From positions 3,968,001 through 4,032,000 of the forward strand of contig NZ_CP139148.1 of the NCBI RefSeq assembly GCF_034058155.1: a DNA stretch of 64,000 nucleotides. Direction: 5' to 3'. This document shows, in pieces, positions 1 to 64,000 of this stretch. The position numbers were made by a program, and so were the translations under genes. The notes below the pieces were generated by a model. It saw only the letters and a list, made by a program, of their open reading frames with translations, ran no database searches and was not told the origin of the DNA. Position 1 is the first letter of the stretch. Every line of letters begins with the position of its first letter. Origin of the DNA: Flavobacterium sp. KACC 22761. GTDB taxonomy: Bacteria > Bacteroidota > Bacteroidia > Flavobacteriales > Flavobacteriaceae.

Positions 1-899
1 CAAATTTATTGACAAATGAGTGTGATGTTTTAATTGCTTTCGGAATGCGTTTTGACGACCGTGTTACAGGTAAATTAAGTACTTATGCAAAACAGGCAAA
101 AGTAATTCACTTCGAAATTGATCCTGCTGAAATTGATAAAAACGTTAAAACTGAAATTGCAGTTTTAGGTGATGTAAAAGAATCTCTTGCGGCTTTATTG
201 CCTTTATTGGATGAAAAATCACACGATTTATGGCACAATGAATTTAAGGCATTGCAAGAAGTTGAATTTAACTCGGTAATAAAAGAAGAATTGAATCCAA
301 CGAATGGTAAAGGAATTTCAATGGGAGAAACTATTGAAATGATCAACAAACATTCAAAAGGTGATGCAATTATCGTTTCAGATGTTGGTCAGCACCAAAT
401 GTTTGCTTGTCGTTATGCAAAATTCAATTCGACTAAAAGCAATATCACTTCTGGTGGATTAGGAACAATGGGATTTGCGCTTCCAGCAGCAATTGGAGCA
501 AAAATGGGAAAACCAGAACGAGAAGTGGTAGCGATTATTGGTGATGGTGGATTCCAAATGACAATTCAGGAATTGGGAACAATTTTCCAGACTGAAGTTC
601 CAGTTAAAATTGTGGTTTTAAATAATGAATTCTTAGGAATGGTGCGTCAATGGCAGGAATTGTTTTTTGACAATCGTTATGCATCAACAAAAATGATTAA
701 TCCAAATTTTGTTGCAATTGCAGAAGGGTATCATATTAAATCTAAAAAAGTAACACAACGTGAAGATTTAGACGAGGCTGTTGCAGAAATGCTTGCTTCT
801 AAAGATTCTTTCTTCCTAGAAGTCATGGTGGAAAAAGAAAACAACGTTTTCCCAATGATTCCAACAGGGGCATGTGTTTCAGAAATTAGATTAAGCTAA
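1..899 (+). CDS. ilvB: Acetolactate synthase large subunit, 3' part
   Basis: The window opens inside this gene; the frame is open from the first bases, so the true start lies upstream. The visible ~298 residues are the second half of a ~560-residue acetolactate synthase: the end of the central FAD-type domain (FGMRFDDRVTGK near the beginning) and the whole C-terminal thiamine diphosphate domain. The ThDP signature is clear at about 538-640: GDGGFQMTIQEL, then NNEFLGMVRQWQ. The enzyme condenses two pyruvates, or pyruvate and 2-ketobutyrate, in the first committed step of valine, leucine and isoleucine synthesis. ilvN (regulatory subunit) and ilvC follow on the same strand, so this is the usual ilvBNC order. 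Very secure apart from the missing 5' end. Confidence 0.95.
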   Translation, partial: NLLTNECDVLIAFGMRFDDRVTGKLSTYAKQAKVIHFEIDPAEIDKNVKTEIAVLGDVKESLAALLPLLDEKSHDLWHNEFKALQEVEFNSVIKEELNPTNGKGISMGETIEMINKHSKGDAIIVSDVGQHQMFACRYAKFNSTKSNITSGGLGTMGFALPAAIGAKMGKPEREVVAIIGDGGFQMTIQELGTIFQTEVPVKIVVLNNEFLGMVRQWQELFFDNRYASTKMINPNFVAIAEGYHIKSKKVTQREDLDEAVAEMLASKDSFFLEVMVEKENNVFPMIPTGACVSEIRLS

Positions 900-902
900 G
901 AA

Positions 903-975
903 AAAAAAGTTTCATGTTTCAAGTTTTAAGTTCCAAGTTCGACAACTTGAAACATGGAACTTGAAACTAAAAAAA
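903..975. repeat. Intergenic TTTCAAGTT-type repeat between ilvB and ilvN
   Basis: This short spacer is built of variants of GTTTCAAGTT and its complement AACTTGAAAC (ttcaagttttaagttcc, then aacttgaaacatggaacttgaaac), forming a weak inverted structure. The same wording recurs at 47812-47840, 47923-47950 and 54395-54420. It looks like low-complexity intergenic sequence of flavobacteria. It also contains an in-frame ATG (954) that extends ilvN artificially. Confidence 0.55.
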
Positions 976-986
976 CTAAAAAACAA

Positions 987-1508
987 ATGGAAGATAAAAC
1001 TTTTACCATATCGGTATACTCAGAAAATAATGTGGGTTTGTTGAACAGGATATCTGGAATATTCTTAAAGCGTCACATTAATATATTAAGCCTAAATGTT
1101 TCTGAATCAGAAATAGAGAATGTTTCAAGATTTATTATTGTAGTAAATACAACTGAAAAATGGGTTCAAAATATTGTTGGCCAAATTGAAAAACAAATTG
1201 AAGTAATAAAAGCATTTTATCACACAGATGAAGAGACGATTTTCTTAGAAAATGCTTTATTCAAGATCGCTTCAAGTTTGTTGTTTGACGAGAAACAAAT
1301 TCAGAATATCATCAAAGAGAGCCAATCAACGATTGTGACAGTTTCTCGTGATTTCTTCGTGATTTCAAAATCGGGAAGACGTTCTGAAATTGAAGAATTG
1401 TACGAAAAATTCAAACCATACGGAATTATGCAATTTGTTCGTTCTGGAAGAATTTCGGTTTCTAAAGAAAAAATGGAGATTTCAACATTATTAGAAACTT
1501 TCAAATAA
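987..1508 (+). CDS. ilvN: Acetolactate synthase small (regulatory) subunit
   Basis: A 173-residue protein from the ATG at 987. The in-frame ATG at 954 lies in the intergenic repeat and would add a lysine-rich stretch, so I prefer 987. Residues ~4-80 form an ACT domain (FTISVYSENNVGLLNRISG, then the long helix and NVSESE), the site of valine feedback binding in this family. The C-terminal half matches the ALS small-subunit C-terminal domain, ending with the conserved VRSGRISVSK. It activates the large subunit and makes it feedback-sensitive. It lies 87 bp after ilvB and 60 bp before ilvC, so cotranscription is likely. Confidence 0.93.
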   Translation: MEDKTFTISVYSENNVGLLNRISGIFLKRHINILSLNVSESEIENVSRFIIVVNTTEKWVQNIVGQIEKQIEVIKAFYHTDEETIFLENALFKIASSLLFDEKQIQNIIKESQSTIVTVSRDFFVISKSGRRSEIEELYEKFKPYGIMQFVRSGRISVSKEKMEISTLLETFK

Positions 1509-1568
1509 AATCATTCATACTTAAATATAGATTACTTATTAAATTACACATTCATTAAATAAAAAAAA

Positions 1569-3038
1569 ATGGCAAATTATTTCAACACATTACCACTTAG
1601 ATTACAATTAGAGCAACTTGGAGTTTGCGAATTTATGGAGCAGTCTGAATTTGCAGACGGAATCGCAGCTTTAGCAGGAAAAAAAGTTGTTATCGTAGGT
1701 TGTGGTGCACAAGGTTTGAATCAAGGTTTAAACATGAGAGATTCTGGTTTAGACATTTCTTATGCATTGCGTGCAGATGCAATTGCTGAAAAGAGAGCTT
1801 CATATAAAAATGCAACTGAAAATGGATTTAAAGTAGGAACTTATGAAGAATTGATTCCAACTGCTGATTTAGTTTGCAACTTAACTCCAGACAAACAGCA
1901 TACTGCTGTAGTTACTGCAATTATGCCATTAATGAAACAAGGATCAACTTTAGCATATTCTCACGGTTTCAACATTGTTGAAGAAGGAATGCAGATTCGT
2001 AAAGATATCACTGTTATTATGTGTGCTCCTAAATGTCCTGGTTCTGAGGTTCGTGAAGAGTACAAAAGAGGATTTGGAGTTCCAACTCTTATTGCTGTTC
2101 ACCCAGAAAATGATCCAAACGGATTTGGTTTAGATCAAGCAAAAGCTTACGCTGTAGCAACTGGAGGACACAGAGCTGGAGTTTTAAGATCATCTTTCGT
2201 AGCAGAAGTAAAATCTGATTTAATGGGTGAGCAAACAATTCTTTGTGGATTATTGCAAACAGGATCTATTTTATGTTTTGATAAAATGGTTGAAAAAGGA
2301 ATTGATGCAGCTTATGCTTCAAAATTAATTCAGTACGGATGGGAAACTATCACTGAAGCTTTGAAACATGGTGGTATTACAAATATGATGGACCGTTTGA
2401 ACAATCCTTCAAAAATTGAAGCTTACGAATTAGCTGAAGAATTGAAAGACATCATGCGTCCATTATTCCAAAAACACCAAGATGATATCATTTCTGGAGA
2501 ATTCTCAAGAACTATGATGATTGACTGGGCTAATGATGATGTTAACTTATTGAAATGGAGAGCAGCAACAGGAGAAACTAACTTCGAAAAAACTGCACCG
2601 CAAGAGGCTCCAATTTCTGAACAAGAATATTTTGACAATGGAGTTTTAATGATTGCAATGGTAAAAGCTGGTGTTGAATTGGCTTTCGAAACAATGACAG
2701 AAGCTGGAATTATTGAAGAATCAGCTTATTATGAGTCATTACACGAATTGCCATTAATTGCAAACACAATTGCAAGAAAGAAATTATTCGAAATGAATCG
2801 TGTAATTTCTGATACTGCTGAGTACGGATGTTATTTGTTTGATCATGCATGCAAGCCATTATTGACTGAATTCATGAAAAAAGTAGAAACTAACATTATC
2901 GGAAAACCATTTTCAACTTCAAACGGAGTAGATAATGCAGTATTAATTGCTGTAAACAGAGAAATTCGTCAACATCCTATTGAAGAAGTAGGAGCTTGGT
3001 TGAGAGAGTCTATGACAGCAATGAAAAAAATTGGATAA
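1569..3038 (+). CDS. ilvC: Ketol-acid reductoisomerase, long (class II) form
   Basis: A 489-residue NADPH-dependent reductoisomerase that converts acetolactate or acetohydroxybutyrate to the dihydroxyacid. The N-terminal Rossmann motif is [12 protein letters not shown] at residues ~44-55. The protein has the duplicated knotted C-terminal domain, which makes this the ~490-residue class II enzyme, not the ~330-residue class I form. From memory it resembles the E. coli IlvC sequence closely through most of its length (starts [42 protein letters not shown]). Metal ligands should be within the SGEFSRTMM...DW and E-rich C-terminal segments. It is the last gene of the visible ilv run; a 14-bp perfect hairpin follows 15 bp after the stop. 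Confidence 0.96.
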
Positions 3039-3052
3039 TTAAAAAGTTGGGG

Positions 3053-3083
3053 AAATCTCGCAAAATTGGATTTTGCGAGATTT
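3053..3083 (+). terminator. Perfect 14-bp hairpin after ilvC
   Basis: AAATCTCGCAAAAT and its exact complement are separated by TGG. There is no T-run afterwards (GCACTG follows), so it is either a weak terminator or a 3'-end stabilising stem for the ilv mRNA. Confidence 0.5.
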
Positions 3084-3540
3084 GCACTGTATCATGATTT
3101 GTAATATTTTGAATTAGTAAGCACTTATTAAGAAACTAGATATAGATGCATGTTGCATTCACTTAACTTCGGTGAAAGTAAGTTAAGTGAAGCTAATCCC
3201 TTATAATGGGGTATATTTTTGGTAGAAATATACTTGTTGAAATTTCTATATTGGTTAATAAAGATGCTGCTATTTTCAAAATAGAGAAAAGTATTGTAAT
3301 TCTATAATTACGAAATTAATTGTTATTGAAATTGTTAAAAATAAAAAGGTGCAATATTTGTTTATTGCGCCTTTTTTGTAATATACATTTTAAGTTAAAA
3401 AAGTATTTTTTTGCATTAAATACATAAAAAAGGAATATTTTTTTTAATATGTGTTTTTATTTGCTAAAATTTATGAATTAAATAATTTTAAGAATACACT
3501 TAGATTTAATACATTTATAAAAAAAAATTCCAATAAAGTT
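3084..3540. other. Non-coding spacer between ilvC and acs
   Basis: No credible gene. The spacer holds a 12-bp inverted repeat (TTCACTTAACTT at 3158-3169, complement at 3180-3191) and, further on, a terminator-like hairpin at 3343-3377. The last ~160 bp before acs are very AT-rich and probably hold the acs promoter, but I found no clean TAnnTTTG box. Confidence 0.5.
3343..3377 (+). terminator. Rho-independent terminator upstream of acs
   Basis: The stem AAAAAGGTGCAATA pairs with TATTGCGCCTTTTTT (one G-T type mismatch), with a short loop and a 6-T tail. It probably ends the ilv transcript before acs starts. Confidence 0.7.
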
Positions 3541-5448
3541 ATGAGTTATTATAAAATTGAAAATTTAGAACAATATTTTAAGCATTACAATAAGTCAATA
3601 AGGGAACCAAGAAAATTTTGGGGCAAAATTGCCGAAGAAAATTTCACATGGTACCAACAATGGGAAAAAGTAGTTGATTTTAATATGGCTGATGCCGAAG
3701 TGAAATGGTTTACTGACGCAAAAGTTAATATTACAAAAAATTGTATCGATAGACATTTAAGCAAAAGAGGAGAAAAAACGGCTATTATTTTTGAGCCTAA
3801 TAATCCGTCTGAGGAAGCTTTGCATATAACGTATAACGAATTATACGAAAGAGTTTCTAAAATGGCGAATGTTTTACGCGAGCAAGGCGTACGCAAAGGA
3901 GACCGAGTTTGTATTTATTTGCCAATGATTCCAGAATTGGCTGTTTCAGTTTTGGCTTGTGCTAGAATTGGAGCAATCCACTCTGTCGTTTTTGCTGGAT
4001 TTTCTGCTTCAGCAGTTTCTGCAAGAATCAATGACTGTGAATGTAAAATGGTGATTACTTCTGACGGAGGATATAGAGGAAACAAAACAATCGATTTAAA
4101 AGGAATTGTTGATGAAGCTCTTGATACTTGTCCTTCAGTAGAAAAAGTATTGGTTGCTAAAAGAACGAATACTGATGTGAAAATGAAAGATGGTCGTGAT
4201 ATTTGGTTGCAGCCTTTATTAGATGCAGCACTAGACAACAGTGTTGCTGAAATTATGGATGCCGAAGATCCGTTGTTTATTTTGTACACTTCAGGATCAA
4301 CAGGAAAACCAAAAGGTATGGTTCATACTACTGCTGGTTATATGGTTTATACAGCTTATACATTTAAAAACGTATTTAGTTACGAAGAAAACGATATTTT
4401 CTGGTGTACTGCAGATATTGGTTGGATTACTGGACACTCATATATTTTATACGGACCATTATTGAACGGAGCTACAACAGTAATTTTTGAAGGAGTTCCA
4501 TCTTATCCAGATTTTAGCCGTTTTTGGGATATCATCGAAAAACATAAAATCACGCAATTTTATACAGCACCAACTGCAATTCGTTCATTAGCAAAAGAAA
4601 GTTTAGATTATATTCAAAAATACCCTTTAAAATCTTTAAAAGTAATCGGGTCTGTTGGAGAGCCAATCAACGAAGAGGCTTGGCACTGGTTCAATGACCA
4701 CGTAGGTGATAAGAGATGTCCGGTGGTAGATACGTGGTGGCAGACAGAAACAGGAGGAATCATGATTTCGCCAATTGCTTTTGTTACGCCAACAAAACCA
4801 ACTTATGCGACATTGCCATTACCGGGAATTCAGCCAGTTTTAATGGATGAAAAACGTAATGAAATCGAAGGAAATCAAGTGGTTGGAAGTTTGTGTATCA
4901 AATTCCCGTGGCCAGGAATTGCTAGGACAATTTGGGGTAATCATGATCGTTATAAAGAAACTTATTTCTCTGCTTTCCCTGGAAAATATTTTACAGGTGA
5001 CGGAGCTTTGAGGGATGAAGTAGGTTACTACAGAATTACAGGAAGAGTCGATGACGTTGTTATTGTTTCGGGTCATAATTTAGGAACGGCTCCAATCGAA
5101 GATGCAATCAACGAGCATCCGGCGGTTGCTGAATCTGCGATTGTTGGATTCCCACATGATATTAAAGGAAATGCTTTATATGGTTATGTAATCTTGAAAG
5201 AAACTGGTGAAGTAAGAAATAAAGAAAACTTGACAAAAGAGATCAATCAATATATTGCAGATCACATTGGGCCAATTGCAAAATTGGATAAAATTCAATT
5301 TGTGTCTGGTTTGCCAAAAACTCGTTCAGGAAAAATTATGCGTAGAATTTTACGTAAAATAGCTGAAGGTGATTTCTCTAATTTTGGAGATACATCAACT
5401 TTGTTAAATCCTGAAGTGGTGGAAGAAATTACAAAAGGAAAGATTTAA
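3541..5448 (+). CDS. acs: Acetyl-CoA synthetase (AMP-forming)
   Basis: 635 residues from the ATG at 3541 (MSYYKIENLEQ), the usual Acs length; the frame stays open back to a GTG at 3451 but that extension is lysine/asparagine-rich and unlike the family. Motifs in order: the N-terminal ACS domain (FWGKIAEENFTWYQQW), the AMP-binding P-loop YTSGSTGKPKGMVHTT near residue 250, DTWWQTETGG, the hinge and core TGDGA and GRVDDVVIVSGHN, and the C-terminal PKTRSGKIMRR with the catalytic lysine that is regulated by acetylation in this family. It makes acetyl-CoA from acetate, CoA and ATP through acetyl-AMP. It stands alone with a terminator on each side. Confidence 0.95.
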   Translation: MSYYKIENLEQYFKHYNKSIREPRKFWGKIAEENFTWYQQWEKVVDFNMADAEVKWFTDAKVNITKNCIDRHLSKRGEKTAIIFEPNNPSEEALHITYNELYERVSKMANVLREQGVRKGDRVCIYLPMIPELAVSVLACARIGAIHSVVFAGFSASAVSARINDCECKMVITSDGGYRGNKTIDLKGIVDEALDTCPSVEKVLVAKRTNTDVKMKDGRDIWLQPLLDAALDNSVAEIMDAEDPLFILYTSGSTGKPKGMVHTTAGYMVYTAYTFKNVFSYEENDIFWCTADIGWITGHSYILYGPLLNGATTVIFEGVPSYPDFSRFWDIIEKHKITQFYTAPTAIRSLAKESLDYIQKYPLKSLKVIGSVGEPINEEAWHWFNDHVGDKRCPVVDTWWQTETGGIMISPIAFVTPTKPTYATLPLPGIQPVLMDEKRNEIEGNQVVGSLCIKFPWPGIARTIWGNHDRYKETYFSAFPGKYFTGDGALRDEVGYYRITGRVDDVVIVSGHNLGTAPIEDAINEHPAVAESAIVGFPHDIKGNALYGYVILKETGEVRNKENLTKEINQYIADHIGPIAKLDKIQFVSGLPKTRSGKIMRRILRKIAEGDFSNFGDTSTLLNPEVVEEITKGKI

Positions 5449-5465
5449 TAATTTCTACTGATAAT

Positions 5466-5505
5466 AAAAAATGCCTCTTAAGATTTTTAAGAGGCATTTT
5501 TTTTA
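5466..5505 (+). terminator. Terminator after acs
   Basis: An 11-bp perfect stem, ATGCCTCTTAA / TTAAGAGGCAT, with a 5-nt loop is flanked by an A-run and a T8 run. It can work in both directions but lies right after the acs stop. Confidence 0.85.
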
Positions 5506-5530
5506 TGTTTAGCAGCGAACAAATGTTTGT

Positions 5531-5597
5531 CAGACTGAGCGTAGTCGAAGTCTATCAAGCTGAATCACTTTGCAGGACTTCGACTACGCTCAGTCTG
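5531..5597. repeat. Flavobacterial intergenic palindrome (CTGAGCGTAGTCGAAG type)
   Basis: A perfect 22-bp inverted repeat: CAGACTGAGCGTAGTCGAAG plus TC at 5531-5552, and its complement at 5576-5597, with a 23-bp spacer. A second family member lies at 47856-47910. It sits between the convergent acs and exonuclease genes. Such dispersed palindromes are typical of flavobacterial genomes; whether they have a role or are just mobile repeats (REP-like) cannot be told here. Confidence 0.75.
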
Positions 5598-5621
5598 AAA
5601 ATTGATGGCTTATAGTGTTTT

Positions 5622-6218
5622 TTACTTAATTCCTAATCTAGATTTTAATTTTAAAAACAACAGCGCAATTCTGTATGCATCCTCAGCAGAAGAATTTCTG
5701 TCGCTTTTTGGAATTTTATAAATTTCGCATAAATCGTCAAGCGAAAATTGTTTATCATTTATATCCATTAGTTTTCTATACATTACATCGACATCCAGAG
5801 CTTCATTTTTCAATCGGCCACAATCAAGGCGTTCTAGAGAGGAATTGAGCATTTCAATGTCAAAATTAATGTGATGACCAACCAAAACAGCATTCCCAAG
5901 AAAGTTAATAAATGCTTCGAGTGCTTCAGATTCTTGCATCTTGCTCATTTTGCTTTCGATGATAAACTCATTTGAAAGTCCATTATCCTGCAAAAATTTG
6001 TATTGAAGCAAAACGCATTCAAAATTATCTTTAATTACAATTCCGTCATCAATTACAGAAAAAGCTCCTAGTGAAAGAATCACATCCTTATTCGGATTCA
6101 AACCAGAAGTTTCAGTTGATAAAACAACGAATCTGTTGGGTTTTGTTTCGAATTTGTTCAGGTAATCTTTCCAAAAATCTGGGTATTCTTTATTAATATT
6201 TTTAAGCCAGTCTAGCAT
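5622..6218 (-). CDS. DnaQ-like (DEDD) 3'-5' exonuclease family protein, altered active site
   Basis: A 198-residue protein with the DnaQ/ribonuclease-H-like exonuclease layout. Exo I should read D-x-E-T-T-G; here residues ~34-39 read S-T-E-T-S-G, so the first metal-binding Asp is replaced by Ser. Exo II is intact (VGHHINFDIEML). Exo III reads RNSSAEDAYR, where the histidine of the DEDDh class is Asn, but the Asp is kept. By family knowledge these changes should weaken or abolish catalysis, so it may be a nucleic-acid-binding or regulatory relic. Its ATG lies 3 bp after the stop of the cNMP/CBS/DUF294 gene, and the two form an operon. This pairing of DUF294 and DnaQ-like genes is seen in many bacteria. 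Confidence 0.85.
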   Translation of the reverse strand: MLDWLKNINKEYPDFWKDYLNKFETKPNRFVVLSTETSGLNPNKDVILSLGAFSVIDDGIVIKDNFECVLLQYKFLQDNGLSNEFIIESKMSKMQESEALEAFINFLGNAVLVGHHINFDIEMLNSSLERLDCGRLKNEALDVDVMYRKLMDINDKQFSLDDLCEIYKIPKSDRNSSAEDAYRIALLFLKLKSRLGIK

Positions 6219-6221
6219 ATT

Positions 6222-8141
6222 TTACGAGAATTGTGTAAGTTGAAATTTACTCTTAATTAATTCCTCAAGATCTTTCATTGGGGTTAGGGCATTTTTTAAC
6301 TTCTCTTTGTCTGTTTTAGACATATCTCTTACATTAATATATTGTCCAGAATCATCATTTTTTAATCCTTCAACTGTTCTGAATTTTGAGAGTATCAAAA
6401 ATGCTTCGGCACAGCTCAAATAGATTTCAGCATTTTTAGAATCGGTTATGGCTAATTGTTTGAATCTCAAATAGGTATTCTTGATTCCTTTAATGTTTGC
6501 ATTTAAAATTAACAAACGTGCTGCATCAATCAACGGCATCAAAGCGCGATTTTTGATATCAAATTTTCCTTTATGCGGACCTTCTTCTTCAATAATGAAT
6601 TTTTTGAAGAAACTCAAAGGAGAGTTCTTTTTCAAGGCATCATTTCCTAAAAAGTCAAAGAATAAAGTATTGTTTACAGCATTTTTGAAAATTACGTTTT
6701 CAATTACTTCTTCAATTTTTGGCTCTCCAAAAACAATTTCATAATCAAAGAAAATACTGCTCAAATCATTGCTGTTTTCACCTGGAGTATTCATCCAGCT
6801 GTTGTATTGTTTTGTCCAGTCTGTCAATGATTTACACCACAACATATTGCTTCCCATGTGGCCATTTGGACAAAATTCATAACCTACTTTTTCTAATATA
6901 GAAGTAGCTCTTTTTGCCAATCTTAAAAAATAATCTTTAACTTCTCTGTATTTTTCCGGAGCAACATCTTCAAAAATCAAAATGCTATCTTGATCCGTAA
7001 GCAATAATTGTTCTTTACGTCCTTGGCTTCCAATGCTTAACCATGCAAAACGAGCAGGAGGTGAGCCTAAATCTAAAATAGACAATTCAACAGAACGCTT
7101 GATAATTGCTAAGTTGATTTCGCTCGCAATATTGCTGACATGCGAAATTGGAATATTCTTTTGAATCGAATTCTGAATCAAATCAGACAGACGATCACGG
7201 ATTTGTTTTAGGTCTTTTGGTAACTGTGAACGCTTAATTTCTTTGATTAAGACACCAGGGTTACTAGCTTGAGCAACAATTAGATCGTGCTCAGAAATAA
7301 TTCCTTTTACAGCCGATTTGCTTGTGCCATCTTTAGTCACACACAAATGGCTTACATTATGTTTCAACATCAACAATTGTGCTTCGGCAAGCGACACATT
7401 TTCAATCACCGTTACCACAGGCGATGACATAATTTTGTCAATAGACTCCGTAATAGGATAACGGCCAGTAGCAATTTTTGAAGCCAAATCTGTAGCGGTT
7501 ACAATACCAATAGGGCGGTTTTTTTCGCCACAAACAATAATATTGTCAACCATTGCTTCGGTCATCAAAATGGCAACATCCTTAACCACGTGATTTGCTT
7601 CAGTAGTTAAAGGCGAATTGTTGTAGTTAAGTGATTGAATATATTGCATTTCTGATTGCTGATCCACATAAAAAGAGGTATCAGAAATCATTTTTCCATT
7701 TGAATTTACGCTGTCTTTTGTATGTCTTGAATTTGTCGCGAAACTTTCCAATAAAAAGTTTAAAACATCAGAATTATTGGCAACAAAAGGTCTGAAAACA
7801 GCAATAGGGATAGCGTAGATAATACTTTCTTCACGTGCTTTTGCCGTCATCATATAGTTGTTTTTGGCAAAGAAAGGTCTTAAGCCAAAAATATCGCCTT
7901 CATGACACTTATTGATAATAGTTTCCTCAGCATCAGCAATTGTAGTCAAATTGATGACACCCGAAGCGACAACATAAAAACTATCATGCAACGTATCGTT
8001 ATTTTGAAATAGTACAGTGTGTTTTTCTAAATTTAATACGCGGATATTTGTTGCAATATCAGATAATTCCTGAAAAGTCAAATTATTAAATGGCGGGTAT
8101 TCTTTTAAAAAATCTGCAATATGCTCAGCAATAGTATTCAT
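6222..8141 (-). CDS. cNMP-binding / CBS / DUF294 putative nucleotidyltransferase
   Basis: A 639-residue cytosolic signalling-type protein. Domains in order: a cyclic-nucleotide-binding fold (~15-130; HTVLFQNNDTLHDSFYVVASG), a tandem CBS pair (~175-290; GIVTATDLASKIATG and GIISEHDLIVAQ), the DUF294 nucleotidyltransferase core (~330-470) with GSQGRKEQLLLTDQD, which carries the GS and DxD-like metal-binding elements, and a DUF294 C-terminal helical domain (~490-630). The family resembles GlnD-type nucleotidyltransferases whose activity is gated by nucleotide binding to CBS or cNMP domains; the substrate is unknown. It is the first gene of a two-gene operon with the exonuclease-like gene. Confidence 0.88.
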   Translation of the reverse strand: MNTIAEHIADFLKEYPPFNNLTFQELSDIATNIRVLNLEKHTVLFQNNDTLHDSFYVVASGVINLTTIADAEETIINKCHEGDIFGLRPFFAKNNYMMTAKAREESIIYAIPIAVFRPFVANNSDVLNFLLESFATNSRHTKDSVNSNGKMISDTSFYVDQQSEMQYIQSLNYNNSPLTTEANHVVKDVAILMTEAMVDNIIVCGEKNRPIGIVTATDLASKIATGRYPITESIDKIMSSPVVTVIENVSLAEAQLLMLKHNVSHLCVTKDGTSKSAVKGIISEHDLIVAQASNPGVLIKEIKRSQLPKDLKQIRDRLSDLIQNSIQKNIPISHVSNIASEINLAIIKRSVELSILDLGSPPARFAWLSIGSQGRKEQLLLTDQDSILIFEDVAPEKYREVKDYFLRLAKRATSILEKVGYEFCPNGHMGSNMLWCKSLTDWTKQYNSWMNTPGENSNDLSSIFFDYEIVFGEPKIEEVIENVIFKNAVNNTLFFDFLGNDALKKNSPLSFFKKFIIEEEGPHKGKFDIKNRALMPLIDAARLLILNANIKGIKNTYLRFKQLAITDSKNAEIYLSCAEAFLILSKFRTVEGLKNDDSGQYINVRDMSKTDKEKLKNALTPMKDLEELIKSKFQLTQFS

Positions 8142-8598
<457 letters not shown>

Positions 8599-8820
8599 AT
8601 GAAGTACATTTCAACTCTAATCAAAAAACGAGAATTATTAATTTTAGAATTAGCCTACATAAATTATGATCTAAGTGAACATTTTGAAAAAAAAATAAAT
8701 ACAACAAATACATATAATTTGCTTGATCTGAATTATCAACGTGATTTCACAATTAGGGAAATTCTAAAAATTGACCAGCAAATCAAAATTCTCACAAATT
8801 CTGAAAATTCTAAAACGTAA
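8599..8820 (+). CDS. Small hypothetical protein (73 aa)
   Basis: ATG-initiated, 73 residues, strongly charged and predicted helical (MKYISTLIKKRELLILELAYINYD...). There is no signal peptide and no motif I recognise. It stands isolated between the DUF294 operon and the transposase, with AT-rich flanks on both sides. The amino-acid composition is plausible for a real protein, but the length is short and no family is apparent. It could be a chance frame. Confidence 0.35.
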   Translation: MKYISTLIKKRELLILELAYINYDLSEHFEKKINTTNTYNLLDLNYQRDFTIREILKIDQQIKILTNSENSKT

Positions 8821-8997
8821 AAATAATTTTTGAAACTTAGCGGAAAATAAACAAAATAATAGAGTAGATTCAGATCAAAAAATTTCATGGCTTTAATTTA
8901 TGAAGAAAACAACAAAAAAGTTTTTTACCACTCCCCTTTTAATTTCTTGTTTTTTTGTAGGGTACAAGCTAAATAGTTTTGTTTTTTAAATCGTTTT

Positions 8998-9657
8998 TCA
9001 GTGCCAAAAGTAGATTTTCAGAATTGACAGTAATACTTTTTTACTTTTGCTATAACATATTGTTCTTCTATTAAGCCTTTTAAGATGTGTTCTGATAGCA
9101 AGATTTTTTCTCTCAATATTATTTGTTCCAAATTTTACTGTTTTATGAATTTCAGAAGGAATAAGATATTTGTAATTTTTTAGATTATCTGTATATATAG
9201 CTTTTGGATTTGATAATTTTAAGGTTGTTAAAACAATTTCCAATGTTTTGTTTGTTCTATTTCCAACATTAAAACTAACAACTTTTCCGCTTTCTCTTTC
9301 CAATGCATACACAATCCATATTAAATTACTTTTCTTTTTCAGATAACTTCTCATTTCATCGACCTCATATGTTTTTCCTATTTTAATTACAGGTCTTGGA
9401 ATATTTTCTGCAATCAAACATATTTTTTTAAGTACAGTTGTTGTTGATATATTCAATACTCTTGCTGTGCTTCTTATTCCTAATCCTTCTTTCGTTAGTA
9501 TTATTATTTTTTCATTTATATTGTTTTTGTAAGCGTTATAAGTATAATTTGCTTGTTGTTTTTTTTGACAATAAACGCATTTATATCGTTGAACTCCATT
9601 AGATTGAAAACCATCTTTGTTGCATTTTTCTCCACAATTCTCACATTTCTTTTTCAT
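8998..9657 (-). CDS. IS1-family transposase (single ORF)
   Basis: A 219-residue transposase. It starts with a zinc-finger-like set of cysteines (CENCGEKCNKDG, then CVYCQKKQ), followed by an HTH (GLGIRSTARVLNISTTTVLKK) and the IS1-type DDE core: YEVDEM (first Asp), IYTDNLKNYKYLIP (second Asp), and NIERKNLAIRTHLKRLNRRT with the Glu. It is one uninterrupted frame, unlike E. coli IS1, which needs a frameshift; single-ORF IS1 relatives are known. The ATG follows directly after a GTATCAGATTAGGGG motif, and the ~177 bp upstream are a copy of the repeat that separates the Rhs modules. I could not find matching terminal inverted repeats or a target duplication, so the element's borders are not defined. 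Confidence 0.9.
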   Translation of the reverse strand: MKKKCENCGEKCNKDGFQSNGVQRYKCVYCQKKQQANYTYNAYKNNINEKIIILTKEGLGIRSTARVLNISTTTVLKKICLIAENIPRPVIKIGKTYEVDEMRSYLKKKSNLIWIVYALERESGKVVSFNVGNRTNKTLEIVLTTLKLSNPKAIYTDNLKNYKYLIPSEIHKTVKFGTNNIERKNLAIRTHLKRLNRRTICYSKSKKVLLSILKIYFWH

Positions 9658-9834
9658 CCCCTAATCTGATACATTTAATTGATTTATACATGATTTTAAG
9701 TATTTTAAATGTTTAAAACAAAAAAAGACAACCTTCGGGTTGTCCTCTTTTAATTTGAAAATTATAATTTATCGTCCATTTTGTAGGGCTTAAAGACGTG
9801 TTTTTTATAAAAACCCCTAATCTGAAACGTGACC
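9658..9834 (-). repeat. R-element, transposase-linked copy
   Basis: Homologous to the R2-to-R1 part of the 263-bp Rhs-spacer repeat, but with a diverged R2 side. R2 (GTATCAGATTAGGGG on the minus strand) abuts the transposase ATG. A hairpin GACAACC-TTCG-GGTTGTC lies at 9727-9744, and R1 is at 9814-9834. It lacks the ~90 bp that elsewhere lead from R2 into the Rhs core; the transposase gene takes that place. Confidence 0.8.
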
Positions 9835-9965
9835 TTTTAAACGGCTAAAAACAAAAAAGACAACCCGAAGGTTGTCTTTTTTTTAAATTGAAATTTTATT
9901 TTATCGTCCATTTTGTTGGGCTTAAAGGCTTGTTTTTATAAAAACCCCTAATCTGAAACGTGACC
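9835..9965 (-). repeat. R-element, partial copy (R1 end kept)
   Basis: 131 bp beginning abruptly in the TTTTAAACGGCTAAAAAC stretch of the repeat, directly after the R1 of the neighbouring copy. Hairpin at 9859-9876; R1 at 9945-9965. R2 and the core-proximal part are missing. R1 cuts into the Rhs core stub. Confidence 0.8.
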
Positions 9966-10852
9966 CTGTTTAAGCAATAAATATACGGACTAATACTTGG
10001 ATATTTCTCCGCCAGCGGATCAACAGAAGTCCAAACAGAAATTTTAGGATCATAATATCTTGCACCGTAATAATACAAGCCTGTCTCCTTGTCTAACTCT
10101 TTACCATTAAACAAATAAGGCGTATTCCACTTAGCATTTTTCTCTTCCAAGAAAACCTCCCCAAAAGGTACGTATTCTATATGCTGAACAACTTCGCCGT
10201 CTAAATTAGTGATATATGACGAACTTCCCAAATGGTCAGGATGGTAATAAAACTGCTGCAACTCAGAATTGTCGTTTTTAGCAGTTTTAGCAGTAGAACT
10301 GCTCGCGCTTGCACTTTGAGATGGATTACAGCAGAAACCAAGTCCATTTACATAGTCATTATTATCAACGCCATAATAAGGAACGTCAAATGATTCGTAA
10401 TTAGCTTTAGTGATTTCCAGCGCTTTCTTGTATTTAGCATCATAATTTACCTTCACTCCAGAGAAAGATTCTCCCGCTTTCTCTACTCTTCTAGGATCTG
10501 CTCCATAAGAATCAAAATCACCAAGTTTACTAACGATACGTTGCGAACCAATGTAAATGTGTTTCGTATAACGACCGCCATTCTGAGCCACCAAATAAGG
10601 ATTCACATAAAGTGTAAAATCTGAAGTAGAAGTTTTTCCACCAGCAAAAACTGAATTTACGAATATACCCTGACCGCCACCTGAAAGTTTCGTTACTCTT
10701 TCTCCTCCAGCATCATAGGTGTAATTAGAAACATAGCCGTTAATGTCAATTGCCTGCAATCTATTCTCTTCATCCCAAAGCATCTTTTTCTCCAAAGCTT
10801 TTTCAGCAATCTGACCGTCTATTTTTACTTCTTCCGTATTTACGTAAATCAT
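9896..10852 (-). pseudogene. Orphan Rhs core stub, toxin domain lost
   Basis: The open frame of 318 residues repeats the last ~300 residues of the Rhs core (from NMIYVNTEE to SPYIYCLN). It stops being Rhs at about 9965, where R1 interrupts it just before the usual NPI-x-FIDPDG hinge. The last ~24 codons (VTFQIRGFYKNK...) are simply the repeat read in frame. No toxin tail and no immunity gene remain. Homology upstream of the ATG continues to 10896, where the core begins at GACAAGCAG after an R-element. This looks like a cassette from which the C-terminus and immunity gene were removed when the adjoining R1-ended segment arrived. Confidence 0.85.
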
Positions 10853-10896
10853 ATTTCCGTTGGCATCATAAACATATTTGTTGTTTTTCTGCTTAT

Positions 10897-11158
10897 CGTT
10901 TCAAATATTACAATTCCTTTCTAATTTTTTAAGTCCTAAAAGATTTATTTCAAACACAATAAGCCAAGAAAAAGCATGTTTTCACACCCTATTCTGATAA
11001 ACTTAATTCATTTTTATTTGATTTTGTGCTTTTTAAACAGCTAAAAACAAAAAAGACAACCTTCGGGTTGTCTTTTTTTTAAATTGAAATTATATTTATC
11101 TGTTATTTTTCAGGGCTTAAAGGCTTATTTTTATAAAATCCTAATCTGAAACGTGACC
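10897..11158 (-). repeat. R-element, full copy 1 (262 bp)
   Basis: The core-side end (CGTTTCAAATATT on the plus strand) joins the Rhs core; a degenerate R2 lies near 10987-11003, a terminator hairpin at 11055-11072, and R1 at 11139-11158. A 35-bp scrap ending in another R1 follows. Confidence 0.85.
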
Positions 11159-11193
11159 TGTTTTTAGAAAAAAACCTAATCTGAAACGTGACC
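11159..11193 (-). repeat. R1-ended scrap (35 bp)
   Basis: Only the R1 end and a few bases of the element survive (R1 at 11174-11193). It lies 2 bp from the stop codon of the neighbouring immunity gene. Confidence 0.7.
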
Positions 11194-11195
11194 AC

Positions 11196-11798
11196 TTAAT
11201 TTCCTAAACTTTCATCTGGGTAATTCTTAATAGATTCCTTTAAAATTCCTTCGTAAAATAATTCTGAATAATCTTTATTTGTAGCCTTCATACTATCAAT
11301 TTCTTTCAAGGCATTTTTTTTACCTTTCAAAAACATTTTCATAGAAAAATAATCTGCATAAAGTAAGGAATCCCTTGGTGTTTTTTTTAGAGAATCTTTA
11401 ATTCTGTCAATATTCTCATAAATATAAGAGTTAGCTTCTCTTTTGTTTTTTTTGTTGATTTTCAGAAACTTAACTATATTTAAAGTATTCACTCTGTTGT
11501 ATTCGTTAATAGTATTGTTTTTCGACAACAATTGCTCCAGTTCATCATACTTTTTTAGATTCAACAATAATGATATTATTGGTAAGGAATTGTTTCCGGA
11601 CAGTCCAATTTCTACATAATCTTTATTATACTTAAGTTCTTCATAAGCGCTATTCAAAATTCTTTTGTCTTTAGTTTGAAAATATTCTCTAATGCTTTTA
11701 TTTAATAATACATTTAGATCTTGATTTGAGATATCCTTTTTTTGGTTAGTACATGATAAAAAGAATAAAAAACTTATTGCTATCGTGAAAATTCTCAT
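11196..11798 (-). CDS. Lipoprotein, putative immunity protein of the 11.8-13.5 kb Rhs module
   Basis: 200 residues. The N-terminus MRIFTIAISFLFFLSCTN is a lipoprotein signal with Cys at residue ~16. The rest is helical and charged (YEELKYNKDYVEIGL, LLLNLKKYDELEQLL), resembling a small repeat-type helical fold; no named family recognised. Its ATG overlaps the Rhs stop (ATGA), the classic tight coupling of a toxin and its immunity gene. The lipid anchor puts it in the periplasm or outer membrane, which suggests the paired toxin acts in the envelope. The gene seems complete: its stop is followed within 2 bp by R1. Confidence 0.75.
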   Translation of the reverse strand: MRIFTIAISFLFFLSCTNQKKDISNQDLNVLLNKSIREYFQTKDKRILNSAYEELKYNKDYVEIGLSGNNSLPIISLLLNLKKYDELEQLLSKNNTINEYNRVNTLNIVKFLKINKKNKREANSYIYENIDRIKDSLKKTPRDSLLYADYFSMKMFLKGKKNALKEIDSMKATNKDYSELFYEGILKESIKNYPDESLGN

Positions 11799-13467
11799 AA
11801 TTTATTAGGATTAATTAATATTGGCGCCGCTGTATTATTAAATTTAGCTGAAACATTCGTTTCGGTAGTATTGGGAAGTCCTAAGATTCCAGCAGCTCCT
11901 AAGAATGACATTGGAGTATTTCCATTTAAATATTGACCTGTAAAACTAAAATCAAGAATAAATGATTTCCCAAAATTCCTTTGTATTGAAGAACTGTTCC
12001 AATAACTATCAAATATTGTTGTTGCAACACCTCTACCTCCTTGTCTAAACTCGCCAAAACGACTAGCTTCGTGTGCTTTCATTTCATTACCTTGCAATTT
12101 CATATTATGAACAACTAAACTAATATCAATATCGGGATATGGCGCAACGATATCTCCAGAAACAGATGCACTTATATTTATCCCTTTAAAATCTTTACTT
12201 TTTACACTACCATCACTATTATATACAGTAGATATATCTGCAGAAAAACTTACAGTCAAAGTTGTATTAGTCATCATATTCATAAATGCCGCTCCTTTTG
12301 CTGAATGTGGATTATCAAAATCTGCTATTGAAATTAATCCAATATCTCGGCTACTATCGCTAATCGAATTAGTTCCAAATAAATTCATAACAATAGAATT
12401 ATTTTCTTTTCCAATATAAACGTAACCCTTTGGTGTATTAAATTTAGAAGTTACACCATTTTTCCATTCAAACTTGCCTGTCGTATTATTTTTTATCCAA
12501 TCTCTTCCATCTGGATCAATTAATTTAAGGGGATTATTGGCTACATAAATGTATGAAGAATATTCTGGATGTTTCTCTCTCTGCGGATCAACAGAAGCCC
12601 AAAGACTTAACTTTGAATCATAATACCTAGCTCCGTAGTAATAAAGTCCTGTTTCTCTATCTAATTCCTTAGACGTAAACAAATAAGGCGTATTCCACTT
12701 AGCATTCTTCTCTTCTAGGAAAACCTCTCCGAAAGGTACGTATTCTATATGCTGAACAACTTCGCCATCTAAGTTGCTAATATATGAAGAACTTCCCAAA
12801 TGATCCGGGTGGTAATAAAACTGTTGCAGTTCTGCGTTATCATTCTTAGCACTTTTGGCTGTCGTCGAGCTACTAGAAGAAGCATCCTGAGAAGGATTAC
12901 AGCAAAAACCAAGCCCATTCACATAGTCATTATTATCAACGCCATAATAAGGAACTTCAAATGCATCGTAATTTGCTTTAGTAATTTCTAGCGCTTTTTT
13001 GTATTTAGCATCATAATTTACTTTTACGCCTGAAAATGATTCGCCCGCTTTCTCAACACGTCTTGGGTCAGCTCCGTAAGAATCAAAATCTCCCAATTTT
13101 GAAACTATTCTTTGGCTTCCAATATAGATGTGTTTCGTATATCTTCCGCCGTTCTGTGCGACTAAATAAGGATTTACATATAATGTGAAATCTGAAGTCG
13201 ACGTTTTTCCTCCCGCAAATACAGAATTCACAAATATCCCTTGTCCTCCGCCTGAAAGCTTAGTTACACGCTCGCCTCCGGCGTCATAAGTATAATTGGA
13301 AACATATCCATTTATATCAATAGCTTGTAAACGATTTTCTTCATCCCATAAAAGTTTCTTTTCAAGCGCTTTTTCAGCAACTTTTCCATCAATTTTTGCT
13401 TCCTCAGTATTAACATAAACCTTGTTACCGTTCTTGTCGTAAGTGTATTTGTTGTCTTTTTGCTTGT
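11795..13467 (-). CDS. Orphan Rhs module with unrecognised C-terminal domain
   Basis: The Rhs core homology starts at about 13467 (DKQK) and is open throughout, but the usual ATG of the NMIYVN segment is changed (NKVYVN). The first in-frame alternative start is a GTG at 13231, so this copy may not be translated on its own. The core runs to IYVANNPLKLIDPDGRD, followed by a variable tail of ~240 residues (from GRDWIKNNTTGKFEWKNG to the end), rich in Asn, Ser and Thr, with HEASRFGEFRQGGRG in its second half. I recognise no toxin family; the pairing with a lipoprotein suggests an envelope target. It is an orphan: no N-terminal secretion part. Confidence 0.8.
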
Positions 13468-13731
13468 CGTTTCAAATATTGAAATTTAGATAGAACTTTT
13501 TAGGACCTAAAAGCTTTATTTAAAACACGATAAGCCAAGAAAAAACATGTTTTAATCCCCTATTCTGATACACTTAATTCATTTTTACTTGATTTTGTGC
13601 TTTTTAAACAGCTAAAAACAAAAAAGACAACCCGAAGGTTGTCTTTTTTTAAATTGAAATTACATTTTATCTGTTATTTTAAAGGGCTTGAGAGCTTGTT
13701 TTTATAAAACCCCCTATTCTGAAACGTGACC
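13468..13731 (-). repeat. R-element, full copy 2 (264 bp)
   Basis: R2 at 13557-13575, terminator hairpin at 13626-13643, R1 variant (CCCCTATTCTGAAAC...) at 13711-13731. It is nearly identical to copy 5 at 21827-22090, including the unusual AGAGCTTG and the ATT variant in R1. Confidence 0.88.
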
Positions 13732-13856
13732 AAAACCCCTAATCTGAAACGTGACCCGAAGGTTGTCCTCTTTTAATTTGAAATTATAATTTATCGTCCA
13801 TTTTTGTTGGGCTTAAAGGCTTCTTTTTATAAAAACCCCTAATCTGAAACGTGACC
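13732..13856 (-). repeat. Two R-element scraps in tandem
   Basis: A 25-bp scrap (13732-13756, nearly only R1) is followed by a 100-bp partial copy (13757-13856) that begins inside the hairpin (CGAAGGTTGTC) and ends with R1 at 13836-13856. Both keep R1 and lose the opposite end. The last R1 cuts the end of the next immunity gene. Confidence 0.8.
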
Positions 13857-14360
13857 TATATTATCTTCTTTTTCAAATCCATATAAATTACCACCATTGG
13901 CTGTACATCTTATAAAGATTTCTTTGGGGATACTATCTCTAAAACTAACAACTGTTGTTTGGTTACATGAAGCGTAATTCTCATCAAAAATTAAATTATC
14001 ATTTTCAAGCCGAGGTGTACTGACGGACCCTATATAATATTTTCCTAATTTTTCCCCACTACTACTATAAAGAGACAAATATGAATCAAGATGAGGGCTA
14101 TCAGTACCTGCCAGTCTATCATAATGCAATACCTTTACACCAGATTTTTTTAAAACTCCTATAAAAATAATATTATATTCCAGTGTTTCTTTTTTAGTAT
14201 TTGATTTTATAATATATTCTTGTAACACATTATTTTCACTCAAAACAAGCTCTTCTAATTTCGTTAAATAATCTTTTGTTTTTTGATTATTTTTAGGCTT
14301 ATTTTTACAACATAAAAAAATAGAAGTCATAATTACTAATAATATCCGTTTTAAGTTCAT
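13839..14360 (-). CDS. Lipoprotein, putative immunity to a lytic transglycosylase-type Rhs toxin (3' end altered)
   Basis: From the ATG at 14360 (MNLKRILLVIMTSIFLCCKN) this is a ~173-residue lipoprotein with the acylated Cys near residue 17-18. The frame extends upstream to 14417, but that start would overlap the Rhs gene and spoil the signal sequence. It lies 16 bp after the Rhs stop. The last residues, GHVSD, are encoded by R1 itself, so the natural C-terminus has been replaced. No known immunity family recognised. A periplasmic inhibitor fits the peptidoglycan-lytic domain of its partner. Confidence 0.75.
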   Translation of the reverse strand: MNLKRILLVIMTSIFLCCKNKPKNNQKTKDYLTKLEELVLSENNVLQEYIIKSNTKKETLEYNIIFIGVLKKSGVKVLHYDRLAGTDSPHLDSYLSLYSSSGEKLGKYYIGSVSTPRLENDNLIFDENYASCNQTTVVSFRDSIPKEIFIRCTANGGNLYGFEKEDNIGHVSD

Positions 14361-14376
14361 ATTGTATATTTTAAAA

Positions 14377-17300
14377 TTAATTAGATTCGTTAACCATTGA
14401 TTTAATATAATCTTCATACATAGATGGGGTTTTTCTATCTTCTTTTTTTATACCTTTTGAATTTTCGACTCCCCAGCCATTATAATTACCAGCAGCTCTA
14501 AACCAACCTTTAAAATTATAAGTTTTATTTCCAGTTTTTGTATCATAATCTATACCATCTCTAAATCCTTTTGTGGCCAAAAATCTAATCCCCAAATATA
14601 AAGATCGATTTGTATCAACATACTCATTTTTGGTTAAACCATAAGCAGCTTTATATGCGTCATAGTCACCTTTATTGTTTACAGTCATAATGTCTCCAAT
14701 CCCCCTAATTCCATTATGAGATTCTTGAATTGCCATAGCTTTTACAAGTGTTGGATCTAAGTCAGGAATCTTTAAAGATTCAGAAATTGGTATCGGTAGA
14801 CCTTTCTCCGTATAAAGTTGTAATAGACCAGCATTTTTTGTTTGATTAAACAGTCCAGTTCTAGCGGCTATAATATAATCATTTTCTTGGTAAGCTGCTC
14901 CTGTTGTATCTTCTCCTGTCTGTATTCTTTCTTTTATTACATTTGGCATAGGAACTTTACTAAAAGAAGTTTGTCTATCGTTTTTAGCAATATAAGTTTC
15001 AAAAATAGTTGTTGAAACTATCCTTTTACTTGTTATTTCATTACCATTAACATCAAAATAAACTATATCTTTTCCTTGTGGGTCTTTCAGAACGATAGGA
15101 TTATTGGCAACATAGCAATAAGGAGATATATTAGGATATTTCTCCGCCAGCGGATCAACAGATATAAAGATTCCCAACTTAGGATCCTGATATCTCGCCC
15201 CAAAATAATATAAACCTGTTTCTCTATCTAATTCCTTAGACGTAAACAAATAAGGCGTATTCCACTTGACATTCTTTTCCTCCAAGAAGACCTCCCCGAA
15301 AGGCACATATTCTACATGTTGAACAACTTCGCCGTCTAAATTAGTAATATATGAAGAACTTCCCAAATGGTCAGGATGATAATAGAATTGCTGTAACTCT
15401 GCATTGTCATTTTTCGCAGATTTAGCAGTAGAGCTACTAGCACTAGCATCCTGCGAAGGATTGCAACAAAAACCTAGACCATTTACATAATCATTATTAT
15501 CAACTCCATAATAAGGCACTTCAAATGCATCGTAATTTGCTTTAGTAATTTCTAGCGCTTTTTTGTATTTAGCATCATAATTCACTTTGACACCAGAGAA
15601 TGATTCTCCAGCTTTCTCCACACGTCTAGGATCTGCTCCATAAGAATCAAAATCTCCTAATTTTGAAACAATTCTCTGCGAACCAATATAAATGTGTTTC
15701 GTATAACGACCACCATTCTGAGCAACCAAATAAGGATTTACATACAGCGTAAAATCACTTGTAGATGTTTTCCCACCAGCAAAAACAGAATTCACAAAAA
15801 TACCTTGTCCTCCGCCTGAAAGTTTTGTTACACGTTCTCCGCCTGCATCGTAGGTGTAATTACTCACATAACCGTTTATGTCAATAGCTTGCAATCTATT
15901 CTCTTCGTCCCAAAGCATTTTTTTCTCTAATGCTTTTTCAGCAATCTGACCATCAATTTTGACTTCTTCCGTATTTACATAAATCATATTTCCGTTGGAA
16001 TCATAAACATATTTGTTGTCTTTCTGCTTGTCGACTTTCGGTTCTGTGTTTTTAGTTCTGTACTCCGTTTCAGTTACGTTGTCAAGCTGGTGTTTGTTGG
16101 TGCTGTTGTAATTGTAATTCATCGTATAACCGGCCTTCAGCGCACCTGCTTCGGTAACCTTATTCTGCGCAACGTTTTGTGTTTTACTCACAATATTGTG
16201 CAAATCGTCGTATTTCATTTCCAGATTATAATTTGCCGTTTTCTGGTCTGCTCCTGTGTAAACACCGCTGGCACTTGTAAGCTGGTACAAATTGTCGTAC
16301 GCATAATTATGCGCCATGATGCCACCCATTTTGTTGGTTACGCCTGCAGCGCTGTTGGTCACGCTCAGCACATTGCTTACTTTGTCGTATTGATACTTGT
16401 TGTTCATGAACATTCGCGGCGTGTTAACACCTTGATATCCTGTTCCTGAAGCTACGGTCATATTATCAAGCCTTCTTCTCAGTGGCTCATAATTGTATTT
16501 TGTTTCGGTTCCGTTGCAGTATTTTAAATAACTTCTCTGCTCAAATTTGTCGTAGCCAATTTTGTTTACATAATTGTAGCTGTAGGCTTTTTGGCCTGCA
16601 ACGGCCTGCAACAAGCCTCCTGAGTTATACGTATAACTTATCTTTTCCTGATCCGGATAAATCATTTCCTGCAGGCGGTTCCATGAATCGTATTTCCAGC
16701 TGGTGACATACGTTGCCACGGCAGAATTAGGCACAATAACCGTTCTTCTTATGCTTTCGATCTCGCCCATAACGCCATACGAAAACTCCTGTGCGCCTGT
16801 GGCGTCTTCCATCAAAATCAATCTTCCTTTGCGGTTCTGGCTTTCGTTTTTGGTGCCAAAAACATAACGTACATCATTCTGGGGATTTTCAGGATAATGA
16901 ATATTGGTCAGTCTGTTGTACTCGTATTCATAGGTTATCTTCTTGCTTTTGGCTTCCAGATTTGCTGTCTGTCTTTCCAGCAAATTCCCCAAAGCGTCAA
17001 ATTTGAAGGTGCTTTTTCCGGCATCGGGCTGGATGACCTGTATGCGCCTGTCGCCCATATCAAACGTGCTCTTGGTCTGCTGTCCCTGCGCATCGGTCAC
17101 CAGAATATTTCTTCCTATTCCGTCATAAGCAAACTGCGTTGCAACGCTGTTGGCGTCCAGAGTTTTCATGGTTAATCCTGAACCGTTGGCATAACTTGAA
17201 TTTATGTTGCCCAGCGCATCTGCAACTTCTGTTTTCAGCAGATCGCCTTCTATTGTATATTTCATTTGAGTTGCAGCACCATCCGGCAAAGTAGTCGTAA

Positions 17301-18504
17301 TGGGTCTGTCCAGAATATCATAAGTCGTTTTGGTTGGTTCAACCAAATCATAACTGTCCAAAAATTTATTCCAGTCTCCAAGTACCGAAGTCTGCGGGTA
17401 ATAGGCTTCTTTCACACGCCCGAAAGCGTCAAATTTTGCACGTCCTGAAACTATCATCACATCACTTTGCTGATCAGGCGTTTTATTATCGGTAATGGCT
17501 GCATCTTTCTTAATCTGAATGGCTCGTCCTATTCCGTCAACAAAAGTCACCGTTTCAATCGGGTCGTTCGGGTGCTGGGCGTCGAAATGGCTGGTTTTGG
17601 CATACGCTGTTCGGGTTATCTTTCCATCGGCCACAATTGTTTTTGGAAAATATTCCATCTGAATGGTGTACAATTGTCCCGTTGCGGCTTCTTTCGGCCC
17701 CTGAATTCTCGTGATGCGGCCAAGTTCGTCCAGTTCTTTTAGTACTACATAACCATTAATATCTTCGGTTTCCAGAGGAATTCCGTAACGCGTGTCATAT
17801 CTTCTGAAATAGCTTCTGTAATCAAAATTATCTGAGATTTCTTCTACATACATTTTGAGTTTATCATCGTAACGGTAATAGAAAGTAGGTCTTTCTCCTT
17901 TATAATTCTGTGGCAGATATTTTCGGGTTATATTTCCGTATTCATCATACATAAAACTTATAGAAGCCGATTCGAGGTCATTCACTTTTGACGAATAGTT
18001 TAATATCTGGTTGTACTCCATATCCATCTGAACAGCAACATCCTTGACAATCTGCCCTCCTGTAGTAACCCTGTATATATAAGGAACCCCGATGATATGC
18101 TTCGCTAAGTTCGATTTATACATCAAATCTGTTGTATAGCTTCCGGTGCTGTTGTCTTTAAAATTGTAGGTTCTCAGATTCCCAAACTCTCCTTTGCTTA
18201 CATAATAATCATAATTTACTTCGCTTAGCTGAAGCGGGTTTCTGCCTCCCTCATAAGCAAATGAAACTTCTTTTTTGACAGGAGTAAAACTCACGCCGCG
18301 GTCTGAGCATATTTTGGTTACGGGACTAAAACTATATTCGTCTCCTGATGCTTTTACCGAATATGTATAATAGTTCTGCGTGCTTTCTGTAAATTTTTCT
18401 CCAGCATTTGTCTGCGCATCTGTCCCTTCATTGCTCGCCAAAACAGAACTTACTAATTGTCCGGCATTGTAATAATCGGATACATCGTAGTTTTGGGTTA
18501 GCAT
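14377..18504 (-). CDS. Long orphan Rhs/YD-repeat protein with lytic-transglycosylase-like C-terminus
   Basis: 1375 residues, starting at MLTQNYDVSDYYNAG, which equals about residue 1955 of the 3325-residue protein at 25373-35350. It therefore lacks the signal peptide, SpvB and FG-GAP regions, but has all YD repeats and the Rhs core (YCYVANNPIVLKDPQGKD). The variable tail (~260 residues) contains DPTLVKAMAIQES, GIGDIMTV, NRSLYLGIRFLATK and GWFRAAGNYNGWG. These match in order the SLT-type motifs: catalytic Glu in QES, GLMQ-like, N-x-x-x-G-x-YL and AYN-G. I call a peptidoglycan-cleaving toxin with moderate confidence. The partner gene is a lipoprotein. Without a signal peptide this copy is unlikely to be exported by itself. 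Confidence 0.85.
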   Translation of the reverse strand: MLTQNYDVSDYYNAGQLVSSVLASNEGTDAQTNAGEKFTESTQNYYTYSVKASGDEYSFSPVTKICSDRGVSFTPVKKEVSFAYEGGRNPLQLSEVNYDYYVSKGEFGNLRTYNFKDNSTGSYTTDLMYKSNLAKHIIGVPYIYRVTTGGQIVKDVAVQMDMEYNQILNYSSKVNDLESASISFMYDEYGNITRKYLPQNYKGERPTFYYRYDDKLKMYVEEISDNFDYRSYFRRYDTRYGIPLETEDINGYVVLKELDELGRITRIQGPKEAATGQLYTIQMEYFPKTIVADGKITRTAYAKTSHFDAQHPNDPIETVTFVDGIGRAIQIKKDAAITDNKTPDQQSDVMIVSGRAKFDAFGRVKEAYYPQTSVLGDWNKFLDSYDLVEPTKTTYDILDRPITTTLPDGAATQMKYTIEGDLLKTEVADALGNINSSYANGSGLTMKTLDANSVATQFAYDGIGRNILVTDAQGQQTKSTFDMGDRRIQVIQPDAGKSTFKFDALGNLLERQTANLEAKSKKITYEYEYNRLTNIHYPENPQNDVRYVFGTKNESQNRKGRLILMEDATGAQEFSYGVMGEIESIRRTVIVPNSAVATYVTSWKYDSWNRLQEMIYPDQEKISYTYNSGGLLQAVAGQKAYSYNYVNKIGYDKFEQRSYLKYCNGTETKYNYEPLRRRLDNMTVASGTGYQGVNTPRMFMNNKYQYDKVSNVLSVTNSAAGVTNKMGGIMAHNYAYDNLYQLTSASGVYTGADQKTANYNLEMKYDDLHNIVSKTQNVAQNKVTEAGALKAGYTMNYNYNSTNKHQLDNVTETEYRTKNTEPKVDKQKDNKYVYDSNGNMIYVNTEEVKIDGQIAEKALEKKMLWDEENRLQAIDINGYVSNYTYDAGGERVTKLSGGGQGIFVNSVFAGGKTSTSDFTLYVNPYLVAQNGGRYTKHIYIGSQRIVSKLGDFDSYGADPRRVEKAGESFSGVKVNYDAKYKKALEITKANYDAFEVPYYGVDNNDYVNGLGFCCNPSQDASASSSTAKSAKNDNAELQQFYYHPDHLGSSSYITNLDGEVVQHVEYVPFGEVFLEEKNVKWNTPYLFTSKELDRETGLYYFGARYQDPKLGIFISVDPLAEKYPNISPYCYVANNPIVLKDPQGKDIVYFDVNGNEITSKRIVSTTIFETYIAKNDRQTSFSKVPMPNVIKERIQTGEDTTGAAYQENDYIIAARTGLFNQTKNAGLLQLYTEKGLPIPISESLKIPDLDPTLVKAMAIQESHNGIRGIGDIMTVNNKGDYDAYKAAYGLTKNEYVDTNRSLYLGIRFLATKGFRDGIDYDTKTGNKTYNFKGWFRAAGNYNGWGVENSKGIKKEDRKTPSMYEDYIKSMVNESN

Positions 18505-18684
18505 TGTTTTTTTATTTAACTGTTTTTATTTTTTTGAAGCAGAAAATTCACGTTTTCAAAACAAGTTTAGTCCCGCTATCCGCTGTATCTTTTGTAGCGA
18601 ACCCCGCTACAAAAGGATGCCGCTTCTATCGGGGCTAGACTAGAAGTTTTCAGTTTTTTCGATTACGCTTGTTTCAAAAAAACT
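18505..18684. other. Leader of the long orphan, with a palindromic repeat
   Basis: The only orphan preceded by unique DNA. It contains the palindrome at 18569-18637, and TTTTCAGTTTTTTC at 18647-18660, also found upstream of another orphan at 24067-24080. No TAnnTTTG promoter found on the minus strand. Confidence 0.5.
18569..18637. repeat. Palindromic intergenic repeat with an 11-bp perfect inner stem
   Basis: The inner stem CTTTTGTAGCG / CGCTACAAAAG with a 5-nt loop is nested in an imperfect outer stem (GTCCCGCTATCC... against ...TCTATCGGGGCT). It is more GC-rich than its surroundings. From memory, hairpins containing GCCCCGATAGAAGCGG are dispersed in flavobacterial genomes, so I read it as a REP-like repeat and not a module-specific signal. 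Confidence 0.65.
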
Positions 18685-18947
18685 TTTCAAAAATTGCAAT
18701 TCCTTTCTAAATTTTTGAGCCCTAAAAGCTTTATTTCAAACACAATAAGCCTAGAAAAAACATGTTTTTACCCCCTATTCTGATACACTTATTTCATTTT
18801 TATTTGATTTTGTGCTTTTTAAACGGCTAAAAACAAAAAAGACAACCCGAAGGTTGTCTTTTTTTTAAATTGAAATTTTATTTTATCGTCCATTTTGTTG
18901 GGCTTAAAGGCTTGTTTTTATAAAAACCCCTAATCTGAAACGTGACC
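18685..18947 (-). repeat. R-element, full copy 3 (263 bp)
   Basis: R2 at 18772-18790, terminator hairpin at 18841-18858, R1 at 18927-18947, 2 bp from the stop codon of the Imm52-like gene. Its core-side end does not join the Rhs core directly but continues into the leader of the long orphan. Confidence 0.85.
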
Positions 18948-18949
18948 CC

Positions 18950-19429
18950 TCACTCCATTAAATCTAATTCAATATCTGTTGTATTCCATATTTCTTTTAT
19001 CAATTTTATAATATTTTCAATTCTTTGATCATTTTTATTTATTCTTAATTCTTGCGAAATAGGGAGAGAAACAATTACCCTATTTCTTAAATTTTTATTA
19101 TCTGAAATCAAACCAATTTTAAAACTTATTTGTGCACCATAAAGATTACTATCTTTTCCTGACCAAAAAGTAAAGTAACTCCCTAATTCTTGATTTTTTT
19201 TATCCCATGCTTTTTCAACAACTTTTTGAATGAATTCTTTTTCAAATACGACTTTTTTTTCTAAAGCTTCTTTTTTTGACCATCCTTGCTCAAACCAATT
19301 AGAGAATAAATCCTCATCTATTTGTTTTAAGGATTCCAAAAAAAATACAACTCTATTAGATAAACTATCAATACCCTCTGTTTTTTTAGGTATGAATCCT
19401 CTTATGTTTTCTACAAATTCAATTTTCAT
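18950..19429 (-). CDS. Imm52-like immunity protein
   Basis: 159 residues, no signal peptide, so cytosolic. The sequence resembles the Imm52 family: a helical N-terminal half with DEDLFSNWFEQGWSKKEAL, then GSYFTFWSGKDSNLYGAQISFKIG, and a NRVIVSLP strand. Imm52 proteins are known partners of Tox-REase-5 nucleases, and the upstream Rhs tail looks like exactly that, which supports both calls. The ATG is 2 bp after the Rhs stop. It is complete: its stop lies 2 bp before R1. Family assignment is by eye. Confidence 0.75.
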   Translation of the reverse strand: MKIEFVENIRGFIPKKTEGIDSLSNRVVFFLESLKQIDEDLFSNWFEQGWSKKEALEKKVVFEKEFIQKVVEKAWDKKNQELGSYFTFWSGKDSNLYGAQISFKIGLISDNKNLRNRVIVSLPISQELRINKNDQRIENIIKLIKEIWNTTDIELDLME

Positions 19430-19431
19430 TT

Positions 19432-21126
19432 TTAATTTGGTTTATATATCAATTCTATTCCTTTAATTCCTTCTTTTTTAAATAACTTTTGAGTAGCTTC
19501 CATTACTGATTTGTTTTCAAAAAACCATTGTATTTTAGTGCCATTCGCAGCTCCTATCTGTCTTTCAGCCTGCTCAATCATTTTTCTGCCACCTGTGAAC
19601 CATGGCTTAAAGCTTCCTGTAGCCTTATCAACGAAATTGCCCATTCCTGATTTTGCATCTTGTAAAATACCATTTGAAAATCCATCAAATTTAACACCTT
19701 TTAACAAAAATGATTTATTTGCCGCTTGACCAGTAATTGAAGTTTGATATTTTGCAGCTGCTGCACTCATGTTTTCTGTAGTTTCTATCCAAGCTCCACC
19801 TTTAATAGTTCCTGAACCAAATGGAGTTTTTATATATTTTGCGCCAGCTCCAATTACTGCTCCAATCGAAAAATCTATTAATAAGTCTGCTGCTGTGGTT
19901 TCTTTATCTTGAATAGCTCTATTTACTGTGCCTCCAATGGCATTTGCACTACCAGCGACACCAGCGGTTACCGCCAAACTTGCTCCTCCTGTAAATCCTG
20001 CTGCCCCACCTACAATAGCTCCTTGTAATGCTGAACCACCTACGGCTTTCCAATTGTTTACCTTTCCATTTCTGTATAATTGTGTTCCTGCTTCTATAGC
20101 CCCTCCAATTATACCTCCAATTACTGCTCCAGCAGCTGCAGTTACACAATTTGGACATTCGCCATTTGGATCAACATAAACTATTGGACTATTATATGAA
20201 AATGAATAAGATGATAAATTATGTGAATTATAAACACCTCCATTAGTAAACTCAGGATTTTCATATATCTCTTCACGTAACAAAATAGGATCAACAGAAG
20301 TCCAAATAGAAATCTTTGGATCATAATATCTCGCACCGTAATAATAAAGTCCTGTTTCTCTATCTAATTCCTTAGACGTAAACAAATAAGGCGTATTCCA
20401 CTTAGCATTCTTCTCTTCTAGGAAAACCTCTCCGAAAGGTACGTATTCTATATGCTGAACAACTTCGCCATCTAAGTTGCTAATATATGAAGAACTTCCC
20501 AAATGATCCGGGTGGTAATAAAACTGTTGCAGTTCTGCGTTATCATTCTTAGCACTTTTGGCTGTCGTCGAGCTACTAGAAGAAGCATCCTGAGAAGGAT
20601 TACAGCAAAAACCAAGCCCATTCACATAGTCATTATTATCAACGCCATAATAAGGAACGTCAAATGAATCGTAATTAGCTTTTGTTATTTCTAGCGCCTT
20701 TTTATACTTTGCATCATAATTTACTTTCAGTCCAGAGAAAGATTCTCCTGCTTTCTCTACTCTGCGTGGATCTGCTCCGTAGGAATCAAAATCTCCCAAT
20801 TTACTCACGATACGTTGCGAACCAATGTAAATATGTTTTGTGTATCGTCCGCCATTTTGAGCAACCAAATAAGGGTTCACATATAACGTAAAATCACTCG
20901 TTGAAGTTTTTCCACCGGCAAAAACTGAGTTTACAAAAATACCCTGCCCACCGCCAGACAATTTGGTTACTCGTTCTCCGCCGGCATCATAAGTGTAATT
21001 GCTCACGTAACCATTTATATCAATAGCCTGCAAACGGTTTTCTTCGTCCCAAAGCATCTTTTTCTCTAATGCTTTTTCTGCAATCTGACAGTCTATTTTT
21101 ACTTCTTCCGTATTTACGTAAATCAT
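19432..21126 (-). CDS. Orphan Rhs module with Tox-REase-5-like nuclease tail
   Basis: 564 residues from the ATG of the NMIYVN segment; Rhs homology reaches upstream to 21170. Core of ~290 residues to YNSPIVYVDPNGE, then a glycine/alanine-rich helix-forming pretoxin stretch (AAAGAVIGGIIGGAIEAG; AIVGGAAGFTGGASLA), then a ~110-residue domain: KYQTSITGQAANKSFLLKG, FDGFSNGILQDAKSGMG, MIEQAERQIGAANGTKIQWFFE. The D...DAK and QA-RQ...W-F pattern matches the restriction-endonuclease-fold toxin Tox-REase-5, so DNA cleavage is the predicted activity. No N-terminal delivery part, hence an orphan. The partner is Imm52-like and cytosolic, consistent with a DNase. Confidence 0.85.
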   Translation of the reverse strand: MIYVNTEEVKIDCQIAEKALEKKMLWDEENRLQAIDINGYVSNYTYDAGGERVTKLSGGGQGIFVNSVFAGGKTSTSDFTLYVNPYLVAQNGGRYTKHIYIGSQRIVSKLGDFDSYGADPRRVEKAGESFSGLKVNYDAKYKKALEITKANYDSFDVPYYGVDNNDYVNGLGFCCNPSQDASSSSSTTAKSAKNDNAELQQFYYHPDHLGSSSYISNLDGEVVQHIEYVPFGEVFLEEKNAKWNTPYLFTSKELDRETGLYYYGARYYDPKISIWTSVDPILLREEIYENPEFTNGGVYNSHNLSSYSFSYNSPIVYVDPNGECPNCVTAAAGAVIGGIIGGAIEAGTQLYRNGKVNNWKAVGGSALQGAIVGGAAGFTGGASLAVTAGVAGSANAIGGTVNRAIQDKETTAADLLIDFSIGAVIGAGAKYIKTPFGSGTIKGGAWIETTENMSAAAAKYQTSITGQAANKSFLLKGVKFDGFSNGILQDAKSGMGNFVDKATGSFKPWFTGGRKMIEQAERQIGAANGTKIQWFFENKSVMEATQKLFKKEGIKGIELIYKPN

Positions 21127-21170
21127 ATTTCCGTTGGCATCATAAACATATTTGTTATTTTTCTGTTTGT

Positions 21171-21432
21171 CATTTCAAAAATTGCAATTCCTTTCTGAAC
21201 TTTTAAGTCCTAAAAGCTTTATTTCAAACATAATAAGCCAAGAAAAAGCATGTTTTCATCCCCTATTCTGATACACTTAATTCATTTTTACTTGATTTTG
21301 TGCTTTTTAAACAGCTAAAAACAAAAAAGACAACCCGAAGGTTGTCTTTTTTTAAATTGAAATTATATTTATCTGTTATTTTTTGGGCTTAAAGGCTTCT
21401 TTTTATAAAAACCCCTAATCTGAAACGTGACC
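21171..21432 (-). repeat. R-element, full copy 4 (262 bp)
   Basis: The core-side end reads CATTTCAAAAATTGC; R2 at 21260-21278, terminator hairpin at 21329-21346, R1 at 21412-21432. R1 cuts into the middle of an Rhs core (at DSYG). Confidence 0.87.
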
Positions 21433-21782
21433 CCATAGGAATCAAAATCTCCTAATTTAGAAACAATTCTCTGCGAACCAATATAAATGTGTTTCGTATA
21501 TCTTCCGCCATTCTGTGCCACTAGATAAGGATTCACATACAAAGTAAAATCACTTGTAGATGTTTTTCCTCCTGCAAAAACTGAGTTTACAAATATACCC
21601 TGACCGCCACCTGAAAGTTTCGTTACTCTTTCTCCTCCAGCATCATAGGTGTAATTGCTCACGTAACCATTTATGTCAATAGCTTGCAGACGATTTTCTT
21701 CATCCCAAAGCATCTTTTTCTCTAATGCTTTTTCTGCAATTTTTCCATCAATTTTTACTTCCTCGGTATTTACATAAATCAT
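21369..21782 (-). pseudogene. Orphan Rhs core stub truncated in mid-core
   Basis: The first ~115 residues of the module core (MIYVNTEE to KLGDFDSYG) survive. At 21433 R1 takes over, and the frame runs through the repeat as VTFQIRGFYKKKP to a stop. About 180 residues of core, the toxin tail and any immunity gene are gone. Rhs homology extends upstream to 21826. Confidence 0.85.
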
Positions 21783-21826
21783 GTTACCGTTCTTGTCGAA
21801 AGTGTATTTGTTGTCTTTCTGCTTGT

Positions 21827-22090
21827 CGTTTCAAATATTGAAATTTAGCTAGAACTTTTTAGGACCTAAAAGCTTTATTTAAAACACGATAAGCCAAGAA
21901 AAAACATGTTTTCATCCCCTATTATGATACACTTAATTCATTTTTACTTGATTTTGTACTTTTTAAACAGCTAAAAACAAAAAAGACAATCCGAAGGTTG
22001 TCTTTTTTTAAATTGAAATTACATTTTATCTGTTATTTTAAAGGGCTTGAGAGCTTGTTTTTATAAAACCCCCTATTCTGAAACGTGACC
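21827..22090 (-). repeat. R-element, full copy 5 (264 bp)
   Basis: R2 (CCCCTATTATGATAC on the plus strand) at 21916-21934, hairpin with one mismatch (GACAATCC...) at 21985-22002, R1 variant at 22070-22090. It is the twin of copy 2. R1 cuts the end of the membrane immunity gene. Confidence 0.87.
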
Positions 22091-22479
22091 ATATTTTTAT
22101 CAGTTTTTTGATTTAATATTTTTTCTCTATTAAGGTTTGCTATCAGAATGAAAAATAGTGCGGTCGCAATTATAAATATTATTACTAAAACGCCTCCTTT
22201 TATATCCTTTCTAAAATCACATTCTAAGAACTCTTCTTTTCTAACAATTCCATAATAATTAAATATCCAAATAAGAATCATAAATACAACAATATAGGAT
22301 TTACTGAGAGCAAAGGGAAACATATTTAAATATTCAAAAATAAAATAAATAGTCATTAAATTGACACTTATTAGAACTGTACTAACGAATGAAGCTGAAA
22401 GACTATAATTGCCTTTCTCTTTTATAGTGTCTTTATAGAACATATAAATTCTAAACAATAAGTAGTAATAGGTTTTCAT
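22033..22479 (-). CDS. Multi-pass membrane protein, putative immunity to a pore-forming Rhs toxin (3' end altered)
   Basis: The genuine part (~129 residues, 22091-22479) has about four hydrophobic segments: SLSASFVSTVLISVNLMTIYF, a following FPFALSKSYIVVFMILIWIF, and GGVLVIIFIIATALFFILIA. The sequence after DKNM is the R-element read in frame (VTFQNRGFYKNK), so the natural C-terminus is lost or replaced. The start is 6 bp after the Rhs stop. Small integral membrane immunity proteins are typical for pore-forming bacteriocins, which fits the hydrophobic end of the paired Rhs tail. No family recognised. Confidence 0.7.
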   Translation of the reverse strand: MKTYYYLLFRIYMFYKDTIKEKGNYSLSASFVSTVLISVNLMTIYFIFEYLNMFPFALSKSYIVVFMILIWIFNYYGIVRKEEFLECDFRKDIKGGVLVIIFIIATALFFILIANLNREKILNQKTDKNMVTFQNRGFYKNKLSSPLK

Positions 22480-22485
22480 AATTTA

Positions 22486-24048
22486 TTATTGTGGTTTTTC
22501 AAATAAAGTATTTCCTGAAGAATATTCATAAATTGTCTTGCCAACAAAATATGTTAAACTTACAGTTGCTCCTATAGGCCCCATAAAACCTATAGCTCCC
22601 ATAGTTGCATCGACACTAGCTTCTCTACCAGTAATTTGACCAGTAGCATATTGATATCCTGTTAATCCCATTCCAAAGCCTCCTAAAACTTTACTACCAA
22701 TACCTGCGCCACTAGCTAGTTTATTCATACGAGCCGTATTCTGAAGAGTTAATTCAACAGCACTAGCTTCAGCACTACCGTATTTATAAATTGTTTGAGA
22801 ATTTGCTTTAGCAAAGTCTGTTAAAGCTTCAGCATAAACATTTAGAGCAAGAGCACCAGTACCTAATGCACTTACATCTAAAGGTTGTTCACTTGTACTA
22901 GTAGGATTATCTTGACTAACAGTATTATCTTTACCTACTTGTGCAAATATAAGTTCTTCATGCCATGACTTATCTGCATACAAATTTACAGTTGTTCCTC
23001 GCTCAGAAGTATATGCCACATCCTTACCAAGATAGGTCTCTCCAGATTTTGTTGTGGCTTGTGATGTTGCATTATTATCCCAATAAACACTGTTATCTGC
23101 CCTAGCTACCCAATCAGGAGGAGAAGCTATCATCCCGTTAGGGTCAATAAAATAAACTGGATTATTAAGTGCATACGCATAAGAACTAACTCCTGGATAT
23201 TTTAGTGCCATTGGATCAACAGATATAAATATTCCGAGCTTCGGGTCTTGGTAACGTGCACCAAAATAATATAAACCTGTTTCTCTATCTAATTCCTTAG
23301 AAGTAAACAAATAAGGTGTATTCCACTTCGCATTCTTCTCTTCCAAGAATACTTCCCCAAAAGGAACGTACTCAATATGCTGTACAACCTCTCCATCTAA
23401 GTTGCTAATGTACGAAGAACTTCCCAAATGATCAGGATGATAATAAAACTGTTGCAGTTCTGCGTTATCGTTCTTTGCAGATTTAGCAGTAGAACTGCTG
23501 GCACTTGCACTTTGTGAAGGATTACAGCAGAATCCTAAGCCATTCACATAATCGTTATTATCAACGCCATAATAAGGAACTTCAAAGCTATCATAGTTTG
23601 CTTTAGTAATCTCTAGCGCTTTCTTGTATTTAGCGTCATAATTCACTTTTACTCCAGAGAAGGATTCCCCAGCTTTCTCCACTCTTCTAGGATCAGCTCC
23701 GTAACTATCAAAATCACCAAGTTTAGAAACAATTCTTTGTGAGCCGATATAAATATGCTTGGTATATCTACCACCATTCTGCGCTACTAAGTATGGATTC
23801 ACATAAAGTGTAAAATCACTTGTAGATGTTTTTCCTCCTGCAAAAACTGAATTTACAAATATTCCCTGTCCACCACCTGAAAGTTTCGTTACTCTTTCTC
23901 CTCCAGCATCATAGGTGTAATTAGAAACATATCCATTTATATCAATAGCCTGCAATCTATTTTCTTCGTCCCAAAGCAATTTCTTTTCTAACGCTTTTTC
24001 TGCAACCTGACCGTCTATTTTTACTTCCTCGGTATTGACGTAAATCAT
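22486..24048 (-). CDS. Orphan Rhs module with a hydrophobic, possibly pore-forming tail
   Basis: 520 residues from the NMIYVN-type ATG. The core ends at YALNNPVYFIDPNGM. The ~230-residue tail begins polar (ASPPDWVARADNSVYWDNN) and ends with two glycine-rich hydrophobic segments: GAGIGSKVLGGFGMGLTG and, after a short charged turn (TGREASVD), GAIGFMGPIGATVSLTYFVG. A terminal hydrophobic hairpin plus a multi-pass membrane immunity protein is the arrangement known from pore-forming colicins; this is analogy, not a family match. Unlike most orphans its 5' junction lies at GNM, slightly downstream of the usual GACAAGCAG junction, with a foreign ~55-bp leader. Confidence 0.8.
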   Translation of the reverse strand: MIYVNTEEVKIDGQVAEKALEKKLLWDEENRLQAIDINGYVSNYTYDAGGERVTKLSGGGQGIFVNSVFAGGKTSTSDFTLYVNPYLVAQNGGRYTKHIYIGSQRIVSKLGDFDSYGADPRRVEKAGESFSGVKVNYDAKYKKALEITKANYDSFEVPYYGVDNNDYVNGLGFCCNPSQSASASSSTAKSAKNDNAELQQFYYHPDHLGSSSYISNLDGEVVQHIEYVPFGEVFLEEKNAKWNTPYLFTSKELDRETGLYYFGARYQDPKLGIFISVDPMALKYPGVSSYAYALNNPVYFIDPNGMIASPPDWVARADNSVYWDNNATSQATTKSGETYLGKDVAYTSERGTTVNLYADKSWHEELIFAQVGKDNTVSQDNPTSTSEQPLDVSALGTGALALNVYAEALTDFAKANSQTIYKYGSAEASAVELTLQNTARMNKLASGAGIGSKVLGGFGMGLTGYQYATGQITGREASVDATMGAIGFMGPIGATVSLTYFVGKTIYEYSSGNTLFEKPQ

Positions 24049-24105
24049 GTTTCCATTGGCAACGATTTTTCAGTTTTTTCAAAGACTCCTATTTCAATAA
24101 TGAAA

Positions 24106-24368
24106 CGTTCAAATATTTAAATTTACCTACAATTTTTTTGGACCTAAAAGCTTTATTTCAAACACAATAAGCCAAGAAAAGCATGTTTTCATCCCCTATT
24201 CTGATACACTTAATTCATTTTTATTAGATTTTATGCTTTTTAAACAGCTAAAAACAAAAAAGACAACCCGAAGGTTGTCCTTATTTAATTTGAAAATTAT
24301 AATTTATCACCCATTTTGTTGGGCTTAAAAGCTTGTTTTTATAAAAAACCCTAATCTGAAACGTGACC
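24106..24368 (-). repeat. R-element, full copy 6 (263 bp)
   Basis: R2 at 24194-24212, hairpin at 24262-24279, R1 at 24348-24368. On the core side, 24049-24105 is a leader sharing TTTTCAGTTTTTTC with the leader of the long orphan. R1 cuts into a tiny Rhs core remnant. Confidence 0.85.
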
Positions 24369-24456
24369 ACCTGACCATCAATTTTTACTTCCTCGGTATT
24401 GACATAAATCATGTTGCCATTGGCATCATAAACATATTTGTTGTTTTTCTGTTTAT
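24369..24456 (-). pseudogene. Minimal Rhs core remnant (88 bp)
   Basis: It encodes only DKQKNNKYVYDANGNMIYVN and a few more residues of the module start, up to KIDGQ, then is cut by R1. It lies between two full R-elements. It is the extreme case of the stub series (88 bp here, ~395 bp at 21433-21826, ~930 bp at 9966-10896). Confidence 0.8.
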
Positions 24457-24720
24457 CGTTTCAAATGTTGAAATTTATATAGAGTTTTTTAGGACCTAAA
24501 AGCCTTATTTCAAACATAATAAGCCAAGAAAAAACATGTTTTCATCCCCTATTCTGATACACTTAATTCATTTTTACTTGATTTTGTGCTTTTTAAACGG
24601 CTAAAAACAAAAAAGACAACCCGAAGGTTGTCTTTTTTTTAAATTGAAATTATATTTATCTGTTATTTTTCAGGGCTTAAAGGCTTCTTTTTATAAAAAC
24701 CCCTAATCTGAAACGTGACC
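24457..24720 (-). repeat. R-element, full copy 7 (264 bp)
   Basis: R2 at 24546-24564, hairpin at 24615-24632, R1 at 24700-24720. Two R1-ended partial copies follow directly. Confidence 0.87.
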
Positions 24721-24870
24721 CCCTAAGGTTGTCTTTTTTTAATTTGAAAATTTTAATTTATCTCTTATTTTTCGGGGCTTTAAGGCTTATTTTTATAAAA
24801 ACCCCTAATCTGAAACGTGACCGGGCTTAAAGGCTTGTTTTTATAAAAACCCCTAATCTGAAACGTGACC
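24721..24870 (-). repeat. Two nested partial R-elements (102 bp and 48 bp)
   Basis: 24721-24822 starts inside the hairpin and ends with R1 at 24802-24822. 24823-24870 starts at GGGCTTAAAGG and ends with R1 at 24850-24870. With copy 7 this gives three R1 ends in a row, each closer to the next. The outermost R1 cuts the end of the immunity gene of the complete Rhs protein. Confidence 0.85.
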
Positions 24871-25368
24871 ATTTATTACAATAACTTTGCGTGTTATCCG
24901 TTCTTCATTTTCTATAAGTCTCACAAGTTGAGAACCATTTTTATCCTTTTTACCTGTATCAATAATAACACAGTCATTTATGATGCCATCAATATAATTA
25001 ATACCAGGTCTAGTAAACTTTACATCATAAATAGAAATTTTCTTATTATTATCTGCTCCAAATTTCTTTGCAACTTTTTTTAAATGAATATAATCAGGGT
25101 CTGGTTTATCTACTATTGTTAAATAAAAAAGAACATATCGATTCTTTTTCTTATCATCAAAACTTGTTGTAATAGTATCTAATATACTTTTGTAATTAAT
25201 AACCCCACTATACAAATCATTTACATAAACAGTATCAGGAAATTCTATTTTATATTCTATTTTCTTTTTGGTTTCTTTATCAAAAACTTCTTCATTTTTT
25301 TTACAAGAAGACATTATCGATTGTAATGCAAATCCAACTATTAAGACTAAATTTCTATTTTTTGACAT
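24853..25368 (-). CDS. Lipoprotein, putative immunity of the complete Rhs protein (3' end altered)
   Basis: ~171 residues from the ATG at 25368 (MSKNRNLVLIVGFALQ). The lipobox is IMSSC, with the Cys near residue 22. An upstream in-frame ATG (25383) would overlap the Rhs gene. The mature part is charged, with beta-rich stretches (YKIEFPDTVYVNDLYSGVIN; RYVLFYLTIVDKPDPDY). The last residues, GHVSD, come from R1, as in the 13.8-kb gene, so the native end is missing or short. It follows the Rhs stop by 4 bp. The envelope location suggests that the current toxin acts in the periplasm or on membranes. Family unknown. Confidence 0.75.
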   Translation of the reverse strand: MSKNRNLVLIVGFALQSIMSSCKKNEEVFDKETKKKIEYKIEFPDTVYVNDLYSGVINYKSILDTITTSFDDKKKNRYVLFYLTIVDKPDPDYIHLKKVAKKFGADNNKKISIYDVKFTRPGINYIDGIINDCVIIDTGKKDKNGSQLVRLIENEERITRKVIVINGHVSD

Positions 25369-25372
25369 AATA

Positions 25373-28300
25373 TTAATATCCAAATTTTCTTTTATGCTCT
25401 ATGTTTTTTTCTCTTGATTCTTTAGCTGATCGGACTGAATCTCGTGTGTTTAATATATTAATTATAGATTTATTTCCTACTGGAACTGTGGTATCAATAG
25501 GTTTTCCAGCAAAAGGAACAGAATTACTAACACCTACAGGATCTGGAGCTGTATAATGATATCTTTGACCTGTAAATGTTTCTGGTTCAGCAGGAGTTGT
25601 AGTAGTTTCAGGAGTAGATTGATTATTAGAATTACTGTACTTTAACTTTAGTCCTAATCCCATTGTTGTTGGATTTGAGATAAGGAACCCCGAAAATAAA
25701 TTCCCAAGCATTTTACCAAAATCAAACATGGTGTTAAAATCATGACCTGGAGCATCAATCGATCCGGAACCTCTATCGTTTCCTAAATTTCCACTACCTC
25801 CTGTAGCATCTCCTCCATTACCAAAAATTCTCAATCCATCACTAGAAGGACTACTATAATTATCCGATGCTGAAATACTTCCATCTGCATTATAATTAAG
25901 AGTATAATTTCCTGCATCATTAGAAACTTCTTCTGTATAGGTAGCTCCAACATATGAATCGCCGTCATTTAATTGAGTTGAAGCATTTTCTTTAGTAAGA
26001 TTAGGGTCAAATATCATATTTCCATTAGCATCAGTTTTCCAGTCATCTGCCATCATACCATCAGGATCAATAAAACGAATAGGATTGTTAAGCGCATACA
26101 CATATGGAGAGTAACGTCTTGATTTCTCCGCTAATGGGTCAACAGATATGAAGATTCCTAACTTTGGATCTTGGTATCTCGCACCAAAATAATAAAGTCC
26201 TGTTTCTCTATCTAATTCCTTAGAAGTAAACAAATAGGGAGTATTCCATTTCGCATTCTTCTCTTCCAAGAAAACTTCTCCGAAAGGTACATATTCTATA
26301 TGCTGAACAACTTCGCCGTCTAAGTTAGTGATATATGACGAACTACCCAAATGATCCGGGTGATAATAAAACTGTTGCAGTTCTGCGTTATCGTTTTTAG
26401 CAGATTTAGCGGTAGAACTGCTGGCACTTGCACTTTGAGATGGATTACAGCAGAAACCTAAACCATTAACATAATCATTATTATCAACGCCATAATAAGG
26501 AACTTCAAATGCATCGTAATTTGCTTTAGTAATTTCTAGCGCTTTTTTGTATTTAGCATCATAATTTACTTTTACGCCTGAAAATGATTCGCCCGCTTTC
26601 TCAACACGTCTTGGGTCAGCTCCGTAAGAATCAAAATCTCCCAATTTTGAAACTATTCTTTGGCTTCCAATATAGATGTGTTTCGTATATCTTCCGCCGT
26701 TCTGTGCGACTAAATAAGGATTTACATATAATGTGAAATCTGAAGTCGACGTTTTTCCTCCCGCAAATACAGAATTCACAAATATCCCTTGTCCTCCGCC
26801 TGAAAGCTTAGTTACACGCTCGCCTCCGGCGTCATAAGTATAATTGGAAACATATCCATTTATATCAATAGCTTGTAAACGATTTTCTTCATCCCATAAA
26901 AGTTTCTTTTCAAGCGCTTTTTCAGCAACTTTTCCATCAATTTTTACTTCCTCAGTATTCACGTAAATCATATTCCCATTTGCATCATAAACATATTTGT
27001 TGTTTTTCTGCTTGTCTACTTTAGGATCAGTATTTTTAGTTCTGTACTCAGTTTCGGTTACATTGTCAAGCTGGTGTTTGTTGGTACTATTGTAATTATA
27101 ATTCATCGTATAACCAGCCTTCAAAGCTCCGGTTTCTGTCACTTTGTTCTGCGTTACGTTTTGCGTTTTGCTCACAATATTGTGCAGATCGTCGTACTTC
27201 ATTTCCAGATTATAATTGGCTGTCTTTTGATCCGCTCCGGTGTAAACTCCATTCGCAGAAGTCAATTGATACAAATTGTCGTACGCATAATTATGCGCCA
27301 TCATACCGCCCATTTTGTTCGTTACGCCTGCGGCGCTATTAGTCACGTTCAATACATTGCTTACTTTATCATATTGGTACTTGTTGTTCATGAATGTTCT
27401 CGGCGTATTCGTTCCCTGATAGCCAGTTCCCGAGGCAACGGTCATGTTATCAAGCCTTCTTCTCAAGGGCTCATAATTGTATTTGGTTTCCGTTCCGTTG
27501 CAGTATTTCAGGTAACTTCTCTGCTCAAATTTGTCGTAGCCAATTTTGTTTACATAATTGTAGCTGTAGGCTTTTTGGCCTGCAACAGCCTGCAATAATC
27601 CGCCTGAATTATACGTATAACTTATCTTTTCCTGATCGGGATAAATCATTTCCTGTAAACGGTTCCAGCTGTCGTATTTCCAGCTTGTAACATACGTTGC
27701 CACGGCAGAATTAGGCACAATAACCGTTCTTCTTATGCTTTCGATCTCGCCCATAACGCCATACGAAAACTCCTGTGCGCCTGTGGCGTCTTCCATCAAA
27801 ATCAGCCTTCCTTTGCGGTTCTGGCTTTCGTTTTTGGTGCCAAAAACATAACGTACATCATTCTGGGGATTTTCAGGATAATGAATATTGGTCAGTCTGT
27901 TGTACTCGTATTCATAGGTTATCTTCTTGCTTTTGGCTTCCAGATTTGCTGTTTGTCTTTCCAATAAATTCCCTAAAGCATCAAACTTAAAGGTGCTTTT
28001 TCCGGCATCAGGCTGAATCAGCTCTATGCGTCTGTCGCCCATATCAAACGTGCTTTTGGTCTGCTGTCCCTGCGCATCGGTCACCAGAATATTTCTTCCT
28101 ATTCCATCATAAGCAAACTGCGTTGCAACGCTGTTGGCATCAAGAGTTTTCATGGTTAATCCTGAACCGTTGGCATAACTTGCATTTACATTATTCAATG
28201 CATCTGTAACTTCGGTTTTCAGTAAATCTCCTTCAATGGTGTAGGCCATTTTTGTGGCTGCACCATCCGGCAAAGTAGTCGTAATGGGTCTGTCCAGAAT

Positions 28301-31300
28301 ATCATAAGTCGTTTTGGTTGGTTCAACCAAATCATAACTGTCCAAAAATTTATTCCAGTCTCCAAGTACCGAAGTCTGTGGGTAATAGGCTTCTTTCACA
28401 CGCCCGAAAGCGTCAAATTTTGCACGTCCTGAAACTATCATCACATCGCTCTGCTGATCAGGCGTTTTATTATCGGTAATGGCTGCATCTTTCTTGACCT
28501 GAATGGCTCGTCCTATTCCGTCCACAAAAGTCACCGTTTCAATCGGGTCGTTCGGGTGCTGGGCGTCGAAATGTCTGGTTTTTGCATAAGCTGTTCGGGT
28601 TATCTTTCCATCGGCCACAATTGTTTTTGGGAAATATTCCATCTGAATGGTGTACAATTGTCCTGCAGCAGCTTCTTTCGGCCCCTGAATTCTCGTGATG
28701 CGGCCAAGTTCGTCCAGTTCTTTTAGTACTACATAACCATTAATATCTTCAGTTTCCTGAGGAATTCCGTAACGCGTGTCATATCTTCGGAAATAGCTTC
28801 TGTAATCAAAATTATCTGAGATTTCTTCTACATACATTTTGAGTTTATCATCGTAACGGTAATAAAAAGTCGGCATTTCCCCCTTATAATTCTGTGGAAG
28901 ATATTTTCGGGTTACATTTCCGTACGCATCATAGAAAAAACTTGTAGAAGCCCACTCGTCGTCATTTAGTTTTGCCCTATATTGCATTACTTGGTTATAA
29001 TCCATATCCATTTGGGCGTAAACATCCTTGACGACTTTTCCTCCTGTAGTAACCCTGTATATATACGGAACCCCGATGATATGCTTCGTTAAATTTGATT
29101 TATACATCAAATCTGTTGTGTAGCTTCCAGTGCTGTTGTCTTTAAAATTGTAGGTTCTCAGATTCCCAAACTCTCCTTTGCTTACATAATAGTCATAATT
29201 TACTTCGCTTAGCTGAAGCGGGTTTCTGCCGCCTTCATAAGCAAATGAAACTTCTTTTTTAACTGGGTTAAAACTTACGCCGCGGTCTGAACACATTTTA
29301 GTTACAGGCGTAAAATTATATTCGTCTCCTGATGCTTTTACCGAATATGTATAATAGTTCTGCGTGCTTTCTGTAAATTTTTCTCCAGCATTTGTCTGCG
29401 CATCTGTCCCTTCATTGCTCGCCAAAACAGAACTTACTAATTGTCCGGCATTGTAATAATCGGATACATCGTAGTTTTGGGTTAAAGTTCTGTACACTTT
29501 ATCGCCATTTTCTGTATCTATATTTTGAATTTTTACTTCGCCAAAACCTAAAAAGCTTCTTTCGTGACGTTCGTATTTTCCTTTCGCGTAGGCAAACTGC
29601 GTTTTCATATCAACACCATCGCTGGCAATTCCGTCTTTTATCACTACACTCTGCATAACCCATTTTCCTCCCGGATGATCATAAGTCGGCGTACTGCGGC
29701 TATAATCAACTATATATTCTCCACCAAATGGCGTGTGCACTGCTTTTAACTTATTAGTACGTGCAATAGTAGAGCGTTTTACCGTCATTTCGTCATCTTG
29801 TGTAGAGGTCAAATAATCTGGAAAACCATCGCCGTCAATATCCTGTAATTGGCTTTCTACACGGTTGCTTGAAAGTCCAGCACTTACTCCTGGATTTATG
29901 GCTAATTTGAAAGCTGGAGTTGCTGGAGTTGGCAATGGTATTCCGACTGTGAATGCCGTATTCAATGATTCTGCCGTAGAAGAAACTTGACCCAAAATTC
30001 CTAATCCGTTCCACGGCATTGGAGTACTAAAACGATCTCCTAAATTTAGGCGAACCAAATCATTTTTAAAGACCTGATCTACCAATCCATCACCATTGAC
30101 ATCTTGAAGGCTAAAATCATTCCAGGTAATGTTTTTATTAATTCCGTATCCAGCCGTAATTGAAGACGATCCAAAATCAACACCCATACCTAAACTCGGA
30201 AAAATCGATTCTCCTTTATTAATATCTTCAAGCCCATAATCTATAGGTTCTGTAAAACTGTAGCCTAAATTGAGTTGGACTTTTTTATTGCTTAAAATTT
30301 TATCTGGTAGCCCGTCTCCATTTACATCTGTCCACGTTTGAACTGTTGCCTCTTTATTGTAAGCAACTCCACCACTATAGGTTAAGGAATTAGAATCATT
30401 TTTGGCTTTGCCTAAAGCCGACTTAGCCGCATCTTTGTCATTATACCTTGCTACAGCTGCATCTAGTGGCGTATTTATATCGATTTTATCAATATTTGCT
30501 TTTGCGGATTTATAGTCTGCCTTGGCAGTTGCTACAGAAGATGAAAAGAAAGCTTGTCCTCCGTAAGAAACGGAATACGCTTCATTATTACTGGAATGTA
30601 AACCTGTAATTGGGATGTTTTCACCATCAAAGCCACCTTTGGCATTAGTCATCTGGATATTTCCTTTGGTGATAATATCAGGAAAACCATCTCCATTCAT
30701 ATCCTGAAAATCCATAATAACTTCTGAGCTCCCTGTTGCTGTATTGGCTGTGAATCCACTTAAACCAGTTTGTATAGCAACACTTTTAGATTTTGTTATC
30801 TTATTAACTCCAATCGCACCGGATGCTTCCGTACAATATCTATTATTCGTATTTAATTCTCCTGCAGTCAAACCGTCCAGAGGATTTGTTAAAACTACAT
30901 TATTCTCTCCCAAACGCGAACTTGACATTTCAGCACCTTTTATATAGGTCAAATTATTAGGTCCTGACCAATATTTTTTAGTAGTAACATCAGGAGTCAT
31001 CATTGTAAAGATCATTTTTCGGGGATCCATTTCTGCGCTCTCAGAATCCGGTAATACCAGTTTACTCTCATCAATTGGTTTGTTGTATCTTCCCTCCATT
31101 GCATTGTAAACAAACTGCCCCCAATGACGCAGCATGGAGCCAAATTTTTCTTCGCCTGCATTTTGAACAAATAAAGCAGCTACCAAGGGAGTTCCATTTA
31201 CTAATACCGTTGGTGTAGTCGCTACTGTTGCTGATAAAATCCCTAAAGCCGCAGGATCAGAAAGGGAGTACTCCAGCCAGATTTTATCTCCGGCTGTCGC

Positions 31301-34300
31301 TGTGATGGTTAACGGTGTCGCATCTGTAAGCTGCCCGTTCAGCATGGTGTAATTCTTTTTGCCTAATAAGATTCCGGTACTTGTTTTTGCAGAAAGTGTT
31401 AGTTTATAAGCTACACCATTTGTATTTGTCGCTACAAATGTTGGAACAATTTGGTTTGTACCCGTTGACGCGGCAGTAAACAATTGTCCTTCGATCAAAT
31501 GATAACCAAATATGCTATAATCCTTAAATGGTATGGTTTCATAATCTGATGTTCCTGTAATATTTACCTTATTGACTCCTGAACAATTTACATCTGAAGG
31601 AATGGGTGTAATCGCTGTGTAAGCTCCTGCCGGATAATGTGTTAATGTGGCATCCCATGTTATTTTATCCCAGGCAACATTGGTATCACTGGTAATATTT
31701 ACTTTTAATTCCTGATAATCAGTTGCAAGAGCAGGCAAAAGTGTTGCTGCTGTCAATGTGTTATTAAACGTTTCTGTAGGGGCAAATGTCTTGCACCAAA
31801 GTGTTTCAAAAGTACCTGAACTGTTTTTTCCTAAAAGGCTGACCTGAACAGCATCGCTGGTAACGGGTTTTGTAAAAACTCCTGTTACCTGAACTGCTCC
31901 AGCTTCATTTGCTTTTTGGAGTACAACATTAGCCGTGCTATTTTCTACGACAAAACCTTCACTTGCTTTATAGCTAAAGCGCTGCTGTCCATCAGGATTT
32001 GTAGGCAAGCCTGCTCGTGTTGCGTCGGTATAGGTAATAACCGGATTCCAATCGACCTGATCAAAAGCGCCATTGGCCAGATCGGTACGTCCGGATTGAA
32101 GCCTGAAATAAATTTTCTCTCCTTTCGCGACTGTTTGTGAAGCCAAGGAAAGATTTGCTGAAGGCGCTGATTTGGTTAACGCTTGTTGCGGAACAATTTG
32201 GACTCCACCTTTTTGAATACCTACAAAAACACCATCTGCCAAAGCATATTCTTCCTGATCATAATCTCCCGTAGGTGCTATAAGCGTAGCTGTACTTTCA
32301 ATTTTTATGGTTCCCGAAAAAGGAGCTTCCCACACACGCACCACATCCTGCAAAGGCGAATTAGCAATTGCCTCTGCTTGTTCGTCTGGATCTACCGCAG
32401 TAAAACTGCTGTCTATATTTCCGCCACCTTTTATGGGACTGGCAGTATCTGAACTTGAAGTAGTAAAAGTTGGAATAGGATTGCCATCAAGATTTACAAT
32501 GTGATTAAAATACACTACACCATCACGCACCAAATCAACTAATCCATCATTGTTTACATCCTGAAAATAGGCACTAGTTGTTGATTTGGTATTTTCATAG
32601 CTCGTCCCTAAAGTAACTACTGCATTGCCAAAACCAGGTTTTGTCTCGATGCCATAACTAGTTCCCGTTGATTTAGAAAATGCAATAGTTGAGATTCCGC
32701 GAACTTCTAAAGGATCTCCAAAAGTGCCATTTCCTAAATTTGGTCGATAATAAATGCGTCCTGATTCGTTAAAAACCTTATCAGGAAGTCCATCGCCGTT
32801 AATATCTACTAAAGCCAAAAGGCCTTTTGATTGCGAAGGAGAAAAAGAAAAACTTGCTCCAACTGTATTACTGGTAGAGTTTACACCTCCATCATACACA
32901 CCAAATCCGACATACAAAGAAAATCCTTCTGAAGTTGTCGTTCCTCCACTAATCGCTGAAATTTTATCATTAAAGTTTACACCATCTTTGGTAATATTTG
33001 TTTTTGTTATTATGCCCTTGCCAGTTATTTTATCATTTCCTGTATTCCAATTCTCGGTATTGTTAGTAAAAGGGACATATCCTTCTGAAGCTTTTACATC
33101 ATCGTAATAGTCAAAAACGTGCTCAAAAGCTTGATTTTGAGATCCGCTTTTATGTATAATTTTTTCCAGGAGTGTTTTTTTAAAGGCCCCGTCATTTTTT
33201 TTGTAAACAAAATCATAGAATCTAACAAAAGAACGCTGATGTTGTACCACAATATTTTCAAGCAGTTTTTGATTTGACGTTAAAAAACCATAACGGCCAC
33301 TGACGGTTTTTACTGTTTTTAATGTATTACTGTTAAAAGTAACAACGGAATGAGCTTCTTGACCGCTGTTTCCATATTCAATAGTTTTTAAATAAACGGC
33401 TTTTGCTTTTACATTTCCTTGTACAGTCTCATTTTCTGTCAAATAATTATACTTAATATAGTCTCCATGTAGTTCGGTAACCTTGGTTAAATACCATTCG
33501 GCAATGTTTCCGTTATCTGCCTGCAGCAGCTGTTTATACTGATAAACTACACCATTTTTATCGGTAATTTCCCAAACATAGTCTTTAGGACTAGATCCTG
33601 ATCGTATAATTTTATTAAAACTGCCTTCATTTCTCTGATAAAACTGAACCTCTCCTGATTTACGGGCAATTTTATCCCCACGGTGTGCTACTACTGGATT
33701 TTGATTGTCCATTTGAACCAACATTGTACCATTTAAACTATAGGTTTCAGTTTCTTCTGTTGTACTATACCTTGGAACTCCCCAACGCGTATCAACTGTA
33801 ATTTTTGGTATTTGTATGTCCCAGCCTTCGCCAAGCCAGCCACTGCCACCATCGCTATTGTAACTCACAGTTATGTTTGGTTGCATGCCATTTCGCGCCG
33901 GCGGCACTTCAATTGTATAACTTAAATTTGCAGAACCTTGTTGGTTTGCTGTTGGAGGTTGTATACTTTGTATTCCCGCTGTGGGGTCTGCGACTTTGAT
34001 GTCGTTCATCATTGTAGCTGCAAAACCTTGCGTATCGGGAGATTCCGGAGTTTTAATAACTCCATTTATCATATCTGTAAAATGCGTCGTTTTTGATATG
34101 ATGATTTGATTGGCCACATCAAGGCTATCACGTTCCAAAGCCTCCCAATGTCCAGTGTTTTTATCAAAAAAGAAGGTTCGAATATCTTCCTCTGTATATC
34201 CTGGAGGAAGCAATTCTTTGTTATAGCCCAATTTTATCAATGCACCTTCTGCAAAATGTTCGCCGTGAGGTAAAAAACGATACCCTCTACCTGTCGTTAA

Positions 34301-35350
34301 ATTGGTCATTGTAGGATCAAGTGCTGGTAAATCAAGCGATCTAAGAGGGGTTATACTCAAAGTTTTATTTTCTAGTAAGGCATTTTCGTTTACCTCAATA
34401 CTTGCAGCTCCAACAGAAAGCTGCATTTTTTGACCTTTTACAAAGGTTTTAGATTGTCCTGCAAAAACGTTAGTTAATTCTTCCTGATGCGTTGCGGCAA
34501 TAGGTTTAACAACAATACTTTGCTGTAAAATCTGTCCTCTTGTTGTAATAGTTACCGTAGCTTTCGGACTGGTACCTAATGGCAAAATAGTCTCAAAAAA
34601 ACCATTTTGATGTGTTATTTTTTTTCCTTCAATAGTAATTTGGCTTTCTGCGGCTAATCCATCCACAAAGCCACTTACATAAGCTTCGCCTTTACAACTT
34701 AGAGCTGTCAGGTTATCCAATCGAAGTGTTTTTGCTTTTCCTTTTTCAATTACAAAAGCCAGTTGGCGAACCTGATAACCATAAGCAGCATTTTCAGGCA
34801 ATGAAAATAATATCGTATTATCGCCTTGATGTAAACTTGTTGCTGCAATATATTGTTCCTGTTTACTCCACTGGTCGCTTTTTTCTACCCAGGTTCCGCC
34901 TGTTGCAAATTCATCGTTTACACTTATCGCTACTCCATGATAATCTGAAACTCCCTGTAGTTCATAAACTAACTTAACTCGATCGTCAGATTGTAATGGT
35001 TCTTTTAAATTAAAATGGAACAAATTATCAGCAGGATTGTCCAATAACCTGCCTGCGTAAACCCCAATAATCCCTCCGTTTTCTAATGCCGGAATTACGG
35101 TTTGGCCTGCTCTTGCTGTTTCATTTTTTTCGACTGTTTTTGAATCCCGATGCGACAAGGCCACATCTGAAACAGTTGCAGTATTGCTATAGTTTTTATT
35201 AGTTCCTACGATTTTAGAAACTTTATTAGAAACTGTTTCTCTACCCCATTTTACATTATAAGCAAAGGCACTTTGTCCAAAAATTAGGGTTGCCAATATA
35301 GTTGCTGTAATTCGGTGTATCGTTGATTTTAAATTTTCTTGCTTTTCCAT
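25373..35350 (-). CDS. Complete SpvB/TcB-like YD-repeat Rhs protein with C-terminal toxin-like tail
   Basis: 3325 residues, the only full-length member of the island. Order: Sec signal peptide (~1-29, ATLIFGQSAFA), an N-terminal region with beta-sandwich-like repeats (~60-300), an SpvB/TcB-type start (~470; SYTIEVPPARNGMQPNITVSYNSDGG... WLGEGWDI), FG-GAP/VCBS-like motifs (DINGDGLPDKV near 850; DVNGDGLPDKI near 1680; DVNGDGLVDQV; DIDGDGFPDYL), YD repeats from ~1955, and the Rhs core ending near 3095 (YSPYVYALNNPIRFIDPDGM). The remaining ~230 residues are the variable tail (WKTDANGNMIFDPN..., Gly/Ser-rich middle, NIEHKRKFGY end), of no recognised toxin family. The YD shell should encapsulate the tail. 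It is probably the expressed copy; it lies 67 bp after a T9SS-sorted surface protein gene. Confidence 0.92.
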   Translation of the reverse strand: MEKQENLKSTIHRITATILATLIFGQSAFAYNVKWGRETVSNKVSKIVGTNKNYSNTATVSDVALSHRDSKTVEKNETARAGQTVIPALENGGIIGVYAGRLLDNPADNLFHFNLKEPLQSDDRVKLVYELQGVSDYHGVAISVNDEFATGGTWVEKSDQWSKQEQYIAATSLHQGDNTILFSLPENAAYGYQVRQLAFVIEKGKAKTLRLDNLTALSCKGEAYVSGFVDGLAAESQITIEGKKITHQNGFFETILPLGTSPKATVTITTRGQILQQSIVVKPIAATHQEELTNVFAGQSKTFVKGQKMQLSVGAASIEVNENALLENKTLSITPLRSLDLPALDPTMTNLTTGRGYRFLPHGEHFAEGALIKLGYNKELLPPGYTEEDIRTFFFDKNTGHWEALERDSLDVANQIIISKTTHFTDMINGVIKTPESPDTQGFAATMMNDIKVADPTAGIQSIQPPTANQQGSANLSYTIEVPPARNGMQPNITVSYNSDGGSGWLGEGWDIQIPKITVDTRWGVPRYSTTEETETYSLNGTMLVQMDNQNPVVAHRGDKIARKSGEVQFYQRNEGSFNKIIRSGSSPKDYVWEITDKNGVVYQYKQLLQADNGNIAEWYLTKVTELHGDYIKYNYLTENETVQGNVKAKAVYLKTIEYGNSGQEAHSVVTFNSNTLKTVKTVSGRYGFLTSNQKLLENIVVQHQRSFVRFYDFVYKKNDGAFKKTLLEKIIHKSGSQNQAFEHVFDYYDDVKASEGYVPFTNNTENWNTGNDKITGKGIITKTNITKDGVNFNDKISAISGGTTTSEGFSLYVGFGVYDGGVNSTSNTVGASFSFSPSQSKGLLALVDINGDGLPDKVFNESGRIYYRPNLGNGTFGDPLEVRGISTIAFSKSTGTSYGIETKPGFGNAVVTLGTSYENTKSTTSAYFQDVNNDGLVDLVRDGVVYFNHIVNLDGNPIPTFTTSSSDTASPIKGGGNIDSSFTAVDPDEQAEAIANSPLQDVVRVWEAPFSGTIKIESTATLIAPTGDYDQEEYALADGVFVGIQKGGVQIVPQQALTKSAPSANLSLASQTVAKGEKIYFRLQSGRTDLANGAFDQVDWNPVITYTDATRAGLPTNPDGQQRFSYKASEGFVVENSTANVVLQKANEAGAVQVTGVFTKPVTSDAVQVSLLGKNSSGTFETLWCKTFAPTETFNNTLTAATLLPALATDYQELKVNITSDTNVAWDKITWDATLTHYPAGAYTAITPIPSDVNCSGVNKVNITGTSDYETIPFKDYSIFGYHLIEGQLFTAASTGTNQIVPTFVATNTNGVAYKLTLSAKTSTGILLGKKNYTMLNGQLTDATPLTITATAGDKIWLEYSLSDPAALGILSATVATTPTVLVNGTPLVAALFVQNAGEEKFGSMLRHWGQFVYNAMEGRYNKPIDESKLVLPDSESAEMDPRKMIFTMMTPDVTTKKYWSGPNNLTYIKGAEMSSSRLGENNVVLTNPLDGLTAGELNTNNRYCTEASGAIGVNKITKSKSVAIQTGLSGFTANTATGSSEVIMDFQDMNGDGFPDIITKGNIQMTNAKGGFDGENIPITGLHSSNNEAYSVSYGGQAFFSSSVATAKADYKSAKANIDKIDINTPLDAAVARYNDKDAAKSALGKAKNDSNSLTYSGGVAYNKEATVQTWTDVNGDGLPDKILSNKKVQLNLGYSFTEPIDYGLEDINKGESIFPSLGMGVDFGSSSITAGYGINKNITWNDFSLQDVNGDGLVDQVFKNDLVRLNLGDRFSTPMPWNGLGILGQVSSTAESLNTAFTVGIPLPTPATPAFKLAINPGVSAGLSSNRVESQLQDIDGDGFPDYLTSTQDDEMTVKRSTIARTNKLKAVHTPFGGEYIVDYSRSTPTYDHPGGKWVMQSVVIKDGIASDGVDMKTQFAYAKGKYERHERSFLGFGEVKIQNIDTENGDKVYRTLTQNYDVSDYYNAGQLVSSVLASNEGTDAQTNAGEKFTESTQNYYTYSVKASGDEYNFTPVTKMCSDRGVSFNPVKKEVSFAYEGGRNPLQLSEVNYDYYVSKGEFGNLRTYNFKDNSTGSYTTDLMYKSNLTKHIIGVPYIYRVTTGGKVVKDVYAQMDMDYNQVMQYRAKLNDDEWASTSFFYDAYGNVTRKYLPQNYKGEMPTFYYRYDDKLKMYVEEISDNFDYRSYFRRYDTRYGIPQETEDINGYVVLKELDELGRITRIQGPKEAAAGQLYTIQMEYFPKTIVADGKITRTAYAKTRHFDAQHPNDPIETVTFVDGIGRAIQVKKDAAITDNKTPDQQSDVMIVSGRAKFDAFGRVKEAYYPQTSVLGDWNKFLDSYDLVEPTKTTYDILDRPITTTLPDGAATKMAYTIEGDLLKTEVTDALNNVNASYANGSGLTMKTLDANSVATQFAYDGIGRNILVTDAQGQQTKSTFDMGDRRIELIQPDAGKSTFKFDALGNLLERQTANLEAKSKKITYEYEYNRLTNIHYPENPQNDVRYVFGTKNESQNRKGRLILMEDATGAQEFSYGVMGEIESIRRTVIVPNSAVATYVTSWKYDSWNRLQEMIYPDQEKISYTYNSGGLLQAVAGQKAYSYNYVNKIGYDKFEQRSYLKYCNGTETKYNYEPLRRRLDNMTVASGTGYQGTNTPRTFMNNKYQYDKVSNVLNVTNSAAGVTNKMGGMMAHNYAYDNLYQLTSANGVYTGADQKTANYNLEMKYDDLHNIVSKTQNVTQNKVTETGALKAGYTMNYNYNSTNKHQLDNVTETEYRTKNTDPKVDKQKNNKYVYDANGNMIYVNTEEVKIDGKVAEKALEKKLLWDEENRLQAIDINGYVSNYTYDAGGERVTKLSGGGQGIFVNSVFAGGKTSTSDFTLYVNPYLVAQNGGRYTKHIYIGSQRIVSKLGDFDSYGADPRRVEKAGESFSGVKVNYDAKYKKALEITKANYDAFEVPYYGVDNNDYVNGLGFCCNPSQSASASSSTAKSAKNDNAELQQFYYHPDHLGSSSYITNLDGEVVQHIEYVPFGEVFLEEKNAKWNTPYLFTSKELDRETGLYYFGARYQDPKLGIFISVDPLAEKSRRYSPYVYALNNPIRFIDPDGMMADDWKTDANGNMIFDPNLTKENASTQLNDGDSYVGATYTEEVSNDAGNYTLNYNADGSISASDNYSSPSSDGLRIFGNGGDATGGSGNLGNDRGSGSIDAPGHDFNTMFDFGKMLGNLFSGFLISNPTTMGLGLKLKYSNSNNQSTPETTTTPAEPETFTGQRYHYTAPDPVGVSNSVPFAGKPIDTTVPVGNKSIINILNTRDSVRSAKESREKNIEHKRKFGY

Positions 35351-35417
35351 AGTTTTCCTAAATTGGTAGATGGATTATTTTATTGAGTTTTAAAAGTCGT
35401 ACTGGAATACGTAACTT

Positions 35418-38363
35418 TTAATTGATAATTATAGATTTAGAGAATTCACCTTCCGCCGTTAATACTTTTATGATGTAGATTCCGTTGGTTGGAATGCTGG
35501 TAACAAACGTATTGGTCAGTTGCGGTTCAGCGTTACGCAGCTGGTTTATTAATGCACCAGCCGAATTAAATATGAGCACCATAACCTCTGAAGGGTTATT
35601 TAATTTTACATAAATATTGAAATTAGCTCCTGCTTTTGAAGGTACCGGTGCCACCACAAGATTGTCGGTAATTACAGGGGTTATTGGCGGAACAATTTCT
35701 TTACATTCTGGCGCTATAAGCTCAATTTTTTGAACAACCTTACTCGTCACGCCGTCTCCTTCAATAATGTTCAGATTAGTGGCGGTTGTCCAAACGAGTT
35801 TTGCCGGACTTGTAACTAAACCAGTATGCACTAAATTGTAAATTCCGTTGCTTGATCCCTCCATTAGTACAAATGCATAATAAGCTGATGAAACATCTGC
35901 CATTGCCAGATTTTGAGTGCCAACCAAATTATCATCGACCCAGCATTGCAGCGTGCCACTTTGCATATTGAGCTTTATTCTGTTGCCTTTATTTAGAGTA
36001 GCGAGAGCATTGCCAGAAGCAACTCCTTTATTCCAGAAATACAATTGATTTTGTTTTATCTGAACTCCATAATTAAGTACTGCTGTAGTTTTGGTCGTCT
36101 TCTGGCTGATAAAGCCAATATATTTATCGGAGGTAAAATCAGTTACCGCCCATTCCAGTGTTCCGTTTCCTCCAGTGGTCATAGGCGTATTTGAACAGCT
36201 TGCTACTGCAGTGGTTCCACCTGTTTTTTCAAAATTGGTGCCCACCATTTCCAGTGTCAAATCATAATTTCCAGCTGGTATTCCGGTCAATGTGTTTTTT
36301 GATTCATAAAAAGTTCCTGTTTGTACGACTGTGGTTGTTCCTGTTTTATTCAGCGTATATTTATAACCCGGCAAACCTTCTTTTACTTCTATATTAATTT
36401 TACCGTTTTCCTGTAGAACGCCGTCTTGACAAGTGGGATTTACTCCTTCTTCTAATGCTATCAATCTGACTGATGCATCTTTGTAGCCAAAAGAAAAAAC
36501 GTCTTTACCGTTACCATCAGCATCCCAAATCACATTGTTGAAAATGATTTTTTTTCTGCTGGCATCAATCTCGCTAACGGGATAATATTCTACATTTTCA
36601 ACACCAAAGTCTCCCGTTCCTGAACGGTCTATAATTAAAAAACTTCTGTCTGTGTTAGTGGCAAATTCGGCCGCTCGTGAAGCATCATAAGAGAGCTCAA
36701 CTTTTGATCCTGTAGCTACAAATCCGCCGTGAACTACTTTTAGATAAGCATCTGCAGTTTTTCTCTCTATTGAAACAATTCCATAAAAAGGCTTATCGAT
36801 ATCTGTAGGTAAAACGGGTAAAGTTCGACTTGTAATAACTTTAGCACCATTCGAATCATAAATGTTTAGATAAACCTGATCTCCTTTTTTTTCGAGAGTT
36901 GTTTTATTGAAATTAGGAGTAACCCATCCTATATAGAGCGGTTGTTTAGTATTTTCAAGAATATATATATAACCGCTTGGGTCAATTTTTACACCAAAAT
37001 CCTGTGAACTCGGAAGGCCATCTTTCGCGCCAAATTTTATGATGAGTGTACTACCCGTCGCTGCAGTAATAAATTCGAGATAACCATTTTTTCCTTGTAA
37101 GGGTGTTTGAGTGACACTAATTCCCGTTGTGTTCGCAGTTTTATTGGTGAATGTGCATTGCCCAAAACCAGAATCGGTTTCCAAACCATTATTGTTAAAT
37201 AACAATATTTTTTGCTCTGAGGTTGGTGGTGGCGTATTGGTAACTAGTTTCCATGTTCTTGTCATTCTTTTAATGCCTGCAATCCCACCTTCGTTTTTGG
37301 TAGTTAAAGCGCCATTGTCATCTCCCCATAAGGTGGCATTCTTGTCTGCCAGGTCATTTGCTGGAGATTGTCCCATGACGAGCAATCTATATCTTGAAGT
37401 CTGATCGTGATATGTTTGTTCTACGTATGAATCGTAAGCGTCAGAAAAATAAGGACTTTCTTCATAGCTGGTAGTTGAAAAAGGTTGATTTAGTGCGCTA
37501 AGGTCATCACGCATGATGCCACTTATACGATTATTATAGGCAGTGTTGGCACTAAAATCCCAAAGTAATTTATCATCACTTGATATATACGAATTGCTAA
37601 GGCTAACGCCATACTTAATTGCCAGATAAGTTTCGGCTTTTCGACGTTCAAGTGGCGTCAGAACACGGCTATAAACTAATATTTCGGGAATATATCCGTA
37701 GAAATTATTATTGAAATTTTTTAAGTCATAAGTAGATAAACCATTTGCCCTATTTAAATAGGCATATCCTAATGTCAAACTGGATGTTTGATCCTCGCCC
37801 CAAACAGAAGTATGGGGTTGCTGATATTGATAATAAGAAACAATCTTTAAGGCTCTTTCCCTGTATTTTGCATCAGTGCCTTCACTATTGTCAGCCTTTC
37901 TAAATAAATCTTCTCCAAACTGACTTCCATAATCTAGTGTTTCTCCATCTCTTTCAGCACTGTTTGCGATCTTATCATTTGTGATTATGGTGCCTTCATC
38001 CGTGCGGCCTTTGATCCCAAAAAGTGTATTCTCGTAATTGAAATAGGTTGTCGAATGCCCAAAAATTCCAATTATGGTACCTTGCTGTAAGTTGGTTTGA
38101 TTTAAAAAAAACTCACGACTATTGCCATCAAAGTACAATCCTGGATTGAAGTTAAAATAGCGACCGATATTTGAATACTCATTCTTAGTATTCCAGTTAT
38201 TGAGTTTGGTTTGATCTCCGCTGAAATCGATCCAATTAAAATTTCCATTGGCCAAACGATTACTTTTAAACCATGCTTGCGAACCTGTTACACCTCCCGG
38301 TGTCTGTGCATAGCTGAATGTTGAAATAAAACTGCAGATAATTATGAGATAAACATTTTTCAT
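35418..38363 (-). CDS. T9SS-sorted surface/secreted protein upstream of Rhs
   Basis: 981 residues. Signal peptide MKNVYLIIICSFISTFSYAQ. Residues ~30-330 resemble the LamG/concanavalin-like plus DUF8202-type region common in Bacteroidota surface proteins (YLAIKYGVSLSN, SGIMRDDLSALNQPFS). The middle holds repeated beta-sandwich-like sections with similar wording (YIGWVTPNFNKTTLEKKGDQVYLN and YIGFISQKTTKTTAVLNYG...). The last ~80 residues form a type A T9SS sorting domain (NLVVAPVPSKAGANFNIYV, AGALINQL, TNGIYIIKVLTAEGEFSKSI). It would be exported by Sec, then T9SS, and anchored or released at the surface. With only 67 bp to the Rhs gene and the same strand, cotranscription is likely; it may help display or deliver the Rhs protein. 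The promoter should lie in 38364-38480. Confidence 0.87.
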   Translation of the reverse strand: MKNVYLIIICSFISTFSYAQTPGGVTGSQAWFKSNRLANGNFNWIDFSGDQTKLNNWNTKNEYSNIGRYFNFNPGLYFDGNSREFFLNQTNLQQGTIIGIFGHSTTYFNYENTLFGIKGRTDEGTIITNDKIANSAERDGETLDYGSQFGEDLFRKADNSEGTDAKYRERALKIVSYYQYQQPHTSVWGEDQTSSLTLGYAYLNRANGLSTYDLKNFNNNFYGYIPEILVYSRVLTPLERRKAETYLAIKYGVSLSNSYISSDDKLLWDFSANTAYNNRISGIMRDDLSALNQPFSTTSYEESPYFSDAYDSYVEQTYHDQTSRYRLLVMGQSPANDLADKNATLWGDDNGALTTKNEGGIAGIKRMTRTWKLVTNTPPPTSEQKILLFNNNGLETDSGFGQCTFTNKTANTTGISVTQTPLQGKNGYLEFITAATGSTLIIKFGAKDGLPSSQDFGVKIDPSGYIYILENTKQPLYIGWVTPNFNKTTLEKKGDQVYLNIYDSNGAKVITSRTLPVLPTDIDKPFYGIVSIERKTADAYLKVVHGGFVATGSKVELSYDASRAAEFATNTDRSFLIIDRSGTGDFGVENVEYYPVSEIDASRKKIIFNNVIWDADGNGKDVFSFGYKDASVRLIALEEGVNPTCQDGVLQENGKINIEVKEGLPGYKYTLNKTGTTTVVQTGTFYESKNTLTGIPAGNYDLTLEMVGTNFEKTGGTTAVASCSNTPMTTGGNGTLEWAVTDFTSDKYIGFISQKTTKTTAVLNYGVQIKQNQLYFWNKGVASGNALATLNKGNRIKLNMQSGTLQCWVDDNLVGTQNLAMADVSSAYYAFVLMEGSSNGIYNLVHTGLVTSPAKLVWTTATNLNIIEGDGVTSKVVQKIELIAPECKEIVPPITPVITDNLVVAPVPSKAGANFNIYVKLNNPSEVMVLIFNSAGALINQLRNAEPQLTNTFVTSIPTNGIYIIKVLTAEGEFSKSIIIN

Positions 38364-38530
38364 AAGCTTACTTTTTATAGAGAAAGATCAAACCAATCAA
38401 ATAAGATATTTTAGTATATTTCTTACAATTTTAAAAATTTATTCTTTTAAAATAAAAATATTTAACATATATAATCTTACTTATTTATTCAATTTTTCAA
38501 AAAGCTATTTTTTACGTAAGCAGTTGACAT

Positions 38531-38565
38531 AAAAAAACCACTCGATAAGAGTGGTTCTTTTTTTT
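38531..38565. terminator. Bidirectional terminator
   Basis: The stem AACCACTC / GAGTGGTT (38536-38556) with loop GATAA has an A-run on the left and a T-run on the right, so it can act in both directions. Confidence 0.8.
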
Positions 38566-38682
38566 GCTATTTTTAGCAAGCTAGGAGTTTAAAAACTTTG
38601 TTAGGTAGTAACAAAATAACTTCGAGACCGATTTATTTATATAATCTCTTCAAATTGATTACGGTCATGATATAAACCAAAA

Positions 38683-38706
38683 AAGCATCACATTTGTGTG
38701 ATGCTT
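38683..38706 (-). terminator. Terminator of the 139-aa secreted protein gene
   Basis: The stem AAGCATCACA / TGTGATGCTT with a 4-nt loop is followed on the minus strand by a T-run. Confidence 0.75.
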
Positions 38707-38728
38707 CAAATTTCTCCTATTTGAAAAT

Positions 38729-39148
38729 TTAATTTAATTTTTTCAAATAAACAGATTTTCCGTTCAGAGAAACTTCAATTTGATTTGTTTTATCGCTAAA
38801 GGTTGTTCGGATAACATTTCCTTTAAAAAGTTGTACATCGCCAAAAACTTTTCCAGTTTCATCAGAAACATATTCAAACAACAATTTTTTGTTTCCAGGA
38901 TCAATTCCCAATTTATAGCTTGAAAATTTTGTTCCTTTTAAGTCAAATTGCTGTTGCGTGTCTATGATGTTTCCATCAGCATAAAAATTGGTAACGGTTT
39001 TGCTCAACGTGATATCCGGGTAATATTCATTTACTTTTTTAAGAAGTTCATATTGTGCCACATTAGCATCTTCAATTTTTGATGTGATGGTTTGAGCAAA
39101 TGAAACTGACGAAAATAGGATCGCTAATAATAAGATGTACTTTTTCAT
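38729..39148 (-). CDS. Secreted hypothetical protein (139 aa)
   Basis: Clear Sec signal peptide (MKKYILLLAILFSSVSFA, cleavage before QTIT). The mature ~120 residues look all-beta (TKFSSYKLGIDPGNKKLLFEY; EVSLNGKSVYLKKLN). No family recognised and no catalytic motif. Small exported beta proteins of this kind are frequent in flavobacteria and mostly uncharacterised. Single gene with its own terminator; the gene to its right is divergent. Confidence 0.8.
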   Translation of the reverse strand: MKKYILLLAILFSSVSFAQTITSKIEDANVAQYELLKKVNEYYPDITLSKTVTNFYADGNIIDTQQQFDLKGTKFSSYKLGIDPGNKKLLFEYVSDETGKVFGDVQLFKGNVIRTTFSDKTNQIEVSLNGKSVYLKKLN

Positions 39149-39257
39149 AATTTTTTAAAATTTTTGATTAATAACTCTTTTCTGCAAATTTTAAATGCAT
39201 AAATATTTAAAATTCGCTATTAATAGTGTTTAAGAACTCTACAAGTTATGAAAACTC

Positions 39258-39265
39258 TACCTTTG
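39258..39265 (+). promoter_or_regulatory. Candidate -7 box TACCTTTG of the MFS gene
   Basis: Matches the Bacteroidota TAnnTTTG element, 29 bp before the ATG at 39295. It supports that start over the GTG at 39226, which would lie upstream of the transcription start. No good -33 TTG was seen. Confidence 0.4.
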
Positions 39266-39294
39266 TTGGAAACTTATTAGATTTTTTTAAGAAA

Positions 39295-40524
39295 ATGACA
39301 ACAAAAAAATACATCAAACTTATCCTGATTTTAGGTTCTTTAACTGCACTTGGTCCTTTTTCAATCGACATGTATTTGCCTGGTTTCTCTGATATTGCAA
39401 AGGATTTGAATACAAACGTTGCAAAAGTTTCGATGAGTTTGTCGAGTTATTTTATCGGGATTTCTGCAGGACAATTATTGTACGGACCTCTTTTGGATCG
39501 TTTTGGACGTAAAAAACCGTTATTTATTGGGCTTTTGGTCTATGTTTTAGCTTCTTTAGGCTGTATATATGTTGCAGATATCGATTCTTTTATCTTTTTG
39601 CGTTTTGTTCAAGCCATCGGAAGCTGTGCTGCAACTGTGGCTTCTGTTGCGATGGTTCGTGATTTATTTCCTGTGAAAGATATTCCTAAAGTTTTTTCCT
39701 TATTGATGCTTGTTGTTGGGCTTTCGCCGATGTTGGCGCCTACAATTGGAGGTTATGTAACTGAAGATTTTGGCTGGCATATTGTCTTTTTTATTTTAAT
39801 GTGCATGGGAATAATAATTCTGCTGGCTTCACAAATTGGATTGCCAAATACCTATGAGCCTGATTTGACTGTATCATTAAAGCCAAAACCTATTATAACA
39901 AATTTCATAAAAGTTATAAAAGAGCCTCAATTTTATACCTACGCATTTACAGGTGCCATTGCGTTCTCTGGGCTTTTTTCATACGTGGCGGCCTCTCCTA
40001 TCATTTTTATGGATATTTACCACGTTGACGGAAAAACCTACGGATGGATTTTTGCTTTTATGTCGGTCAGTTTTATCGGTTCCAGCCAGTTAAATTCGGT
40101 CTTATTGAAGAAGTTTTCGAGCGAGCAAATGATTTTCGGAGCCTTGATTTCACAATCTATTATTAGTATTGTCTTTTTGATTTTGGCCCTAAATGATCTG
40201 TTGGGTTTGTATGAAACGATCGTTATGTTGTTTTTGTTTTTAGCTTGTTTAGGAATTTCAAATCCCAATACCGCTGGTTTGACTTTAGCTCCTTTTGCTA
40301 AAAATACTGGAAGCGCTTCGGCATTAATGGGCGCGATTCAGCTTGGTCTAGGAGCTTTGGCATCCTTTGCAATTGGTATTTTTGTGAAAGATTCTGTCGC
40401 GCCAATGGTTGCCATCATGACCATAACAACAATTACTGCCTTTATTGTGCTAAATATTGGAAAGCGTTTCATCAAACATAAAGTCGAATTAGGAGTAGAA
40501 AATGATACTGTAGTTGTTCATTAA
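39295..40524 (+). CDS. MFS drug-resistance transporter, Bcr/CflA family
   Basis: 409 residues from the ATG at 39295 (MTTKKYIKLILILGS); a frame extension to 39226 adds an unrelated polar N-terminus. Twelve hydrophobic segments are visible. The first helix reads LTALGPFSIDMYLPGF, a hallmark of the Bcr/CflA branch, and the loop 2-3 MFS motif A is GPLLDRFGRKKPLF. Proton-driven export of drugs or other small molecules across the inner membrane is the family role; the real substrate is unknown. It stands alone. Confidence 0.9.
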   Translation: MTTKKYIKLILILGSLTALGPFSIDMYLPGFSDIAKDLNTNVAKVSMSLSSYFIGISAGQLLYGPLLDRFGRKKPLFIGLLVYVLASLGCIYVADIDSFIFLRFVQAIGSCAATVASVAMVRDLFPVKDIPKVFSLLMLVVGLSPMLAPTIGGYVTEDFGWHIVFFILMCMGIIILLASQIGLPNTYEPDLTVSLKPKPIITNFIKVIKEPQFYTYAFTGAIAFSGLFSYVAASPIIFMDIYHVDGKTYGWIFAFMSVSFIGSSQLNSVLLKKFSSEQMIFGALISQSIISIVFLILALNDLLGLYETIVMLFLFLACLGISNPNTAGLTLAPFAKNTGSASALMGAIQLGLGALASFAIGIFVKDSVAPMVAIMTITTITAFIVLNIGKRFIKHKVELGVENDTVVVH

Positions 40525-40684
40525 TTGACTTTTGGTAATTGTTTAAAAACCAGTATTTTCTGCTTTTTTAATCTTTTAATTTATTAATTTTATACTACTT
40601 AAAAATTAATGGAATCCAGATACCATTTTGAAAAACGGGGCGAAGCCGAAAAGCCACATGAGTAGGGTTAAATTTCGAATTATT

Positions 40685-40957
40685 ATGCCGAAGTATGTTA
40701 TAGAAAGGGAAATCCCAAATGCTGGTAAACTTACATCTGATCAATTAAAAAGTATTTCACAGGCTTCCTGTGGCGTACTTAATCAATTAGGAACACAAAT
40801 TCAATGGCAGCACAGCTATATTACGAATGACAAGCTTTATTGTGTTTATATAGCGCCAAATAAGGAAATGGTTTATGAACATGCTAAATTAGGTGGATTT
40901 CCTGCTAATTCAGTAAATGAAGTTGTAGGGATAATTGACCCAACTACTGCAGAATAA
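40685..40957 (+). CDS. DUF4242-family small protein
   Basis: 90 residues from the ATG at 40685 (MPKYVIEREIPNAGKL); the frame extends upstream to 40628 but the extra residues do not belong to the family. The sequence fits DUF4242: a ferredoxin-like alpha/beta fold with YVIEREIPNAG at the start, WQHSYITNDKLYCVYIA in the middle and a final HAKLGGFPANSVNEV. A streptomycete member is known to bind nickel; no function can be given for this one. A terminator follows. Confidence 0.8.
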   Translation: MPKYVIEREIPNAGKLTSDQLKSISQASCGVLNQLGTQIQWQHSYITNDKLYCVYIAPNKEMVYEHAKLGGFPANSVNEVVGIIDPTTAE

Positions 40958-41009
40958 AATTTAAAATTCCAATCTTAAAAATTCCAAATTCCAATTTATT
41001 GGAAACTAA

Positions 41010-41037
41010 AAAGCCAAAATCATTTGATTTTGGCTTT
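41010..41037. terminator. Terminator between convergent DUF4242 and NDH-2 genes
   Basis: AAAGCCAAAATCA and its complement form a near-perfect 13-bp stem, flanked by A- and T-rich sequence. It sits inside a wider region of ATTCCAAATTCCAA-type repeats (40966-41097). Confidence 0.7.
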
Positions 41038-41103
41038 CGTATTTCAAAATTCGTATCACTTTTTATAGTTTGGAATTTTGGATTTGGAATTTCATTCCTT
41101 TAT

Positions 41104-42372
41104 TTATTCCGCAGATTGTCTTTTATCTGGTCTAATGATCATTCTAAGAGATTGGTCTCGTGCAAAATAAGCGACCATCCAATTCCAAAAAGTATTTAAT
41201 CTGTTTCTGTAGGTGATCAACGAAATCAAGTGAATGAATAACCAAATAACCCAAGCGAAAAATCCTTTGAAATGCCATTTCGGACTTGGTAAATCAACAA
41301 CAGCTTTAGCTCTTCCTATAATAGCCATAGATCCTTTGTCATGATAAGCAAAAGGTTTTAATTGTTTTCCAGCGGCCATATTCATGAAGTTTTTGGCCAA
41401 ATTTATTCCTTGTTGAATGGCTACTTGTGCCACTTGCGGATGTCCGTCTGGGAAATTTTTATCTCCGGCTAAAATTGCCGTATCGCCAATTGCGTAAATA
41501 TTTTCTAAACCGTTTACTTTATTATATTGGTCTGTAGCCATTCGTCTGCCACGGCCATAACTTTCTTTTGGAATTCCATCAAAAAGTTTTGCAGAAACCC
41601 CAGCTGCCCAAATTAAATTTTTGGTTTTAATGGTTTCTCCGTTTTCAAAAAATACGGTATCATTTACATAATCAGTGACACGTGTATGTAATTTTACAAC
41701 AACGCCTAATTTTGTAAGTGCTTCTAAAGTATCTTTTTGAGAAGCTTCACTCATTGGCGAGAGCAATGCATCTCCTCCATCGACCAAATAAACATTGCTA
41801 GCTGATGTTTCTAATTCTGGATATTCTTTAAGGAGAATGCTTTTTCGCATTTCGGCAAACATTCCAGAAACTTCTACTCCCGTTGGCCCTCCTCCTGCCA
41901 CTACAATCGTCAATAATTTACGACGCTTGCGCATATCTTTGCAAATAGCCGCTTTTTCGAGGTTTTTAAGCAAGGTATTTCGCATTTCGATGGCATCATT
42001 TAATGTTTTCATTGGAATGGCGTTTTTCATTACGTTTTCCATACCAAAATAACTTGTTTCTGCACCGGTTGCAAAAACAAGATAATCGTATGTCAATTCG
42101 CCGTTATTGAGAATTATTTTGTTTTCTGCCGGAACGACAGAAAGCAATTCTCCTAAACGAAACTGCAGGTTCTTTTTTCCTGCAAAAAACTTTCTGAATG
42201 GATAACTAATGCTCGACGGCTCCAAAAAAGCGGTCGCAACCTGATATATAAGTGGTGGAAAAAAGTTATAATTGTTTTTGTCAACAAGGGTTACTTGAAT
42301 TTGAGGATGGTTGACAAGTTCTTTCGCGAGATTGATTCCTGCAAAACCTCCTCCTATAATGACTATCTTCAT
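41104..42372 (-). CDS. Type II NADH dehydrogenase
   Basis: 422 residues. Two Rossmann motifs are visible: FAD binding at the N-terminus (IIGGGFAGINLAKEL) and NAD(P)H binding near residue 165 (VVAGGGPTGVEVSGMFAEM). ATGAETSYFG and the late FAD motif (NIYAIGDTA) complete the pyridine-nucleotide disulphide oxidoreductase pattern. The C-terminal ~60 residues contain a hydrophobic segment (GFFAWVIWLFIHLISLI) and an amphipathic end, typical of the membrane-anchoring part of NDH-2. It oxidises NADH and reduces quinone without pumping protons. Single gene. Confidence 0.9.
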   Translation of the reverse strand: MKIVIIGGGFAGINLAKELVNHPQIQVTLVDKNNYNFFPPLIYQVATAFLEPSSISYPFRKFFAGKKNLQFRLGELLSVVPAENKIILNNGELTYDYLVFATGAETSYFGMENVMKNAIPMKTLNDAIEMRNTLLKNLEKAAICKDMRKRRKLLTIVVAGGGPTGVEVSGMFAEMRKSILLKEYPELETSASNVYLVDGGDALLSPMSEASQKDTLEALTKLGVVVKLHTRVTDYVNDTVFFENGETIKTKNLIWAAGVSAKLFDGIPKESYGRGRRMATDQYNKVNGLENIYAIGDTAILAGDKNFPDGHPQVAQVAIQQGINLAKNFMNMAAGKQLKPFAYHDKGSMAIIGRAKAVVDLPSPKWHFKGFFAWVIWLFIHLISLITYRNRLNTFWNWMVAYFARDQSLRMIIRPDKRQSAE

Positions 42373-42455
42373 AGATGTTGTTTTTAAGTAGGCTTTAATA
42401 AAAAAATACCTTATAAATATACAACATTAATATGCAATGACAATTGCTGAAATTA

Positions 42456-43790
42456 TTACTTTTTGAATTTTTTAACAGGTTTTTCAACTACATCGATTTT
42501 GTTTTGCAAGACATAATTGGCCAGCAATTTTTCAATCAATTCGTCTTTGGTAAGATGATGAAAAACGGTTTTTACTTTTGTTTTTAGATCAGAAGAAATA
42601 TCATGATTTGGTTTTGTTTTGAAGATTTGCTTCGCCCACAAAAGCGTGTTGTTTTCTTCTAAACTTAAAGCAGATGGTTTTTCGAATTTAGTGAATTTTA
42701 TCCCTAATTCCTCTTCAAATTCTGGAATCTCAATAACTTCTTCTTCCTGTAAAACAGTCAATGAAAGTCCTTTTGCTCCTGCTCTTGCAGTTCTTCCGCT
42801 TCGGTGAACATAATTTTCGTATGTATCGGGCAAATGGTAATTTACAACATAAGCAATTTCTTTTACATCAATTCCTCTCGCTGCCAAATCGGTCGCAACT
42901 AAAATATTGATATGTCCTTCACGAAATTGCTCCATAATTCGGTCACGAATTCCTTGCGTCAAACTTCCATGAAGAGCTCCCGAAGAAAAACGATTAATAG
43001 CCAAATTTTTAGCTAACTTATTGACAGCCGCTTTTGTTTTGCAGAAAATAATGCCTCGTTCGCCTTCTCTTGAATTCAAGAAATGCATTAAAACATCTAG
43101 TTTTTCAATAGGATCAACTACTATATATTGATGATCTATGCCTTGATTTCCTGATGTTTCCATGCTGGCACTAATTTGAACGACATTTTTGTTCAAATAA
43201 TTTTGGATTAGCTGTTTAATTGTTCCCGGCAAAGTTGCAGAGAATAAAAGCGTACGGTGTTTTTTTGGAAGTTCAACAATAATTTCGTCTAGACTTTCTT
43301 TTAGAATAGAAACCATTTCATCGGCCTCATCCAAAACTAAATATTGTGTCTGGCTTAGATCGACAGCTTTTCTCTGAATCAAATCAATCAATCGTCCCGG
43401 AGTCGCTACAACGATATGCGTAGGCTGCGTAAGGCGCTCAATCTGTGGCTTGATCGGGATTCCTCCACAAGTTGCAGCAATTGAAACATTTGGAATATTT
43501 CTAGAAAAATCTTCTAAATTTTTAAAAATCTGATGCCCAAGCTCTCTTGTTGGAACCAAAATCACAGCTTGAACAACAGGCAATTCTGTTTTTACTAGTT
43601 GCAAAAGTGGCAAGCCAAAAGCGGCAGTTTTTCCGGTTCCGGTTTTGGCTAAACCAACAACATCGTGATTTTCAGATAAAAGCAAAGGAATTGTTTTTTG
43701 CTGAATTTCTGTTGGTTCAACAATGTTTAATTCGCCTAAAGCTTTTAAAATTGGCGCTGAAACTCCTAATGCTGAGAATTGTTTAGACAT
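42456..43790 (-). CDS. DEAD-box RNA helicase
   Basis: 444 residues with every DEAD-box motif in order: Q motif (EPTEIQQKTIPLLL), motif I AKTGTGKTAAFG, Ia VPTRELGHQ, Ib TPGRLIDL, II DEAD (VLDEADEM), III SATLPG, IV GIIFCKTK, V ATDLAARGIDV, VI HRSGRTARAG. The C-terminal ~90 residues are charged and end in PVKKFKK, as in cold-shock and ribosome-assembly helicases. It unwinds RNA duplexes with ATP in RNA decay or ribosome biogenesis; which of these cannot be told. Single gene, preceded by TTTAGATTTT-type repeats. Confidence 0.93.
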   Translation of the reverse strand: MSKQFSALGVSAPILKALGELNIVEPTEIQQKTIPLLLSENHDVVGLAKTGTGKTAAFGLPLLQLVKTELPVVQAVILVPTRELGHQIFKNLEDFSRNIPNVSIAATCGGIPIKPQIERLTQPTHIVVATPGRLIDLIQRKAVDLSQTQYLVLDEADEMVSILKESLDEIIVELPKKHRTLLFSATLPGTIKQLIQNYLNKNVVQISASMETSGNQGIDHQYIVVDPIEKLDVLMHFLNSREGERGIIFCKTKAAVNKLAKNLAINRFSSGALHGSLTQGIRDRIMEQFREGHINILVATDLAARGIDVKEIAYVVNYHLPDTYENYVHRSGRTARAGAKGLSLTVLQEEEVIEIPEFEEELGIKFTKFEKPSALSLEENNTLLWAKQIFKTKPNHDISSDLKTKVKTVFHHLTKDELIEKLLANYVLQNKIDVVEKPVKKFKK

Positions 43791-43984
43791 GTTTTTTTAT
43801 TTTAGATTTTTGACTTTAGATTTTAGATTCTCTCAAATCGTACTAAAGATTTTGTTTCTCTTTAAAATTATTGAACCATCAAGACATTTAGATTTATTTC
43901 TAAACATCTTAATGGTTTATTTTATTTAAGTTCTACAAAAGAACTTTAGGACTTTTAAACTTTAGACTTTCTGACTAAAAGTTA

Positions 43985-45523
43985 TTAATCCGGTTCGTTC
44001 ATGATTTTTTCACGGTATTTTTTACCGATTAATAAAGTCATGTTCTTTTTGTAATCATCAACCAGCCATTCGCGGTAGTTTTTACTGCATTGACTTAAAC
44101 ATTTTGCATAACGCTTGATACGGCATTCAATATCGTCATCGAGCTCTTTTGCTAGTAATTTTGCTTCCTGCAACGTTTCAGTATTATCAACGCACATTGA
44201 AGCGTGCTGTTCTAACGATTTGTCTAAAACAATTTTTGAACGCAAATTTTGCTTAATTGCCAGTTTATGTTCTTCATCAACGTCAAAAGTAACATCAGCC
44301 GTTTTGCTGAATTTTGCTCTCAATTCAGGTGGCATGCTGTATTTGAAAAACATTTCGATTTCAGTATCATCTCGAAGATTCTCAAGATAAAACTCAGGAG
44401 ATTTAAAAATATGCTGCCAGTTTACAGGCTCGCTCCACAATCCAAAACGAGCGGCGTTGTTACCTAAATCAATTACTGTAAATTCATCTTTTCCAGGCAA
44501 TTTACGAGATCCTCGTCCAATCATCTGGAAATATAAAGTAAGCGATTTTGTCGCTCTGTTCAAAATAATAGTTTCAACCGTTGGCTCATCAAATCCAGTA
44601 GTCAAAATTCCAACCGAAGTTAAAATTGCGTCTGGAGTTTTCTTGAACCATGCTAAAATATCTTTACGCTCTTCAGAACTGCTTGTGTTATCAAGGTGTC
44701 TAATGTCATAACCAGCTTCTCTAAAAGTATCATATACATATAATGATGTATGGATACCGTTATTGAAAATCAAAGTCTTTTTGCCCAAAGAACGTTCTGT
44801 ATACGCATGAAGCAATTTTTCCTGCATCATGCTATTGGTGTACAAATCATCAGAAGATTTCACGGTATAATCACCATTGATACCTACTTTCAATGAAGTC
44901 AAACCAACGTCATAGCTGTAAGTTGTTGCTCTTGCCAAAAATCCTTTGTCAATCAATGAACCAATTGTATCTCCAACGATAAGTTCGTCATAGCTTTGGT
45001 GCATTGGCAACTTTATATTTGAACTCAAAGGCGTTGCCGTTACTCCGAGAATAAAAGCATTTTTAAATGAGTTTAATAATTTTCTGAATGAATTGTAATG
45101 TGCCTCATCGATAATAACCAAACCGATATTGTCCAGATGCAATTTTTCATCGTTGATACGGTTTTTCAAAGTCTCAACCATTGCCACAAAACAAGAATAA
45201 TCATTTTGATCAGGAAGTTCTTTTACCTTACTGTTGATTATTTTATTGCTCACGCCAAAACCTTTCAACATTTTTGACGTTTGTTTGCAAAGTTCGATAC
45301 GGTGTGTTAAAACAACCACTTTTTTATCATTATTCGATAAATAACGACGTACAATTTCGGAGAATATTACTGTTTTTCCCCCACCAGTAGGCAATTGATA
45401 CAATAAATGGTGTTTTGGAGGAGCATTGTCTAGGCGGTCAAAAATGGCATCAATATCGCCTTTTTGGTACGCATAAAGTTCTTTTTTCTCTTCTCTTTCT
45501 ATTTCTAAAGTGTTTTGAGACAT
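43985..45523 (-). CDS. SF2 DEAD/DEAH-box helicase (UvrB/ResIII-type)
   Basis: 512 residues. Walker A is QLPTGGGKTVIFS near residue 45, Ia HRIELCKQT, II DEAH (VIIDEAHYNSF), III GVTATP, V TTGFDEPTVE, VI QMIGRGSRK. This order (TGGGKT, DEAH, QxxGRxxR) is the restriction-type/DNA-repair SF2 group, not the DEAD-box RNA group. The C-terminal ~130 residues are charged and helical, with a run of conserved cysteines and basic residues (CRIKRYAKCLSQCSKNYREW). Probably a DNA or RNA translocase of unknown role. It lies alone; no methylase or nuclease gene is near. Confidence 0.88.
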   Translation of the reverse strand: MSQNTLEIEREEKKELYAYQKGDIDAIFDRLDNAPPKHHLLYQLPTGGGKTVIFSEIVRRYLSNNDKKVVVLTHRIELCKQTSKMLKGFGVSNKIINSKVKELPDQNDYSCFVAMVETLKNRINDEKLHLDNIGLVIIDEAHYNSFRKLLNSFKNAFILGVTATPLSSNIKLPMHQSYDELIVGDTIGSLIDKGFLARATTYSYDVGLTSLKVGINGDYTVKSSDDLYTNSMMQEKLLHAYTERSLGKKTLIFNNGIHTSLYVYDTFREAGYDIRHLDNTSSSEERKDILAWFKKTPDAILTSVGILTTGFDEPTVETIILNRATKSLTLYFQMIGRGSRKLPGKDEFTVIDLGNNAARFGLWSEPVNWQHIFKSPEFYLENLRDDTEIEMFFKYSMPPELRAKFSKTADVTFDVDEEHKLAIKQNLRSKIVLDKSLEQHASMCVDNTETLQEAKLLAKELDDDIECRIKRYAKCLSQCSKNYREWLVDDYKKNMTLLIGKKYREKIMNEPD

Positions 45524-45543
45524 TGTTTATTTTTGGATTTTTG

Positions 45544-45551
45544 CAAAAATA
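45544..45551 (-). promoter_or_regulatory. Candidate -7 box TATTTTTG of the SF2 helicase gene
   Basis: A TAnnTTTG match on the minus strand, about 20 bp before the ATG at 45523. The -33 element is not clear. Confidence 0.3.
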
Positions 45552-45632
45552 CATCGAAAAAACAGTTATTCATCGTAATTTAACCTAAAATAAATGTTTT
45601 TTTTAAATAAAGATTTTTTATGAGAAGTGCAT

Positions 45633-46166
45633 TTAAAGGTCAATTTTGTCTAAAATCGCTTCAAAATCGTACTTGTTTTTCCATTTTTGTTGAACAGTTT
45701 CATCATAAATTGCATGAATTCGTGCTTTATAGTCAAACAAAATTCCGTTAGAAATCAAAAAATTGATTGCTTGTTCAAATGAATTAAACATGCTTTTGTA
45801 AAACAATTCTTGCTTGATGAGATTTTGAGATGAATACGTTTGAGCAATTTCTATATTATACAACATCAAATCGGCAATAATAAAAGAATCAACGCCAAGA
45901 GAAATAAAATGTTTGATGATTTTTTGAGCTACGGAACGGCGCATTTTTGCTTTCGGACGCCATTTTGCTCCCGGTTTTTTTATTGGAAAATATTCGTGTG
46001 AAATCTTAACCTTTGATTCTTGCAAAAGTTTGTCTTCTTTCGGATTAAAAACAAAATCATAATATACTTTTACTGGACTGAATTTTTCGTACAGCTCGAT
46101 CAATTGTTCTTCAAGTTGTTCTTTGCTTAATTCGGCTAAATATTTTTTTAAATCGCGTTTGCTCAT
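45633..46166 (-). CDS. DUF6155-like conserved protein
   Basis: 177 residues from MSKRDLKKYLAEL; two more codons upstream (46172) give an alternative ATG. It starts with a charged helical region (LSKEQLEEQLIELYEKFSPVKVYYDF), then FNPKEDKLLQESKVKI, and a basic segment (KWRPKAKMRRSVAQKIIKHF). This layout matches what I recall of DUF6155, a family without known function. No signal peptide or membrane segment. It stands between the helicase and a divergent membrane gene pair. Confidence 0.7.
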   Translation of the reverse strand: MSKRDLKKYLAELSKEQLEEQLIELYEKFSPVKVYYDFVFNPKEDKLLQESKVKISHEYFPIKKPGAKWRPKAKMRRSVAQKIIKHFISLGVDSFIIADLMLYNIEIAQTYSSQNLIKQELFYKSMFNSFEQAINFLISNGILFDYKARIHAIYDETVQQKWKNKYDFEAILDKIDL

Positions 46167-46235
46167 TATCAAAGTTTAAGATTGTAAAAGTAAATTACTT
46201 TTCTGACACATAACTTAAAAACCAATCCTAATACT

Positions 46236-46243
46236 TAATTTTG
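46236..46243 (+). promoter_or_regulatory. Candidate -7 box TAATTTTG of the DUF3817/MscS operon
   Basis: A TAnnTTTG match 29 bp before the ATG at 46272, at the same distance as in the MFS gene. No clear -33 TTG. Confidence 0.35.
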
Positions 46244-46271
46244 CCGTCATAAATTCAAAAAACACATCTAT

Positions 46272-46559
46272 ATGCTCAAGATTTTTAAAGTTACCGCTAT
46301 TTTAGAAGGAATTTCTTATTTGGTGTTATTTGCCAATATGCTTATTATAAAAAACACTAATCCTGAACTTTATCATACAGTATTGCGTCCGTTAGGAATG
46401 ACACACGGTGTTTTATTCATTGGCTACATTATTCTTGCTTTTTTATTGAAAAAAACAATGAATTGGGATATGAAAACCTTCGGAATCATTTTAGTTGCTT
46501 CTCTTATTCCATTTGGAACTTTCTATATTGAGAAAAAATATTTAGAAAATAATGCATAA
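46272..46559 (+). CDS. DUF3817 small membrane protein
   Basis: 95 residues, three hydrophobic helices: AILEGISYLVLFANMLI, THGVLFIGYIILAFLL and FGIILVASLIPFGTFYI. The PLGMTHGVLF stretch and the overall length fit DUF3817, a family of inner-membrane proteins of unknown function. Its end overlaps the start of the MscS gene by 8 bp, so the two are translated from one mRNA. Confidence 0.8.
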   Translation: MLKIFKVTAILEGISYLVLFANMLIIKNTNPELYHTVLRPLGMTHGVLFIGYIILAFLLKKTMNWDMKTFGIILVASLIPFGTFYIEKKYLENNA

Positions 46560-47808
46560 GCTTTTGGATAAAATATTCAACTTTTTATATCCGATTTTTA
46601 GAGATTGGGGAATGAGCCGAAATGTGGCGTCATACACCAGTCTTATTTTTAATATTGCCATTTTGGTGGCATTGGCTTATATTATTTATTATGTGGCCAA
46701 ATTTGTTTTGGTTACGCTGACCGCTATTTTCGCACAACGTACTAAAACCAAATTTGATGATTATTTAATTCAGAACAAAACCACAAGATATACAGCCTAT
46801 TTAATTCCGTTTTTCTTTATTTACAAAGCAGTTCCAGTAATTTTGGACAAATACGAATATTGGGAATCCATATTCGGGAAAATTGTGGGAATCTATATTG
46901 TATTGCTAGGATTATGGATCGTAAGAACTGTTTTTAATTCGCTACGCGATTATTTAAAGCAAAAACCAGAATACAGCGACAAACCAATTGATAGCTTTGT
47001 TCAAGTTATTATGATTGTGCTCTGGATTTTTGGAGTTGCCATGATTATTTCGACTTTATTCGGAATCAAAAAAGGCGAATTACTGACAATTTTAGGAACG
47101 CTTTCGGCAATTATTATCTTGATTTTCAGAGATATAATTCTCGGATTTGTTTCAAGTGTTCAGGTGGCGATCAACGACATGGTTCGAATTGGCGACTGGA
47201 TTACAATGGATAAATTTGGTGCCGATGGTGATGTAATCGAAATCAATTTAACAACGGTAAAAGTTCGAAATTTTGACAATACGATTACCACGATTCCAAC
47301 TTATGCCTTAAGTTCAGATTCTTTCCAAAACTGGCGAGGTATGCAGAAATCTGCTGGACGCCGAATCAAAAGACACGTTCTGATAAAAAGCAGCACCATT
47401 CGCTTTTTGACAGATGAAGATTTGGCACAAATGAGAAAAGTGCAACTGATTTCGTCTTATATAGAAACCAGACAAGCCGAAATTGAAAAATACAATGATC
47501 TTAGAGGAGTTGATAAAACACTTGCTCTTAACGGTCGAAATATGACCAATTTAGGTTTGTTCCGAAAATATATTATGCAGTACCTTGTGACGCATCCTGG
47601 ATTGAATAAAGACATGCATATCATGTGTCGCCAACTGCAATCGACAGCGCACGGAGTTCCGTTAGAAATTTATGCTTTTTCGAGCGACAAACGCTGGGCA
47701 AATTACGAATACATCATGGCCGATATTTTTGACCATGTTATGGCTTCAGTAGAATATTTTGATCTTGAAATATTTGAACTTCCGTCTAAGATTGGAAGTT
47801 TGGAATAG
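46552..47808 (+). CDS. MscS-family mechanosensitive channel (YbdG-like)
   Basis: 418 residues with several N-terminal membrane helices (INIAILVALAYIIYYVAKF-like, YTAYLIPFFFIYKAVPVIL, VGIYIVLLGLWIVRTVF, VQVIMIVLWIFGVAMII). The pore-lining TM3 region and upper beta domain are typical (LTILGTLSAIIILIFRDIILG, IGDWITMDKFGADGDVIEINL, VRNFDNTITTIPTYAL). The C-terminal domain with RRIKRHVLIKSS and an extended insertion resembles E. coli YbdG more than MscS itself. It releases solutes during osmotic downshock or adapts to mild osmotic stress. Second gene of an overlapping pair with DUF3817. Confidence 0.9.
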   Translation: MHKLLDKIFNFLYPIFRDWGMSRNVASYTSLIFNIAILVALAYIIYYVAKFVLVTLTAIFAQRTKTKFDDYLIQNKTTRYTAYLIPFFFIYKAVPVILDKYEYWESIFGKIVGIYIVLLGLWIVRTVFNSLRDYLKQKPEYSDKPIDSFVQVIMIVLWIFGVAMIISTLFGIKKGELLTILGTLSAIIILIFRDIILGFVSSVQVAINDMVRIGDWITMDKFGADGDVIEINLTTVKVRNFDNTITTIPTYALSSDSFQNWRGMQKSAGRRIKRHVLIKSSTIRFLTDEDLAQMRKVQLISSYIETRQAEIEKYNDLRGVDKTLALNGRNMTNLGLFRKYIMQYLVTHPGLNKDMHIMCRQLQSTAHGVPLEIYAFSSDKRWANYEYIMADIFDHVMASVEYFDLEIFELPSKIGSLE

Positions 47809-47855
47809 TTTTGTTTCAGGTTTCAAGTTTCAGGTTTGAATTGTGTATCAACGAT

Positions 47856-47910
47856 GTCACCCTGAGCGAAGTCGAAGGGCGCAAAGGGCTTCGACTTCGC
47901 TCAGCCTGAC
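47856..47910. repeat. Flavobacterial intergenic palindrome, second copy
   Basis: GTCACCCTGAGCGAAGTCGA plus AG at 47856-47877 pairs with 47889-47910 with two mismatches; same family as 5531-5597. It is framed by TTTCAGGTTTCAAGTTTC and GTGAAACTTGAAACTTG repeats, so the convergent ends of the MscS and lipoprotein genes are fully occupied by repeats. Confidence 0.7.
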
Positions 47911-47950
47911 AAACTAGTTTAACGTGAAACTTGAAACTTGAAACAAAAAA

Positions 47951-48379
47951 CTATTTTTTAATCTCTTCAAAAATAAACTTTGGGTCATTATAATTTAAGG
48001 TTCCCTGAATAAAGCACGGAAGACTCATATAAGTTCCAATTACTCCGTTTCCTGAAATTAGTTTATTGTCTTTTTTTAGAAATGCTAATGGAATTCTTTT
48101 CCAGCTCCCGCCATTTGAAATATAATGAAAATCACCTCTCAAAGTGTCTCCTTTAATATCTCCTCTTACATCGCCTGAATCTTTTCCAATTTGATGATAT
48201 AGGATTTCATATCGGCCAAAAAAACGTTTTTCGTTGATATTAAGTGTCAATATAGCTGTGTCTTTTTGATGTACAGCACGATAAACAATTTCTTTATAAC
48301 TGTTTTTATCTTCTTTTGAATTGCAAGAAACAATCAAAATCGAAACCAATAAAAGAAAAATTATAACTGTTTTATTCAT
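47951..48379 (-). CDS. Hypothetical lipoprotein
   Basis: From the ATG at 48379 (MNKTVIIFLLLVSILIVSCNS) ~142 residues; the upstream ATG at 48397 adds six residues that spoil the signal. The lipobox is LIVSC. The mature protein looks all-beta (AILTLNINEKRFFGRYEILYH; RGDIKGDTLRGDFHYISNG), like small lipocalin- or META-type lipoproteins. No family named with certainty. Single gene. Confidence 0.8.
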   Translation of the reverse strand: MNKTVIIFLLLVSILIVSCNSKEDKNSYKEIVYRAVHQKDTAILTLNINEKRFFGRYEILYHQIGKDSGDVRGDIKGDTLRGDFHYISNGGSWKRIPLAFLKKDNKLISGNGVIGTYMSLPCFIQGTLNYNDPKFIFEEIKK

Positions 48380-48529
48380 TATGGTAGTATTCATCATATA
48401 AGTAATTTAAGCTCGATTAAAGAAAAACTTATAAACTTTTATTTGCTTATATGGTTCATTCTTTTTTTATTAAAAAACAAAAATAGACTATTTTGTATTT
48501 GATTTTTTCCTAAATTTAAAGAAAAACAC

Positions 48530-48931
48530 ATGGAAGCTAGAGACATTTTTTTAAGAGAATTCAGAGGCGAAACTTTAGGAACTGTAAGTGCTCAATCTTC
48601 CGCAGATGAGATTTTTCAAAATCAGACGATTAGGCCTATTTTAAAACTTCAAAATGATTTGTTTATTGCAGTTTTTATAAACTACATAAATAAAAACAAA
48701 GCCGATTTTTACTCCTATTCAGTCGAAAAGAAACTTCAGACGATTGAAAATTCCATTCAAAAAGATATTAAATTCAGAAATTCATTAAAGGGAATTGTAA
48801 TGGCTCTTTTTACGCTTGAGGAATATGAAACGTATATTCAGAATTCATCAAGTTTAAATAAACGCATGATGAATTTGTTGATTGACCGATTGAAAAGTCA
48901 GGTGCAATTATTTGAGGTGGAATCGAATTAA
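48530..48931 (+). CDS. Conserved hypothetical cytosolic protein (133 aa)
   Basis: No signal peptide or membrane segment. The pattern is mostly helical (MEARDIFLREFRGETLG, IRPILKLQNDLFIAVF, VEKKLQTIENSIQKDIKFRN, LFTLEEYETYIQNSSSLNKRMMNLL). The sequence looks like a real, soluble protein, and similar short proteins occur in flavobacteria, but I do not know a function. It has its own terminator downstream. Confidence 0.7.
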   Translation: MEARDIFLREFRGETLGTVSAQSSADEIFQNQTIRPILKLQNDLFIAVFINYINKNKADFYSYSVEKKLQTIENSIQKDIKFRNSLKGIVMALFTLEEYETYIQNSSSLNKRMMNLLIDRLKSQVQLFEVESN

Positions 48932-48951
48932 AAAGAAAATCAGATAAACAA

Positions 48952-48992
48952 AAAAGGATTGACACTATTTGCCAATCCTTTTCTTCTTTTAT
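48952..48992. terminator. Terminator after the 133-aa gene
   Basis: AAAAGGATTG pairs with CAATCCTTTT over an 11-nt loop, with further T-rich sequence after it. It also faces the convergent DUF885 gene. Confidence 0.75.
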
Positions 48993-49003
48993 ATAATGCT
49001 GAA

Positions 49004-50746
49004 TTACTCTTCTGAAAGCATTAATTTTTTTATATATTTAACCGGAGCGCTTCCAAAGCTTAAAAATTTCTCATGAAATTTTTTCAAGTTGAATTTATCG
49101 CTTTCTTGTTTTTTCAATTCTTCTCTTAAATTATAAATTTCCGTGTATCCTGTAAAATAAGAACACAATTGAACTTGTGATAAAGTTACTCGTTTCCATT
49201 TTCCTTCTGCTTCAGCTTGTTGTTGAAAAGCTTCTCTGGTCAGCAAAATCATGGCTTCTTCTTTAGACATATCTTTAGTGTGGACACTGTTGTCTAAAAT
49301 AGTGTTGCAAGTCGTTCTTAAATTCCACTTATAATACATCAACCACATTTCGTCAGAATTTTTATAACCGCTTTCCAACATCATTTTTTCGGCATAAACC
49401 GCCCAGCCTTCGACCATTGCGCCATTTCCTAAAATAGATTTTATAATGCTTGGCGATTGATTGCTGTAAACTAACTGTGTATAATGTCCCGGAATTGCTT
49501 CGTGGATATTTAAAATCTGAAGAATATAATCGTTGTATTCTCTCAAATAGCTTTCAGCATTTTCTGGAGTCCAGCCAGACATACTTCCAACATTATAATA
49601 AGTATTTGCATTTTTATCATAAGGTCCAGGAGCCGAAATCGAAGCGCCAGCAACACCCGCCATGTATGCAGGTTCTTTGCGAACAACCAAAGGTTTTGAT
49701 GGATCGATATATAATAAATCTTTCGCTTTTACATAAGCTGTAAGTTCCGGAATTTGCTTTTCAATTTCCGATTGGAATTTATCCGGCGTTGTATGATGAA
49801 GCGAAATTTTATCAATAACTTGTTTGATCAAATCTAGTTTATCAGCTGGTTTTGGAGCGTTTCCATTGTATTTTTTCCAAAGTTTATCAGCTAAAATGAA
49901 CATTTTGTCATGAAGATCATTTTTATGATCAACAGCAATTTTGTAGATTTCATCAGCTGAATAACTTGATTGGATATCAAAATTGAATTTTTTAGCATAT
50001 AAATCGGCGCCTAATCTAAAAGAACGAGGTGTTTTATTCGGCATATTTTTAAGCCATTCAGCGTAATCTTTGATAGCTTTTACAGATTTTTTTGCCTTAT
50101 CCTGAATTTCTTTTTTTTCAGTTTCACTTAATTTGCTTTTGCTTAACGCCTCATTTAATTCTGCTTCAAAAACGGTTGAACCACCAATATTTTGAGCAAT
50201 TGCTAAATCAGTATGTTCAATAGTTGGATTTTTAATGTTCTTTTTTGCCGCTTCGTAATAAGCGGGAACATTATTCATTTTAATGTTAAAAGTATGAAGA
50301 CGAACTTCTGCGGCATCATATTTTCCGTTTAAAATTTCTGCGAAAGAACCACAAACATTATATTCTGCAGGATTCCATTCAGAGGATTTTAATTCGTTTA
50401 TGCTAAAAATTGCCCCTTCAAGTTGGTTTTTAATCATCTGGAAGTCGGTTTTGTTATTGTCCGAAAGGCTTTCAATGTCATAATGTTTTAAAGAATCTAA
50501 TTGTGCGTTGGCAAAATCAAGTTCCGCTCTTTTAGCATTGGCATCTGGCACAACCAAAATGCTGTCTAATTTATGATATCCTACTCCAGAAGCCCATCCT
50601 GGATAGATTTTCCATAAATCAGTAACAAAATTGTCTTTATACTTGTCAAATTTTTGATCTAACACTTTATCGACAGCAGTTTTGCTGTTTTTATTGCAGG
50701 AAATGAGCAATGAAACAGCAAGAATTGGAATAAGCAGTTTTTTCAT
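49004..50746 (-). CDS. DUF885-family lipoprotein metallopeptidase
   Basis: 580 residues with a lipoprotein signal (MKKLLIPILAVSLLISCNK; Cys at ~17). The zinc-peptidase signature of DUF885 is HEAIPGHYTQ near residue 420, followed by the second-site EGWAVYAEKMMLESG with the Glu ligand. Other conserved parts are AEYNVCGSFAEIL and VRKEPAYMAGVAGASISAPGPYD. The family has carboxypeptidase or dipeptidase-like members in several bacteria; substrate unknown here. The anchor puts it in the periplasm or outer membrane. Single gene. Confidence 0.88.
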   Translation of the reverse strand: MKKLLIPILAVSLLISCNKNSKTAVDKVLDQKFDKYKDNFVTDLWKIYPGWASGVGYHKLDSILVVPDANAKRAELDFANAQLDSLKHYDIESLSDNNKTDFQMIKNQLEGAIFSINELKSSEWNPAEYNVCGSFAEILNGKYDAAEVRLHTFNIKMNNVPAYYEAAKKNIKNPTIEHTDLAIAQNIGGSTVFEAELNEALSKSKLSETEKKEIQDKAKKSVKAIKDYAEWLKNMPNKTPRSFRLGADLYAKKFNFDIQSSYSADEIYKIAVDHKNDLHDKMFILADKLWKKYNGNAPKPADKLDLIKQVIDKISLHHTTPDKFQSEIEKQIPELTAYVKAKDLLYIDPSKPLVVRKEPAYMAGVAGASISAPGPYDKNANTYYNVGSMSGWTPENAESYLREYNDYILQILNIHEAIPGHYTQLVYSNQSPSIIKSILGNGAMVEGWAVYAEKMMLESGYKNSDEMWLMYYKWNLRTTCNTILDNSVHTKDMSKEEAMILLTREAFQQQAEAEGKWKRVTLSQVQLCSYFTGYTEIYNLREELKKQESDKFNLKKFHEKFLSFGSAPVKYIKKLMLSEE

Positions 50747-50815
50747 AGTTTGGGTTTAAGTTGGATTTAAAGATAGAAAAAATGTTTTCTCTTCAAAACA
50801 ATAGGTCTTTCTCGA

Positions 50816-52792
50816 TTAATATTTCAATAAATCCAATAATGCTTCTTCAAAACGATCTTTTGCCAAAAATTGATCTTCCAAGGCTTTTGTAAACGGTATT
50901 GGAGAATCTAAACTAGCAACTCTTTTTACAGGGCCATCCAAAAATTCAAAACAGTTTTCCATAATCAAAGCCGAAATATCACTTGCTATACCGCCAAACA
51001 TGGTGTCTTCTTGATAAATAATAGCTTTTCCAGTCTTTTTGACAGAAGCAAAAATAGCTACGGTATCAAGAGGTTGAAGTGTTCGTAAATCAATCAAATC
51101 GGCATCAATTTGTGGATTTTTTTCTAAAGTGTCTAAAGCCCAGTGAACCGTTGCTCCGAAAGCAATAATAGTCACCGAATTTCCTTCTTTGATCAAAGAG
51201 GCTTTTCCTAAAGGAAGTGTATAATAATCCGTTGGAACATCTTGATAAATACTTCTGTACAACTGTTTGTGCTCAAAAAACAAAACCGGATTTGGATCAT
51301 TTATAGATTGATTCAATAAACCTTTTGCATCATAAGGAAACGCAGGATATACTACTTTTAAACCTGGAGTTTTGGTAAACCAAGCTTCGTTTGTTTGCGA
51401 ATGAAATGGTCCCGCTTGTGTTCCTCCACCGCAAGGCATACGAACGACAACATCAGCATTTTCACCCCAGCGATAATGTGATTTTGCCAATAAATTCACA
51501 ATAGGATTAAAACCTGTTGAAACAAAATCAGCAAATTGCATTTCGACAATTGCTTTGTAACCGTTGATTGACAATCCCATTCCAGCTGAAACAACAGCAC
51601 TTTCGCAAATTGGCGTATTTCGAACTCTTTCTTTTCCAAAAGCATCTACAAATCCTTCTGTAATTTTAAAAGCGCCACCATATTCGGCAATGTCTTGCCC
51701 CATAATAACTAAGTTTTTATTGCGCCACATCGATTGTTCCAAACTATTTCGAATAGCATCAATAAAACGCATGTTTTTCACTTCTTCACCATGAGTATAT
51801 TCTTCATATTCAAAAGGTTTATAAACATCATCTAATTCTCCGCTATAAGTTGGTACGATTTCAGGTTCTGCATTTGCAATGGCTAAATTTTCATCAATTT
51901 CTTGCTTGATTTCGTTATGAAGCTGCTCGTCGTATGCTGCTGTTAAGACTCCAGTTTCAGTCAAATATTTTCGATAATTTGTTACAGGATCCTTAACAGC
52001 CCATTCGTCCATTAATTCTTGCGGCACATATTTGGTGCCACTTGCCTCTTCATGCCCTCGCATTCTGAAGGTTTTGAATTCCAATAAAACAGGATGCGGA
52101 TTCTCCTGCATTTCATTTTTTAATTGAGAAAGTTTATTATAAACCTCCAAGATGTTATTTCCATCAATAATGTGGCTTTCCATTCCGTAGCCGATGCCTT
52201 TATCAGCTAAGTTTTCGCATAAATACTGTTCGTTTGTAGGTGTCGAAAGTCCGTAGCCGTTATTTTCTATAACAAACATTACAGGTAATTTCCAAACGGC
52301 AGCAATATTTAAGGCTTCGTGAAAATCTCCTTCGCTGGTTGCGCCTTCACCTGTAAAAACTGCGGTTACTTTTTTATTATTCTGAAGTTTATCGGCTAAT
52401 GCAATTCCGTCTGCAATTCCTAATTGTGGTCCCAGATGCGAAATCATTCCGATTATTTTATATTCCTGAGTTCCAAAGTGAAAACTGCGGTCTCTTCCTT
52501 TAGTAAAACCGTTTGCTTTCCCCTGCCATTGCGAGAATAAGCGATGAAGCGGAATATTTCTTGTGGTAAAAACGCCAAGATTTCGGTGCATTGGCAATAC
52601 ATATTCTGAATCATCCAGAACAGATGTAACTCCTACGGCAATAGCTTCTTGCCCGATTCCGGAAAACCATTTTGACACTTTGCCCTGACGAATCAGGATG
52701 AGCATTTTTTCTTCGATTAACCGAGGTTTTAAAATTTTCTTATATAAATCTAGTAATTGAGCGTCAGTCAGGTTTTCTCTGTAAAAGATCAT
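50816..52792 (-). CDS. Fused alpha/beta E1 component of a 2-oxoacid dehydrogenase (branched-chain type)
   Basis: 658 residues joining both E1 chains. Residues ~1-310 are the alpha part with the thiamine diphosphate site (GEGATSEGDFHEALNIAAVW, then ENNGYGLSTP); ~325-658 are the beta part (MRFIDAIRNSLEQSMWRNKN, MGQDIAEYGGAFKITEGF, RMPCGGGTQAGPFHSQTNEA, YQEDTMFGGIASDISALI). Fusion of alpha and beta is common in Bacteroidota. It decarboxylates branched-chain 2-oxoacids (or pyruvate-like acids) and passes the acyl group to the E2 lipoyl domain; no E2/E3 gene is near. It is divergent from the 2OG-oxygenase gene. Confidence 0.92.
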   Translation of the reverse strand: MIFYRENLTDAQLLDLYKKILKPRLIEEKMLILIRQGKVSKWFSGIGQEAIAVGVTSVLDDSEYVLPMHRNLGVFTTRNIPLHRLFSQWQGKANGFTKGRDRSFHFGTQEYKIIGMISHLGPQLGIADGIALADKLQNNKKVTAVFTGEGATSEGDFHEALNIAAVWKLPVMFVIENNGYGLSTPTNEQYLCENLADKGIGYGMESHIIDGNNILEVYNKLSQLKNEMQENPHPVLLEFKTFRMRGHEEASGTKYVPQELMDEWAVKDPVTNYRKYLTETGVLTAAYDEQLHNEIKQEIDENLAIANAEPEIVPTYSGELDDVYKPFEYEEYTHGEEVKNMRFIDAIRNSLEQSMWRNKNLVIMGQDIAEYGGAFKITEGFVDAFGKERVRNTPICESAVVSAGMGLSINGYKAIVEMQFADFVSTGFNPIVNLLAKSHYRWGENADVVVRMPCGGGTQAGPFHSQTNEAWFTKTPGLKVVYPAFPYDAKGLLNQSINDPNPVLFFEHKQLYRSIYQDVPTDYYTLPLGKASLIKEGNSVTIIAFGATVHWALDTLEKNPQIDADLIDLRTLQPLDTVAIFASVKKTGKAIIYQEDTMFGGIASDISALIMENCFEFLDGPVKRVASLDSPIPFTKALEDQFLAKDRFEEALLDLLKY

Positions 52793-52814
52793 TGGTTTAT
52801 GTTTTTTATGATTT

Positions 52815-52822
52815 CAAATATA
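52815..52822 (-). promoter_or_regulatory. Candidate -7 box TATATTTG of the E1 gene
   Basis: A TAnnTTTG match on the minus strand, 22 bp before the ATG at 52792. Confidence 0.4.
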
Positions 52823-52905
52823 GAAAAATATAACAATTTTATTTGTTTTTGTTATAAAATTTCAATTTTTATATAACTTTTAAAATTCAATTCTAAAATA
52901 TTCTC

Positions 52906-52913
52906 TACCTTTG
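52906..52913 (+). promoter_or_regulatory. Candidate -7 box TACCTTTG of the 2OG-oxygenase gene
   Basis: Same sequence as the MFS gene box, 51 bp before the ATG at 52965. With 52815-52822 it makes a divergent promoter region. Confidence 0.4.
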
Positions 52914-52964
52914 TTTCTGAAAGGTTTTTCGACACCTTTCATCTTTAAATAAAAAATGTAAAGT

Positions 52965-53915
52965 ATGCAAAACATTCCTAGTGTAGACTTACGTGATTTC
53001 CTTTCGGACGACCCGAAACGTAAACAAAAATTTGTAAATGAAATCGGCAGTGCATTTGAAAACATTGGCTTCGTAGCCTTAAAAGGTCATTTCTTAGATG
53101 ATCAATTGGTAGACGAGCTTTATAGCGAAATTAGAAAATTTTTCGCTTTGCCAATAGAAACTAAGCATAATTATGAAATTCCTGGTATTGGCGGACAAAG
53201 AGGTTATGTATCTTTTGGAAAAGAACATGCGAAAGGTCGCAAAGAGGGAGATTTGAAAGAATTTTGGCATTTTGGCCAATACGTTGACAAAGATTCAAGA
53301 TGGGCTTCAGAATACCCAGACAATGTTGAAGTAAAAGAGTTGCCACGTTTTAATGAAGTGGGAAAAGAAGCGTATCAAATGCTTGAAAAAACAGGTGTTT
53401 ATGTACTGAGAGCTTTAGCTTTGCATTTAGGTTTAGATGAGTTTTATTTTGATCAATATGCAAAAGAAGGAAATTCTATTTTAAGACCAATTCATTATCC
53501 TCCTATTACTTCTGAGCCAGAAAATGCAATTCGTGCGGCTGCTCATGGCGATATCAACTTGATTACGCTTTTAATGGGAGCGCAAGGAAAAGGATTGCAA
53601 GTTCAAAATCACGACGGCGAATGGATTGATGCTATTGCGGCTGATGATGAATTGGTTATCAATGTTGGAGATATGTTATCTAGGCATACTAATAATAAAC
53701 TAAAATCGACGATTCACCAAGTAGTAAATCCGCCGAGAGAACTATGGGGAACTTCTCGTTATTCTGTTCCGTTTTTTATGCACCCGGTGAGCGATATGCG
53801 ATTGGATTGTTTGGAAAACTGTATTGATGCTGAAAATCCTAAGAAATTTGAAGATATCACGGCTGGAGATTATTTATACGAACGTTTAGTAGATTTAGGT
53901 TTAATAAAAAAATAA
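52965..53915 (+). CDS. 2-oxoglutarate/Fe(II)-dependent oxygenase, isopenicillin N synthase-like
   Basis: 316 residues. The DIOX_N part (IPSVDLRDFL, GSAFENIGFVALKGH) precedes the 2OG-FeII core. Iron ligands are visible: HGD (AAHGDINLITLL) and the distal His in LKSTIHQVVNPP. The 2-oxoglutarate-binding RYSVPFF follows. This arrangement fits the isopenicillin N synthase/ACC-oxidase family, many bacterial members of which have unknown substrates. Single gene; the neighbours give no clue. Confidence 0.9.
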   Translation: MQNIPSVDLRDFLSDDPKRKQKFVNEIGSAFENIGFVALKGHFLDDQLVDELYSEIRKFFALPIETKHNYEIPGIGGQRGYVSFGKEHAKGRKEGDLKEFWHFGQYVDKDSRWASEYPDNVEVKELPRFNEVGKEAYQMLEKTGVYVLRALALHLGLDEFYFDQYAKEGNSILRPIHYPPITSEPENAIRAAAHGDINLITLLMGAQGKGLQVQNHDGEWIDAIAADDELVINVGDMLSRHTNNKLKSTIHQVVNPPRELWGTSRYSVPFFMHPVSDMRLDCLENCIDAENPKKFEDITAGDYLYERLVDLGLIKK

Positions 53916-53929
53916 AAACTTAAATAAAT

Positions 53930-54010
53930 TCAATATCAAAATTCCAAATTCCAGCTTTATTGGAGTTTGGAATTTAATTTTTAAATACTTTTATAGTTGG
54001 AATTTATTTT
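53930..54010. repeat. ATTCCAAATTCCAG-type intergenic repeat
   Basis: AAAATTCCAAATTCCAG, then TTTGGAATTT and TTGGAATTT, form an imperfect inverted arrangement. The same vocabulary occurs at 40966-41097, so it is a dispersed short repeat. Confidence 0.45.
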
Positions 54011-54026
54011 TTAGAATAAAAAAATT

Positions 54027-54359
54027 ATGGACTTTAAAGATCAATTAAAAAACTTATTTCCTGATCATATTGAATCAAATGAACCAGAAGAAATTCAGGC
54101 AGAAGAACATGTATTATATGTTCAAAAAGAGCCTATGATTTGTAAATTTGAAAAACGCAAAGGAAAAGCAACAACAATTATCGAAGGTTACGAAGGATCT
54201 GACGAGGATTTTAAAATTCTTGCCAAAGAAATCAAGACAAAACTTAGCGTTGGTGGAACTTTTAAAGACGATTCAATCATCATTCAAGGTGATTATCGCG
54301 ATAAAATCATGGCAATTTTAAAAGAAAAAGGATTTAAAACAAAACGTGTAGGTGGTTAA
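54027..54359 (+). CDS. SUI1/YciH-family translation factor
   Basis: 110 residues. A ~30-residue acidic start is followed by the SUI1 (eIF1-like) domain: KFEKRKGKATTIIEGYEGSD, the beta-alpha core, KLSVGGTFKDDSIIIQGD and the terminal KGFKTKRVGG. Bacterial YciH-type proteins bind the ribosome and influence start-site fidelity. Length and motifs are as expected. It lies upstream of the phosphorylase gene, with a ~120-bp spacer of TTTCAGGTTTCAAG and CTTAGAATCTTAGC repeats between. Confidence 0.9.
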   Translation: MDFKDQLKNLFPDHIESNEPEEIQAEEHVLYVQKEPMICKFEKRKGKATTIIEGYEGSDEDFKILAKEIKTKLSVGGTFKDDSIIIQGDYRDKIMAILKEKGFKTKRVGG

Positions 54360-54482
54360 AAGTTTGCTTCGCCAATTCGGCTAAAGCCTCGTGTCAAGTT
54401 TAACGTTTCAGGTTTCAAGTTATGTGAATCTGAAAAAAAACTTAGAATCTTAGCAACTTAGAACCTTAGCATCTTAAAAAAA

Positions 54483-55352
54483 ATGATACAAAACTCAGAA
54501 TTAATACTTAACCCAGACGGAAGTGTTTACCATTTGAACCTTCGTCCTGAACATATTGCACAAGACATCATATTTGTAGGAGATCAAAATCGAGTGGAAA
54601 AAATCACTAAATTTTTTGATTCAATTGAATTTTCGACGCAAAAAAGAGAGTTTAAAACTCAAACTGGAATCTACAAAGGAAAGCGTCTTTCTGTAATTTC
54701 AACTGGAATTGGCCCAGACAATATCGATATTGTTTTGAATGAATTAGACGCATTGGTAAACATTGACCTAAAAACGCGTACACCAAAAGAAAAGTTGACT
54801 TCTTTGAATATTATCAGAATTGGAACTTCAGGCTCTTTGCAGGCAGATATTCCTGTTGACAGCTTTGTAATGTCAAAATTCGGACTTGGATTAGATAATA
54901 TGCTTCGCTCCTATTTAATTGACGATGTTTCAAATGCAGCCATTGAAGATGCTTTTATCACGCATACCAATTGGGATATTAGAAAAGGAAGGCCTTATGC
55001 AATTGCATGTTCTGAAAAATTAGAGAAATTCATTGAATCAGATCAAATTTTCAAAGGAATTACAGCTACTGCTGGTGGTTTTTACGGGCCTCAGGGGCGT
55101 GTTTTGCGTTTGAATATTCAAGATGAAGAATTAAACAATAAAATGGATAATTTTGATTTTGACGGTACTAAAGTCACTAATTTAGAGATGGAAACGGCGG
55201 CTATTTACGGGCTTTCGGCGCTTTTAGGGCATAATGCATTATCCTTAAATGCAATTATTGCCAATCGCGCATCTGGAACTTTTAGTGAAGATCCTTATAA
55301 AGCTGTTGATGAACTTATTGCTTTTACGCTTAACAAACTGGCGGGGAAATAG
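54483..55352 (+). CDS. Nucleoside phosphorylase (uridine phosphorylase-like)
   Basis: 289 residues with the PNP/UDP phosphorylase fold. Phosphate- and base-site motifs visible: FVGDQNRVEKI, STGIGPDNIDIVLNEL, RIGTSGSLQADIPV, and NLEMETAAIYGLSALLGH with the Glu-Met-Glu that binds the ribose. It cleaves nucleosides with phosphate to base and ribose-1-phosphate in salvage; uridine is the best guess for the substrate. The stop codon overlaps the GTG of the next small gene by one base. Confidence 0.88.
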   Translation: MIQNSELILNPDGSVYHLNLRPEHIAQDIIFVGDQNRVEKITKFFDSIEFSTQKREFKTQTGIYKGKRLSVISTGIGPDNIDIVLNELDALVNIDLKTRTPKEKLTSLNIIRIGTSGSLQADIPVDSFVMSKFGLGLDNMLRSYLIDDVSNAAIEDAFITHTNWDIRKGRPYAIACSEKLEKFIESDQIFKGITATAGGFYGPQGRVLRLNIQDEELNNKMDNFDFDGTKVTNLEMETAAIYGLSALLGHNALSLNAIIANRASGTFSEDPYKAVDELIAFTLNKLAGK

Positions 55353-55600
55353 TGGGACATATTTTTAGTCATATTTTACAGAGATTCTTTTTTGGTATTG
55401 GAGGTTTGATAAGATGGTGTTTTTTTCAATTGCTAAACGCATCTATTGAAGAAAAATACCCGAAAGATTTAGAATATTATATGGATTTGAAAAATCAAAC
55501 TTTAGATAAAAATGGTTTTACTACAGCAAATAAAAACTTTTTTGCAGCAATATTCATTTTTGTAAGTTTTATTTTGTTGATAAAAAAAATTGAAGGATAA
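55352..55600 (+). CDS. Small membrane protein (82 aa)
   Basis: GTG start overlapping the phosphorylase stop by 1 bp. Hydrophobic segments at the N-terminus (FSHILQRFFFGIGGLIRWCFFQLL) and the C-terminus (FFAAIFIFVSFILLI) flank a polar middle (EEKYPKDLEYYMDLKNQTLD). Two-helix membrane protein of unknown function. The overlap argues for translation, and the composition is convincing. Confidence 0.65.
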   Translation: MGHIFSHILQRFFFGIGGLIRWCFFQLLNASIEEKYPKDLEYYMDLKNQTLDKNGFTTANKNFFAAIFIFVSFILLIKKIEG

Positions 55601-55631
55601 ATATTTAAATCAATTCATAAGCAATTAATTC

Positions 55632-56072
55632 ATGGAAAATGCATTTCTAAAATTTGAAAAATTATTAACGGAAAATGTAAACTTTTTTCCCGAAATTAGT
55701 CAAAATGTTTTAGAAGAAAGAAAACCTGGAAAATGGTCTAAAAAAGAAATTTTGGGTCATTTAGTTGATTCGGCGGTTCATAATTTGGTACGTTTTACTG
55801 AAATCAATTATGCAGAGAAGCCGTATAGACACAGGCCGTATAATCAAACAGATTTAGTAAATATAAATCAGTATCAGGAAATGGATATTGAGGAGTTGAC
55901 CCAATTATGGTTTGTACTGAACAATCAAATTGTTAGGATTATGAAATCTGTTACTGAGGAAGCTTTGAATTATAAAATTGTTTTAAGTGACGAATCTGTT
56001 ATCGATTTAAGATTTCTTATGACAGATTATGTTGAACATTTAGAACATCATATCAATCAGATAAAATCCTAA
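55632..56072 (+). CDS. DinB-superfamily protein
   Basis: 146 residues forming the four-helix DinB/YfiT pattern: KPGKWSKKEILGHLVDSAVHNLVRF carries the first conserved His, and the C-terminal DYVEHLEHHINQIK carries the second metal-binding pair. DinB-like proteins are metal-dependent, often thiol-related transferases; the exact reaction is unknown. It is followed after 6 bp by a VOC gene in the same direction, so they are one operon. Confidence 0.85.
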   Translation: MENAFLKFEKLLTENVNFFPEISQNVLEERKPGKWSKKEILGHLVDSAVHNLVRFTEINYAEKPYRHRPYNQTDLVNINQYQEMDIEELTQLWFVLNNQIVRIMKSVTEEALNYKIVLSDESVIDLRFLMTDYVEHLEHHINQIKS

Positions 56073-56078
56073 AAGGTT

Positions 56079-56471
56079 ATGTTTTTAAGAGTTGCACGAC
56101 ACACCGATGATTTAAAAAAAATTGAAGATTTTTATGTAAATGTTCTTGGTTTTGAACAATTGGGAGAATTTCAAAATCACAATAATTATAACGGAATTTT
56201 TATTGGAAAATCAGGTTTAGATTGGCATTTTGAATTTACGCAGTCCAATAATAAAGCCAAACACACATTTGATGAGGATGACGTTATTGTTCTTTATCCG
56301 AAATCAATTTCAGATTACAACAGCCTGATAAGCAAACTCAAACATTATAATATCTCAACTATAACTGCAGCTAATCCATTTTGGAATGAAAACGGAAAAA
56401 TGATCCAAGATCCCGATGGCTATCGCATTGTTATATCACCATTAAAAGCTGAAATCAGCGAAATTGAATAG
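56079..56471 (+). CDS. VOC (glyoxalase/bleomycin-resistance) family protein
   Basis: 130 residues with two beta-alpha-beta-beta-beta units: FLRVARHTDDLKKIEDFYVNVLGFEQLG and the second ending in MIQDPDGYRIVISP. A metal-site His (RHTD) and acidic residue (FEFT) are recognisable, but which substrate is handled cannot be told. It sits 6 bp after the DinB gene. Confidence 0.83.
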   Translation: MFLRVARHTDDLKKIEDFYVNVLGFEQLGEFQNHNNYNGIFIGKSGLDWHFEFTQSNNKAKHTFDEDDVIVLYPKSISDYNSLISKLKHYNISTITAANPFWNENGKMIQDPDGYRIVISPLKAEISEIE

Positions 56472-56580
56472 AAAAATTAGAAAATTAAATAATTAGTCAA
56501 TTTGAGAATTAGATAGTTCGAAACCATTGTCGAAATTACTAATGGATTGAGATAATTAAAAAATAATTTCAAATTAAATA

Positions 56581-57054
56581 ATGACAGAAACACACAAAAA
56601 AATACTTTTTAAATATTACAGTGATTATTTGGAAGACAATGTTTCAGAAACCATGTGGGCTGAGATTATAGATTTAGAAAAAGGCCTTTTTAAATTGGAT
56701 AATATCCCATTTTTTGGACCGCTTATTGCTACAGACGATTTGTTTTACGCTGAATTTGACGAAAAGGAAAATCGTTTTGTTTATAAAGAAACAATTGAAA
56801 ATTCGGGCAATTCAATTGTCCAAGTTTTAATTTTAGAAAAAGGTTTTGATCAGGAAATCATTAGAGAAAAATTAAAAGCAATTAATTGCCAATCTGAAGG
56901 GCTGAATGAAACTTTATTTGCAGTTGAAATTGTTCGAGATGTTGATTATTCGCTTGTACGAAGTATTTTGAATGAATATGAAGCCCAAGAAATAATAGAA
57001 TATGCTGAACCATGCCTTTCAGACAAGCATCGGGCAGATTTATTGAAAAACTAA
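56581..57054 (+). CDS. DUF4265 protein
   Basis: 157 residues. The sequence fits DUF4265: ETMWAEIIDLEKGLFKLDNIPFFG, then ATDDLFYAEFDEKENRFVYKE, and a C-terminal helical half. No catalytic motif visible, cytosolic. Function of the family is unknown. It is the same strand as its neighbours, with ~110 bp of AT-rich spacer before it (AATTAGAAAATTAAATAATTAG-like wording). Confidence 0.75.
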   Translation: MTETHKKILFKYYSDYLEDNVSETMWAEIIDLEKGLFKLDNIPFFGPLIATDDLFYAEFDEKENRFVYKETIENSGNSIVQVLILEKGFDQEIIREKLKAINCQSEGLNETLFAVEIVRDVDYSLVRSILNEYEAQEIIEYAEPCLSDKHRADLLKN

Positions 57055-57106
57055 ACAAACAAACTTAGAATACGCATACCAAACTTAACTTAAACTTAAA
57101 ACTGTA

Positions 57107-57958
57107 ATGAAAACCGTAAATATTGTGGGTGTTCCCGAACACTTCAATTTGCCATGGCATTTATGCATTGAAAATGGCGAATTTGAAGCTGAAAATATTG
57201 ATTTGCAATGGAAGGATATTCCGGAAGGAACGGGCAAAATGTGTCAGATGCTGCGTGATGGCGATGCTGATATAGCCGTGATTTTAACGGAGGGAATTGT
57301 CAAAGATATCTTGGCAGGAAATCCGAGTAAAATTGTCCAGATTTATGTGCAATCTCCTTTGATTTGGGGAATTCATGTTGCCGCAAAATCAGATTTTCAG
57401 ACTGTAAAAGATTTAGAAAATAAAAAAGTGGCGATTTCAAGAATTGGATCTGGCTCGCAGTTGATGGCTTATGTAAATGCTGCTGAACAAGGATGGGAAC
57501 AAGACGAACTGAAATTTGAAATCATAAACACAATTGATGGCGCTGTTGAAGCTTTAACAAATGGAACGGCAGATTATTTTATGTGGGAACGTTTTATGAC
57601 AAAACCTCTTGTCGATAAAGGGATTTTTAGACGTGTTGGCGACTGCCCTACTCCATGGCCATCGTTTGTAATTGCAGTTCGAGATGAATTTTTGAAAAAA
57701 AATCCAAAAGTGATGGAAAAAATTCTTGAAGTGATCAATAAAACAACACAGGATTTTGCCCAAATTCCGAATATTGACAAAACATTAGCAGAGCTTTTTA
57801 AGCAAAAAAAAGAAGATATACGCGAGTGGTTAAAACTCACACAATGGTCTCAAAAGCATTTGAGCGAAAAAGCATTTATTAAAATTCAAAATCAGTTATT
57901 TGATCTGGGAATTATTGATAAAAAAAGTACTTTTGTTGAAACGGTAAAAGCGCTGTAA
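57107..57958 (+). CDS. Periplasmic-binding-protein-like (NMT1/ThiY-type) protein without signal peptide
   Basis: 283 residues. The fold is that of NMT1/ThiY-type solute-binding proteins: VPEHFNLPWHLCIENGEFEAENID, GDADIAVILTEGIVKDILAG, LENKKVAISRIGSGSQLM, and NGTADYFMWERFMTKPL. There is no signal peptide or lipobox, and no ABC permease or ATPase gene nearby, so it may be a cytosolic ligand-binding protein or an enzyme. Its ligand is unknown. 19 bp separate it from the next gene. Confidence 0.8.
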   Translation: MKTVNIVGVPEHFNLPWHLCIENGEFEAENIDLQWKDIPEGTGKMCQMLRDGDADIAVILTEGIVKDILAGNPSKIVQIYVQSPLIWGIHVAAKSDFQTVKDLENKKVAISRIGSGSQLMAYVNAAEQGWEQDELKFEIINTIDGAVEALTNGTADYFMWERFMTKPLVDKGIFRRVGDCPTPWPSFVIAVRDEFLKKNPKVMEKILEVINKTTQDFAQIPNIDKTLAELFKQKKEDIREWLKLTQWSQKHLSEKAFIKIQNQLFDLGIIDKKSTFVETVKAL

Positions 57959-57977
57959 CAATCGCTTTGATTATTTT

Positions 57978-58910
57978 ATGATGAAAATTCCCAAAATTGA
58001 CTTTCCGCAATTAAAATCCAAATTACAGGTAAAATCACCGTATGACAGGATTATTATTATGTTGTTGAGTCTTTTGATTACCATTCCAATTTTCATCATT
58101 CTGCATCAAAATCTCCGCGATTTAAATTGGGCTTTCAATTTAGATCGCGTCTTCATTTTTATTTTTGTCTTTGCAGCAATATTTTTTTTGCTGATGCTTC
58201 TCAGAACCATAATCATTCTGTGTGTCGCAGTTTATCTACTGGTCTTATTTTATGGAACTGTTATTGGAAATTATGGTTTTAGTGAAATATCTGAAGATTA
58301 TAATTCGATGATTTACACCATGTCTGACAATCCGTATCCGCAAGATATTATTGTGGCAAAATTGCTTCCATTTCCAAACCGATCTAAAATTGTAAATGCG
58401 ATTGAATATCAAAATCCAAAAGTGCGAAATTTTGCCATTATGAGCGCCAATAAACATTTTAAAGGCATTAGAGGATATTCAGATTATAGAACTATTATTC
58501 AGTGTTTTGCTGTTTTTAAGGAAATCAACGGACGTTGGAATTATGTCAATGATCCTAAAGATGGGGATTATATTGCGACAGCGAGCGAATCGTTAGAATA
58601 CTTTTCTGGAGACTGTGACGATCATTCCATATTAATGGCCGCCGCAATTCGCGCTATCGGAGGAACTCCGCGACTTATCCACACAAAAGGGCATATTTAT
58701 CCAGAAATATTGATAGGCTCTTTAATCGATTTGGAAAAGGCAAATTACCTTATCAAAAATGTGCTTTTTGTGAGAGAAAGTTACGGCAAAACAATACATT
58801 ATCATATTGACGAGCGTGGCCAAGTTTGGATGAATCTCGATTATACGGCCACATATCCCGGAGGCCCATTTTTATACGAAGAAATCTTGGGAGAGCTTAC
58901 GCTGAATTAA
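57978..58910 (+). CDS. Transglutaminase-like membrane protein
   Basis: 310 residues. The N-terminus has two to three membrane helices (IIIMLLSLLITIPIFIIL, VFIFIFVFAAIFFLLMLL, IILCVAVYLLVLFYG). The C-terminal half contains the transglutaminase-core pattern: FSGDCDDHSILMAAAIRAIGG with the catalytic Cys near residue 212, then HTKGHIYPEI with the His, and a later Asp (WMNLDYTA). It is likely a membrane-bound cysteine protease-like or peptidase-type enzyme facing the periplasm. Same direction as the upstream gene and probably cotranscribed. Confidence 0.82.
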   Translation: MMKIPKIDFPQLKSKLQVKSPYDRIIIMLLSLLITIPIFIILHQNLRDLNWAFNLDRVFIFIFVFAAIFFLLMLLRTIIILCVAVYLLVLFYGTVIGNYGFSEISEDYNSMIYTMSDNPYPQDIIVAKLLPFPNRSKIVNAIEYQNPKVRNFAIMSANKHFKGIRGYSDYRTIIQCFAVFKEINGRWNYVNDPKDGDYIATASESLEYFSGDCDDHSILMAAAIRAIGGTPRLIHTKGHIYPEILIGSLIDLEKANYLIKNVLFVRESYGKTIHYHIDERGQVWMNLDYTATYPGGPFLYEEILGELTLN

Positions 58911-59086
58911 AATCGATCTTATAAACTGGTTTTATTGGTGCAAAAATTAATAAATCGTCACTTGTTAAATTGTCATTTCCTAGCAGATTCAAGGCTTTTC
59001 GACTAAATTTAAATATTTGATTACAAACGCTTTAAATATTGATTTTTTTTGTAACTTTTCCTGTCTAATTTTTTAATCGCAGAATT

Positions 59087-59461
59087 ATGAAAAAATCTAA
59101 ATTATTTATCTTCGGAATTTTATTATCAGCAGTATTAATTATTTCATGCAATAAAGCAAAAAGAAATGAATTAGTGAATTCTTGGAAAATTACCGAAATT
59201 GAATCTAAAAAAGGACCAATTTCAGATTCCATTAAACATGTAATTTTAACAGAAGGAAATTTAACATTTACTGAAGACGGAAAAGTAACAGGATATTTAA
59301 CACAACCTATAACTGATGGTACCTACGCTTTGACAAAAAAAGGAACTAGTTTAGTGATTAAGGATGAAACAGGCACTCCGTATCCTTGTGTTAGCACAAT
59401 TACAAAGGATCAACTTATTATTGAAGGGGAAGATTATAAATTTACGCTTAAAAAGATTTAA
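59087..59461 (+). CDS. Lipocalin-like lipoprotein
   Basis: 124 residues. Lipoprotein signal (MKKSKLFIFGILLSAVLIISCNK; Cys at ~21). The mature part begins NELVNSWKITEIE and shows alternating beta strands (GNLTFTEDGKVTGYLTQPITDGTYAL; SLVIKDETGTPYPC), fitting the small lipocalin-like/DUF4923-type lipoproteins of Bacteroidota. Ligand unknown. Followed by a terminator. Confidence 0.8.
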   Translation: MKKSKLFIFGILLSAVLIISCNKAKRNELVNSWKITEIESKKGPISDSIKHVILTEGNLTFTEDGKVTGYLTQPITDGTYALTKKGTSLVIKDETGTPYPCVSTITKDQLIIEGEDYKFTLKKI

Positions 59462-59502
59462 GCTTCCTTCACTCATAATAAACAATAACCACATATCATA
59501 TC

Positions 59503-59539
59503 AAAACTCCTAAATGATCTCAAATTTTAGGAGTTTTTT
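59503..59539 (+). terminator. Terminator after the lipocalin-like gene
   Basis: AAACTCCTAAA / TTTAGGAGTTT stem with a T6 tail. Confidence 0.8.
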
Positions 59540-59581
59540 ATTTATCGACAATTTATTTCTAATAATGTAAAATTTAGCTGT

Positions 59582-60637
59582 ATGAAAACAAAAAATAGCA
59601 TTTTGATCGTTTTTGCTTTTTTAAGCGCAATATTATATAATGAAAAGGCTCTCGGCTGTACAAGAATCGTTTATCAAGGGCTGAATGGCACAATTCTTAC
59701 TGCTCGTTCAATGGATTGGAGAGGTGAAATTCCGGCCAATTTGTGGGTTTTTCCAAGAGGAATGGAAAGGTTTGGTGAAGCGGGAAATAATTCGGTTAAA
59801 TGGAAATCAAAATACGGAAGCGTTGTAACAAGTTCGTGGGATATTGCGTCGTCTGACGGAATGAATGAAAAAGGTTTAGTTGGAAATTTGCTTTGGCTTG
59901 CAGAATCTACCTATCCGCAATTTGAAAAAAACAGTAAAACTAAGGGCTTAGCGGTTTCGTTGTGGCTTCAATATGTTTTGGATAATTTTGCTACCGTTTC
60001 TGAAGTTGTAAATGCTTTAGGAAAAAATGACTTTACGGTAACATCGTCACATATTCCAGGAACTGATATTTTTGCCACCATACATTTGTCAATTTCTGAT
60101 TCATCTGGTGATAATGCTATTTTTGAATACATAAACGGAAAACTCGTTATTCATCATGACAGAAGCTATGTTGCGATGACAAACTCCCCAATTTTTGATG
60201 AGCAATTGGCAATAAATACCTATTGGAAAAGTATTCCCGGAACCATTATGCTTCCGGGAACCAATAGAGCAGCCGACCGTTTTGTTCGTGCCCATTATTA
60301 TATTGATGCGATTCCAAAAACAGATAATATAAGAACTGCGCTTTCCAGTGTTTTTGGCGTAATTAGAAATTGTTCTGTGCCTCTCGGAATTTCTTCGGCA
60401 ACTGAACCCAATATTTCCTCTACAAGATGGAGAACCGTTGCGGATCAAAAAAATCTGGTATATTATTTTGACAATGTCTTAAATCCGAATGTGGTTTGGG
60501 TAGAATTCAGCAAATTGGATTTTAGCGAGAAAGCTAAAGTTCGAAAACTAAGTTTGGCCAATAATGAAAATTATTCTGGAGAATCTTCAATGAATTTCCA
60601 AGCTATGGCGCCATTTAAATTTGCAGGTTTAGATTAA
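59582..60637 (+). CDS. Choloylglycine-hydrolase-family (Ntn) amidase, exported
   Basis: 351 residues. A signal peptide (MKTKNSILIVFAFLSAILYN) is followed by ALGCTRIVYQG; this Cys (~26) is the N-terminal nucleophile of the linear amide C-N hydrolase family after processing. Other family residues: ARSMDWRGEIPANLWVFPRGM (Arg and Asp), SDGMNEKGLVGNLLW, and the central Asn (VAMTNSPIFDEQL). It hydrolyses amide bonds such as those of conjugated bile acids, penicillin V or N-acyl lactones; environmental members may act on acyl-homoserine lactones, so the substrate is open. Terminator follows. Confidence 0.88.
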   Translation: MKTKNSILIVFAFLSAILYNEKALGCTRIVYQGLNGTILTARSMDWRGEIPANLWVFPRGMERFGEAGNNSVKWKSKYGSVVTSSWDIASSDGMNEKGLVGNLLWLAESTYPQFEKNSKTKGLAVSLWLQYVLDNFATVSEVVNALGKNDFTVTSSHIPGTDIFATIHLSISDSSGDNAIFEYINGKLVIHHDRSYVAMTNSPIFDEQLAINTYWKSIPGTIMLPGTNRAADRFVRAHYYIDAIPKTDNIRTALSSVFGVIRNCSVPLGISSATEPNISSTRWRTVADQKNLVYYFDNVLNPNVVWVEFSKLDFSEKAKVRKLSLANNENYSGESSMNFQAMAPFKFAGLD

Positions 60638-60642
60638 AAATA

Positions 60643-60682
60643 AAAACCTTCAGAACTTTAGAGAAGGTTCTGAAGGCTTTTT
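60643..60682. terminator. Terminator between convergent amidase and glycosyltransferase genes
   Basis: CCTTCAGAAC / GTTCTGAAGG stem with flanking A- and T-runs. Confidence 0.8.
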
Positions 60683-60706
60683 GTATTTCATAAATTTTTA
60701 AATGAG

Positions 60707-62158
60707 CTAAGACAAACCACGCGTCAGCCATCCTTTTTTATTGGCTGTTGCAATAGCATAAGGCGTTATCCAAAATAAACTGAAAGTATAAAATATGCTA
60801 TAAGAATAGGCCCAAAAAGCATCAGAAAAACTATATCTTTTAGCATAAAACAATACTGAAAAAGTTGATACGATCATAATGCTTAAAAGCGTTGAGCTAA
60901 AAAACAGCACGGGATGGACTGCTATAAAAAATAGCATAAATAACAAGAAAGGATATGACATAATTATTTTTAAAGACTGATTCAAAAATAAAAGTCTTGC
61001 ACCAAATTTAGATTCGCTTCTAAAATCTTTAAAAACATACTGTGCCATCATGATATTCTCGCGTACATTGCTTCTTGCCCATCTTATAAACATTTTGTAT
61101 AAACCTTTGTATTCTTCGGGAACATTTGTCAATACAAGCGCATTTCTTTGGAACAAAACATGAAGGCCTTGTTTTAAAATCATATTGGTCATGGCACGAT
61201 CTTCGCCAATATCTGACGGTTGCCCCATAAAAGTTTGATTGATCCACTCTGGAAGACAAGCAAATACAGCATATCTCCTATATGCGGCTGCAGCGCCAGG
61301 CGTACATAAAACGGATTTCAGCATACTTTCGGCAGAACGCATAAATTCAAAACTCATTACAAAACTTACATTCAGCATTTTTGGCAACAAAGCTTTTTTA
61401 TTATTCAAAACATGAACATTTCCAGCTACTGCGCCGCATTTTTCATCTACAGCAAACGGACTTACAAGATTTCGTAAAGTGTCTTTTTTTACAATTGAGT
61501 CACTGTCAACGGTTACAAAAACTTCACCCGTTCCTAGTTCAAATCCGCGATATAATGCGTGACGTTTTCCCTTATTTTCTGGTTGTTGGAAAATTTCAAG
61601 ACGATCTCCAAGTTTTATTTTAGCTTGCTGCATCCAATACCAAGTATCGTCCTTGCTTCCATCATCAATGGCTAATAATTGAAGTTTTTGTTGAGGGAAA
61701 TCACTTTCTGCAAGACTCATCAAGGTTTGCCAAACTAATTTCCCTTCATTGTACGCAGGAACAATTACAGTGCAAGTTGGCAATAAATCATCGGAAACAG
61801 ATTCAATTGGTTTGTATTTGAAGTATAGATACAAATTATATAAAAATGAACCTGTTTGGAAAAAGAATAAAACGGTTGCTAAAATTAAGAATGGAAATCC
61901 CCAACTCGAATTTATCCTGTCTAATTGAAATTGATCAAAATCAGATTGGAATTTGTAAACTAAAAAAGCACCACCAAGCATCAATAAAAAAGTGCCTGCA
62001 AGTACTATAGTACCTAACGGACTTGATGTTTTTTCGTTTGCTTGGGTTAAGGATTTTGTATTGGGGTTAAAAATTGAACTTTTGGTTGATTGTTCTTTTG
62101 TACTGAGGATTTTATCAGAAGTATAAAATTGTTCTGAAGTAATTGTTTCACTTTTCAT
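60707..62158 (-). CDS. Family 2 glycosyltransferase, processive membrane type
   Basis: ~483 residues from MKSETITSEQF (62158); the frame extends to 62248, but that N-terminus is lysine-rich and unconvincing. Membrane helices GTIVLAGTFLLMLGGAFLVY and FPFLILATVLFFFQTGSFLYNL precede the GT2 domain: VIVPAYNEGKLVW, IDDGSKDDTW, VTVDSDSIV (DxD), EDRAMTN and RWARSNVREN (QxxRW-like). More helices follow (YPFLLFMLFFIAVHPVLFF). This is the PgaC/chitin-synthase-like group that polymerises N-acetylglucosamine or similar sugars across the membrane. No partner genes are adjacent. Single gene. Confidence 0.85.
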   Translation of the reverse strand: MKSETITSEQFYTSDKILSTKEQSTKSSIFNPNTKSLTQANEKTSSPLGTIVLAGTFLLMLGGAFLVYKFQSDFDQFQLDRINSSWGFPFLILATVLFFFQTGSFLYNLYLYFKYKPIESVSDDLLPTCTVIVPAYNEGKLVWQTLMSLAESDFPQQKLQLLAIDDGSKDDTWYWMQQAKIKLGDRLEIFQQPENKGKRHALYRGFELGTGEVFVTVDSDSIVKKDTLRNLVSPFAVDEKCGAVAGNVHVLNNKKALLPKMLNVSFVMSFEFMRSAESMLKSVLCTPGAAAAYRRYAVFACLPEWINQTFMGQPSDIGEDRAMTNMILKQGLHVLFQRNALVLTNVPEEYKGLYKMFIRWARSNVRENIMMAQYVFKDFRSESKFGARLLFLNQSLKIIMSYPFLLFMLFFIAVHPVLFFSSTLLSIMIVSTFSVLFYAKRYSFSDAFWAYSYSIFYTFSLFWITPYAIATANKKGWLTRGLS

Positions 62159-62433
62159 TTGGGCTATTGCTTTATTCGTAAAATGGCTTTTAAATTGATT
62201 TTTCTTGTCCGTTTTTGCGTTAAAAACAAATAAAAACGCAGTAAACAAGAAATCGACTCTAACCGATTTTACAAGCGTTGTGCCACAAATACTAAAAATT
62301 GAAAATGAGAGTTTTAGGAAATTTTAGCTAAAAAAAGAATGTGTAAACTTTACACAGGTGTAAAAAGTTTATACTTTAATTTTTTGAAAAAACCTCCAAA
62401 AATAAGGCTTTCCAGAGATTTTAAAAACGTTAT

Positions 62434-62877
62434 TTACTGGATGTTATTGTTTTTGTCCTTTAGAATTTTTCCATCTTTTGAAAATTCCAAATCAATTGAG
62501 TTTGTCAAATCAACATCCAAATCTTTATGGCCGTAATCGATGTGCGTGATCTTTTCATTTGGATAGTTTTTTGAAATATAATCTCGAATATTGGACGGAA
62601 TAAAATCGGTCGGAATTGGATTTTTCCCTCCGTCAACTTCCCGATACGAGCCATCTTTCCAAAATTCTACTTCGGTTCCATCTTTTAATTTGACTTCATA
62701 ACCTTTTTCACCGTGTTCCGCATCTTTTTGAGCTTTAACGACAGTAGTATAACTAAAATATTTTTGAAGAAATTCTTGAGCTGGTTTTGGCAATTCTGTA
62801 GTTTCATTTTTTTTCTGGGCATTTGCCGTTAGCACTAGACTAAAAAACAATATGGCAATTATATGATATGTTTTCAT
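62434..62877 (-). CDS. PepSY-like (DUF2874) periplasmic protein
   Basis: 147 residues with a Sec signal (MKTYHIIAILFFSLVLTANA). Two copies of the BLIP/PepSY-like motif are visible: EKGYEVKLKDGTEVEFWKDG and DLDVDLTNSIDLEFSKDGKIL, each followed by helix-strand elements with YISKNYPNEKITHIDY. This is the DUF2874/PepSY-like putative inhibitor fold found often in Bacteroidota. Single gene; function unknown. Confidence 0.85.
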   Translation of the reverse strand: MKTYHIIAILFFSLVLTANAQKKNETTELPKPAQEFLQKYFSYTTVVKAQKDAEHGEKGYEVKLKDGTEVEFWKDGSYREVDGGKNPIPTDFIPSNIRDYISKNYPNEKITHIDYGHKDLDVDLTNSIDLEFSKDGKILKDKNNNIQ

Positions 62878-63010
62878 GATTTCTGTCTTTTAAAATTTTG
62901 TATCTAGCTAATTTACAATAACTAACATTGGGTTCAAATGAATTTAAGAAAGCTTTAATTGTTTGCAGAATGCATTTTTAGTACATTTAACATCTTAAAA
63001 CCAGAAAATT

Positions 63011-63418
63011 ATGGAAGATTCAAACAAACAGAAAAACAATGTTGTTCCAAAAGTGACAGGCATTGGCGGTGTTTTCTTTTTTACAGAAAATCCAAAAGAA
63101 ACCAGAGAATGGTATGCTAAAAATTTAGGACTCGAAGTCAATGACTGGGGTTCGACGTTTGAATCTAGAAATTTAGATAATCCAGAAATAAAAGAAGCGC
63201 TTCAATGGAATCCGTTCAAAAAAAATGATGATTATTTTTCACCTTCAAAAAAAGAATTTATGATTAATTATCGCGTTCAAAATATTGAAGGCCTTATAAG
63301 CAAATTAAAAGAAAATGGCGTAACCGTTTTAGATGATATTGCAACTTATGACTACGGCAAATTTGTTCATATTATGGATGCTGACGGCAATAAAATTGAA
63401 CTTTGGGAACCGGTTTAA
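63011..63418 (+). CDS. VOC family protein
   Basis: 135 residues. VTGIGGVFFFTENPKETREWYAKNLGLEV and VHIMDADGNKIELWEP are the start and end of a glyoxalase-type double module. The metal-site Glu is in IELWEP. No substrate evident. A bidirectional terminator follows. Confidence 0.85.
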   Translation: MEDSNKQKNNVVPKVTGIGGVFFFTENPKETREWYAKNLGLEVNDWGSTFESRNLDNPEIKEALQWNPFKKNDDYFSPSKKEFMINYRVQNIEGLISKLKENGVTVLDDIATYDYGKFVHIMDADGNKIELWEPV

Positions 63419-63435
63419 TAAAACGCAACACAATA

Positions 63436-63477
63436 AAAGAAAAGCTCCAAGATCAATCGATTCTGGAGCTTTTCTTT
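63436..63477. terminator. Bidirectional terminator between VOC and SDR genes
   Basis: A 14-bp perfect stem, AAAGAAAAGCTCCA / TGGAGCTTTTCTTT, with a 14-nt loop between convergent genes. Confidence 0.85.
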
Positions 63478-63493
63478 ATTCATAAACTTTAAT

Positions 63494-64000
63494 TTACCAT
63501 GGGCTTTCTTCACTTTCGTCTTCGATGTCGTTGCTGAAAAACTTTCCCGTTGGCCCGTTTTCATCTGTCAAAGTATGTTTGATGATAAAGCTTGCTGCGC
63601 TTTCGACACTTCCAGGTCCGTTAAAATTATTAAAATCGGTCGCAGTATAGCCAGGATCAATTGAATTGACCTTAAATGGCAAATCTTTTAATTCAAAAGC
63701 CAAAGTCACTGTAAAAGCGTTTAAAGCTGCTTTTGATGAAACATACGAAACCGCTTTAAACGGATAATATTTCCAAGTTGGGTCACTGTGCAAAGTAAGT
63801 GAACCAAGACCAGATGTAATATTGCTAATTCTCGGACTTTCTGATTTTTTTAGCAAATCAAGAAATGTTTGAGTCACTCTAATTACGCCAAAGAAATTTG
63901 TATCAAATGTGTCTTGTATATTTTCAATTGAAGTTGTTGAAGAACCTTGTGGCATTGCTCCCAGAACGCCTGCATTATTGATCAAAATATCAAGTTTGCC
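63494..64000 (-). CDS. Short-chain dehydrogenase/reductase, 5' end outside window
   Basis: The frame runs off the right edge of the window. Visible parts: KLDILINNAGVLGAMPQG (NNAG motif), the Ser of SNITSGLGSL, the catalytic YVSSKAALNAF (YxxxK), and the PGYTATDFN loop that follows the cofactor site. This is a classical SDR; the glycine-rich NAD(P) motif at the N-terminus is not in the window. NAD(P)-dependent oxidoreductase of unknown substrate. Confidence 0.9.
   Translation of the reverse strand, partial: GKLDILINNAGVLGAMPQGSSTTSIENIQDTFDTNFFGVIRVTQTFLDLLKKSESPRISNITSGLGSLTLHSDPTWKYYPFKAVSYVSSKAALNAFTVTLAFELKDLPFKVNSIDPGYTATDFNNFNGPGSVESAASFIIKHTLTDENGPTGKFFSNDIEDESEESPW

What the first reader, a model, noticed from the sequence alone, without database searches (positions are those of the whole stretch)
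9658..24870. A ~263-bp repeat with one invariant end separates all Rhs modules, and all its partial copies are truncated from the same side
Seen directly: seven copies of 262-264 bp (10897-11158, 13468-13731, 18685-18947, 21171-21432, 21827-22090, 24106-24368, 24457-24720), one transposase-linked copy (9658-9834) and six partial copies (9835-9965, 11159-11193, 13732-13756, 13757-13856, 24721-24822, 24823-24870). All 14 end with R1, minus strand GGTCACGTTTCAGATTAGGG, and R1 joins a different sequence each time. The opposite end is constant in full copies and missing in every partial. One fixed end with variable breakpoints is not what homologous recombination alone leaves; it resembles one-ended insertion or processing at R1. 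I know of no described element of this kind, but I cannot search.
Basis: seen in the sequence. Interest (0 to 1): 0.82.

Follow-up and report, generated by a model that had tools for sequence, protein, structure and literature searches.

The report
One-ended jumping-gene remnants trimming toxin arrays
The repeat between the Rhs toxin modules is the left end of a jumping gene of the IS1 kind that keeps one fixed tip and shows no recognisable second tip, and it seems to reshape toxin arrays mainly by deleting whatever lies in front of that tip.

Summary
In detail: 14 R1 copies, all on one strand, none elsewhere in the genome. R1 is not an unknown element. It is the terminal left end of an IS1-family element whose transposase is the window's own gene 8998-9657. 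A left-end profile built from relatives, without the window, matches every full copy from R1 to the transposase start codon. So the 263-bp unit is a left end of about 173 bp plus a spacer of about 88 bp. The one-sidedness holds for the family: of 103 distinct left-end pieces, 83 are intact, 18 lost the right side, 2 lost R1. No right inverted repeat or target duplication was found. The variable part of R1 instead covaries with a direct repeat at the transposase start codon. All six partial copies are abutted at their cut side by the next R1; three further R1s cut Rhs cores; five sit at stop codons of small co-directional genes. Best reading: deletions run outward from R1 (adjacent deletion), on top of recombination between Rhs cores. 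One locus (G083 against five relatives) fits loss of about 6 kb of Rhs sequence up to R1.

The parts
8998..9657 (-). IS1-family transposase, 219 aa, the only copy in the genome
   Evidence: NF033558 160.2 bits (cut-off 100), PF03400 and PF12759; single own-genome match; aligns end to end with five relatives
9658..9834 (-). complete left end of the transposase gene: R1, hairpin, inner direct repeat, then ATG
   Evidence: left-end profile without the window, positions 1-175, E 3.7e-16
9835..9965 (-). left-end piece, 131 bp, cut on the right by R1 at 9834; its own R1 cuts an Rhs core
   Evidence: profile 1-134
10897..11158 (-). full unit: left end about 173 bp plus spacer of about 88 bp, then Rhs core
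   Evidence: profile 1-175, E 9.3e-14
11159..11193 (-). left-end piece, 35 bp, cut by R1 at 11158; its R1 begins 2 bp after the stop codon of ORF 11196-11798
13468..13731 (-). full unit
   Evidence: profile 1-175, E 6.9e-18
13732..13756 (-). left-end piece, 25 bp, cut by R1 at 13731
13757..13856 (-). left-end piece, 100 bp, cut by R1 at 13756; its R1 supplies the stop codon of ORF 13839-14417
   Evidence: profile 1-110
18685..18947 (-). full unit upstream of the 1375-aa Rhs gene; right side continues beyond 263 bp; R1 begins 2 bp after the stop codon of ORF 18950-19429
   Evidence: profile 1-175, E 9.2e-19
21171..21432 (-). full unit whose R1 cuts an Rhs core in mid-gene
   Evidence: profile 1-175, E 6.5e-18
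21827..22090 (-). full unit; ORF 22033-22479 runs through its R1 and ends 58 bp inside the left end
   Evidence: profile 1-175, E 1.1e-14
24106..24368 (-). full unit with longer right side; R1 cuts an Rhs core 88 bp from its junction with the next unit
   Evidence: profile 1-175, E 2.2e-16
24457..24720 (-). full unit
   Evidence: profile 1-175, E 1.4e-21
24721..24822 (-). left-end piece, 102 bp, cut by R1 at 24720
   Evidence: profile 1-101
24823..24870 (-). left-end piece, 48 bp, cut by R1 at 24822; its R1 supplies the stop codon of ORF 24853-25383
   Evidence: profile 1-43, E 0.042
14377..18504 (-). 1375-aa Rhs gene with its own start, inside the array
   Evidence: TIGR03696 68.3 bits; PF05593
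25373..35350 (-). main 3325-aa Rhs gene at the head of the array
   Evidence: PF03534, PF12256, PF05593, PF13517

Best explanation
R1 is the terminal left end (begins GGT) of an IS1-family element for which only one end can be recognised. The left end is about 175 bp: R1, a covarying terminator-like hairpin, then a second, direct copy of the R1 motif at the transposase start codon. In this genome one copy has the transposase; seven others are left ends in which the transposase gene is absent and an 88-bp spacer leads on, in five directly and in a sixth after a longer stretch into an Rhs core fragment, in the seventh towards a complete Rhs gene. Rhs modules (core fragment, toxin end, small downstream gene) pile up head to tail, probably through homologous recombination between core fragments (inferred). 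Transposase acting at R1 joins it to a new site on its outer side in the same chromosome and the DNA in between is lost (adjacent deletion; inferred from anatomy and one partly syntenic locus). Where that site lies in the left end of the preceding unit, a right-truncated left-end piece abutted by a new R1 remains; where it lies in an Rhs core, a truncated module remains; deletions stop at the last gene that must be kept, so R1 ends up beside a stop codon. Shown: identity of R1, one-sidedness, abutment, co-direction. Inferred: transposase chemistry, use of the inner repeat as partner site, order of events.
For: Transposase IS1 family. Same left-end layout in relatives: an R1-like motif lies ahead of the transposase gene, mostly 175-190 bp before its start codon, in 34 of 38 named loci; 3 others start at a contig edge and 1 (L089) lacks it. 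Window-free profile (63 sequences, 59 distinct) hits the transposase-linked and all seven full copies at 1-175. Distinct left-end pieces: 83 intact, 18 right-truncated, 2 R1-less, one of these 2 eight bases from a contig end. R1 variable part against own inner repeat 12.31 of 15 versus 9.91 for other copies, 0 of 2000 permutations as high; against an inverted match right of the transposase 8.98 versus 8.98 (42 copies). In the window 6 of 6 partial copies abut the next R1 and no same-strand left-end hit lacks R1. An R1-like motif lies within 175 bp outside R1, same orientation, at 21 of 89 relative sites (6.1 expected), inverted at 0. Nearest outer gene co-directional 55, opposite 5, none 8 of 68. 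G083: T2SSF gene, 27 bp, then R1-transposase-Rhs core end; in 5 of 5 orthologues at 89-93% identity with enough contig the gene is followed by long Rhs genes.
Against: No before-and-after pair of strains exists for the window. In G083 the earlier state is inferred; only the left side is syntenic: the tmRNA to the right of the G083 array was not seen in the stretches fetched from the five relatives, so a larger rearrangement is possible. In the one paper read on adjacent deletions, the 14 cases were IS150 and none of the 5 IS1 movements had one, and for IS903 both ends are said to be needed (PMC11708052); here no right end was found. Break points in the window favour the first 131 bp of left ends (6, against 3 in Rhs cores), which random deletion does not explain; target preference or selection must be added. 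R1-like motifs are common in these loci (6.8% of random 175-bp stretches), so some of the 21 nested cases may be chance. R1 and its inner repeat may covary in few independent events, since copies of one subtype are related. With the first profile one further piece (L068 7838) reads as lacking R1. Recombination after nested insertion can give the same products.
Confidence: 0.6

Rival explanations
1. One-ended insertion: R1 leads and a variable length of DNA to its right (transposase, linker, Rhs core, toxin end, small gene) is copied into a new place, as ISEcp1 does with alternative right ends.
For: Fixed R1 with variable right limits in relatives; transposase-linker-Rhs-core junctions shared by several loci and species; Rhs modules linked to R1.
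Against: No excess of target duplications within 12 kb to the right: 9-mers repeated at 18 of 127 sites against 23.75 in control. All 14 R1 copies of this genome are in one 15-kb place, not dispersed. No inverted nested pair (0 of 89).
Confidence: 0.2
2. Nested two-ended insertion of an ordinary IS or MITE, followed by homologous recombination between repeated right parts or Rhs cores that removed the older right halves.
For: Left ends of different subtypes are nested in one another in relatives; direct repeats of core and left end are abundant.
Against: No right inverted repeat. 0 of 6 expected R1-less remainders in the window. Same orientation in every nested pair.
Confidence: 0.14
3. R1 is a recombination site of the Rhs system itself, unrelated to transposition.
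For: Linkage to Rhs modules and to the 3' ends of the small genes after the toxins.
Against: The same left end precedes an IS1-family transposase in many species and also follows other genes, such as a T2SSF gene.
Confidence: 0.03

Closest known systems
IS1 family insertion sequences
   Same: Transposase family; end begins with GGT (that IS1 ends do so is recalled).
   Different: No right inverted repeat and no target duplication found; the partner motif is a direct repeat at the start codon; single open frame.
Adjacent deletions by insertion sequences (PMC11708052, passages read)
   Same: IS end kept, neighbouring DNA lost, no target duplication.
   Different: Cases there are IS150 with complete IS copies; the 5 IS1 movements there had no large deletion.
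ISEcp1 (IS1380 family) one-sided capture
   Same: One constant end, variable other limit, carries neighbouring genes (recalled; one search gave listings and abstract starts only).
   Different: Different transposase family; known for target duplications (recalled), which were not found here.
IS26 translocatable units and the B. thailandensis CDI composite transposon (PMC6350997, passages read)
   Same: Direct-orientation IS copies alternating with cargo, there including contact-dependent toxin genes.
   Different: Those have complete IS copies and a shown circular intermediate; here copies are single left ends, mostly without transposase, and no intermediate was tested.
Sequential displacement of effector-immunity modules (V. 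cholerae T6SS, PMC5361080, search listing and abstract start only)
   Same: Arrays of displaced effector and immunity genes.
   Different: No IS end in what I saw of it; here each module is headed by one.
E. coli Rhs elements with H-repeat
   Same: An IS-like sequence linked to Rhs genes (recalled; listing only).
   Different: H-repeat belongs to another IS family and is not known as a one-ended boundary (both recalled).

Membership tests
IS1 family | IS1-type DDE transposase | tested here: met
   NF033558 160.2 bits over cut-off 100; PF03400 79.2 bits
IS1 family | terminal GGT at the cut end | tested here: met
   14 of 14 R1 in the window and 98 of 100 distinct sites begin GGT; the seeds were chosen to begin GGT, so partly circular; that IS1 ends do so is recalled
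IS1 family | inverted repeat at both ends | tested here: not met
   no inverted partner seen right of the transposase; no covariation there, p 0.57
IS1 family | 8-9 bp target duplication (recalled) | tested here: not met
   no excess of repeated flank 8- to 12-mers within 12 kb; could be erased by deletions
MITE | two fixed ends, dispersed in the genome | tested here: not met
   right limit varies; all copies in one locus
ISEcp1-like one-sided transposition unit | fixed left end and variable right limit | tested here: met
ISEcp1-like one-sided transposition unit | target duplication around the whole unit (recalled) | tested here: not met
ISEcp1-like one-sided transposition unit | IS1380-family transposase | tested here: not met
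   transposase is IS1 family
adjacent deletion by an IS end | IS end kept, neighbouring DNA lost from that end | tested here: inconclusive
   anatomy fits in the window and at G083; no before-and-after strains
IS26-like translocatable unit | circular intermediate with one IS copy and cargo | not testable with these tools
   needs wet-lab junction PCR or long reads

The most novel reading that the evidence does not exclude
A Bacteroidota branch of the IS1 family works with a single terminal end whose partner is a direct repeat at its own start codon, not an inverted right end, and it serves as an array editor: R1-directed deletions trim Rhs toxin arrays one module at a time while leaving the next module capped by a hairpin terminator and often by a stop codon within R1.
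Probability: 0.27. Interest if true: 0.8.

Novelty: new variant of a known kind. Interest (0 to 1): 0.58.

Why it matters
It names the repeat that punctuates an Rhs toxin array in Flavobacterium, gives a testable way for such arrays to shrink without leaving uncapped modules, and points to an IS1-family branch with only one recognisable end, which bears on how DDE transposases can act without an inverted partner.

Tried and rejected
Ordinary MITE: rejected, right limit not fixed and no dispersal. R1 as an inner part of a longer element: rejected, no consensus outside R1 beyond a weak G. Target duplications: none in excess. Fixed alternative right end at transposase residues 106-121, suggested by several truncated copies: the break points and following sequences mostly differ, but L115 and L117, from two genomes, share a stretch after the break, and the two copies in L111 break alike. 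Terminator targeting: R1 often follows a stop codon and some flanks look like terminators, but T-rich last ten bases are not clearly enriched (20 of 68 against 16.3). Empty site for the F. soli copy behind a 622-aa outer-membrane-type gene (name by eye): orthologues too diverged downstream to use. tRNA genes as insertion sites: in 56 loci scanned, one complete tRNA lies right at an R1 (Prevotella, L092). Known RNA family for the repeat: at E up to 0.1 only Flavo-1 beside one copy and a weak MicX match over the 9835-9965 piece (25 bits, gathering 75). Papers: searches for Rhs with IS1 family, insertion sequence, transposase or toxin-immunity in Flavobacterium or Bacteroidetes listed no title on this. 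Searches found 0 papers; of the others only listings were seen; the library lacks most subscription journals, so this is weak evidence of absence.

The best explanation went from 0.62 to 0.60, nested insertion from 0.12 to 0.14 and the novel case from 0.28 to 0.27, because the right side of the G083 locus is not syntenic and the paper's IS1 events had no deletions.
Full report
What is there. The R1 motif occurs 14 times in the window, all on the minus strand, with a shuffled mean of 0.00. In the own genome, 5.04 Mb in one contig, the 262-bp unit has 21 matches: 12 are array copies (the 25- and 35-bp pieces are too short to be found), 7 are the same copies read through their palindromic hairpin, and 2 elsewhere are 30 and 37 bp long. 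In 60 genomes searched with the unit (own included), matches outside the own genome are at most 91 bp. R1 with at most one mismatch is found in 1 of 398 genomes of the genus, this one. Reading on the minus strand, a unit begins at R1 and leads into an Rhs core fragment, then a toxin end, then a small gene, then the next R1, with several modules truncated.

What R1 is. ORF 8998-9657 is an IS1-family transposase and the only one of its kind in this genome. Relatives at E up to 1e-20 occur in 50 of 298 other genus genomes searched and in 38 loci of named genomes and MAGs, among them Flavobacterium, Prevotella, Pedobacter, Leyella and Chitinophagaceae. In 34 of these 38 a GGT-terminal motif like R1 lies ahead of the transposase gene in the same orientation; in 3 the gene lies too near a contig end, and L089 lacks it. 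Between R1 and the start codon lie a hairpin and a second, direct copy of the motif. Contig G101:C1 and a named F. soli contig have the same length, so the genus is taken to be Flavobacterium. A profile made from 63 relative left ends (59 distinct), with the window left out, hits the transposase-linked copy and all seven full copies over positions 1-175, and three partial copies at 1-134, 1-110 and 1-101; the 48-bp piece scores weakly (E 0.042) and the 25- and 35-bp pieces did not score. The unit therefore consists of a left end of about 173 bp, ending after the inner repeat and, in most copies, a trace of the start codon (ATGAAAA), plus about 88 bp of unknown origin.

One end only. To the right of the transposase the sequence either diverges at once or continues as a linker into an Rhs core; I saw no inverted R1 there. 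In 42 complete copies the variable half of R1 matches its own inner repeat better than those of other copies (12.31 against 9.91 of 15; 0 of 2000 permutations reach it), while inverted matches on the right show nothing (8.98 against 8.98, p 0.57). Copies of one subtype are related, so the number of independent changes is smaller than 42; but a right inverted repeat would have profited from the same relatedness. Target duplications are not in excess (9-mers at 18 of 127 sites, control 23.75). Among distinct left-end pieces at E up to 1e-3 in the fetched loci and the window, 83 are intact, 18 kept R1 and lost the right side, and 2 lack R1, one of which begins eight bases from a contig end; 13 duplicates, 2 hairpin-only hits and 1 contig-edge hit were set aside, and three short window pieces fall below the threshold. 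With the first profile one more piece, in L068, reads as lacking R1.

The hairpin. In 30 left ends that I chose (27 relatives, 3 from the window), RNAalifold places one hairpin of 9 pairs between R1 and the inner repeat; all 9 pairs show changes on both sides in at least one sequence, while up to 10 of 30 rows break the outermost pair. It looks like a terminator; its function was not tested.

What R1 abuts. In the window six R1s abut the cut side of another left-end piece, three cut an Rhs core, and five lie at the 3' end of a small co-directional gene. One such gene, 13839-14417, takes its stop codon from R1; of its five relatives from other sources four end within a few residues of the same place and one runs about ten further, so R1 sits near the natural gene end. 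In relatives an R1-like motif lies within 175 bp outside R1 in the same orientation at 21 of 89 sites against 6.1 expected, and inverted at 0. An Rhs core lies within 3 kb outside R1 in the same orientation at 43 of 72 sites with enough sequence (32 of 61 without the window) and in the opposite orientation at 0; random positions in the same loci give 24%. At 20 of 25 Rhs-linked, non-nested relative sites with a nearby ORF the nearest stop codon lies between 79 bp before and 43 bp after the R1 start. The nearest outer ORF of at least 100 aa is co-directional at 55, opposite at 5, and absent at 8 of 68 sites. Sites without a near Rhs core exist too (29 of 61 relatives), for example behind the T2SSF gene of G083.

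A partly syntenic test. In G083 a T2SSF gene (PF00482) is followed after 27 bp by R1, transposase, linker and an Rhs core end with an HNH-type end. In the five orthologues with 89-93% identity and enough contig (G006, G185, G267, G125, G102) the gene is followed by two long open frames, the second with an Rhs core about 6 kb beyond the gene; for G185 both carry RHS repeats. A sixth close orthologue, G208, ends 100 bp after the match and says nothing. Five more distant ones (62-73% identity) have other arrangements, two with the Rhs gene inverted and two with an R1-transposase copy on the opposite strand. The simplest reading is that G083 lost about 6 kb between the T2SSF gene and an R1 that formerly lay further right. 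Against this: the tmRNA to the right of the G083 array was not seen in the stretches fetched from the five relatives, and apart from the T2SSF gene the DNA similarity to G083 is confined to short core stretches of 35-233 bp in three of them. A larger rearrangement, or absence of the Rhs gene from the start, is not excluded.

Mechanism. Adjacent deletion from an IS end keeps that end and removes its neighbour; such deletions without target duplication are documented for IS150, while the 5 IS1 movements in the same study had none (PMC11708052, passages read). It accounts for the abutted partial copies, the cut Rhs cores, the missing remainders and the constant orientation. It does not by itself account for the many break points inside left ends, nor for how a transposase acts without a right end. 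The covarying inner repeat is the obvious candidate for the partner site, but that is inference. One-ended insertion and nested insertion followed by recombination remain possible with lower weight.

Novelty. The transposase is a known kind; the element fails two features of ordinary IS1 members (two inverted ends, target duplication). I therefore call it a new variant of a known kind. The closest comparisons are listed with what I saw of each paper.

Noticed in passing
window 18565-18640 (-): A Flavo-1 RNA (RF01705, 79.7 bits) lies between the full unit at 18685-18947 and the start of the 1375-aa Rhs gene.
   Followed up: no
window 25373-35350 (-): The main 3325-aa Rhs gene combines SpvB, TcdB_toxin_midN, FG-GAP and RHS repeats; described only.
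   Followed up: no
L176 (G239), about 10.6 kb beyond the T2SSF gene start: A 212-bp stretch there resembles the last part of the T2SSF gene of G033 (75%) and G251 (81%), as if an island with an inverted Rhs locus had entered at the gene's 3' end.
   Followed up: partly
L092 9739-9816: In Prevotella sp. 10(H) a tRNA-Asp gene ends at 9814 and R1 begins at 9816, one base between them.
   Followed up: no
L064, L065, L079, L103, right of the transposase: Short tRNA-like fragments (GGACTCGAACC or near it; likeness recalled) without a complete tRNA gene there (L103 itself was not in the tRNA scan).
   Followed up: partly
L078 9225-9830 and 11948-12554: In F. endophyticum a stretch of about 606 bp ending in a left end is repeated at 90% identity; in one copy the left end is interrupted after 83 bp by another R1.
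   Followed up: partly
L111, L059, L115, L117, L118: Several transposase copies are cut off between residues 106 and 121, mostly at different bases; L115 and L117 share sequence after the break.
   Followed up: partly
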